From: an uncultured Acidobacteriia bacterium
Lineage (GTDB): Bacteria > Acidobacteriota > Terriglobia > Bryobacterales > Bryobacteraceae
DNA: 33,945 nt
Direction of reading: 5' to 3'
Assembly (NCBI GenBank): GCA_903882645.1
Contig: CAIRXZ010000313.1
Coordinates: 1 to 33,945, forward strand
Shown piece after piece: positions 1 to 33,945 of the stretch (the stretch's first letter is position 1; each line of letters opens with the position of its first letter). The position numbers and the translations under genes are program-made. The notes under the pieces were generated by a model. The model searched no databases. It was not told the origin of the DNA and saw only the letters and a list, made by a program, of their open reading frames with translations.

Positions 1-64
1 AGGCCCTCTACTCATTTTTAGCAGAGTTTCACACCAATGTGTAGCAAATCTTTACAGGGCGTGC

Positions 65-736
65 TTATGCCGTGAGGAAGAATTCGCCGGTTACCTCTTT
101 CCAACCGGCATCGGGCAGGGCCGCGAGCAGGTCCTCGGCGGGGCGTCCGCCATCGGCCGCCACTGCTCCAGCCAGCGCGGGTTGACGGGCGTAGAGACGT
201 TCGACGGATTCCCGCATCCACTGACGCACCAAGCCTTTAGGGACCAAGTTGCGTCCCGTGCTCTCCTCATCCGGCACATGGACCGTAACCATCCAGCCCT
301 TGCCGTAGGGATCCTGGCGAAGGATCGAGGGGTTGACGAGAACTTCCACGTTGGTTTCCAAAACTTCGCCTTCGGTCGGCGATACCATGTCGGTCTTTTG
401 CCCATCCCGATAAAAAGTCACGATCTTCTGTCCCTGGCGAATCCATTGGCCGGCTTTGGGAAGCTCGATCTTCTCCACCTTGCCGGCCAGGGCCGCGGCG
501 AACTCATCGGCGCCGACGCGGACTACGTTCTTGCGCTCCCGCATGAGCCAGCTATGGCCCGGGTGGTAGGACACGCGCTCAGGGGTAAGGAATCCATCGA
601 CATAGTCCCCACCCAAATGGGCTGGAGCCGCTTGCGGCGCTTCTACCGGAACCGTGGCCATCGCCTTGCGGCGATTCAGGAAGTAGTCGACAGCGATGAA
701 AACCGTGAACAAAGCTAATACCAAAAGAGGTGTCAT
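65..736 (-). CDS. membrane-anchored GcvH-like (lipoyl-fold) protein
   Basis: A 223-residue protein with one N-terminal hydrophobic segment (about residues 3-20, followed by NRRK), so probably anchored with the rest in the cytoplasm. Residues about 50-155 follow the glycine cleavage H-protein pattern: HSWL, then GxVxxIELPKAGQ, then SPTEGEVLETN, then DPYGKGWM. In a true GcvH the lipoylated lysine lies eight residues before the proline of the (S/A)P(V/T)xGE turn. Here that position is Gly, and the nearest Lys is two residues later (GQKTDM), so lipoylation is doubtful. The C-terminal 60 residues are an extra segment not found in classical GcvH. No gcvT or gcvP lies nearby, so a role in glycine cleavage is not supported. 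The ribosome binding site is weak (AAAGGA about 13 bases upstream). Fold confidence is good; function is unknown. Confidence 0.72.
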   Translation of the reverse strand: MTPLLVLALFTVFIAVDYFLNRRKAMATVPVEAPQAAPAHLGGDYVDGFLTPERVSYHPGHSWLMRERKNVVRVGADEFAAALAGKVEKIELPKAGQWIRQGQKIVTFYRDGQKTDMVSPTEGEVLETNVEVLVNPSILRQDPYGKGWMVTVHVPDEESTGRNLVPKGLVRQWMRESVERLYARQPALAGAVAADGGRPAEDLLAALPDAGWKEVTGEFFLTA

Positions 737-982
737 TGTCGTGTGCCAATCCTTTCGTTTCTATCAAGGGCACGGGAGATGCCAAACCTCGGCGTTTTTG
801 ACATTTTTATCTGTTGTGAATTGATGCAGATACAAGGGAGGAGTTTTGATAGTCGCAGGCGATGTTGAAAATAACAACAGTGCATCTGTCGAGAAACACC
901 ATGGGGCTGCATGAAATGAGCGAGTTGGACAGCGTGTCGTAGAATCCGACCACGGTGTCGGAAATCGCGGCGAATTCCAGGC

Positions 983-1969
983 TCACCCGAGAGTTTCTTC
1001 GATCCGGGCCAGTTCCTCGCCTGAAAGCTCCGCGCCTTGCGCGGCCGCCACGCAATCCTCGATCTGGCCCGGTCGGCTTGCGCCGACCAGTGCGCTGGCC
1101 ATCGTCTTCTGGCGGAGCACCCAGGCAAGGGCCATCTGGGCCAGACTTTGTCCGCGCCGTCGAGCGATTGCATTCAGCGCGCGCACCTGGGCTAGACGAT
1201 CCGCGCTGACGTCGGTCTTTTTAAGGAATGTGTTGGGTTTTCCCGCCCGCGAGTCGCCGGGGATGCCCTCCAGGTAGCGGTCGGTCAGCAGGCCCTGCGC
1301 CAGTGGCGAGAACGCCATGCCGCCGATTCCCTCCGCCGCCAGCGCGTCGAACAAGCCTTGCTCCGGGTTCCGCACGAACATCGAGTATTTCATCTGATGG
1401 ATCAGGCAGGGCGTGCCCAGCCGCCGCAACTCCGCCGCCGCTCGCGCCGTCTGTTCCGGGCCGTAGTTGGAGATGCCGGCGTAGAGCGCCTTCCCGGCGC
1501 GGACCGCCCGGTCCAGCGCGGACATGGTCTCCTCGATCGGCGTCTCGGGATCGGGCCGGTGCGAATAAAAGATGTCCACGTACTCCAACCCCATGCGGCG
1601 CAGGCTCTGGTCGAGGCTCGCCAGAAGGTATTTGCGGGATCCCCAATCGCCGTACGGGCCGGGCCACATGTCGTAGCCCGCCTTGGTCGAAACGATCATT
1701 TCGTCTCGCCAGGCGCCGAGGTCGGCTCTCAGCGCGCGGCCGAAATTCTCTTCGGCCGAGCCGGGCGGCGGGCCGTAATTGTTGGCGAGATCGAAATGCG
1801 TCACGCCCAGGTCGAACGCGCGCCGCAGCATGGCGCGCATGTTCTCAAAAGCGTCGACGCCGCCAAAGTTGTGCCACAGACCCAGCGAGATCGCCGGCAG
1901 CCGCAGACCGCTGTTCCCGCAACGGCGATATGGCATTCTCTCGTAACGCTTCTCGTCCGGAGTGTACAA
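983..1969 (-). CDS. gpr: aldo/keto reductase, L-glyceraldehyde 3-phosphate reductase type (YghZ/Gpr)
   Basis: A 328-residue NADPH-dependent aldo/keto reductase. It is nearly collinear with E. coli YghZ/Gpr: the N-terminal RYERMPYRRCGNSGLRLP, then FDLANNYGPPPGSAEENFG, STKAGYDMWPGPYG, YVDIFYSHRPD and the C-terminal GASRPGQIEDCV. The catalytic tetrad is visible as Asp and Tyr of FDLANNYG, Lys of STKAG and His of YSHR. The family reduces small aldehydes such as L-glyceraldehyde 3-phosphate and methylglyoxal in the cytosol. The start is TTG at 1967-1969, supported by a strong AGAAGGAG six bases upstream and by matching the E. coli N-terminus; the internal Met12 has no such site. It lies downstream of the disaccharide phosphorolysis genes on the same strand, separated by a large palindrome, so co-transcription is possible but unproven. 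Confidence 0.9.
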   Translation of the reverse strand: MYTPDEKRYERMPYRRCGNSGLRLPAISLGLWHNFGGVDAFENMRAMLRRAFDLGVTHFDLANNYGPPPGSAEENFGRALRADLGAWRDEMIVSTKAGYDMWPGPYGDWGSRKYLLASLDQSLRRMGLEYVDIFYSHRPDPETPIEETMSALDRAVRAGKALYAGISNYGPEQTARAAAELRRLGTPCLIHQMKYSMFVRNPEQGLFDALAAEGIGGMAFSPLAQGLLTDRYLEGIPGDSRAGKPNTFLKKTDVSADRLAQVRALNAIARRRGQSLAQMALAWVLRQKTMASALVGASRPGQIEDCVAAAQGAELSGEELARIEETLG

Positions 1970-1990
1970 GATGTGCTCCTTCTGTCTTAC

Positions 1991-2074
1991 AAGACCGCTC
2001 CCTGACGGTCGCGGCTCTGACCCGGGCCGTCTCGGCTGCCCGAGTCAGAGCCGCGACCGTCAGGGAGCGGTCTT
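1991..2074. repeat. perfect 31-bp inverted repeat (GACCGCTCCC family)
   Basis: Positions 1991-2021 and 2044-2074 are perfect 31-base reverse complements separated by 22 bases. The arm begins AAGACCGCTCCCTGACGG. A single diverged arm of the same family is at 4652-4682. It sits just upstream of the aldo/keto reductase ribosome binding site. As RNA on either strand it would form a very stable hairpin, so it could attenuate or stabilise the transcript between the GH94 and reductase genes. I infer a dispersed non-coding repeat. Confidence 0.9.
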
Positions 2075-2085
2075 TGAACCCACTC

Positions 2086-4530
2086 CTACCCGATCCTCGC
2101 CTCAACCGCCACTTCCGCTCGCCCGTCCGCCGGCGGCGGGACGATGTTGCCTTCCACGGTGCGCCCGTCCACGGTCAGCGTCACGGCGTTCCCGGGACCG
2201 GCGCGTTTCACCACGATGTTGTACGTCACGCCGCGGAATTTCCGGGTCGCCTCAAAGCCCGGCCACCGTTGCGGAATTACCGGCGCCACCCGCAGGCCCT
2301 CGTACTCCGGACGAATGCCCAGGATCCATTGCGTGATGGCGTAGTAGTTCCACGACGCCGTGCCGGTCAGCCAGGAATTCTTGGCTTCGCCGTGCGTGGG
2401 CGCATCGCGGCCGGCGATCATCTGCGCGTAAACGTAAGGCTCGCACCGGTGCAGGTCGCTGATCGGCTCTCGCGCCGACGGGTTAATGCGCGAATAATAG
2501 TCGTGCGCCGCGTCGCCATCGCCGGCCATCGCCTCGGCGATGATCACCCACGGATTGTTGTGGCAGAAAATGCCGGCGTTCTCCTTGTAGCCGGGCGGGT
2601 AAGAAGAGATCTCGCCAAGATTCAAGTAGTAGCGCGAGTAGGCCGGCTGCTGGAGAATGATGCCGTGCGGCGTGGCCAGTTGCTGCCGCACGGAATCGAG
2701 CGCCCTGCGCGCCAGCCCGTCCTGCAGGCCGATGCCGGCCATCACGCAAAAGCCCTGCGTCTCAATGAAGATCTTGCCCTCCGCGCATTCCTTGGAGCCG
2801 ATCTTGGCGCCGAAGTCGTCGTACGCGCGCAGGAACCAATCTCCGTCCCAGCCGTGGCGGCGGACCGTGTCCTCCATGCGCGCGGCTTCGGCCAGGCACG
2901 TCTTGGTCTCTTCACCCAGGCCGCGCCGGGCGGCGATCTCCGCCAGTTCCTTCGCGGCCAGCACGAACAGGCCGGCGATGAACACGGACTCGGCCACCTT
3001 GCCATCCTTGTTGGTGGTGGTCTGGAACGACTGGCCGGGAGTATCGGAGAAGCAGTTCAGGTTCAGGCAGTCGTTCCAGTCCGCGCGGCCGATAAGCGGC
3101 AGCCCGTGCGGCCCCAGCCGTTCGAGCGTGTAGCGGAAGCTGCGCTGGAGGTGCTCGTAGAGCGGTTGCTCCGTGCCGGGTTCGTTGTCGTACGGCGCGG
3201 CCTCGTCCAGGATGCTCCAGTCGCCGGTCTCCTTGAGATAGGCCGCCGCGCCGACGATGAGCCAGTGCGGATCGTCGTTGAAGCCGCCGCCGACATCGTT
3301 GTTGCCCTTCTTGGTCAGCGGCTGATACTGGTGGTACGCGCCGCCGCTCGGAAGCTGGGTCGCCGCCAGGTCGAGGATGCGCTCGCGGGCGCGCCCCGGA
3401 ACCATCTGCACGAAGCCGAGAAGATCCTGGTTCGAGTCGCGGAAGCCCAGGCCGCGCCCGATGCCGGATTCGTAGAACGACGCCGAGCGCGACATGTTGA
3501 ACGTGGCCATGCACTGGTAGGCGTTCCAGGCGTTGACCATGCGGTCGGTGTGGATGTCCGGGGTCCGCGTCTGGCACACGCTCAGAAGGCCGTCCCAGAA
3601 AGCGCGCAGCTTCCCAAACGCCGCATCCACGTTGGCCGCGTCGCGATACCGCGCGATCACGGGCCTTACGGCGTCCTTATTGATGGTCTGCGAATCCGGC
3701 GGATCGAATTTCCGGTCCTTCGGATTCTCCTGGTATCCCAGAACGAAAAGAACCTGCCGCGTCTCGCCCGGCTGAAGGACCATGCGCACATGGTGCGAGC
3801 CGATCGGCGCCCATCCGTGGGCCACCGAGTTCGACGACGCGCCGCGCTCCACCGCCACGGGCTTGTCCCAGCCGCGGTAAGGTCCGAGGAACGCCTCGCG
3901 CTGGGTGTCGAACCCCGCGAGCGGGGCCGAGCAGGCGAACCACGCGAAATGATCGCGCCGCTCGCGGTACTCCGTCTTGTGATAAATGACGCCGTCCTCG
4001 ATTTCCACCTGCCCGATGCTGAAGTTGCGCTGGAAATTGGCGGCGTCGTCCTGGGCGTCCCAAAGACAGAATTCGACGCAGGAGAAAACCGAAAGCGCGG
4101 CGGGCGCGAGGCGCCGGTTCGTCACCGTGAGCTGCCAGATCTCCAGGTTCTCGTCGAGCGGCACGAAATACCGCGTGCTCGCGGCCACGCCCAGGCGCTC
4201 GGAGCCGATGGTGGTGTAGCCCATGCCGTGCCGGCACGTGTACCGCTCCAACTCGCCCCCGGTGGGCTGCCACGAGGGCGACCAGTACTGGCCGCTGGCG
4301 TCGTCGCGGATGTAAACATACCGGCCGCCCAGGTCGAACGGCGCGTTGTTGTAGCGGTACCGCGTAATGCGGCGCAGGCGCGCGTCACGGTAGAACGAAT
4401 ACCCGCCGGCGGTATTGGAGATGATTCCGAAGTAATCCTGGCACCCCAGGTAATTGATCCATGGCAGCGGCGTATCCGGCCGCGTGATCACGTATTCCCG
4501 ATTCTCGTCGTCGAAGTAACCGTATTGCAT
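2086..4530 (-). CDS. GH94 cellobiose phosphorylase
   Basis: An 814-residue protein, about the length of characterised cellobiose phosphorylases. It carries out reversible phosphorolysis of cellobiose to glucose 1-phosphate and glucose in the cytosol; no signal peptide is seen. The order of parts fits GH94: an N-terminal beta-sandwich (about 1-280), then an (alpha/alpha)6 barrel. GLGFRDSNQDLLGF is near residue 365. RADWNDCLNL, with the presumed general-acid Asp, is near residue 482. GYKENAGIFCHNNPW is near 650, WLTGTASWNYYAITQWILG near 720, and a C-terminal beta domain follows. The RADWNDCLN form favours cellobiose phosphorylase over chitobiose or cellodextrin phosphorylases, but activity on a related beta-disaccharide cannot be excluded. 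It follows the epimerase and GH130 genes on the same strand with a 164-base gap full of repeats. ATG start; no convincing ribosome binding site. Confidence 0.9.
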   Translation of the reverse strand: MQYGYFDDENREYVITRPDTPLPWINYLGCQDYFGIISNTAGGYSFYRDARLRRITRYRYNNAPFDLGGRYVYIRDDASGQYWSPSWQPTGGELERYTCRHGMGYTTIGSERLGVAASTRYFVPLDENLEIWQLTVTNRRLAPAALSVFSCVEFCLWDAQDDAANFQRNFSIGQVEIEDGVIYHKTEYRERRDHFAWFACSAPLAGFDTQREAFLGPYRGWDKPVAVERGASSNSVAHGWAPIGSHHVRMVLQPGETRQVLFVLGYQENPKDRKFDPPDSQTINKDAVRPVIARYRDAANVDAAFGKLRAFWDGLLSVCQTRTPDIHTDRMVNAWNAYQCMATFNMSRSASFYESGIGRGLGFRDSNQDLLGFVQMVPGRARERILDLAATQLPSGGAYHQYQPLTKKGNNDVGGGFNDDPHWLIVGAAAYLKETGDWSILDEAAPYDNEPGTEQPLYEHLQRSFRYTLERLGPHGLPLIGRADWNDCLNLNCFSDTPGQSFQTTTNKDGKVAESVFIAGLFVLAAKELAEIAARRGLGEETKTCLAEAARMEDTVRRHGWDGDWFLRAYDDFGAKIGSKECAEGKIFIETQGFCVMAGIGLQDGLARRALDSVRQQLATPHGIILQQPAYSRYYLNLGEISSYPPGYKENAGIFCHNNPWVIIAEAMAGDGDAAHDYYSRINPSAREPISDLHRCEPYVYAQMIAGRDAPTHGEAKNSWLTGTASWNYYAITQWILGIRPEYEGLRVAPVIPQRWPGFEATRKFRGVTYNIVVKRAGPGNAVTLTVDGRTVEGNIVPPPADGRAEVAVEARIG

Positions 4531-4543
4531 AAGAACAGCTTTC

Positions 4544-4604
4544 AGCCATCAGCCTTCAGCCGTCAGCCAAGCCAGCTTTGGCTGACGGCTGAAGGCTAAT
4601 GGCT
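4544..4604. repeat. 27-bp inverted repeat between epimerase and GH94 genes
   Basis: Positions 4544-4570 and 4578-4604 are reverse complements with one mismatch and a 7-base loop. The arms are made of AGCC(A/T)TCAGCC-like short units. On the minus strand it would be a strong hairpin immediately before the GH94 start. No U-tract follows, so it is not a canonical terminator. It may be a dispersed repeat or an mRNA-stability element. Confidence 0.85.
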
Positions 4605-4615
4605 AACGGCTTCCT

Positions 4616-4737
4616 AATCGCTCCATCATCTCGTAACACGCGCGGCTGCAATCAGAGCCGCGACCGTAAGGGAGCGGTCTTCGTATCAGGCCCCCTACTC
4701 CTTCAATCGCTCCATCATCTCGTAACACGCGCGGCTG
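4616..4737. repeat. 33-bp direct repeat copying the 3' end of the epimerase gene
   Basis: Positions 4616-4648 and 4705-4737 are identical over 33 bases. The right-hand copy is the coding end of the 2-epimerase gene (residues SRACYEMMERL). The left-hand copy lies beyond its stop codon. The 56 bases between the copies contain the half-palindrome at 4652-4682. This looks like a long target-site or slippage duplication made when the repeat arm arrived. Confidence 0.9.
4652..4682. repeat. single arm of the GACCGCTCCC repeat family
   Basis: This stretch matches the right arm of the 1991-2074 inverted repeat with few differences (CAGAGCCGCGACCGTAAGGG, then AGCGGTCTT). Unlike that copy it has no partner arm. 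It lies between the two 33-base copies of the epimerase 3' end. Confidence 0.8.
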
Positions 4738-5909
4738 TTGTGGTATGGGCATTTCCACGGGCCCGCCAGGCACGCATCGGCGTCCTCTTCCTCTTTGTAG
4801 GGCGTCCCGTCCGGCCTCAGCTTCGCGTGCCATTCGCCGTGCGTCCGATCCACAACCTTCTCTTCGATGTACTCCCAGGCGCGATACGACGCGTCGAGGA
4901 AATGCGCCTTCCCGGATATCTGCCACGCGTTGTAGAAACCTACTACCGCTTCCGCCTGCGCCCACCAATGCTTGTTCGCGTCGATCAGGCGGCCCTTGGA
5001 ATCGGCCTCGTAGAAAATGCTGCCGTCTTGGTCCAGGGCCTCGTCGTACACCGCCTGGGCCATCTTGACGGCCAGCTTCCGCACGGCTTCGAGCAACGCC
5101 CGGTCGCCCACAACCTCAGCCGCTTCGACCATCAGCCAACTGCCTTCGATGTCGTGCCCGAAGGAGCGATGATCGGTAAGCGAATTCCACTGGTTGTCGA
5201 AGAACATCCGGAAATGGCCCGTGGCGCCATCGACAATGTGGCTCATGGTCACTTCGAGCAGTTCCTTCTGCCGGGCCAGCAACTCCGGGTCGCGCCACAC
5301 GCGCAGCAGGTTGGTGTAAGCCTCCAGCACGTGCAAATGCGTGTTCATGGATTTCGGGCTGTTCAGGTCCTTCTCGCTCAACCGCAGATCCTCTAGCGCG
5401 CCCCAATCGCGGCTGCACGCTTCCAGATAACCCTTGTGGACCGGCTCGTAGCTGTGCTCCTCGATCAGCCGGAAAAGCCGCCGCGCCCGCGCCAGGCTTT
5501 CCGCCTCGCCGGTCGCACGGTAGTACTCGGCCATCGCATAGGCGCAGAAGGCCTGCGCATAGATCTGCTTGCGGTCGGAGACGGGGTTGCCGCGCGCATC
5601 GAGCATCCAATAAATGCCGCCGTGCTCCTTGTCCCAGAACTTCTCGACTATGTAATTCCAGGCGCGGTCCGCCATCGCGCGGTATTCGGCCCCGAGCAGC
5701 CGGCACGCCGCCGAGTAGGTCCACAGAATACGCGTATTCAACACCGCCGAACGCGGCGCCTCGGCGTCGATCTTCAAATCGCAATCGACCTTGCCATGGA
5801 ACCCGCCGCGCTCCGCGTCCACCGCGTAACGCATCCAGAACGGCAGGATATCGTCCACCAGTTCTTTACGGATGCGCCATTCCCAATGCCGCTTGACGGC
5901 CGGGTCCAT
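4695..5909 (-). CDS. cellobiose/mannobiose 2-epimerase (AGE family)
   Basis: A 404-residue protein of the N-acylglucosamine 2-epimerase superfamily, the usual length for cellobiose 2-epimerases. It interconverts the reducing-end glucose and mannose of beta-1,4 disaccharides in the cytosol. Family signatures in order: RILWTYSAACRLLG, WDKEHGGIYWMLDARGNP, KSMNTHLHVLEAYTNL, SFGHDIEGSWLMVEAA (first catalytic His), NKHWWAQAEAVVGF, and WKCPYHNSRACYEM (second catalytic His). A longer open frame exists, but the start is placed at 5909 because the preceding codons are antisense-like. ATG here carries GGAGGGGAG just upstream and overlaps the stop of the GH130 gene by one base (TGATG), which implies translational coupling. 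Beside a GH130 mannosylglucose phosphorylase the likely substrate is mannobiose. Confidence 0.92.
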   Translation of the reverse strand: MDPAVKRHWEWRIRKELVDDILPFWMRYAVDAERGGFHGKVDCDLKIDAEAPRSAVLNTRILWTYSAACRLLGAEYRAMADRAWNYIVEKFWDKEHGGIYWMLDARGNPVSDRKQIYAQAFCAYAMAEYYRATGEAESLARARRLFRLIEEHSYEPVHKGYLEACSRDWGALEDLRLSEKDLNSPKSMNTHLHVLEAYTNLLRVWRDPELLARQKELLEVTMSHIVDGATGHFRMFFDNQWNSLTDHRSFGHDIEGSWLMVEAAEVVGDRALLEAVRKLAVKMAQAVYDEALDQDGSIFYEADSKGRLIDANKHWWAQAEAVVGFYNAWQISGKAHFLDASYRAWEYIEEKVVDRTHGEWHAKLRPDGTPYKEEEDADACLAGPWKCPYHNSRACYEMMERLKE

Positions 5910-7102
5910 CACGACTCCCCTCCGCCCGGCAGCCGCAGGTTCTTCTCGATCAGCGCGATCCGCTGCCGCACGCACGCCGCGCTGCGCAGCGGGTCGGGAG
6001 GCGTGTTGAGAACATAGTCGAGGAGCCGTTCCACGGTCGTTTGGACGACGTTCGTGCGCGTGTCGGACGCGCCGTAGTAGATCAGCGCGTCGTCGCCGCG
6101 CCGCACCCAGCCGTTCGAGAACGTCACGTTCGAGACGTCGCCGACCCGCTCCTCGCCTTGCGGCCCCAGGAAATAGCCGCCCGGCTTGGCGATCACTTTC
6201 TGCGGCGCCGCCAAGTCGCAGAGGAAGCAATAGAGGACGTAACGCAGCCCCGCCGCCGTGTTGCGCACCCCGTGGGCCAGGTGCAGCCAGCCCTTCGGCG
6301 TCTTGATCGGCGCCGGTCCCAGCCCGTTCTTCACTTCGTTGATGGTGTGGTACTCGCGGCGGTCCATGATCGTTTCGTCCTCTTCGATCACGGCGTGCTC
6401 CATGTTCGCCGCCAGCCCCCATCCGATGCCGCCCCCGCGCCCCGCTTCGATAAAGCTATCCTGCGGCCGCGTGTAAAGCGCATACTTGCCGTTGACGAAC
6501 TCGGGATGCAGGACGACGTTGCGCTGCTGCGCCGACCGCGTGCGCAAGTCGTCCAGCCGCTCCCATTTCTTCAGGTCGTGCGTTCGCGCGATGCCGCACT
6601 GCGCCACCGCCGACGAGAGATCGCCCGGCGCCGCGGCGGGGTCCTTCCGCTCCGCGCAGAACAGGCCGTAGATCCAGCCGTCCTCGTGCGCCACCAGTCG
6701 CATGTCGTAGACATTGGTCTCCGGGTCGTCCGTCTCGGGCATCACCACGGGGTAGTCCCAGAACCGAAACCCGTCGATGCCGTTGGCGCTCTCCGCCACC
6801 GCGAAGAACGATTTCCGGTCCACGCCTTCCACGCGCGCCATCAGGACCACGTTGCCGTTCCACTCCATGGCCCCGACGTTGAACACGCCGTTGATGCCGA
6901 GCCGCTCCATCAGAAACGGGTTGGCATCCGGGTCGAAATCGTACCGCCAGTAGAGCGGCGTGTGTTCCGCCGTCAGGACCGGATAGCGGAACCGCTGGAA
7001 CCACCCGTTCGATTCGGCCAAAGCTTCGTTGCGCCGCCCGAGCAGCCGCTCGTGCGCCGCGACCAGCCGTTCTCGCTGAAGAGGAAAGTCCGAGTTTGTC
7101 AT
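5909..7102 (-). CDS. GH130 4-O-beta-D-mannosyl-D-glucose phosphorylase
   Basis: A 397-residue GH130 phosphorylase that converts mannosylglucose plus phosphate to mannose 1-phosphate and glucose. It closely follows the mannosylglucose phosphorylase subfamily: [21 protein letters not shown] written as [11 protein letters not shown], then [60 protein letters not shown] (Asp133, the expected general acid), [23 protein letters not shown] and [16 protein letters not shown]. It has no signal peptide. The epimerase starts at its stop codon, so the pair forms the intracellular mannan route mannobiose to mannosylglucose to mannose 1-phosphate plus glucose. No mannanase or transporter is in view. The start is ATG with a poor ribosome binding site; a possible promoter lies at 7117-7144. 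Confidence 0.92.
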
Positions 7103-7116
7103 ATGGCTTCAATTTC

Positions 7117-7144
7117 AGAATAGCGGATCGCAATAATGGTACAA
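7117..7144 (-). promoter_or_regulatory. possible sigma70-type promoter for the GH130-epimerase operon
   Basis: On the minus strand TTGTAC (7139-7144) and TATTCT (7117-7122) are separated by 16 bases, in an AT-richer patch about 15 bases before the GH130 start. Each hexamer matches the consensus at four of six positions. This short spacing would give a very short leader, fitting the lack of a good ribosome binding site. Weak evidence. Confidence 0.3.
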
Positions 7145-7414
7145 CGCTTCGGGGCCAATGGCGGGAGGCACATTGGGTGGGAGCCATGGCGACAGGGCTA
7201 TGGAAGGCGCTGCGGAGTATCTGTGCCATGCCCAACCCCGCTTCGCTTGAAAAGCTACCACGGGGCCGGACATTTCCCTGCTGTTCGACGCCGTCTCCGC
7301 ATCATGGAGTCCGCGTCAGCCGCGCGGCCCGGAAGTGGAAAGGCACTCCCGGCTCGGCCGTGACCTCGCCGGCTCTCGCCGCCCGGAAGGGCTTTCGAGC
7401 CTCTCCGTTCCACA
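7145..7414. other. gene-free stretch between the DGR template repeat and the GH130 operon
   Basis: About 270 bases in which I see no supported gene on either strand. On the minus strand it is the region downstream of the template repeat, where a TR-containing RNA would end. No obvious terminator hairpin with a T-tract is visible. Open frames here are continuations of TR reading frames and carry no recognisable domain. Confidence 0.6.
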
Positions 7415-7526
7415 TCCCGGACGCACCGAAACCCGATGTTGTCGTTCCTGTTGTCAGGTTCGTTCCTGTTTCGGTTGGCGGCGCGCAGGTTGATCGCTTC
7501 ATTGTTGAAGGACGCCCCCCGCACGC
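7415..7526 (-). repeat. DGR template repeat (TR)
   Basis: A 112-base repeat read on the minus strand that matches the variable repeat at 9023-9135. Its central codons are dominated by AAC and other adenine-rich triplets, as expected of a template for adenine mutagenesis. Its reading would encode RGASFNNEAINLRAANRNRN and then EPDNRNDNIGFRCVR, the FGE/C-lectin-like consensus tail. Differences from the VR fall at 19 adenines of the TR; only one other substitution (TTT to TGT near the 3' end) and one inserted base are present. The 3' end is an almost unchanged 23-base stretch ATCGGG(T)TTCGGTGCGTC.., the expected initiation-of-mutagenic-homing zone. The 5' 28 bases overlap the end of the reverse transcriptase frame. 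Confidence 0.95.
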
Positions 7527-8593
7527 GGTGGCCGCGCGCCTCTGCCGAACGCAAAGCGCCCCAGCATCCTCTCGCGCAACAACCAGGTGTTGCCGAATGA
7601 TGCGTGAGCGATCCACGCCCGAACACTCTGTTTCACCTCTTCCCACTCGATAACCCCGGCGGCAAAGTCCCGCTGCAGACGCTTCATCCGGCGCCCGGAC
7701 CGCACCACGTTGCCGCGCACCAACCGCGCCCGGCCGGGAAACAGACGCCAGCCCAGGAACGTCACGCCTTCGGCGCAGCAGTGGATCCGGGACTTGCCCG
7801 GATGCAGCGTCAGCCGCACTTCGCCCAACTGCTGTTCCATCGCCTCGCGCATCGCGCGCAATCGCTGCTTGTCCCCGTCGAACAACACCAAGTCGTCCAC
7901 ATAGCGCGCCCACACGTTCGGCCGCAGCTTCTGGTCGATCAGCCGGTCCAACCCGCTCAGGTAGACGTTCGCGAAAAACTGCGATGTTTGGTTCCCCAGA
8001 GGCAGCCCTCGTCTCCGGGCGAAGGGCGTGAAAAGGTCGTCGCCCGCGAAGTACTGGATCACTTCTTCCTGGGGATTCGAGCCGGCAATGATTCGCGCCG
8101 CCAGCTCCAGAGTCGGCTTGCACTTGATTACCCGCGCCAGTTGCCGGTTCAGAATCTCGTGGTCGATGGATGCGAAATACTTCCGCACGTCGCACTTGAG
8201 CACGTAAGCGAACCTTCGGATCCCCTCGCGCGCCCGCTCCAGGGCCTTGTGCGTGCCCATCCCGGCGCGGCAGGCAAACGAATTGCGCGAGAAGCGGCGC
8301 TCAAAGACCGGTTCCAGCATCCGCGTGAGCGCATGGTGCACCACCCGGTCCCGGAACGGCGCCGCGGAGATCCGCCGGGGCTTCGGATCGAGAATCGTGA
8401 ACGTCCGGTAGCGCCCCGGTTGATAGCTCCCTTCCAGCAATTCGCGCCGCAGTTGCAGCAACTTGGGTTCCAGGTCAATCCGAAACGCAGCCACATCCGG
8501 CCGCTTCCGTTTCCCCGCCGCGGCTGCCTCCGCCGCCGCCAGCAAGTTCGCGAAGCTGGTCAGTTCCGGCCAGAGGCCGCCCACTCGCTTCAT
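7499..8593 (-). CDS. DGR-type reverse transcriptase
   Basis: A 364-residue group-II-intron-like reverse transcriptase of the diversity-generating retroelement clade. It copies TR RNA with adenine errors into cDNA that replaces the VR. Motifs: RPDVAAFRIDLEP at the N-terminus, KCDVRKYFASIDHEIL (first catalytic Asp, about 135), GLPLGNQTSQFFANVYL (196-212, the LGxxxSQ signature of DGR enzymes), ARYVDDLVLF (catalytic YVDD, 231-234) and GVTFLGWRLFPG (thumb). There is no maturase or endonuclease domain. ATG at 8593 forms an ATGA overlap with the avd-like gene, so I prefer it to the in-frame ATG at 8617. The last 9-10 codons (about PRAGGVLQQ) are read from the template repeat itself, so the C-terminus is fused to TR sequence. 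The protein normally ends near the NTWLLRERML helix. Confidence 0.95.
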   Translation of the reverse strand: MKRVGGLWPELTSFANLLAAAEAAAAGKRKRPDVAAFRIDLEPKLLQLRRELLEGSYQPGRYRTFTILDPKPRRISAAPFRDRVVHHALTRMLEPVFERRFSRNSFACRAGMGTHKALERAREGIRRFAYVLKCDVRKYFASIDHEILNRQLARVIKCKPTLELAARIIAGSNPQEEVIQYFAGDDLFTPFARRRGLPLGNQTSQFFANVYLSGLDRLIDQKLRPNVWARYVDDLVLFDGDKQRLRAMREAMEQQLGEVRLTLHPGKSRIHCCAEGVTFLGWRLFPGRARLVRGNVVRSGRRMKRLQRDFAAGVIEWEEVKQSVRAWIAHASFGNTWLLRERMLGRFAFGRGARPPRAGGVLQQ

Positions 8594-8943
8594 GCTCTGG
8601 CCGCCGCTTTGCTCCATCCGCCCACCATCCGCCCGATCTCGTCCAGTTTCTCCGCGCTGAACCCATAGGCTTCGATGGACATCAGTTTCAAGTCCTTTGC
8701 CATACGCAGCAAAAGCCGCGTGGAGTTGACCTTCCGGCTGGCCTGATCGAGCAACCCGGCTTTCTCGCGCGAATAGGCCGCCTCCACCAGCGACGTCAGC
8801 AGATCCAGCCCGTGGGTGGTCAGCCGCTCACCGACAGTGAACCGGTGAGCTTTGGGAAAATTCTCCACCTTTGGCAACAGCCACAGCACGAAATCGTAGG
8901 CCTTTCCTACCACCACCGGTGCGCCTTCATCCAGCTTCTTCAT
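8590..8943 (-). CDS. avd: DGR accessory variability determinant (Avd-like, four-helix protein)
   Basis: A 117-residue, mostly helical basic protein. In DGRs of this kind the small Avd/bAvd protein forms a pentameric four-helix bundle that binds the reverse transcriptase and the TR RNA and is required for mutagenic homing. Features that fit are PVVVGKAYDFVLWLLPKVEN, FPKAHRFTVGERLT, LVEAAYSREKAGLLDQASRK and LRMAKDLKLMSIEAYG, all typical of the Avd/23S-intervening-sequence protein fold. The open frame extends upstream to 9012 but would then read through a hairpin. ATG at 8943 has GGGGAG seven bases upstream and gives the family length. The stop overlaps the reverse transcriptase start as ATGA. 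Confidence 0.88.
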   Translation of the reverse strand: MKKLDEGAPVVVGKAYDFVLWLLPKVENFPKAHRFTVGERLTTHGLDLLTSLVEAAYSREKAGLLDQASRKVNSTRLLLRMAKDLKLMSIEAYGFSAEKLDEIGRMVGGWSKAAARA

Positions 8944-8968
8944 ACATACGCTCCCCAAAAAAGTTTTC

Positions 8969-8989
8969 GACCGAGGCTCCGCCTCGGTC
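8969..8989. other. hairpin/cruciform downstream of the variable repeat
   Basis: A perfect 9-bp inverted repeat with a 3-base loop: GACCGAGGC, TCC, GCCTCGGTC. On the minus strand it lies 33 bases beyond the 3' end of the VR, between the target gene and avd. Hairpin or cruciform elements with stems of 7-10 bp just after the IMH are known to help target recognition in the Bordetella phage DGR. A T-run sits before it, and CTTTTTT starts only five bases after it, so it is a poor canonical terminator. Confidence 0.75.
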
Positions 8990-9022
8990 AAGGAAAAAAA
9001 AACAAGCATCAAGCGAAGTCAT

Positions 9023-9135
9023 TCCCGGACGCACCGACACCCGATGACGCCGCTCCTGACGTCAGGTCCGACCCTGCCCCGGCTGGCGGCGCGCAGGACG
9101 ATCGCTCCAATGGCCGAAGGACGCCCCCCGCACGC
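9023..9135 (-). repeat. DGR variable repeat VR1 (3' end of the NACHT target gene)
   Basis: A 113-base copy of the template repeat at 7415-7526. Counting on the minus strand, 19 substitutions fall at TR adenines (for example AAC to GGC, GTC or AGC and GAA to GGA). One substitution is outside adenine (TTT to TGT near the 3' end), and there is one extra base next to the second variable codon (C or T; alignment is ambiguous). With the extra base removed the tail reads RGASFGHGAIVLRAASRG, then RVGPDVRSGVIGCRCVRE and a stop at 9019. With the extra base the frame breaks and stops at 9062. Confidence 0.95.
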
Positions 9136-12100
9136 ACTTTGTGTCCTCACCGAAATCGCTCCGCGTCCATTCCCAAACGTTGCCCGCCATATCGGCCACT
9201 CCCTCCGGGGTGTCGCCTTCCGGGAACATGCCCACGGGCGTCGGCTTACCAACCATCATGTTGAAGTTCGCCCGGTACTCGTCGGGATCGGGCCCGCCCC
9301 ACGGGAAAATGCGGCCCTCGGCGCCGCGGGCGGCGGCCTCCCATTGCTCTTCGGTGGGCAGTTGGCACTTTGCCCATGCGCAGTAGCCTTGCGCCTCATG
9401 CCACGTCACCCTCACCACCGGGCGGCCGGGATGCCCGCTTTGCTCTTCCCATTCTGGCGGCGCCTTGGCCCCCGTTTCCTCCAGATACTTGCCGTACTCC
9501 CACACCGTCACGGGAAACCGGCCGATTCGAAATCCTCCAACCGTCACGGACTTCTTCGGCAGGCTCTGATATGCTTTTGAATCCCCGCCAAGGGTAAACC
9601 TGCCCCCGCGAATCTCCTTCCAGTACGCCGCTTCGCGCGGCGTATGCAGCCGCGCCTGGCTCGCTTGGTCCAGCGCCTCCGCGGCCGCCACACGGGTCTT
9701 CAAACCAACGCCCCTGGCCTTGCCTTTCTCGAAGATAGCCTCAACGGCATCCCGCAGCTCGCCGTATTGTTTTGCGGCGGGTTCGCTCAGCTTGTATTCG
9801 AATGGAGCCACGTCCGCCAGCATATTGCCCAGCACGCCCGCCGCGTGCGCCTTGCGGTCGAGGAGCTCTTGGGACACGGCGTGGCGCGTCAGGTCTTCGA
9901 ACAGCAGGGTCAGCCGTTGTTTGGCTTTCTCTGCCATGCAACCGGCCACCAAGGGCAGCACCTCCCGCCCTTCCGCCGAATAGAGCATCTCTCGCGCGCG
10001 CAAAGGGATCTGCGCATCGGGCAGATCCGCCATCGTTCGCGCGGCCAGGTACTCCTGGAAGCTGCGGTGCCAGAACGCGATCTCTCCGCCGCGCAGGGTG
10101 ACAATGCCACTATCGATCTGCGCCTGCTCCAGAAACCGGCGCATCGGCGCCAGCGAGTCCGTCTTCGGCGTCAACAGCGCGGCCGCGTCGTCGACGCCGA
10201 TCGACAGCTTTTGCCCGCCCTTCCACTCCTGCATGCCCAGCGCGAGGAAGCCGAACCGCTCCAGGAGCACATCCTTCTGATACTTGTGTTCCCGATACTT
10301 CTCCACGGCTTGCTCCGCCAGCCAGTCCAGAATCTGTTCGTAGAGCTTCACGCGCTGCTCCGGCAACCGGTTTCGCCGGAAGTGCAGCACCGCCAGCGAC
10401 GTGAGCATCAGCGGGTTGCGCGCCAGATGGCGGATCCCGGGAACCGCCACGGCCGGGCGCAAATCGGCGTAGTAGGCTTGCGCGGCAGTCTCGTCGCCTC
10501 GCTTGAGCCAGCGGCACCACTGCAACAGGAACCCGTCGATTCCGGAGTCGTCCAGCTCGTCGATCATCGTCACGACGAACTCGTTGAGCGTCGCGCGGCC
10601 TTCATGCACGCCTGGGCGCGTAGTGACCACGATGCGGCATCCGAATTGCCCCGCCGCCTCCTGGATGGCCTTCACCGTGTCCACCCGGCGTTCCTGGCCC
10701 GCCGCTTCGTCCAGGCCGTCCAGCAGCAGCACGGTATCCGCCTTGCGGAGCTTGTCCGCGAAAAACGCCTCGTCGAGGTCCCAGCCCTTGTGGGAAGCCA
10801 GAAAGTGCGCGATCCAGCGGGCGTGCACCGCGGTTGCGGGGTCTCCCGGCTCGCGGCGCTCCAGCGTGTTGGCGATGTGCTGGTCGAGTTCGCTGATGCG
10901 CACCCAGATCGGCAATCCCTTCAACCACAGCAGTTCGGCCGGCGCGCCGCCGGGCCGGCACAGCATCCACGCCAACCAGCGGACGAACGTGGTCTTGCCG
11001 CAGCCCGGCTTGCCCTCAATCACCAGCCTCCGGTTGTTTCGCAACGCTTCCTCTAAGTGAATAGGCGTGGGTCTTCCCGGCGCGCTTGCGTCCTTCGCCG
11101 CGCCGGCCGTCGTCAGCTTGATGAACAATGTGTCGATCCCGGGTGGGGGCACCTCCTGGGGGGCGACATGAAGCTGGCCCAACTCAATCGAGCGGGTCTT
11201 GTCTTGCAGCCACGCGATGTACTTCGCCGGGTCCGCCTGCTTGGCATCGAAGTGATTCCGCCCGTGCTTTTCGATGCACAGCGAATACTCCTGCTCGCCC
11301 TTCTCTTCCCACCTTGGCACGCGGGGGTCCAGTTCCCACGGCCGGCGTATGACCGTGCGAGAGCCAGGGTCCATCTTCAGGATCGAGAAGTTATTGCGGT
11401 ATTGGTGATTTGCGTAAGCGGCTCCCCCCACAAACAGACGTGCCCGGTCGTAGCACCGCATCGCCCGTCCGATGGCGCCGTGCGTGTGCCCGGAGAGAAT
11501 GACGTGCGCGCGCGCGGCGAGGTAGCCATAGCTGCCCGGACGGTCGCCGTAGGAAGCGCATTCGGCGTCCGCCAGCCATTCTTGCGGATGGTGCAGCACC
11601 ACCACCGTGATCGGCGCCGTATCGTAGTCGTCCGGATCCATGAGGTGCATCGATTGAAGCTGCGGCAGGCCCAGCCATAACTGGCCGCGGTCGGTTTTGC
11701 TGTCCCGGCAGAACCACGCCGAGTTGGCGCAAAGGAAACGGAGACCGCGCAGCTCGCGGACTCCGGCGAGGTGGTTGGGCTGGCCGTTCAGCACTGGCGC
11801 GGGTATGCCGAAGCCGTCGGCGAAGTTCACAAAGGCTGCGAACGGCGCCGCAAATCCCCCGTCCAGCCGCTCGGGACGGAGGAGCGCGTCCGCCCGCCTC
11901 GCGTCCTGCGTGCGGTCGGTAAGGGAGAAAGCCGCCTCGTGATCGATATCGTGATTGCCCGGACAGATGATGCAATCCGCAGCCGTAAGACCGGTGGCTG
12001 GAAACAACTTTCCCCTGAGCCACTCGGCCAGCTCCGGGTACCCGGACGCCCTGCCCTGCCAGGTCAAATCGCCCGAAATCACCAGGATATGGGGTTTCCA

Positions 12101-12241
12101 ATCCGCCGCAAGTTTGCGGAGCGTCCTCACCAGCAGATCGAGCGACTCGGCGCGTTGGAGCCCGGCTGTGGCGTCTTTGTCGTAGCCGAAATGCAGATCC
12201 GACAGGTGGAGCAGGTTGGGCATGAAGATCGGCGCGTTCAT
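9062..12241 (-). CDS. DGR target: metallophosphoesterase-NACHT-FGE fusion (frameshifted in its variable tail)
   Basis: A 1059-residue protein with three parts. Residues 8-290 are a calcineurin-like metallophosphoesterase with all metal-ligand motifs: SDLHFG (14-19), GDLTW (57-61), GNHD (96-99), LHHP (216-219) and GHTHG (251-255). Residues about 395-740 are a NACHT/STAND NTPase: Walker A GKPGCGKTTF (410-419), Walker B LLLDGLDE (505-512), VTTRPG, ARNPLMLTSLAVLH and FWHRSFQEYLAAR. Residues about 872-1059 are an FGE/SUMF1-type C-lectin-like domain: GGRFTLGG, GRFPVTVWEY, LPTEEQWEAAARG, DMAGNVWEWT, then VRGASF leading into the variable repeat. No signal peptide, so it is probably cytosolic. By family logic the NACHT module couples recognition by the variable tail to the phosphoesterase effector. 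The one-base insertion in the VR removes the conserved IGFR-type core strand; restoring the frame would give about 1073 residues. Start: ATG with GAGGT four bases upstream. Confidence 0.93.
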   Translation of the reverse strand: MNAPIFMPNLLHLSDLHFGYDKDATAGLQRAESLDLLVRTLRKLAADWKPHILVISGDLTWQGRASGYPELAEWLRGKLFPATGLTAADCIICPGNHDIDHEAAFSLTDRTQDARRADALLRPERLDGGFAAPFAAFVNFADGFGIPAPVLNGQPNHLAGVRELRGLRFLCANSAWFCRDSKTDRGQLWLGLPQLQSMHLMDPDDYDTAPITVVVLHHPQEWLADAECASYGDRPGSYGYLAARAHVILSGHTHGAIGRAMRCYDRARLFVGGAAYANHQYRNNFSILKMDPGSRTVIRRPWELDPRVPRWEEKGEQEYSLCIEKHGRNHFDAKQADPAKYIAWLQDKTRSIELGQLHVAPQEVPPPGIDTLFIKLTTAGAAKDASAPGRPTPIHLEEALRNNRRLVIEGKPGCGKTTFVRWLAWMLCRPGGAPAELLWLKGLPIWVRISELDQHIANTLERREPGDPATAVHARWIAHFLASHKGWDLDEAFFADKLRKADTVLLLDGLDEAAGQERRVDTVKAIQEAAGQFGCRIVVTTRPGVHEGRATLNEFVVTMIDELDDSGIDGFLLQWCRWLKRGDETAAQAYYADLRPAVAVPGIRHLARNPLMLTSLAVLHFRRNRLPEQRVKLYEQILDWLAEQAVEKYREHKYQKDVLLERFGFLALGMQEWKGGQKLSIGVDDAAALLTPKTDSLAPMRRFLEQAQIDSGIVTLRGGEIAFWHRSFQEYLAARTMADLPDAQIPLRAREMLYSAEGREVLPLVAGCMAEKAKQRLTLLFEDLTRHAVSQELLDRKAHAAGVLGNMLADVAPFEYKLSEPAAKQYGELRDAVEAIFEKGKARGVGLKTRVAAAEALDQASQARLHTPREAAYWKEIRGGRFTLGGDSKAYQSLPKKSVTVGGFRIGRFPVTVWEYGKYLEETGAKAPPEWEEQSGHPGRPVVRVTWHEAQGYCAWAKCQLPTEEQWEAAARGAEGRIFPWGGPDPDEYRANFNMMVGKPTPVGMFPEGDTPEGVADMAGNVWEWTRSDFGEDTKCVRGASFGHWSDRPARRQPGQGRT

Positions 12242-12333
12242 TTTACCTCAACCGAAGGCGCCGCGCCCCGCTCCGGCTGGCACGAGCGCCTTGGAAGGTA
12301 TTGCCGGCGCGAGCGCCGTTGCCCGGGCGTTCG

Positions 12334-12648
12334 TCAGGACCGCCGTTCCAGGACCTCTATCAAGTCGCGCTTGGCGTGCAGCACGGCGACCACCTGCAAC
12401 GGAACTGTTTCGGGCCGGTAGACGATCAGATAATTGGGGAATTTCGTGACGGTCCAGAAGCGCACCTCGAGAGGCGTGATGTCCTGCCGCTTGGTTCCCA
12501 TCAGGGGGTGTTTGGCCAGCCGCCGGCAGGTCGCGACGATTTCCATTTCCACCCGGCCGGCAGCGTCCCGGCTCCGTTCGGCGATAAACCACCAGATGGC
12601 ATCGAGGTCTTCAGCCGCCTGCGGCGTGAGCTGAAACGGCGCGCTCAT
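12334..12648 (-). CDS. ParE/RelE-family toxin
   Basis: A 104-residue protein of the ParE/RelE fold. Features: FQLTPQAAEDLDAIWWFIAE at the N-terminus, a central AGRVEMEIVATCRRLAKHPLMG helix, then the strand-rich RFWTVTKFPNYLIVYRPE and a C-terminal VVAVLHAKRD. That order is typical of ParE toxins, which act on DNA gyrase; RelE-type mRNA cleavage is the alternative. It starts at the ATGA overlap with the antitoxin stop, the standard antitoxin-first operon. It ends about 90 bases before the NACHT target gene on the same strand, so read-through into the DGR cassette is possible. Confidence 0.88.
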   Translation of the reverse strand: MSAPFQLTPQAAEDLDAIWWFIAERSRDAAGRVEMEIVATCRRLAKHPLMGTKRQDITPLEVRFWTVTKFPNYLIVYRPETVPLQVVAVLHAKRDLIEVLERRS

Positions 12649-12920
12649 CCCTGCTGCTTCAGCCGCTCGGCCCGCTGTTGCCGCAACATCTCAACCGCCG
12701 CGTCGCCGTCGATCAATTCGCCGCGCTCGGCCTGAGCGAAGCCTTTCTCGATATGGGCGGCGATGGCTTCGCGCTGTTCCCCCGTCCAGTCTTCAAAATC
12801 GAGTTGCCCGCGGATGATCTCAAAGGCCTGATCGAGAACCTCGCCGGGGTTCCGATACGCGCCGGACCGGACCGCCAGGTCGATGACGCTCTGCTGTTCG
12901 GGTTTCAGGTCAATCGTCAT
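12645..12920 (-). CDS. ParD-like antitoxin (ribbon-helix-helix type)
   Basis: A 91-residue acidic antitoxin. The N-terminus MTIDLKPEQQSVIDLAVRSG, followed by YRNPGEVLDQAFEII, fits a ribbon-helix-helix DNA-binding domain (about 1-45). The C-terminal half (EDWTGEQREAIAAHIEKGFA, then AQAERGELIDGD and AVEMLRQQRA) is the toxin-wrapping tail typical of the CC2985/ParD group. Two ATGs are possible; the one at 12920 is preferred because GAGAGAGG lies six bases upstream of it, whereas it abuts the ATG at 12926. The stop overlaps the toxin start. Such antitoxins usually repress their own promoter, but I could not identify an operator. Confidence 0.87.
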   Translation of the reverse strand: MTIDLKPEQQSVIDLAVRSGAYRNPGEVLDQAFEIIRGQLDFEDWTGEQREAIAAHIEKGFAQAERGELIDGDAAVEMLRQQRAERLKQQG

Positions 12921-13022
12921 GCGCATCCTCTCTCAAGGCGCTGTTCTTTCCCTGTAAACCCACCCTACCTTGCCGCCCCTCCCGGCGTCAAATCAGCCGG
13001 GCGCCTTGCTCCACCCCGTCCC

Positions 13023-14615
13023 CTACCGGCTTCCGTCGAGGAACAAATACCTTGCCCTATGCCCGTCCGGCGCCGCGCTCGGCTCCGCCGTCAGATGCAT
13101 GACTTGGTACTGGGTATCGCTCTTGTAAGTAGGCCACGCCGGTTCGCCCACCCCGTTCGGATCTCCTGTCTTCGCGAAGTTAGTCCAATAAGTACCCATG
13201 ACATCGGAGACCTTGCGGTCTTCGGGCCGCCACGGCAGCTTGCGGGACGAAAGTACCTGGAAGACGAACTCGATCTCCGACGCATGCGGCGCCGAAGGCA
13301 TCGCCGCGGGATTCTTCGCGTCCGCCGCGGACATAGGCAGCGCCTGATCGAACTCGTAGCGGTAGACCGGCGACTTGCCGGTCTCAAGGTGCGCCTCCAT
13401 CCATTTCCAGGTTCCGTAGGCGATGAACCGGTCGCTGGCCAGGTCCTGCGCCGAGCGCCTGGCTTGCGCGTCCGTGGCCGCGGCATAGAGGTTCAGGACG
13501 GAGTCGGCCTTGTTTCCATACAGGGTGCGGACATGCGCCGCGAAGTTCTCCCGGGTCGGATCGTCCTTTCCGAGAATCGCCTGGTAGCCCGCTTCGTCGG
13601 CGTTCCATCCGGCTAACAGCGGAACGTGACTCTGCTTCCCCTTGAAGTAGATCGCGGGCACGTCGTCGGGCAGGAAGTACCCGTCGATATTCGGCGTGAA
13701 ACGGAGACCCTGCTGCTTCAGCGCCGCTTGCAGGATCTCGTCCGCCGGCTTGGCCCGCAGCGCCGCGAGCGACTCGGTTCCCAGCGCCGACTTCGCGAAT
13801 TCCACGTCCGCCTTTTCCGTCTGGGCGCGCGGCTTCAGCGGCAGCGTGTCGCCGAAGAACGCGCCGCTCTCGCCGATCGCGCGTTTGAACAGGCCCTGCG
13901 CCAGCGGGGACGCCATCAGGGCGCTGACCGAAAAAGATCCGGCCGATTCGCCGAAGATCGTCACGTTGTCCGGATCGCCCCCGAACGTGGCGATGTTGTC
14001 CTTGACCCATTTGAGGGCGGCTATCTGGTCCAGCAGTCCGTAGTTGCCCGACGCCTTGTGGCGCGATTCCTTGGCGAGATCCGGGTGCGAAAAGAACCCG
14101 AAGATGCCCAGGCGGTAGTTCATGCTGACCACCATGACTCCCTTTTTCGAGAGGTTCCCGGCGTCCTGGCGCGGTTCCGAAGTCGCGCCCGCCGCGAAGC
14201 CGCCGCCGTGCATCCAGACCATCACCGGCAGCTTCGCCACGGTGCGAGCCGCCGGCATCCATAAGTTGAGATACAGGCAGTCTTCGCTAGGCCCTTTATC
14301 GTTGAAAATCATGTCCGCGTAAATCCGCCCTTGCATGCAGCGCGGCGGATAGTCGGCGGCTTTGCGGACGCCGGTCCAGGCCGGCGCGGGCTGCGGCGCC
14401 TTCCAGCGCAATGGACCGACCGGCGGCGCGGCGTAAGGGATGCCTTTGAACGTCCGGACCTTGCCATCGGGGCTGACCACGCCTTCCAGAACCCCGTTGG
14501 CCGTACGCAACTGCACGTAGCTTACCTGTTGGGCCGCCATAACCTGAACTCCGAATATCGCCGCCAAGGGAACCGCGCATCCCGCGCGCCGAAGATACTG
14601 CCTGCCGTGCCGCAT
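13023..14615 (-). CDS. secreted type-B carboxylesterase (para-nitrobenzyl esterase family)
   Basis: About 530 residues, the usual length. An N-terminal signal peptide (RRAGCAVPLAAIFGVQVMAA, cleavage near AQQ) suggests periplasmic export. Family motifs in order: GVLEGVVSPDGKVRTFKGIP, APPVGPLRWKAPQP, SEDCLYLNLW, VMVWMHGGGFAAGA (oxyanion hole), FGGDPDNVTIFGESAGSFS (nucleophile Ser about 224), GWNADEAGY (acid) and PHASEIEFVF (His). It hydrolyses carboxylic esters; the natural substrate is unknown. The open frame begins further upstream inside a palindrome, but AGGAGG four bases before the ATG at 14615 settles the start, with a tandem ATG at 14618 as the alternative. The next gene upstream is another secreted esterase. 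Confidence 0.9.
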   Translation of the reverse strand: MRHGRQYLRRAGCAVPLAAIFGVQVMAAQQVSYVQLRTANGVLEGVVSPDGKVRTFKGIPYAAPPVGPLRWKAPQPAPAWTGVRKAADYPPRCMQGRIYADMIFNDKGPSEDCLYLNLWMPAARTVAKLPVMVWMHGGGFAAGATSEPRQDAGNLSKKGVMVVSMNYRLGIFGFFSHPDLAKESRHKASGNYGLLDQIAALKWVKDNIATFGGDPDNVTIFGESAGSFSVSALMASPLAQGLFKRAIGESGAFFGDTLPLKPRAQTEKADVEFAKSALGTESLAALRAKPADEILQAALKQQGLRFTPNIDGYFLPDDVPAIYFKGKQSHVPLLAGWNADEAGYQAILGKDDPTRENFAAHVRTLYGNKADSVLNLYAAATDAQARRSAQDLASDRFIAYGTWKWMEAHLETGKSPVYRYEFDQALPMSAADAKNPAAMPSAPHASEIEFVFQVLSSRKLPWRPEDRKVSDVMGTYWTNFAKTGDPNGVGEPAWPTYKSDTQYQVMHLTAEPSAAPDGHRARYLFLDGSR

Positions 14616-14631
14616 CATTCCTCCTGCCTTA

Positions 14632-14717
14632 GTGGGGCGGACCTCCTGGTCTGCCTTCCTTCCGCGACATGCCTTCGAAAAACGCAACAAGAAGGCAGAC
14701 CGGGAGGTCCGCCCCAC
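14632..14717. repeat. GTGGGGC-bounded palindromic repeat, copy 1
   Basis: Positions 14632-14658 and 14691-14717 are 27-base reverse complements with one mismatch, bounded by GTGGGGC and GCCCCAC. The 32-base centre holds CCGCGACATGCCTTCGAAAA. Related centres (GCGACA..CGAAGAACGC) occur in the repeats at 18287-18393 and 33812-33919. It lies between the two esterase genes, directly before the ribosome binding site of the downstream one. Confidence 0.88.
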
Positions 14718-14720
14718 ATT

Positions 14721-15635
14721 CTACCGCCTCGGTTGACGCTCGCGAATGCCTTCTCCCACCGCTCCCTTGTGACCGAGCGTGGCGTTGAGCCATTCGGTCA
14801 TCTGGCGTTCCCAATCCGGCGCGCCCGGAATGGTATGCCAGGCGCCCGTGCCGTGCGCGCCGTTCGGAATGCGAATGATATCGCACTTTACTCCGACGTT
14901 CCTCAACGCAGTTTGCAGATTGGTCGATTCGGAAAACGGAATGTACTCGTCCTTGTCGCCCTGTATCAGAAGAAACGGCGGCGCGTTCTTACTCACGTAA
15001 GTAATCGGAGACGCTTCCTTCAGAGCCGCAGCTTCGCCCTTCTGGCGGATTAGCGGATCGAGCAGGGCGTGCACGTCCGCATTCAACGGGACCGTGGCGA
15101 AACTGCTTTGCGCGAAGAGCGTGACGACGGCCTGCGCCCTGGCGCTTTCCCGCTCCACCGGGTCCTGCGCCTTGGGATCGCCGCCCGCCGCTAGCAACCC
15201 CACCATGTTACTGAGGAATCCGCCCGCCGAACCGCCCAGTAGCGCGATCTTCTCGGGATCGGCGCTCCAGTTCCTGGCGTTGTGCCGCAGGTATCGCACC
15301 GCGCGTTGCACGTCGTAAACCATGTACGGGTACGGGTATTTCGGCGCAAGCCGGTAGTTCACGGAAAACACCGCGTAACCCGCCGGCGCCAGGAAGTCCG
15401 CGCAATAGGCCTCGCTGCCGCTCTTGCTGTCGCCGCGCTGGTAGCCGCCTCCGTGAATAATGATGGCTATCGGATGGACGCCCGGCCCCTTGGGGGCGTA
15501 GTAGTCCATGGTGAGCTTTTGGCCGTCCGCCTCGCCGAAGACCAACCCGTCCGCGGCGGGCTTCCGCGGCCCCTGCGCATGGAGCGGCGCCAGAAGCACG
15601 AGGGCAAAGACGTACCGTGCGCGCAATTTCAACAT
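14721..15635 (-). CDS. secreted alpha/beta-hydrolase (BD-FAE/HSL-like esterase)
   Basis: About 304 residues. A signal peptide (MLKLRARYVFALVLLAPLHA) points to export. The hydrolase core shows HGGGYQRGD (oxyanion hole), VNYRLAPKYPYPYMVYDVQR, LLGGSAGGFLSNM (nucleophile Ser about 135), IQGDKDEYIPF (acid Asp) and IPNGAHGTGAW (His). The HGGG plus GGSAGG pair places it among hormone-sensitive-lipase-like or feruloyl-esterase-like enzymes, possibly removing acyl groups from plant polysaccharide. The start is the Met before the signal peptide; the longer open frame has no export signal. The ribosome binding site is weak. It is followed by the other esterase on the same strand. Confidence 0.85.
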   Translation of the reverse strand: MLKLRARYVFALVLLAPLHAQGPRKPAADGLVFGEADGQKLTMDYYAPKGPGVHPIAIIIHGGGYQRGDSKSGSEAYCADFLAPAGYAVFSVNYRLAPKYPYPYMVYDVQRAVRYLRHNARNWSADPEKIALLGGSAGGFLSNMVGLLAAGGDPKAQDPVERESARAQAVVTLFAQSSFATVPLNADVHALLDPLIRQKGEAAALKEASPITYVSKNAPPFLLIQGDKDEYIPFSESTNLQTALRNVGVKCDIIRIPNGAHGTGAWHTIPGAPDWERQMTEWLNATLGHKGAVGEGIRERQPRR

Positions 15636-15657
15636 ACGAGAAGTATAGCGGAGCCCT

Positions 15658-16212
15658 CTACGCCAGGTTGAGAATCTGCTTGATCGTGCCGCTGTCATCC
15701 TGAATCTTCCGCTGCAACATCATGAGGGCGTGGATAAGCTGTTCGGGGCGCGGAGGGCAGCCGGGCACGAATACGTCGACGGGAATAACCTGGTTCACGG
15801 GAATCAGCGCATAGTTGTTGAACACGCCAGTGGAGGTGGCGCAGGCGCCCATCGAAATGGCCCACTTAGGCTCCGGCATCTGCTGATACAAGTGGCGGAT
15901 CACGGGAGCCATCTTGTTGGAGACCCGCCCGGCGATAATGATCAGGTCCGATTGCCGGGGCGAGCCGCGGAAAACTTCGGCGCCGAAGCGCGCGATATCG
16001 AACCGCGAAGCGCTCATCGACATCATTTCGATGGCGCAGCAGGCCAGCCCGAACGTCATCGGCCAGATGGAGTTCTTGCGGGCCCAATTCACCGCGCGGT
16101 CCAGCGTGGTGAGCAACAGGCCCTCCGAAGCGGCGGCCGCGGCGTGATTCACGGCGAAATTGTCGATCCGCGCGAACAACTCGGCCGGCCCGCTGGCCAG
16201 GGGCTTCTCCAT
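15658..16212 (-). CDS. nuoB: NADH-quinone oxidoreductase subunit B
   Basis: A 184-residue NuoB, the complex I subunit that carries the terminal iron-sulfur cluster N2 next to the quinone site. Signatures: [15 protein letters not shown] (the adjacent cysteines), [31 protein letters not shown], and [16 protein letters not shown]. The four cluster cysteines are all present. No nuoA, nuoC or nuoD is next to it, so it is either a single displaced subunit or a second copy. The start is the ATG with GGAG just upstream; 20 further in-frame codons upstream look non-coding. The N-terminus (about 35 residues before the core) is longer than in E. coli. Confidence 0.93.
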
Positions 16213-16301
16213 GGCTCCATTCTCGCACGGCCCCGCGGTCCGGGTAACCCGCGGCGCCCGGCCCGCGTCCAATAGAACAAGCGGGTCCCGATACGATTCT
16301 T

Positions 16302-16787
16302 ATGCGATACTTGTCGATTTTCCTTTGTTTTTCGGCGGCTTTGCTCACCCCCAACCCGGGCGCCGCTCGCGCCGCTGTCAACGCCGGTGTCGCCTACCCC
16401 GTCACGTTTGAAGGTGGAAACCTGCCGCTCAGCCATGCCAAGGCCACGGCCACGTTGGGCAAGGACGAGATGGTCTTCGCGCAGAGCCGCCATCGGGTCG
16501 TGGTTCCGGTCAGGAACATCACCGGAATTTCGTGCGGCAGCCAGGTTCACAGCCGTCCGGGAGCCGCCCTGCTGGGCGTCCTTCCTTTGGTGCACTACGG
16601 CGCGAGCGAAGACTATTACATCGGCGTTACCTGGACCGACAGCTCGCGAACCGGCCGGCCAACGGAAGTCCTGCTGAGGATCGCCAAGAGTGAGTACGGC
16701 GCCTTCGTCAGCGCGCTCGAAGCCGCCACCGGAGTCAAGGCCGTCGATCCGAATCGCGTGCCCGTCCTGGTGCGGTACGGGCTCTGA
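16302..16787 (+). CDS. small secreted protein of unknown function
   Basis: A 161-residue protein I do not recognise. It begins with a clear signal peptide (RYLSIFLCFSAALLTPNPGA, cleavage after about AARA). The remaining 135 residues look like a small beta-rich domain: VTFEGGNLPLSHAKATATLG, HRVVVPVRNITGISCG, and DYYIGVTWTDSSRTG, then a C-terminal helix KSEYGAFVSALEAATG. A single Cys is left in the mature part. It lies divergent from nuoB and converges on the LysE gene, the two stop codons abutting as TGATCA. No clear ribosome binding site was found, so the start rests on the signal peptide. Confidence 0.7.
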   Translation: MRYLSIFLCFSAALLTPNPGAARAAVNAGVAYPVTFEGGNLPLSHAKATATLGKDEMVFAQSRHRVVVPVRNITGISCGSQVHSRPGAALLGVLPLVHYGASEDYYIGVTWTDSSRTGRPTEVLLRIAKSEYGAFVSALEAATGVKAVDPNRVPVLVRYGL

Positions 16788-17402
16788 TCATCGTCCCCCC
16801 CGCGCCGCTGTCCACACAAGATAGCCCCCGAACACAGCCAGCGCCGCGGCGGATAGGCCCCTCAACGCGCGGCCCGCCCCGGCGCCGAGCTTGCCCGCCA
16901 TCCCGAACACCGCGATCGTGCCCGCCAACCCGAGAACCATGACGCCATAGAACCCGGCCAGCAGCGCGACGCCGTCCGCCGGCGCCTCGCGCCAGCCCTT
17001 CAACAGCAGCGGACCCATAACGAGGCTCCAGTTCATCCACGGGTTCGGATTCAGCAGATTCACGGTTGCCGCGCTGAGAAGGCTCCGGCCCGCCGACGGC
17101 GCCGGCGCTTCGGCCCTGCCGTCCCACGCTCGCCACGCCTTGAGAGCGCCGTAAGCCAGATAAAGGACGAAGATGCCGCCCGCCGCCCTCAGCCATTGCG
17201 TGAGCCATGCCGGCAGCCGGCTCAAGACGAGCACCGCCAGCACGATGATCGGCCCGTCGCTGAGCAGGGGCGAGAACGCGGCGGGAAGAGTGCGCCGCCA
17301 CCCATGACTCGCGGCCTGCGAGACGAGGTACGCCTGCAACGGTCCCGGCTGCGCGACGGCGGCAAAAGCGAAAGTGGCGCCTAAGAGCAGGTACGTGAGC
17401 AT
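16788..17402 (-). CDS. LysE/RhtB-family amino acid exporter
   Basis: A 204-residue inner-membrane protein with about six hydrophobic segments. Family marks: FAFAAVAQPGPLQAYLVSQA at the N-terminus, where PGP is the conserved turn, FSPLLSDGPIIVLAVLVLS, a GGIFVLYLAYGALKAWRAWD segment and LNPNPWMNWSLVMGPLL. LysE transporters export amino acids and related metabolites; the substrate cannot be told from sequence. The gene converges on the small secreted protein with no intergenic space. Start at ATG 17402. Confidence 0.87.
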   Translation of the reverse strand: MLTYLLLGATFAFAAVAQPGPLQAYLVSQAASHGWRRTLPAAFSPLLSDGPIIVLAVLVLSRLPAWLTQWLRAAGGIFVLYLAYGALKAWRAWDGRAEAPAPSAGRSLLSAATVNLLNPNPWMNWSLVMGPLLLKGWREAPADGVALLAGFYGVMVLGLAGTIAVFGMAGKLGAGAGRALRGLSAAALAVFGGYLVWTAARGGR

Positions 17403-17468
17403 GTCATCCTATATGGGTTATCATTACAAAGTCACGCTCACGTGGTGCCGGGGAGGAGGTTCTTAGTC

Positions 17469-18281
17469 ATGATGGCGCGCCCAGCGTACTTTCTCGTCGC
17501 GGTTTTGAGCCTGGCTGGAATGGTCCGCGGGCAGGCCCCCGCGGCTCCCGATGCCGGCGCGCCGCAACCGCCTCCGCCGCCCTCCGCCGCGCCGGCGAAC
17601 GGCGAGGGCCGCCCGGTGAGCTGGGCGCGCATGGCGCCGAACCTCCTGAGCGACCAGAAACGCATCTGGTTGTTTCCCACCCAGGTTGCGCGCGGACGCC
17701 ATATCTGGCCGGCGCTGGCGGTGCTCGCAACCACCGCCGTCCTGATTCGCACCGACGCCCACACGGCGCCGCACTTCCGGAACACCACAACGTTCAACGG
17801 GTTCAATTCCGTATTCACCTCGAAGGGCACGGACATGGGCATGCTGGTGGCGCCGGCGTCGCTTTACGCCGCGGGCTGGGTTTTCAAGAGTCCCTACCTT
17901 CGCAAGACTGTTCTTCTGGCCGGCGAAGCCGTCGGCGACTCGGAGATCCTGACGGTGATTGCGAAAGACATCGATCGCCGGGAAAGGCCAGCCGTCTATG
18001 CGCCGTACACCCATATGACGGATAGCTGGTTCTCGAGCCAGGGCAGTTGGATCCGCGGCAACGGCAGTTTTCCCTCCGGTCACACCATCGCGGCGTTCTC
18101 CCTGGCGACCGTGTTCGCGCGCCGGTATCCGCGCCAGCGCTGGATTCCGTACGTGGCCTATCCCCTCGCCGCGCTGGTGGGGTTTTCCAGGTTGACTCTC
18201 TGCGCCCACTTTCCGTCGGACGTCGTCGTAGGCGGCGTGCTTGGCTACTCCATCGCCCGCTTTGTGGTGCTCCGTCAGTGA
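17469..18281 (+). CDS. PAP2-family phosphatase
   Basis: About 270 residues with a signal peptide (RPAYFLVAVLSLAGMVRGQA) and a proline-rich linker. The acid phosphatase/PAP2 signature is complete: KDIDRRERP, then SFPSGHTIAAFSLATVFAR, then SRLTLCAHFPSDVVVGG. Members dephosphorylate lipid phosphates such as undecaprenyl or phosphatidic acid derivatives at the membrane. Only a few moderate hydrophobic stretches are seen, so it may be membrane-associated in the periplasm. ATG at 17469 is chosen because GGAGGAGGT lies eight bases upstream; a GTG at 17442 would precede that site. The TonB receptor frame follows within a few bases of the stop. Confidence 0.88.
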   Translation: MMARPAYFLVAVLSLAGMVRGQAPAAPDAGAPQPPPPPSAAPANGEGRPVSWARMAPNLLSDQKRIWLFPTQVARGRHIWPALAVLATTAVLIRTDAHTAPHFRNTTTFNGFNSVFTSKGTDMGMLVAPASLYAAGWVFKSPYLRKTVLLAGEAVGDSEILTVIAKDIDRRERPAVYAPYTHMTDSWFSSQGSWIRGNGSFPSGHTIAAFSLATVFARRYPRQRWIPYVAYPLAALVGFSRLTLCAHFPSDVVVGGVLGYSIARFVVLRQ

Positions 18282-18286
18282 GCGCG

Positions 18287-18393
18287 GTGGGGCCAGGCTT
18301 TCAGCCTGCCGCCGGGCTTCTGCCCGGCGTTCCGCGACAGCCCGAAGAACGCCGGCTGAAAAGCCGGCGGCAGGCTGAAAAGCCTCGCCCCAC
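18287..18393. repeat. GTGGGGC-bounded palindromic repeat, copy 2
   Basis: A 107-base element bounded by GTGGGGC and GCCCCAC, with nested inverted arms (AGGCTTTCAGCCTGCCGCCG against CGGCGGCAGGCTGAAAAGCC) and the centre TTCCGCGACAGCCCGAAGAA. It starts six bases after the PAP2 stop and ends at the codons for the TonB receptor signal peptide, so it occupies the place where that gene's start codon should be. Confidence 0.9.
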
Positions 18394-21133
18394 GTGGGCT
18401 TTCGCCATCGCCCTCGCCATCCTGGCCGCGCTTGCGCCGGCCCTCCGCGGCCAGGTGAACACGGGCGTCCTTCGCGGCACGGTCGTCGACGCGCAGGCGC
18501 GTCCGGTCGGCGGCGCAAGCGTGGTGGTTCAGGGCGGCCCGGCCGCTTTTGCCGCCGAAGCGACCACGCGCTCCGACGGGGAGTTCGAGATCGCGCTGCC
18601 GTACGGCGAGTACCGCGTGGGCCTTCCCGGCCGAAATTCCGTCGAAGTCGCCGTCCCGCCGCTGCGGACGGCGTGTCTGAGAATCGTGCTTGATGGCGCC
18701 GCGGTCTCCTGCCCCGAGCCGCCCGCTTCCGGCGATCGGCCTTGGGCCGCCCGCCTCGCGACGCCCGGCGGCGCGCTCGCCGGTTCGGTCTCCACCCTCC
18801 TGTTGTTCCTGAACCCCGCCGCGGTCGCCGAGCCGCTCGATTTCTCGGGTCCGGTCTCAACGCCTCTGGCCCTCCTCTCCGGGCGGGCTTTCTCGTGGAC
18901 CGATACGCGTTACACGGCGCAGGGAGTGGATGTCACCGACCCCTATCAGCCGGGACGGCTGGACACGCCGCTCGATGCGTCCGGCTTCGGCGAGGTCGCG
19001 GTGCGCACCGGCTTCGACCTGGGGATCTCGCGGGCCTTCGGCTCCGAAGTCGCCGCATTTGCCGCCGCTCCCCCTTCGGCCTGGCACGGCGCAGCCGCCA
19101 GCAGCGGCACGGGGTCCGCTTTGGCGTCCGACAATTTGCCGGCCCCCGCGACGCGCGGGCTTCTCCAGCAGGCCGGAAAATACAACCGCTTTTCGAACGG
19201 CCGGGTTCAAGGAGGCGGCCCCATCGGCCGCCGCATCGACTGGTTCGCCTCCTTCGCCGGCCAATGGTCTTCGCAAACGGTTCCGCTCGCGCCCGCCGGC
19301 TCGGATGTGGCGAGCCGTCTCCTGTTTGGCGCCGCCATCGCCAGGGTTCAGGTCACGCCGAGGGACCAGATCCAATTCGATTTCGCCGATTCCCGCGCGC
19401 GCCTGTCGGACTGGGGCGCGCCCGCCGGAATCGAAGCCTGGGCCGGACGGCGCATGGCTCCTTCGCTCACCATCCCGAGCCTCGAGGGCTTCGCCGGATG
19501 CCCCGAGAACGATCATTTCGATTCCTTCCAGGCCGCCTGGACCCGTCTGGCCGCCGGTGGAATATGGCAGGCCCGCTTGGCAGCCTCATCGGCGCAGCTC
19601 GACACCTCCAACGCCTCGCCCGGCGGGCAGAGCGTCATCGACCTGGTTAGCGGCGCGGTCAACGGCGTGGCCCCCCTGACCAACCTGGGCGGGCGGACCC
19701 GCCAGGCCGCCGGGGCGGTCTACGCCCCGAGGCGCTTCGAGATCGGCCGTTCGCGCCACGCCCTGACCGTTGGCGCGGATTGGGACCACAGCGGCGTTCG
19801 CAACCGTTTCAGCGCGCCGTCGGCCATGAACCTCATCACCGCCAACGGCGCCCCGGCGTTTGTGGTCGCTCTGAACACCCCGCTCGACGCGCGCCAGCGC
19901 GCCTCCGGCTTCTCCGTGTTCGTGCGGGACGCGATCGCGCTCCAATCCTGGCTCACGCTCGATCTGGGCGTGGTCGCGGACCTCGCCCGCGGCGGGCCGA
20001 TCGCCTGGAACAGCCTGTCTCCCAGGGCCGGTTTCGCCCTTGCGCCGGTTCGCCGTCTCGCGCTGCGGGCCAGCTACGCGCGCCTGTTCGCGCCCCTGGC
20101 CGGACGATATCTCGATTTCACCGGCGCGAACAGCCTGGGCGGACTCGAGTACCAATGGATCGACCGCAACCACGACGGCCTCTTTCAGCCTGGCGAGATG
20201 GGCCCCTTGCTCATGGCTTTCGGCGGGCCTTATTCCAGCATCGATCCCGCCCTGCGGCGCCCCTACGCCGACGAGTTCAACGTGGGGGCTGAAGCCTCGC
20301 TGCCCGGGCGAACTCTCGCGCGCGCCTGGTTCTTCCGGCGCGACGAAAAGAACCGCATTGCGAGCGTGGATACCGGAGTTCCTTCGTCGGACTTCGTCCC
20401 GGTCCGGATTCTCGATCCCGGTCCTGACGGCGTCCCCGGCACGTTCGACGACCAGACGCTGACCGTGTACGCCCAGCAGCCTGCCTCGCTCGGGCAGGAT
20501 CGTTACCTCCTCACCAACCCGCCGGGACTGAGGACGCTTGCCGAGGGAATCGTCGCGGAGACCGGCAGCCAATGGCGGGATTACGGCTTTCACGCATCGT
20601 TCATGGCCGTGAAATCGTATGGTCCGGCCAATCCCGGCAACTCGCCCCTGGAAAACGATCCCGGAGTGATCGGCTCGCTGTACTCCGATCCGAACGCCTC
20701 CATCAACGCGGCCGGCCGCCAGTTCTTCGACCGCGCCTACGTCGGCAAAGCCCAATTCTGGGGCAGGTTGCCGGCCTTCCTGGGCGGCGTCCGGTGGGAG
20801 CATGCGGTGAACTACATGGATGGAGCCGCCTTTGCCCGGCTCCTGCTCGTCACCGGCCTGCCCCAAGGGCCTTTCTGGGTCGATGCCACCGTCCGCGGAA
20901 GCCCCGGAGGCGGCAACCGCGCCGAGCACGTGATGAACTGGAACCTGAGGCTCAGCCGGACATTTCACGCGGCGGACGGTGATGTCTTGCTTGCTTTCGA
21001 CCTGGTAAACGTGTTGAACTCAGACAACCGGATTCGGGAGATCGACGCAAGCGGCCCGGCGTTCAACCAGCGCCTGCCGATCGCAATCGAACCTGCGCGC
21101 TTCTTGCGGATCGGCATCCAATATGGCTTTTAG
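18287..21133 (+). CDS. TonB-dependent receptor with carboxypeptidase-regulatory-like domain (start uncertain)
   Basis: About 948 residues from the only plausible in-frame start, GTG at 18287; the frame itself is open further upstream. Parts: an export-like stretch (TWAFAIALAILAALAPALRG) at about 36-55, a CarboxypepD_reg domain (GVLRGTVVDAQARPVGGASV), a plug-like region (TRYTAQGVDVTDPYQPGR) and a long beta-barrel ending in the aromatic outer-membrane signal (RFLRIGIQYGF). It belongs to the Oar-like receptors abundant in Acidobacteriota, which probably import glycans. No ATG, GTG or TTG in frame lies between the palindromic repeat and the signal peptide, so either translation starts in the repeat, perhaps by reinitiation after the PAP2 stop, or the original start has been lost. 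The body looks intact. Confidence 0.8.
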   Translation: MGPGFQPAAGLLPGVPRQPEERRLKSRRQAEKPRPTWAFAIALAILAALAPALRGQVNTGVLRGTVVDAQARPVGGASVVVQGGPAAFAAEATTRSDGEFEIALPYGEYRVGLPGRNSVEVAVPPLRTACLRIVLDGAAVSCPEPPASGDRPWAARLATPGGALAGSVSTLLLFLNPAAVAEPLDFSGPVSTPLALLSGRAFSWTDTRYTAQGVDVTDPYQPGRLDTPLDASGFGEVAVRTGFDLGISRAFGSEVAAFAAAPPSAWHGAAASSGTGSALASDNLPAPATRGLLQQAGKYNRFSNGRVQGGGPIGRRIDWFASFAGQWSSQTVPLAPAGSDVASRLLFGAAIARVQVTPRDQIQFDFADSRARLSDWGAPAGIEAWAGRRMAPSLTIPSLEGFAGCPENDHFDSFQAAWTRLAAGGIWQARLAASSAQLDTSNASPGGQSVIDLVSGAVNGVAPLTNLGGRTRQAAGAVYAPRRFEIGRSRHALTVGADWDHSGVRNRFSAPSAMNLITANGAPAFVVALNTPLDARQRASGFSVFVRDAIALQSWLTLDLGVVADLARGGPIAWNSLSPRAGFALAPVRRLALRASYARLFAPLAGRYLDFTGANSLGGLEYQWIDRNHDGLFQPGEMGPLLMAFGGPYSSIDPALRRPYADEFNVGAEASLPGRTLARAWFFRRDEKNRIASVDTGVPSSDFVPVRILDPGPDGVPGTFDDQTLTVYAQQPASLGQDRYLLTNPPGLRTLAEGIVAETGSQWRDYGFHASFMAVKSYGPANPGNSPLENDPGVIGSLYSDPNASINAAGRQFFDRAYVGKAQFWGRLPAFLGGVRWEHAVNYMDGAAFARLLLVTGLPQGPFWVDATVRGSPGGGNRAEHVMNWNLRLSRTFHAADGDVLLAFDLVNVLNSDNRIREIDASGPAFNQRLPIAIEPARFLRIGIQYGF

Positions 21134-21146
21134 CAGATACACCGCG

Positions 21147-21204
21147 AAAAGGGGACTGGCACGGATTTCGCCGCCTTTGCGAAGCTTCGTGCCAGTCCCC
21201 TTTT
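21147..21204 (+). terminator. hairpin with T-tract after the first TonB receptor
   Basis: A 17-base arm AAAAGGGGACTGGCACG (21147-21163) pairs with 21188-21204, which ends in TTTT. It lies 14 bases after the receptor stop and reads as a factor-independent terminator on the plus strand. The long 24-base loop and the near-symmetry also fit a dispersed GGGGACTGGCAC repeat. Confidence 0.65.
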
Positions 21205-21368
21205 TGCCCCCGGCAGGACTCTTCGCGTTTCGTGACGCGCTGGCAGGCCGGGGTGAGCGCATTCCTCCGCTTCCTCCGCGCGCGAACTCCGGGACGATCG
21301 CACGTCCGAGTGAAGGACCAGATCCTTATAAACGGTTTTCTCCGCGTCTCCGCGACTCCGCGTCAAGT

Positions 21369-24300
21369 ATGCGGTTCCGGCTGGCCTGCTTCCTGTTCCT
21401 GGCCGCCACCGCCTGGTCCGCGGATGGCGGCGGCATCGCCGGCGTTGTATTCGGCCCCGGGGGCGAGCCGGTCCCCGCGGCGCGCGTCTCGCTGGTCCTC
21501 CGCGCCACCGGTTTCCGGCGGGAACTGGTTTCCGATGAAGCCGGGAAGTACGCCGTGACCGGCCTGCCCGCCGGCTCTTACGCGGTCAGCGCCCGCTCCG
21601 TCGTGTCCGGCGCCGCCGCCGAGGAAAGCGCGGTCGTATGCGATGGCGAGACCCTGAGCCTGCCCATCGTTCTTGGCAAGGCCCCCGTGGCGGATGCGGA
21701 CCTGCCGCTCGCCGGGCGCGACGCCCTGGACTTGGTTCGAAACAGATCGGAGATCACCCCCGGCGAGCAAGGCGGGAACATCGAGGGCTTCGGGCCTTAC
21801 GGATTCCGCGGGAGCACCAGCCTGAACAGCTACGGGCAGCGCGGGCAGGATAACAACTTCCTCTTGGACGGCGTTGACGATAACAACGCCTGGGTGCGCG
21901 GCGCGCTGTTCACGCCCCCTCTGGACGCCGTGGGGGCCGCGACCGTGGCGGCGGGCTACATCCCCGCCGAATACGGGCGCGCCACCGGCGCCGTGGTGAA
22001 TCTCCGGACTCGCTCGGGGTCGGACGAGCTGCGCGGCTCCGCCTTCGAGTATTGGCGGAACTCCCTGCTGGACGCCCGCAACTTCTTCGATGGAAGGGAC
22101 AAGCCGGGCCTTGCCTGGAATCAGTTCGGCGGCGCGGTGGGCGGCCCGGTTCGCCCCGGCAAGTGGTTCTTCTTCCTCGATTCCGAATTGCAGCGCGGAC
22201 GCCAGGGCGTCACCGTTACCTCAACCGTGCCCACGCAGGCGCAGAAAGCCGGCGATTTCGGCGCGGCGGCGACGATTTACGATCCCTTGTCCATCCACTC
22301 GATAGGAGGGAACCTGTACGCGCGAAACCCGCTACCCGACAATCGTATCTTGGCGTCCGATATTTCGCAGGCGTCCCGCAGCCTGATGGCCCTGTATCCG
22401 GACCCCACCGCGCCCGGCTTGGCCGGCAACTACTCGTTTGCTTCCGGCCGCGTCCTGAATTCCGGCCAGTTCGACCTTCGCTCCGACCATGTTCTGTCTC
22501 CCGCCAGCAGGTTCTTCATCCGCTTGAGTTCCGGATCGGCGGACGGGCGGTCGCCAGGCGGTCTTCCGGCCCCCGCCGGCATGGGCTTTCCGGCGGGCAG
22601 CTACGCCGGAAGCGACCCCGCCCAGAACGCCGATGGCGTGAACTCGCGCGAAACCTGGCAGAGCGGCGCGGCCTCGCACACGTTCGCCATCGGTCCCCTG
22701 GTCAACGAAGCGCGCGCCGGCGTATCCATAGACGACCTCCACGCTTATGCGGCCGACCGCGGATTCAACGCTTCGGCCGCGCTCGGCATTCCTGGGTTGA
22801 GTTCCAATGGAATGCCCGCCTTCAGCCCGCTAGGATACGCGTCGCTGGGCGCCGGCAGCGCGGCTCCCTTCGCGGTTCGCGGCGCCAGCTATCAGTTGGG
22901 GGACGCCGTCGCATGGAAGATTGGCCGGCATTCCTGGAAATTGGGCGCCCAGTTCGTCCGCAGGCATCTGGATGGCGACGCTTCGGACTGGAGTTCGCGG
23001 GGCGTTTTCTCTTTCACGCCCGACTTCACCGGCCAGCCGGGCGTCCCGAACACCGGGGATTCCCTCGCCTCGCTGATGTTCGGTTATCCGTCGGAGGTCC
23101 GCCGGGACGTTCAGTTCGCGCCCTACCGCCTCCGCGCCTGGGAGTGGGCGGGCTTTGTGCAGGACTCCATCCGGCTCTGGGGGAGGCTGACTGTCGAAGC
23201 CGGAGTGAATTACTCGCTCTTTCCTCCCGTCACCGAAGCCTCCAGCCGGATGGTGAATTTCAACTTCTCCCGGACTGCCCCGGCGCTCGACCAATTCGCG
23301 GGTCAGGGCGCGGCCGGCCAGTATGCCAACCAGGAGTACAATAAGCGCGCCCTCGCGCCGCGCTTCGGCTTCGCGCTGGATCTTCTGTCCGGCGGCGCGG
23401 CGGTGCTGCGGGGGGGCTTCAGCCAGTCGTGGGATTCCGGGGCGTATTTCGTGTTGGGCAGCCTGGCGCGGAACCCGCCGTTCGCCTCCAAGCTGGATAC
23501 CGTCAACGGCACGTTCCAGGTTGGGCCAAGTCTTGGCGCGGGGCTGCCGGCCCCGGTTTCGGCGCCGCTCCTCAACCTTTCCGCTCTCAACAGCGCCGAA
23601 GGCGGCATCTACGCCATCGAGAATTCACCTTTCACGCCCTATTCGGATCAGTGGAACCTGTTGCTCGACCTGCGTCCGCGGTCCGGGCTGACCGTGGAAA
23701 TCGGCGGCATGGGGTCCATGGGGATGCACTTGTATTCGCGCGAGGATTCCAACCAGCCGTATCCCGCGCCGACGCCCTTTCCGTATCCGCGCTATGCTTA
23801 TGACCCGTACCACATGCGCATCGAATACCTGGACTTCGCGGGAGGTTCCACCTACTACGGCGGTACATTCAAGCTGACCGGCCGCTGGAACTCCGGACCT
23901 CAGTTCCAGTTGAGTTACACCTTCGCCAAGGCCCTGGACGATGCCACCACTCCGGGCACGGACCAGCAAAGCCGTCCCCCGGTGCCTCAGTACCTTTACA
24001 ACCCGCGTGGCATGCGCTCCCCCTCGACATTCGACGTCTCCCAGCGGCTGGTGTTCACGGCGCACTACGAACTGCCGCGCTCGATCCCCGCCTTGAATTC
24101 CGGCGCGGCTGCCCGCCGCCTCGGCGCCGCCCTGGCGAACTGGCGGATCTATGCGAACGCCGTCATGCAGGGCGGACTTCCATTCACGCCCCAACTGGCC
24201 GCCAACAGCCTGAACGATGGCGGGATTCAGCTTCCCAACCGCATCGGAAGCGGCGCGTTGCCCGCCGGCCAGCAGTCCTACCTCCAGTGGTTCAATACCA

Positions 24301-24599
24301 GCCTGAATCCCGCGGACCCCAATCGCGCGTTCCAGACTCCCGCCGTGTTCCAATACGGCAACTCGGGCTTCGACATCCTCAGAGGCCCCGGCATGGCCAG
24401 CCTCGACTCCGCCCTGGCCAAGAGCATCCCGCTCACTGAACGGTTGCGGATCCGGACGCGAATCGAGGCCTTCAACCTGCTCAATCGCGTCAACTTCGCC
24501 CTTCCCAACCGCATCCTGGGCCTGAGCTCGTCCGGCGCCATCGATCACACCGCCACGTCCGCCCGCCGCCTCCAACTCTCCGTGCGGTTCGAATGGTAG
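21369..24599 (+). CDS. TonB-dependent receptor with carboxypeptidase-regulatory-like domain
   Basis: About 1076 residues. A signal peptide (RFRLACFLFLAATAWSA) is followed by a CarboxypepD_reg domain (IAGVVFGPGGEPVPAARVSL, then YAVTGLPAGSYAV). A plug domain carries YGFRGSTSLNSYGQRGQDNN and FLLDGVDDNNAW. The barrel has SGSDELRGSAFEYWRN, GPVRPGKWFFFLDSELQRGR, RFGFALDLLSGGAAVLRGGF and the C-terminal LQLSVRFEW. The length and order match the Oar-like outer membrane receptors of Acidobacteriota; the ligand is unknown. The ORF extends upstream, but ATG at 21369 starts the signal peptide. No good ribosome binding site precedes it. It follows the other receptor on the same strand, separated by a terminator-like hairpin. 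Confidence 0.88.
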   Translation: MRFRLACFLFLAATAWSADGGGIAGVVFGPGGEPVPAARVSLVLRATGFRRELVSDEAGKYAVTGLPAGSYAVSARSVVSGAAAEESAVVCDGETLSLPIVLGKAPVADADLPLAGRDALDLVRNRSEITPGEQGGNIEGFGPYGFRGSTSLNSYGQRGQDNNFLLDGVDDNNAWVRGALFTPPLDAVGAATVAAGYIPAEYGRATGAVVNLRTRSGSDELRGSAFEYWRNSLLDARNFFDGRDKPGLAWNQFGGAVGGPVRPGKWFFFLDSELQRGRQGVTVTSTVPTQAQKAGDFGAAATIYDPLSIHSIGGNLYARNPLPDNRILASDISQASRSLMALYPDPTAPGLAGNYSFASGRVLNSGQFDLRSDHVLSPASRFFIRLSSGSADGRSPGGLPAPAGMGFPAGSYAGSDPAQNADGVNSRETWQSGAASHTFAIGPLVNEARAGVSIDDLHAYAADRGFNASAALGIPGLSSNGMPAFSPLGYASLGAGSAAPFAVRGASYQLGDAVAWKIGRHSWKLGAQFVRRHLDGDASDWSSRGVFSFTPDFTGQPGVPNTGDSLASLMFGYPSEVRRDVQFAPYRLRAWEWAGFVQDSIRLWGRLTVEAGVNYSLFPPVTEASSRMVNFNFSRTAPALDQFAGQGAAGQYANQEYNKRALAPRFGFALDLLSGGAAVLRGGFSQSWDSGAYFVLGSLARNPPFASKLDTVNGTFQVGPSLGAGLPAPVSAPLLNLSALNSAEGGIYAIENSPFTPYSDQWNLLLDLRPRSGLTVEIGGMGSMGMHLYSREDSNQPYPAPTPFPYPRYAYDPYHMRIEYLDFAGGSTYYGGTFKLTGRWNSGPQFQLSYTFAKALDDATTPGTDQQSRPPVPQYLYNPRGMRSPSTFDVSQRLVFTAHYELPRSIPALNSGAAARRLGAALANWRIYANAVMQGGLPFTPQLAANSLNDGGIQLPNRIGSGALPAGQQSYLQWFNTSLNPADPNRAFQTPAVFQYGNSGFDILRGPGMASLDSALAKSIPLTERLRIRTRIEAFNLLNRVNFALPNRILGLSSSGAIDHTATSARRLQLSVRFEW

Positions 24600-24816
24600 A
24601 TGGCCGCAATGCCGTTCACTTTCCTCAGGGCGCGTAGTCCGCGTTACGGAGTCGGAACCGATCAATGACTCCGACGGGTTCGCCGACGCCATTGGTCGCG
24701 CCCTGGACATCTGGATCGAGGTGTGGCGCAAGGCCGGTGGGATTCGGCAATTCCTTCCGCCTCGGAAGGCCCGCGAGGCGCCGGCCGGAAAGCGATCCGG
24801 CTTCGGCTTGCAGGAC

Positions 24817-25995
24817 TCACCGAATCGGTTCGGTCCCCTCGCTCAGGATGGCAAGGTAGGCATCGTAGACGAAAAGCCGATGGCGCTGCCGTCCCGTGAT
24901 CTCGCGCAGCATGCCCAACTGCTGCATGTGCTCCAGGGATTTCGCCACCGTCGGCGCGGAGATGCCGATGCTCATGGCCGCGGCTGGGATGGACACGATC
25001 GGGTTGCGCTGCATGTGTTCGAAGACGCGCAGCACGGATGCCGCCGGGCGGCCTAACGCCTCGATCTTGCGGTGGTGGTCCTCGAAAACCGCGAGGATAC
25101 GGCGCGCGGCGGTCGCGGCCTGCTCGGCGGTGTCTCGCACCCCCGTCAGGAAAAAGTCCAGCCAGGTCTCCCAGTCGCCTCTGGCCCGCACCCGGTCCAG
25201 CAAGTCGTAGTACGCGGCCCGGTGTTGTTTGAAGTAGAGGCTGAGATACAGGATAGGTTCCCGAAGCACGCCGGCGGCGCACAGCAGGAATGTGATGAGC
25301 AACCGGCCAAGGCGGCCGTTGCCGTCGAGGAACGGGTGAATCGTCTCGAACTGGACGTGGACCAGAGCGGCCCTGACGATCACCGGGAGATCCGCGCGCC
25401 CGTCGTGCAGGAACAGCTCGAGGGCGTTCATGCAATCGAGGACAAACTCGGGTGGGGGCGGAACGAAGACCGCGGTCCCCGGGCGGGTTCCACCGACCCA
25501 GTTCTGGCTTTCGCGGAACTCGCCCGGCTGTTTGTCGCTGCCCCGGCCCTTCGACAGGAGGACCTCATGAATCTCCCGGATGAGCCGCAAGGAGAGCGGG
25601 AATCCTCCGCGCAGCCGATCGAGGCCATGGTTCAGCGCCGCCACATAATTCGACACTTCCTGGACATCGTTCAGCGGCACGCCCGGCGCCTCGTCGCTCT
25701 CAAACAGAAGCAGGTCGGACAATGAAGACTGAGTGCCTTCGATCTGGGATGAGAGGACTGCCTCCTTGCGAACGTAAGCGTAGATGAACAGCGGCAAGTT
25801 GGGGAGCACGGAAGCCAGGCCATCGAGCCGGCCGAGAGACTGGTTCGCCTGTTCGAGCAGGCGTTGGATGGCCTCCAGGCGCACGGGAGGATCGGGCGGG
25901 AGTGGCGGCGGCACGAACGCTCTGACGGTCTCCTCGCCGTAGGTCTTGACGATGTAGCGGCCCAGTCGCGGGTTCTGGTCCTCAGTAGCCGGCAC
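24817..25995 (-). CDS. Fic-domain adenylyltransferase with N-terminal inhibitory helix
   Basis: A 392-residue Fic protein. The catalytic loop is HPFLDGNGRLGR (220-231), the canonical HPFxxGNGRxxR with the essential His220. The inhibitory motif (S/T)xxxE(G/N) is present upstream of the core as SSQIEGT (82-88), making it a class II, self-inhibited Fic in which Glu86 blocks productive ATP binding. An N-terminal Fic_N-type domain precedes it, and a winged-helix domain (about 320-392, SIGISAPTVAKSLEHMQQLG) follows. Class II Fic proteins AMPylate their own or other proteins; the target is unknown. GTG start at 25995 has AAAGGA about six bases upstream, and that site lies in the arm of a 10-bp hairpin. 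No separate antitoxin gene is expected or seen. Confidence 0.92.
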   Translation of the reverse strand: MPATEDQNPRLGRYIVKTYGEETVRAFVPPPLPPDPPVRLEAIQRLLEQANQSLGRLDGLASVLPNLPLFIYAYVRKEAVLSSQIEGTQSSLSDLLLFESDEAPGVPLNDVQEVSNYVAALNHGLDRLRGGFPLSLRLIREIHEVLLSKGRGSDKQPGEFRESQNWVGGTRPGTAVFVPPPPEFVLDCMNALELFLHDGRADLPVIVRAALVHVQFETIHPFLDGNGRLGRLLITFLLCAAGVLREPILYLSLYFKQHRAAYYDLLDRVRARGDWETWLDFFLTGVRDTAEQAATAARRILAVFEDHHRKIEALGRPAASVLRVFEHMQRNPIVSIPAAAMSIGISAPTVAKSLEHMQQLGMLREITGRQRHRLFVYDAYLAILSEGTEPIR

Positions 25996-25998
25996 AAG

Positions 25999-26031
25999 AT
26001 CCTTTCGTTAGACTTCTCCTTACGAAAGGAT
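25999..26031 (-). promoter_or_regulatory. 10-bp hairpin covering the Fic ribosome binding site, with a short leader frame
   Basis: On the minus strand ATCCTTTCGT and ACGAAAGGAT are perfect complements with a 13-base loop. The second arm contains the AAAGGA ribosome binding site of the Fic gene. An 18-codon frame (ATG at 26036-26038, MAYPFVRRSLTKGSCAGY) runs through the hairpin and stops inside the Fic gene at 25982. A further copy of CTAACGAAA lies upstream near 26043-26051. The same palindrome could instead be a DNA operator for the Fic winged helix. Confidence 0.5.
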
Positions 26032-26230
26032 ATGCCATTTTTGTTTCGTTAGCTAGTCCGCCGCCCAAGGATCGGGTGTACAGTGGGTCCGGACGCCGCC
26101 GTGGCAGCCCGAAAGGCCACTCCACGCCTGCGTGCGCCAGGAACGGCCACAAGTGCGAGGCGCACGGTGACACCCCTGAGCGAACGAACGGTTTCGGCCG
26201 ATCTGTTATCTTGGAGAGTAGTTCTCAGGC

Positions 26231-28786
26231 ATGCCCTTTTACATACAGCCCGTCCGGGAGTTCCTTGTTCGCCCAGCCCTGCCCGAGTCGGTTTCACGGC
26301 TGTCGGAACTGGCGTACAACCTGCTGTGGAGTTGGGAGCCGATCATCCGGGCGCTGTTCCGCCGCATCGACCCGGCCCTGTGGCGGGAGTGCGGCTACAA
26401 CCCGGTTCTCATGCTGGGCCAGGTTTCCCAGGCCACGCTGCAGAAAACCGCCGCCGACCCGCGCTACCTGGCGTTGTACCGGGTGGCTTGCGAGACCTAC
26501 GACGCGCGGGTGCGCAAAGGCCCGCCCCCCCCGGATGGCAAACTGATCGCCTACTTTTCCGCCGAGTACGGCTTGACCGAGTCCCTGCCGATTTACTCCG
26601 GCGGCCTCGGCATCCTCTCAGGCGATCACCTGAAATCCTCGAGCGACCAAGATTATCCGCTCGTCGCGCTGGGCCTGCTCTATCAGCAGGGATACTTCCG
26701 GCAGTCCCTCAACCCCGACGGCTGGCAGCAGGAACGCTACCCGACCAACGACTTTTACACTCTGCCGCTCGCGCTGGTCAAGGACGCCGCGGGCCAGGAC
26801 TTGAAGGTTGCCGTCAAGCTGCCCACCGGCCAGGTTTTCATTCAGGTCTGGAAGCTGGACGTGGGCCGCATCAGCCTGTACCTGCTGGACACGAACACTC
26901 CCGAGAACTTGTTGCCGCAGGACCGGGACATCACCGATTCGCTCTATGGCGGCGATACCGATACGCGCATCCGGCAGGAGATCGTGCTGGGCGTGGGCGG
27001 CATGCGGGCGCTCCAGGCCATGGGGTTGCAGCCCACCGTGTTTCACATGAACGAAGGCCACTCCGCGTTCCTGGTGCTGGAGCAGGTCCGCCTCTTCATG
27101 CGCGACCGGAAGCTCAGTTTCGAGGAGGCCCTGGAAGCCGCGCGCGTGAGCAACGTCTTCACCACCCACACGCCCGTTCCGGCCGGAATCGATATTTTCG
27201 ATCCCGGCCTGATGTACCACTATTTCTCGGACTATTGCGCGGAAATCGGAATCGATTTTCAACAGTTGATGGCGCTGGGGCGCCACAATGTCTACGACCG
27301 CGGCGAGCCGTTCTCGATGGCCGTTCTGGCGCTCAATACCGCGGCCTACCGCAACGCCGTGAGCCGCCTGCACCGCCACGTCTCCCAGGAGATGTTTCAC
27401 GGCCTTTGGCCGCAACTGCCCGTCTGGGAAGTGCCCATCACGTCCATCACCAACGGGGTGCACCTGCCGAGCTGGCTCAACGGCGAACTGGCCGCGCTCT
27501 ACGACCAGTACCTGCAACCGGACTGGCGCGAGCGCTTCAACGATCCCGGCATCTGGGACCAGGTGAAGGACATCCCCGACGAGGAGCTGCTCGAGGTGCA
27601 CCGCCGGCGAAAGCGCCGCCTGGTCTCGTTCGTCCGCGCGCGGCAGAACCAGTCGGCCCTGCGCCGCCAGGCCTCGGCCGCCGACGTGCGCCGCGCCGGC
27701 GAGGTGCTCGACCCCAACGCGTTCACCATCGGGTTCGCGCGCCGCTTCGCCACCTACAAACGCGCCACCCTGCTGTTCCGCGATGCCGAGCGGCTCAAGC
27801 GCATCCTGCTGAACAAGGAAATGCCGGTGCAGATCGTGATCGCCGGCAAGGCCCACCCCAAGGACCAGCCGGGCAAGAGTTATATCCGCGAGGTGGTCCG
27901 GCTCTCGCGCGACCCCGACCTGTGGAAGCACGTCGTCTTCGTCGAGGATTACGACATGAAGGTCGGCCGCGAGTTGGTGCAGGGCGTGGACCTGTGGCTC
28001 AACAATCCGCGCCGCGGCGAAGAGGCCTGCGGCACCAGCGGCATGAAGGCCGCCATCAACGGCGTGCTCAATTTCAGCATCCTGGACGGCTGGTTCGACG
28101 AAGCCTATGAGCGGGCGGGCGGCTGGGCGATCGGCGAGCGGGAGCCTTATTCGGAAGATCAGGACGACTTGCACGCCACCGCCATTTATTACCTGCTGGA
28201 AAACGAGATCGTTCCCACCTTCTACGAGCGCCGCGAGCAGACGCCCCGCGAGTGGATGCGCCGCATGAAGCAGTCGCTCACCTACATCAGCCCCAATTTC
28301 GATTGCCGCCGCATGGTGCGCGAGTACATGACCGAATTGTACGAGCCGGCCCACGCCGTGCGCCTGCGCGCCCTGGAAAGCCGCTATGAGGCCGTGCGCG
28401 AGAAGGCCCGCTGGAACGCCCGGATTCGCGAGGTGTGGGACCGCGTGAAGTTCGTCGAATCGGCCGGCCCGCCGCCCCCCGGCTCGGTGACCAGCGGAAA
28501 GCCGCTCCCCGTGCGCGCCTGCATCGACCTGGCCGGACTCAAGCCCGAAGACGTGCGCGTGGAGCTGGTATTGGGCCGGATCGATAGCGACGGCCATCTC
28601 GAGGAGACCGAAGTGATGGTGCTGCCCCCGATCGAGCAGCAAGGCGCGGCCGCCGTCTTCGGCAAGGACATCCTTCCCGAGCGCACCGGCCGCCTCGGCT
28701 ACGCCCTGCGCGTCAGCCCCAACCACTTTGAAGACCCCCTGACCCGCCCCTGCTGGAGCTTCTTGAAGTGGAGTTCCGTGCGGTAG
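26231..28786 (+). CDS. glgP: alpha-glucan (glycogen/maltodextrin) phosphorylase
   Basis: An 851-residue GT35 phosphorylase that releases glucose 1-phosphate from glycogen or maltodextrins in the cytosol. The N-terminus (LSELAYNLLWSWEPIIRALF) is the DUF3417 segment of the bacterial/archaeal alpha-glucan phosphorylase branch. Then come FSAEYGLTESLPIYSGGLGI, HMNEGHSAFLVLE, TTHTPVPAGIDIF, TNGVHLPSWLNGEL, FARRFATYKRATLLF, and EEACGTSGMKAAINGVLNFS, with the pyridoxal phosphate Lys near residue 606. A C-terminal extension (about 740-851) is immunoglobulin-like and usual in this branch. Start at ATG 26231, preceded by TTGGAGAG at a long distance. It is alone on the plus strand and converges on the pseudokinase gene after 19 bases. 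Product overlaps functionally with the disaccharide phosphorylases at the left end. Confidence 0.92.
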   Translation: MPFYIQPVREFLVRPALPESVSRLSELAYNLLWSWEPIIRALFRRIDPALWRECGYNPVLMLGQVSQATLQKTAADPRYLALYRVACETYDARVRKGPPPPDGKLIAYFSAEYGLTESLPIYSGGLGILSGDHLKSSSDQDYPLVALGLLYQQGYFRQSLNPDGWQQERYPTNDFYTLPLALVKDAAGQDLKVAVKLPTGQVFIQVWKLDVGRISLYLLDTNTPENLLPQDRDITDSLYGGDTDTRIRQEIVLGVGGMRALQAMGLQPTVFHMNEGHSAFLVLEQVRLFMRDRKLSFEEALEAARVSNVFTTHTPVPAGIDIFDPGLMYHYFSDYCAEIGIDFQQLMALGRHNVYDRGEPFSMAVLALNTAAYRNAVSRLHRHVSQEMFHGLWPQLPVWEVPITSITNGVHLPSWLNGELAALYDQYLQPDWRERFNDPGIWDQVKDIPDEELLEVHRRRKRRLVSFVRARQNQSALRRQASAADVRRAGEVLDPNAFTIGFARRFATYKRATLLFRDAERLKRILLNKEMPVQIVIAGKAHPKDQPGKSYIREVVRLSRDPDLWKHVVFVEDYDMKVGRELVQGVDLWLNNPRRGEEACGTSGMKAAINGVLNFSILDGWFDEAYERAGGWAIGEREPYSEDQDDLHATAIYYLLENEIVPTFYERREQTPREWMRRMKQSLTYISPNFDCRRMVREYMTELYEPAHAVRLRALESRYEAVREKARWNARIREVWDRVKFVESAGPPPPGSVTSGKPLPVRACIDLAGLKPEDVRVELVLGRIDSDGHLEETEVMVLPPIEQQGAAAVFGKDILPERTGRLGYALRVSPNHFEDPLTRPCWSFLKWSSVR

Positions 28787-28805
28787 GGCCGGCGCCCCCG
28801 CCGCG

Positions 28806-29864
28806 CTAATTGGGTCCCGGCCCGCGCTCGTCGGGCTGGTCCAGAACCGCGGCTTGCAGCGACTCTAGGGCCTCCACAACCCGCTCCACCAGGTCGTCGG
28901 TCTGCGCCACGGCGGTCCGCGCGGATTGGATGGCGGCTTCGTGCGATTTGATGCTCGTCTCGAAATCGGCGTGGTCCGCGGCCACGTTCTTCTCGAATTC
29001 CGCCGCGTGTTTCTGGGCGGCCGCCAAGCTTTGCTCGGCGAGCGCGATACGCTCGCCGGCGGCTTCCAGCCCGCGCGCGAACCGGGCCGCCACGCGCTCC
29101 TCGATCGCTCCCACGGCTTCGCCGGATAAGCCCCCGTGCTCCATGGCGGCGGCCGCCGCGACGCGCGACTCCAGCGCGGCCAACTGCGCGCGAAGCGCCT
29201 GAACGGCTTCGCGGGCCATCCGCCCCAGTTCCGCCACGGCGGTCTCGTGAGTGTTCAGGCGGGCCGCGATTCGCGCCTCGAGTTGCTGCATCTCCGCCCG
29301 ATCCGCTCCGGGCGCGGCTGCTTCCACGCGGCGGACCGGCACGGGGGTTTCCGCCCGCCGCGCGGCCACCGTGAGCAGCTTCAGTTCGAGCAGCACCTTC
29401 TGCATGCGCGGCCAGCGCGCGGCCGGGTTCTTGGCCACGCAGATCGCTATGAGGCGGTCCAGGGCGGGGTTGCCGATCGGCGCCGGCTCCAGGCCAGAGA
29501 GCGCGGCGGCCAGCGCGGCGCCTTCGCCCGCGAAAGCCCGGCGGCCCGTCAGCAGTTCGTAGAGGACCGCGCCAAACGCGAACACGTCGCTGCGCGCGTC
29601 GGCGGGAAGGCCCTCCAGCGCTTCCGGGGCCGTGTAGGGCGTGATGGCCCCGCCCGCGGCGGGCAGCAGATCGAGTCCCGCGCCCGTCAGCAGAATGCAG
29701 CGCGGCGATACCGCGCCGTGGGCCCGGCCCTCGTCGTGCAATTTGCGGAGCGCTTCGGCGAGCGACATGGCGCAACGCAGCGCTTCGGAAAGCGGGGGCC
29801 TCCCCTCCGCCAGGCGTTGGGCGAGCGTGCGCGATTCACGGGCAGGTGCTGCTTCTAGTGCCAT
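28806..29864 (-). CDS. pseudokinase C-lobe fused to a coiled coil
   Basis: A 352-residue protein. Residues about 25-165 match the C-lobe of Hanks-type kinases (LAEALRKLHDEGRAHGAVSP, APEALEGLPADARSDVFAFG, AVLYELLTGRRAF, ARWPRMQKVLLEL). The N-lobe with its glycine loop and ATP Lys is absent, HRD is replaced by HGA (49-51) and no DFG is present, so it should be catalytically dead. Residues about 190-345 are an Ala/Glu/Arg-rich helical region with heptad-like spacing, probably a long coiled coil. No transmembrane segment is seen. ATG has AGGAG six bases upstream. Together with the active kinase at 32240-33739 it may be a scaffold or regulator, but that is inference; the gap between them contains the repeats and the FGE-like gene. 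Confidence 0.75.
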   Translation of the reverse strand: MALEAAPARESRTLAQRLAEGRPPLSEALRCAMSLAEALRKLHDEGRAHGAVSPRCILLTGAGLDLLPAAGGAITPYTAPEALEGLPADARSDVFAFGAVLYELLTGRRAFAGEGAALAAALSGLEPAPIGNPALDRLIAICVAKNPAARWPRMQKVLLELKLLTVAARRAETPVPVRRVEAAAPGADRAEMQQLEARIAARLNTHETAVAELGRMAREAVQALRAQLAALESRVAAAAAMEHGGLSGEAVGAIEERVAARFARGLEAAGERIALAEQSLAAAQKHAAEFEKNVAADHADFETSIKSHEAAIQSARTAVAQTDDLVERVVEALESLQAAVLDQPDERGPGPN

Positions 29865-30119
29865 TCCGCACTCCTATTGTAATCCACCGGCAATTGACGC
29901 GGAGGGGCGGCAAGCTGTAGGCCGTCGGCTTTTCGCTCGCGCCGCGCGAGCCTGGAGTTTGTGCGTTCCCGATCCGCGTCGGCGCCTCGTCGCGTCGCGC
30001 CGGTCTTGCGCCCGCACGATCCAAGCCCCGTCAGGGGCGCCGGAAAGCCCAGGGCGCAAGCCGTCGGGAACCGGACCCTCCAGTTTCGGGTAGCCCCTTT
30101 CAGGGGCGTAACAGCCTAA

Positions 30120-30275
30120 TCCCCAAACGCTCCTCGCGTCGTATTCCAGGCCGTGTTTCTTCAGCAGGGTGAGAAACTCCTCCTGGAAGGACACTCTGCG
30201 GTGGCGCGCCTCCTGCGAAGCGATGTACTTCCTCACATCGTCCGATTTGGAGCCGCTCACCGTGAATGCGCCGTA
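30120..30275 (-). pseudogene. C-terminal fragment of a REP-associated tyrosine (Y1, IS200-like) transposase
   Basis: On the minus strand the frame reads YGAFTVSGSKSDDVRKYIAS and continues QEARHRRVSFQEEFLTLLKK, HGLEYDARSVWG. This is the conserved C-terminal end of RAYT/IS200-like transposases found throughout Acidobacteriota. The HUH motif and catalytic part that should lie upstream are missing; the sequence directly upstream is instead the palindromic repeat at 30292-30381. It is a decayed fragment. The adjoining palindromes are what these enzymes are associated with, so they may be relics of the same element. Confidence 0.75.
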
Positions 30276-30291
30276 CCGGCTTGGCCCCCGA

Positions 30292-30381
30292 TGTGGGGCG
30301 GGATGGAATCCTGCGCGGCGGTTGCCAACCGCCGCGCGGGCCGATTGACAATCGGCCCGCAGCTTGGCAAGCTGCCCCACA
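30292..30381. repeat. triple REP-like palindrome bounded by TGTGGGGC/GCCCCACA
   Basis: Three perfect palindromes abut: 30313-30337 (12-bp arms, GCGCGGCGGTTG), 30336-30360 (12-bp arms, GCGGGCCGATTG) and 30360-30374 (7-bp arms, CAGCTTG). Each has a TTGnCAA centre. The outer ends (30292-30299, 30374-30381) are inverted repeats of each other. It sits between the transposase fragment and the 3' end of the second FGE-like gene. Confidence 0.9.
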
Positions 30382-30424
30382 ATCGGAACAGTTGTCTCCG
30401 GAAGGAAAAAGAACAAAGGGAAAG

Positions 30425-30536
30425 TCATTCCCCGACGCACCGAAGGCCGATGACCAGATTACGGCTGCCAGGCAGGGCGCCGCCACGGAACGACGCGCGC
30501 ACGCCACTGGCAAGCCCGTTCCACGCGCCGCCGCGC
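30425..30536 (-). repeat. putative second variable repeat (VR2), diverged
   Basis: The last 37 codons of the FGE-like gene align without gaps to the TR-encoded tail (RGGAWNGLASGVRASFRGGA, LPGSRNLVIGLRCVGE). Of the TR's nine Asn codons, two are still Asn here and seven differ. The two Glu codons and the two Asp codons of the TR also differ. Many differences also occur at non-adenine positions, so this is not a recent copy of the TR at 7415-7526. Its 3' end and stop context (AAGTCATTCCC, then GACGCACCGA on the plus strand) match VR1 at 21 of 22 bases. Confidence 0.6.
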
Positions 30537-32074
30537 GTCACTTTGGATTGGCCGCTCCCAGCCCCGGCCGGATCGTTCTCCGCGCCGGGCTGGTAACTCC
30601 CATACCAGTCCGCGACCCATTGCCACAAGTTCCCCAGCATATCGTACAGCCCGAAGGCGTTGGCTGCCTTTTGCCCCACTTCGTGAGTCTGGCCTCCGCT
30701 ATTTCCCAGATACCAGCCAATCTCGCCCAGATCGCCATAGCGGGCGCCCACAGAACCGGCCCGCGCCGCGTACTCCCACTCCGCCTCCGTCGGCAGACGC
30801 CCTCCGATCGCCGCGCAGTACGCCTTCGCTTCGTTCCAACTCACGGTCTCGACGGGAAGATTAGCGCCTTTGAAATGGCTCGGGCTTTGTCCCGTCACGC
30901 GCCGATAGGCCTGCTGGGTTACGGGCGTCTGTCCCAGCCAAAAGCCTCTCGCGATCGTGACTTCGTGCGCCGGCCTCTCATCGCCATTGCACTCCGCATC
31001 CCCGGGCGAACAGCCCATCATGAACCTCCCCGGCGGAATCCAGACGTACGTCAGCCCATCTTTCGGGTTCACCTTCTTTGTGCCCGCCATGGCCTCCAAT
31101 TTCAGCCGCGCCGCTCCAGCGTACTGGCTGGCCGGAGATTCGCCCAGGAACCGCTCGAATACCTGCGGGTCCCGGCTATCCTTGACGGACTCCCACAGAG
31201 TCTGGCCGGCCTTCCGCTTCCGCTCCGCTTCCCGCCCGTCGGCCACGCGCCGCTGCCAACCCCTGATCTCGTCGTTATCCGGGGCAACCCGCAGCAGATC
31301 CCGGATCTTCGCGTCAGCCGCGTCCCATTGCCCGGCGCCCAGGGTCCGCTCCATTTCCACCCGCATACCCACGACCTTCAGGTCCCCGTACCTCTGCCGG
31401 GCCACGGCGGCGAACCGCTCCTCCGGATTCCGGCGAAGGTAGCCTTCGAACACCGCCGGGTCTACTCTATCCTTGATGGACTCCCACACAGCCGCGTCGG
31501 CCTTCTGCTTCCGGTCGGCTTCCCGCCCGTCCGCCACGCGCCGCTCCCAGCCCCTGATCTCGTCGTTTTCCGGGACAACCTGCAGCAAGTCCCGGATCGT
31601 CGCGTCAGCCGCGTCCCATTGCCCGGCGGCCAAGGTCCGCTCCATTTCCACCCGCACACCCGTAACCTTCAGGTCCCGGCGCCTCTGCCGGGCCGCGTCG
31701 GCGAATTGCCCATCCGGATACCGGCGAAGGTAATCCTCGAACACCGTCGTGTCCCGGCTATCCTTGATGGACTTCCAGAAGGCCCGTTCCGCCTGGCGCT
31801 TCCTTGCGGCGGGACCTGTGGCGGCTCGCACCGCGTCGAGGACGGTTTCCGGCATTCCCGCGGCGCGCAGGCGGCCGATGGCTCCCGTGGTGGGCTCGAA
31901 GCCGATGCCGCAACTGGCAACCAGTTGTTCGATCCGCTCCTCGGGCACCGAGCCTTTCACCAGTTGGGTCAGTTGAGCCGCCGACATCGGGCCGCGGCAT
32001 GGCACGGCCTGCTGCGCTTCCATCAGCGCCGGAAGCAACAACAGCATCGTGATGGATGCAAGTTTTGCGCTCAC
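30425..32074 (-). CDS. secreted FGE/SUMF1-fold protein with tandem repeats, putative second DGR target
   Basis: A 549-residue protein. Signal peptide at 1-20 (KLASITMLLLLPALMEA). Residues about 22-95 are a helical domain (LTQLVKGSVPEERIEQLVAS, then GFEPTTGAIGRLRAAGMPE). About 98-330 are 2.4 copies of a 97-residue repeat starting (F/V/L)W(K/E)S(I/V)KD. About 335-549 are an FGE-type domain: WIPPGRFMMGCSPGDAECNG, GQTPVTQQAYRRVTG, LPTEAEWEYAARAG, YDMLGNLWQWVADW and the variable-repeat-like tail VTRGGAWN..IGLRCVGE. FGE catalytic cysteines are not conserved, so a ligand-binding role is likelier than sulfatase maturation. The start is GTG with GGGAG about nine bases upstream. The kinase at 32240-33739 precedes it on the same strand, 165 bases away. 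Export places its variable face outside the cytosol, unlike the NACHT target. Confidence 0.85.
   Translation of the reverse strand: MSAKLASITMLLLLPALMEAQQAVPCRGPMSAAQLTQLVKGSVPEERIEQLVASCGIGFEPTTGAIGRLRAAGMPETVLDAVRAATGPAARKRQAERAFWKSIKDSRDTTVFEDYLRRYPDGQFADAARQRRRDLKVTGVRVEMERTLAAGQWDAADATIRDLLQVVPENDEIRGWERRVADGREADRKQKADAAVWESIKDRVDPAVFEGYLRRNPEERFAAVARQRYGDLKVVGMRVEMERTLGAGQWDAADAKIRDLLRVAPDNDEIRGWQRRVADGREAERKRKAGQTLWESVKDSRDPQVFERFLGESPASQYAGAARLKLEAMAGTKKVNPKDGLTYVWIPPGRFMMGCSPGDAECNGDERPAHEVTIARGFWLGQTPVTQQAYRRVTGQSPSHFKGANLPVETVSWNEAKAYCAAIGGRLPTEAEWEYAARAGSVGARYGDLGEIGWYLGNSGGQTHEVGQKAANAFGLYDMLGNLWQWVADWYGSYQPGAENDPAGAGSGQSKVTRGGAWNGLASGVRASFRGGALPGSRNLVIGLRCVGE
31100..31783 (-). 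repeat. 291-bp tandem repeat inside the FGE-like gene
   Basis: Landmarks such as CCTTGATGGACT recur at 31762, 31471 and (as CCTTGACGGAC) 31180, exactly 291 bases apart, giving two full units and a partial third. Each unit encodes 97 residues (W.SIKD..D..VFE.YLRR.P, then GQWDAADA.IRDLL). The high nucleotide identity of units 1 and 2 suggests recent duplication or gene conversion. Confidence 0.85.
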
Positions 32075-32239
32075 CCCGTGCCGCTCCCGGTGGTCGACGG
32101 TTCCCGCATGGCTTTACCGCGTGCTCGGAGGCTCGCCGCCGGTCCGCATCCGGCATCGTGGACCGCGCCAGTTCAACGCCTTCGGCTTCACTAACGGCCT
32201 CCCCCCCAAATACGCGGTGTTCAGCCGCTTTCGCGCCGG

Positions 32240-33739
32240 CTATTTCCTCCGAACGCTTTTCTTCGTCCCGCCTCGCCCGAATACCAGATCTTCAGTCGCT
32301 TTGGCGTCCGTTGCCCGCTTCAATCCGTCCCGCGCGCGGGCGCTCGCCGGATCGCTTGCCAGCGCTCGCTGGAACAACTCGATGGCTGCCGGATAGTCGC
32401 CCTGCTGTAACAATCGCTCTGCCCTGGACAACTCCGTTCCGTCCGGCTCCTCTTGGCCGGCGGACTCTGCCGGTATACCGCCGCCCGGCACGACGGCGGG
32501 AGCCGGCGGATGCGAAAGCGGCGCCTGCTTACCCGGTTCGACCTGCACAGGCGGGTTGCCGGGAGCCTTCCTGCCAAGGTGGTTCGCCAGAAAGCTATCC
32601 AGCCTAAGCCGCGCCTCCGGACTCTGAAGCGCCAACCACCCGCCCAACATCAGCGCGATTACCGCCAGGCCGGAGGCGGCCAGCGCGAGTCTGCGTGTCG
32701 AGCGGCGGTTTGGCTGCAATCCTGCCGGCGCCGGGACACGGGGCTGCGGCCTAACGACACGGGCCGGCGCCGCCAGCGCTTCCTGCATCAACTCCAGAGC
32801 TTCGGCGGCGGTCCCGATGCGGTCGTCGCGCTCCACCGCCGTCAGCCGCACCAGCAGGTTCTCCAGCCAGCGCTCTCGCGCCAGCGCCGGCCGCAACTTC
32901 TTCAGGCTTTTTCGCTGTTGCTCCTTGCAAGCCAGTGGCCAACTCGCGGCGCTCGCCTCCCACGGCAGCCGCCCAGCCACCAGGCGGTAGAGCGTCATCC
33001 CCAACCCGAATACGTCCACCCGCGCGTCCTGCTCTTGGCTCGGCAGCACATACTGCTCCGGCGCCGCGTACCCCGGCGTCCCCATGTGCGCGGTCGTCGC
33101 CCCTTGCCGCGTCATCTCTTCCACGCGCTGCACCGCCAGCCCGAAGTCGCACAGCTTCAACTGTAATCCGCCGCCTTCCAACTGCCGCATCAGGACGTTC
33201 TGCGGCTTCACATCGCGGTGCAGGATGCCAACCGCGTGGGCCGCCGCCAGCGCCTTGGCCAGGTCGGCCGCGATCGCCACCGCTTCAAGGACCTCCAGCG
33301 GGCCGCCGCCCCGCGCCGTGTCCAGCCAGTGAAGCAGGTTGCCGCCCTCGACGTATTCCAGCAGCAGGACGAGGTACCCCTCGCGCGTCTGCCACGCGTT
33401 GCGAATCTCCACCACCCGGGGCAGCCTGCGCAGCGCGGCCAGGGAGTGGGCTTCGCGGAGGAAGGATTGCTGATACAGCGGGTCTTCGGCCAGCTCCGGG
33501 CGTACGCGTTTGAGAACCAGGTTTTCGCCGAGGAAGGCGTGACGGACGAGGTAGGTTTCGCCCATGCCGCCGGCGCCGAGGCGCTGCAGGATCTCATAGG
33601 CTCCGTCGATGACGACGCCGGGGCGAAGCGCGTCGCGGTTCTGGAAGAGGAACCCATGTACGGGGCAGCGGTCCGCGTCGGGGCCGTAGCTCCTCTCGCA
33701 GATGGGGCAGTAACCGCCGCTGGAATCGCTCATGCCCAT
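32240..33739 (-). CDS. Hanks-type serine/threonine kinase with zinc ribbon, TM segment and TPR tail
   Basis: A 499-residue receptor-like kinase. The N-terminus has a possible zinc-binding CPIC...CPVH cluster (11-28). The kinase domain (about 48-325) is complete: GAGGMG (55-60), VLK Lys77, HRDVKPQN (174-181), DFG (198-200), MGTPGYAAPEQ (219-229). One transmembrane helix follows (about 348-368, LALAASGLAVIALMLGGWLA), then a Pro-rich linker and a TPR-like tail (SRAERLLQQGDYPAAIELFQ). With one TM helix the kinase faces the cytosol and the tail the periplasm. It precedes the secreted FGE-like gene on the same strand. Start at ATG 33739 or the in-frame ATG six bases later; neither has a strong ribosome binding site. 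Confidence 0.92.
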   Translation of the reverse strand: MGMSDSSGGYCPICERSYGPDADRCPVHGFLFQNRDALRPGVVIDGAYEILQRLGAGGMGETYLVRHAFLGENLVLKRVRPELAEDPLYQQSFLREAHSLAALRRLPRVVEIRNAWQTREGYLVLLLEYVEGGNLLHWLDTARGGGPLEVLEAVAIAADLAKALAAAHAVGILHRDVKPQNVLMRQLEGGGLQLKLCDFGLAVQRVEEMTRQGATTAHMGTPGYAAPEQYVLPSQEQDARVDVFGLGMTLYRLVAGRLPWEASAASWPLACKEQQRKSLKKLRPALARERWLENLLVRLTAVERDDRIGTAAEALELMQEALAAPARVVRPQPRVPAPAGLQPNRRSTRRLALAASGLAVIALMLGGWLALQSPEARLRLDSFLANHLGRKAPGNPPVQVEPGKQAPLSHPPAPAVVPGGGIPAESAGQEEPDGTELSRAERLLQQGDYPAAIELFQRALASDPASARARDGLKRATDAKATEDLVFGRGGTKKSVRRK

Positions 33740-33811
33740 GCTCTGCCGTATTCTAACCTACCGCGTCGGACGCGACCGGGAGCGCGGGCGAATTGCGTGT
33801 GCCACACAAAA

Positions 33812-33919
33812 GTGGGGTCAGGCCTTCGGGCCTGCCGCCGGGCTTTGGCCCGGCGTGGCGCGACAACACGAAGAACGCCGGCTCAAAAGCCGGCGGCAGC
33901 CCGAAAGGGCCGGCCCCAC
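33812..33919. repeat. GTGGGGC-bounded palindromic repeat, copy 3
   Basis: A 108-base element bounded by GTGGGG and GCCCCAC with nested arms (CCGCCGGGCTTTGGCCCGGC and CGCCGGCTCAAAAGCCGGCG) and the centre GCGCGACAACACGAAGAACG, closely similar to the copy at 18287-18393. It lies just upstream of the kinase gene, at the right edge of the window. Confidence 0.88.
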
Positions 33920-33945
33920 AAGAGCGTTCGTCCTTGCGCACACAT

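What the first reader, a model, noticed from the sequence alone, without database searches (positions are those of the whole stretch)
30425..32074. A second, remote DGR-type target with a shared 3' end
The tail of the secreted FGE-like protein aligns gap-free to the TR-encoded tail, and its variable residues lie mostly at the TR's Asn, Glu and Asp codons. The stop-codon region is 21/22 identical to that of VR1. That match reaches past the point where the TR diverges (CGGGA), so the two target 3' ends share descent or recombined with one another rather than both being copied from the TR. Substitutions at non-adenine sites show the present TR did not write VR2 recently. It may be served by another TR, or be a retired target.
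Basis: partly seen in the sequence, partly recalled or inferred. Interest (0 to 1): 0.78.

Follow-up and report, generated by a model that had tools for sequence, protein, structure and literature searches.

The report
Orphaned remote target of another hypermutator
A soil bacterium carries a secreted sensor-like gene whose tail was apparently once scrambled by a DNA-diversifying retroelement of a type that sits elsewhere in its genome, not by the one nearby, and which now looks retired; such leftover targets are already known in other bacteria.

Summary
The tail of window gene 30425-32074(-) is a DGR-type variable region (VR2), and its stop region matches VR1's at 21 of 22 bases, past the point where the window TR diverges. 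But the window TR is the wrong partner. The genome (a Bryobacterales MAG) has five DGR RT/TR loci, and VR2 fits best with that on contig C358: off the adenines it differs from TR358 at 14 of 78 sites, from the window TR at 27 of 79; at TR358's adenines it differs at 23 of 31. The VR2 gene is a paralog of C358's own target, and one of four dispersed relatives (VR2, C136, C190, C93). Adenine sites are random between VR2 and the C358 target (6/30 identical), while other tail sites have drifted as far as the gene body (82% v. 83%), so nothing suggests recent rewriting. VR2 keeps a 21-base pyrimidine box after the stop (20/21 as in C358), but dispersed-type palindromes lie where local targets have a hairpin. 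The VR1-VR2 end match is a class signature, also found in another genus, and needs no VR1-VR2 recombination. Best reading: a retired or dormant remote DGR target, probably a sensor for the adjacent Ser/Thr kinase. Leftover remote targets are published for Treponema.

The parts
30425..32074 (-). VR2 gene: 549-aa protein, apparent signal peptide at its N-terminus (by eye), C-terminal FGE/C-type-lectin domain; paralog of the C358 DGR's own target over both its N-terminal and FGE parts
   Evidence: 68% over residues 2-124 and 70% over 283-538 v. C358
30429..30539 (-). VR2, the variable region: gap-free to TR358; A sites 23/31 changed, others 14/78
30422..30443 (-). 22-mer shared 21/22 with VR1 (9016-9037)
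   Evidence: 18-mer core exact at 5 genome places
30404..30424 (-). pyrimidine-rich box right after the stop codon (CTTTCCCTTTGTTCTTTTTCC); identity with C358 ends abruptly about 23 nt after the stop
30305..30375 (.). three palindromes (stems 11, 11 and 7) 3' of VR2. The central one (30336-30360) is a dispersed repeat (17 genome places with up to 2 mismatches, 6 exact); a 36-mer over another is also exact on contig C358
32240..33739 (-). Ser/Thr protein kinase gene 165 bases upstream, same strand; 87% identical over 321 aa to the kinase half of the C93 kinase-FGE fusion
7415..7525 (-). window TR (TR313), template of VR1; not the best partner of VR2
7499..8617 (-). DGR-type reverse transcriptase ORF of the window, 62% identical to the C358 RT
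9023..9134 (-). VR1: 19/30 adenines changed, 1/80 other sites, plus one +1 insertion that breaks the frame of the Metallophos-NACHT-FGE gene (9062-12241)

Best explanation
VR2 is the variable region of a remote DGR target that has lost contact with its writer. Shown: the gene is a paralog of the target at the C358 DGR; its tail differs from TR358 mainly at TR adenines; those sites are saturated, while the other sites have drifted like the gene body; no TR or RT lies near it; the best-fitting TR found is TR358. Inferred: an ancestor of the C358 DGR filled VR2 with random residues by adenine-mutagenic retrohoming, either in place or before the gene was copied out. Rewriting then stopped, at the latest around the time the paralogs split, and the tail has since drifted under ordinary selection as a fixed ligand-binding surface on a secreted C-type-lectin/FGE protein. 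By analogy with C93, where the same FGE domain is fused to a kinase 87% identical to the one encoded beside VR2, it probably serves as the sensor of a Ser/Thr kinase pathway. It still bears the class I box after its stop, so it may be dormant rather than dead.
For: Partner: TR358 v. VR2 A 23/31, other 14/78, p=5e-8; TR358 gives the smallest share of off-adenine mismatches (13/72) among the 29 TRs of 102 nt found in the loci held; own-genome BLAST shows no closer TR. Codon signature: in the 12 Asn codons of TR358, VR2 is changed at 18/24 first and second bases but 3/12 third bases, p=0.006. Clock: v. the C358 target, body nt identity 0.83, fourfold sites 55/74, tail non-A 58/71, tail A sites 6/30. 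Recently written pairs look different: C358 0/77, VR1 1/80, C184 1/79 off-adenine mismatches; of 30 TRs scanned, 23 have a full-length VR in the same stretch, and the best VR of each has 0-4 off-adenine mismatches in 22 cases and 9 in one. Other FGE genes do not do this: 658 pairs from 69 FGE sequences with body identity 0.70-0.90 have tail identity 0.78-1.00 (mean 0.94), against 0.41-0.53 for the four dispersed copies. Five DGR RTs and no sixth; no TR relic beside VR2. Best solved relative is the DGR protein TvpA, 2y3c, E=6.5e-28.
Against: An adenine bias alone does not name the writer: because TRs share an Asn-rich consensus, VR2 also gives p=9e-6 with TR184 and 2.5e-4 with TR313, and unlinked pairs such as VR184 with TR358 give p=4e-4. 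The link to C358 rests on the off-adenine fit and on the gene body. The FGE control is dominated by closely related Burkholderiales genes. The pyrimidine box is more conserved than fourfold sites (20/21 v. 55/74, p=0.03; 19/21 v. 54/72 with C136, p=0.11), which hints at continuing use. VR2, C190 and C93 share off-adenine states that TR358 lacks, which could mark a second, unseen TR. One of VR2's palindromes starts 58 bases after the VR end, inside the 38-70 range of the local hairpins, so it could serve as one. Second VRs beside a DGR can also be off by 6/73 (L248) or 8/83 (L208), so some mismatch does not prove retirement. The genome is a 366-contig MAG. No reads or strains were available.
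Confidence: 0.77

Rival explanations
1. VR2 is a live trans target of another TR absent from this assembly (an unassembled sixth DGR, or a strain-variable one).
For: The box is kept; VR2, C190 and C93 share off-adenine states that TR358 lacks; C358 itself sits on a 3.4-kb contig, so DGR loci assemble badly here.
Against: Completeness 99.3%; only five DGR RTs; among the TRs recovered from family genomes (38 of 237 had a hit; one search scored only 3 candidates per genome and returned loci for about 29 places) none fits VR2 better than TR358; the hairpin seen at all seven local targets is replaced by a cluster with a dispersed palindrome.
Confidence: 0.13
2. Snapshot model: the C358 target was copied out repeatedly while it was being diversified; each copy froze at birth and was never rewritten in place. 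(Overlaps the best explanation; differs only in where the scrambling happened.)
For: C358 is the closest or nearly closest relative of every copy (nt 0.83-0.86); A-site identity between copies is 0.20-0.47, as expected of samples taken at different times.
Against: It does not explain why VR2 and C136 keep the box when C190 and C93 lost it.
Confidence: 0.35
3. VR1 and VR2 exchanged their 3' ends by recombination inside this genome.
For: 21/22 match across otherwise unlike FGE domains.
Against: C358, C136 and C93 carry the same 18-mer; G010 in another genus carries GGGAATGACTTTCC behind one VR and CGCGAATGACTTTCC behind the other; VR1's stretch beyond ATGACTT differs from VR2's.
Confidence: 0.04
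4. An ordinary FGE gene whose tail resembles a TR because TRs resemble the FGE consensus.
For: Conserved RGG.W and GFRC frames are shared by FGE tails; a weak adenine bias against TR358 appears even for another FGE of the genome (FGE148, p=0.02).
Against: Tail hyperdivergence has no match in 658 control pairs; the first/second v. third-base pattern in Asn codons; VR2 lacks the Cys pair of the RGGSFLC...C control tails.
Confidence: 0.02

Closest known systems
Treponema denticola DGR remote and leftover targets (TvpA family; PMC4891356, passages read)
   Same: One core DGR plus target genes far from it; some 'suspicious' targets truncated or with excessive VR mutations; the SP32 remote target is called a likely leftover of another DGR type. 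TvpA is also the best solved relative of VR2.
   Different: Here the genome still carries a related DGR on another contig, the copies are old (about 74% fourfold identity), and one is fused to and one adjacent to a kinase.
Cyanobacterial remote variable proteins (PMC7517822, passages read)
   Same: Dispersed C-type-lectin paralogs with VR/TR homology, often fused to putative Ser/Thr kinases; cis-acting 3' features were proposed to activate remote targets.
   Different: No shared 3' box is described in the passages read; here a box and a hairpin can be followed through loss.
Thiohalocapsa PB-PSB1 nine-DGR genome (PMC10907252, passages read)
   Same: Several DGR classes in one genome, STAND/NACHT targets, remote targets, trans activity.
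   Different: [quoted passage not shown] VR2 does not (14/78).
Bordetella BPP-1 DGR target site (PMC3240598, passages read)
   Same: Target needs an IMH and a GC-rich hairpin downstream of VR; all seven local VRs here have a perfect stem with a 3-4 base loop.
   Different: In BPP-1 the inverted repeats lie within 24 bp of VR; here the stem starts 38-70 bases after the VR end with a pyrimidine- or T/G-rich stretch between; VR2 has other palindromes there.

Membership tests
Remote DGR target (remote variable protein) | C-terminal VR with at least 50% nt identity (cut-off of PMC7517822, defined there v. the DGR-VP) to DGR sequence of the same genome | tested here: met
   72/109 identical to TR358; 75% DNA identity to the C358 VR region
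Remote DGR target (remote variable protein) | Differences concentrated at TR adenines | tested here: met
   23/31 v. 14/78, p=5e-8
Remote DGR target (remote variable protein) | A DGR RT and TR in the genome but not beside the target | tested here: met
   five RTs; no TR relic in 25001-33945
Remote DGR target (remote variable protein) | C-type-lectin/FGE fold at the VR | tested here: met
   PF03781; TvpA 2y3c; by sequence only
[quoted passage not shown]
   14/78 mismatches to the best TR found
Active trans target | Hairpin 3' of VR | tested here: inconclusive
   only palindromes of a dispersed-repeat cluster, 58, 73 and 96 bases after the VR end; whether they serve is unknown
Active trans target | Adenine-restricted variation in a population | not testable with these tools
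   no reads or strains of this species held
Catalytic formylglycine-generating enzyme | Cys pair in the RGGSFxC....C tail (its catalytic role is recalled) | tested here: not met
   VR2 tail RGGAWNGLASG lacks both; control tails such as RGGSFLCNEDYC have them

The most novel reading that the evidence does not exclude
The stretch just after the stop (class I: TTTCCCTTTGTTCTTTTTCC; a second, T/G-rich class such as AGTTTAGTGTTTTGAGTTT) is a class-specific DGR address tag. Genes that keep it, like VR2 and C136, are standby targets that a class I DGR can pick up again in trans, so the genome keeps a reserve of kinase-coupled sensors that can be re-randomised.
Probability: 0.17. Interest if true: 0.66.

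Novelty: new member of a known kind. Interest (0 to 1): 0.42.

Why it matters
It gives a worked case of how a DGR target may be retired: one gene family can be followed from a recently written local target (C358) through copies that keep the end box (VR2, C136) to copies that lost it (C93, C190), with adenine sites as a fossil of past hypermutation and non-adenine sites as a clock. It also warns that a TR near a hypervariable tail need not be its writer. In 23 of 44 such tails no TR held here came within 6% off the adenines (the TRs held are only part of those genomes' TRs); a survey that looks only beside the RT, as PMC8144416 (passages read) says of itself, would miss remote ones.

Tried and rejected
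Window TR as writer of VR2: rejected (27/79 off-adenine mismatches). A closer TR in the genus: three other genomes, no match to TR358 at E<=0.001. In the family: 38 of 237 genomes had a hit (3 candidates scored per genome); of the TRs then held, none fits VR2 better than TR358. A sixth DGR RT: C254, C233 and C56 are only 25-33% identical to the window RT, C57 gave one short weak piece and C229 none; the C121 fragment was not fetched; a whole-genome search with the C358 RT gave five matches at E<=1e-30. VR2-like genes in the same genus: none at E<=1e-50 in G001-G003. A proven live trans target in a relative: L213 in G018 matches a TR on another contig at all 78 non-adenine sites, but both lie near contig ends, so it may be one broken locus. 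VR2's strong palindromes looked like a DGR hairpin until one proved to be a dispersed repeat. Box conservation as proof of activity was dropped: p=0.03 for one pair, not significant for the others, and G163, with one DGR RT found, keeps a class I box at a tail without a close TR. C136's own tail fits TR358 (15/78) hardly better than TR184 (17/79); its place in the family rests on the gene body. Structure prediction was not run. Rows left out: the FGE control used L097-L165 (69 of 80 loci); L086-L096 were not used. One search kept only tails of 34 residues fitting the pattern and split them by Asn count (8 or more = TR: 29; fewer = VR: 44), which drops the C293 TR and VRs, VR1 and the frameshifted C358 VR, and makes part of the entropy contrast follow from the split (the third-base contrast does not).

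Full report
What is there. Window gene 30425-32074(-) encodes a 549-residue protein with an apparent signal peptide (by eye) and a C-terminal FGE-sulfatase domain. Its last 36 or so codons align gap-free with the window's template repeat at 7415-7525, and its stop region agrees with VR1 at 21 of 22 bases. These parts of the finding are exact.

Which DGR it belongs to. The genome, 5.27 Mb in 366 contigs, 99.3% complete, looks like Bryobacterales by the two best named hits of the VR2 protein. It holds five DGR-type RT loci with FGE-tail TRs: C313 (the window), C358, C293, C277 and C184. Against the window TR, VR2 differs at 22/30 adenines and 27/79 other sites; against TR184 at 23/30 and 23/79; against the C358 TR at 23/31 and 14/78, p=5e-8. 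The adenine bias is significant with all three, because TRs share an Asn-rich consensus; the off-adenine fit is what separates them. The C358 DGR looks live: its own VR differs from its TR at 20/31 adenines and 0/77 other sites, apart from a 1-base deletion. The VR2 protein is a paralog of that target in its N-terminal part (68% over 123 aa) and its FGE domain (70% over 276 aa); C136, C190 and C93 carry FGE domains 72-74% identical to VR2's. Contig C358 and the window share an exact 36-base palindrome and the same G+C (0.657 and 0.655), which supports their being one genome.

How old the writing is. Between VR2 and the C358 target, the FGE body upstream of the tail is 83% identical in DNA, with fourfold sites at 55/74; tail sites that are not adenine in TR358 are 58/71 identical; adenine sites are 6/30, about what random letters give. 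So adenine sites carry the mark of mutagenic retrohoming, while everything else has drifted with the gene. Other TR/VR pairs show what recent writing looks like: of 30 TRs scanned, 23 had a full-length VR in the same stretch, the best one having 0-4 off-adenine mismatches in 22 cases and 9 in one; for the other 7 none was found in the stretch held. Second VRs beside a DGR can be off by 6/73 (L248) or 8/83 (L208). VR2, at 14/78, lies beyond all of these.

Controls. In 69 other FGE genes, 658 pairs with body identity 0.70-0.90 have tail identity 0.78-1.00; the four dispersed copies have 0.41-0.53 at body identity 0.75-0.80. The control set is mostly Burkholderiales. In 44 VR-type tails from own and family genomes, positions that are nearly always adenine in 29 TRs have a mean entropy of 1.73 bits against 0.68 at positions almost never adenine, and within Asn codons the third base is the conserved one. 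The TR/VR split was by Asn count, so part of the first contrast is built in; the third-base contrast is not. In VR2 alone, the 12 Asn codons of TR358 are changed at 18/24 first and second bases and 3/12 third bases. These tests treat sites as independent.

The shared 3' end. CGGTGCGTCSGGGAATGA is exact at five genome places, all FGE tails of this kind; 15 further hits have 3 mismatches. The 29-base GGGAATGAYTTTCCCTTTGTTCTTTTTCC, up to 3 mismatches, is found at VR2, C358 and C136 only, with 0 hits for the reversed pattern. Of the 44 tails, 29 have GAAT within the first 8 bases after the aligned end. Many run into either a pyrimidine-rich stretch (class I, as in VR1, VR2, C358, L208, L180) or a T/G-rich stretch (class II, as in C184, L169, L203); the classes were drawn by eye. 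A run of 20 bases at least 85% pyrimidine follows 16 of 23 tails that have a close TR, 6 of 23 that have none, and 3 of 146 ends of long frames, genes or not. The VR1-VR2 match is thus a class signature.

Retirement signs. All seven local targets (VR1, C358, C184, two in C277, two in C293) have a perfect stem of 7-14 bp with a 3-4 base loop; the two 7-bp stems of C277 are weak (9 of 200 shuffles reach them). C136, C190 and C93 have none of 7 bp or more in 150 bases. The local stems start 38-70 bases after the VR end. VR2 has three palindromes, starting 58, 73 and 96 bases after its VR end; the one searched occurs at 17 places in the genome, so a repeat cluster sits there. In BPP-1 the hairpin is required for efficient homing (PMC3240598). 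C190 and C93 have also lost the box (11/30 and 19/30 identity to VR2). VR2 keeps it (20/21 after the stop).

Function. C93 is one protein, kinase plus the same FGE domain; in the window a kinase 87% identical to the C93 kinase half lies 165 bases upstream of VR2 on the same strand. Of 9 VR2-like frames of other family genomes scanned, cut to what the loci held, 6 have a partner domain: kinase (L214; L224, weak), caspase (L213), trypsin-like (L222, L228), TIR (L226); L216, L219 and L220 show none. The likely role is a ligand-binding sensor in a signalling or conflict pathway; this is inference.

Known or new. Remote targets, kinases among them, are published for cyanobacteria (PMC7517822), trans activity for Thiohalocapsa (PMC10907252), and leftover remote targets for T. 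denticola (PMC4891356); I read passages, not whole papers. Searches for DGRs with Acidobacteria, Bryobacter or Solibacter listed no paper whose title or abstract start is on DGR targets of that group; in the passages shown of two listed papers that hold both terms, the DGRs are in Gammaproteobacteria (PMC10686091) and in viruses (PMC10504277). A search for a pyrimidine stretch in DGR targets listed only PMC3240598 among its 10 rows as a DGR paper (311 papers matched). All this is in an open-access library only. I file VR2 as a new member of a known kind, a remote and probably retired DGR target.

Noticed in passing
window 9023-9134; L030 (C358) about 2136-2245; L032 (C293) about 4960-5060: Three local VRs of this genome carry frame-breaking indels relative to their TRs: +1 in VR1 and -1 in C358, about -5 in one C293 target (read by eye). 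In the other full-length pairs the indels seen are of three bases (L032, L204, L186). RT slippage, assembly of mixed variants, or inactive alleles are all possible.
   Followed up: partly
L195 (G163 C317), L196/L212 (G163 C218): A genome of another genus has three VR2-like tails with no close TR found and only one DGR RT at E<=1e-30, whose own VR has the class II end; the same orphaning there.
   Followed up: partly
window 30305-30375; L030 3301-3336: A dispersed palindromic repeat (GCGGGCCGATTGNCAATCGGCCCGC, 17 places with up to 2 mismatches) sits downstream of VR2; a 36-base palindrome of the same cluster lies in the 5' end of the C358 target ORF as called, probably before its true start.
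   Followed up: partly
window 9062-12241: The VR1 gene is a Metallophos-NACHT-FGE protein; the C277 and C184 targets are also NACHT-FGE proteins, with SIR2, NNH2 (just under its cut-off) or DUF4062 N-termini, like published conflict-system targets.
   Followed up: no
L213 (G018 C117) and L199 (G018 C184): A caspase-FGE target matches a TR on another contig at 78 of 78 non-adenine sites; both lie near contig ends, so trans writing and a broken locus cannot be told apart.
   Followed up: partly
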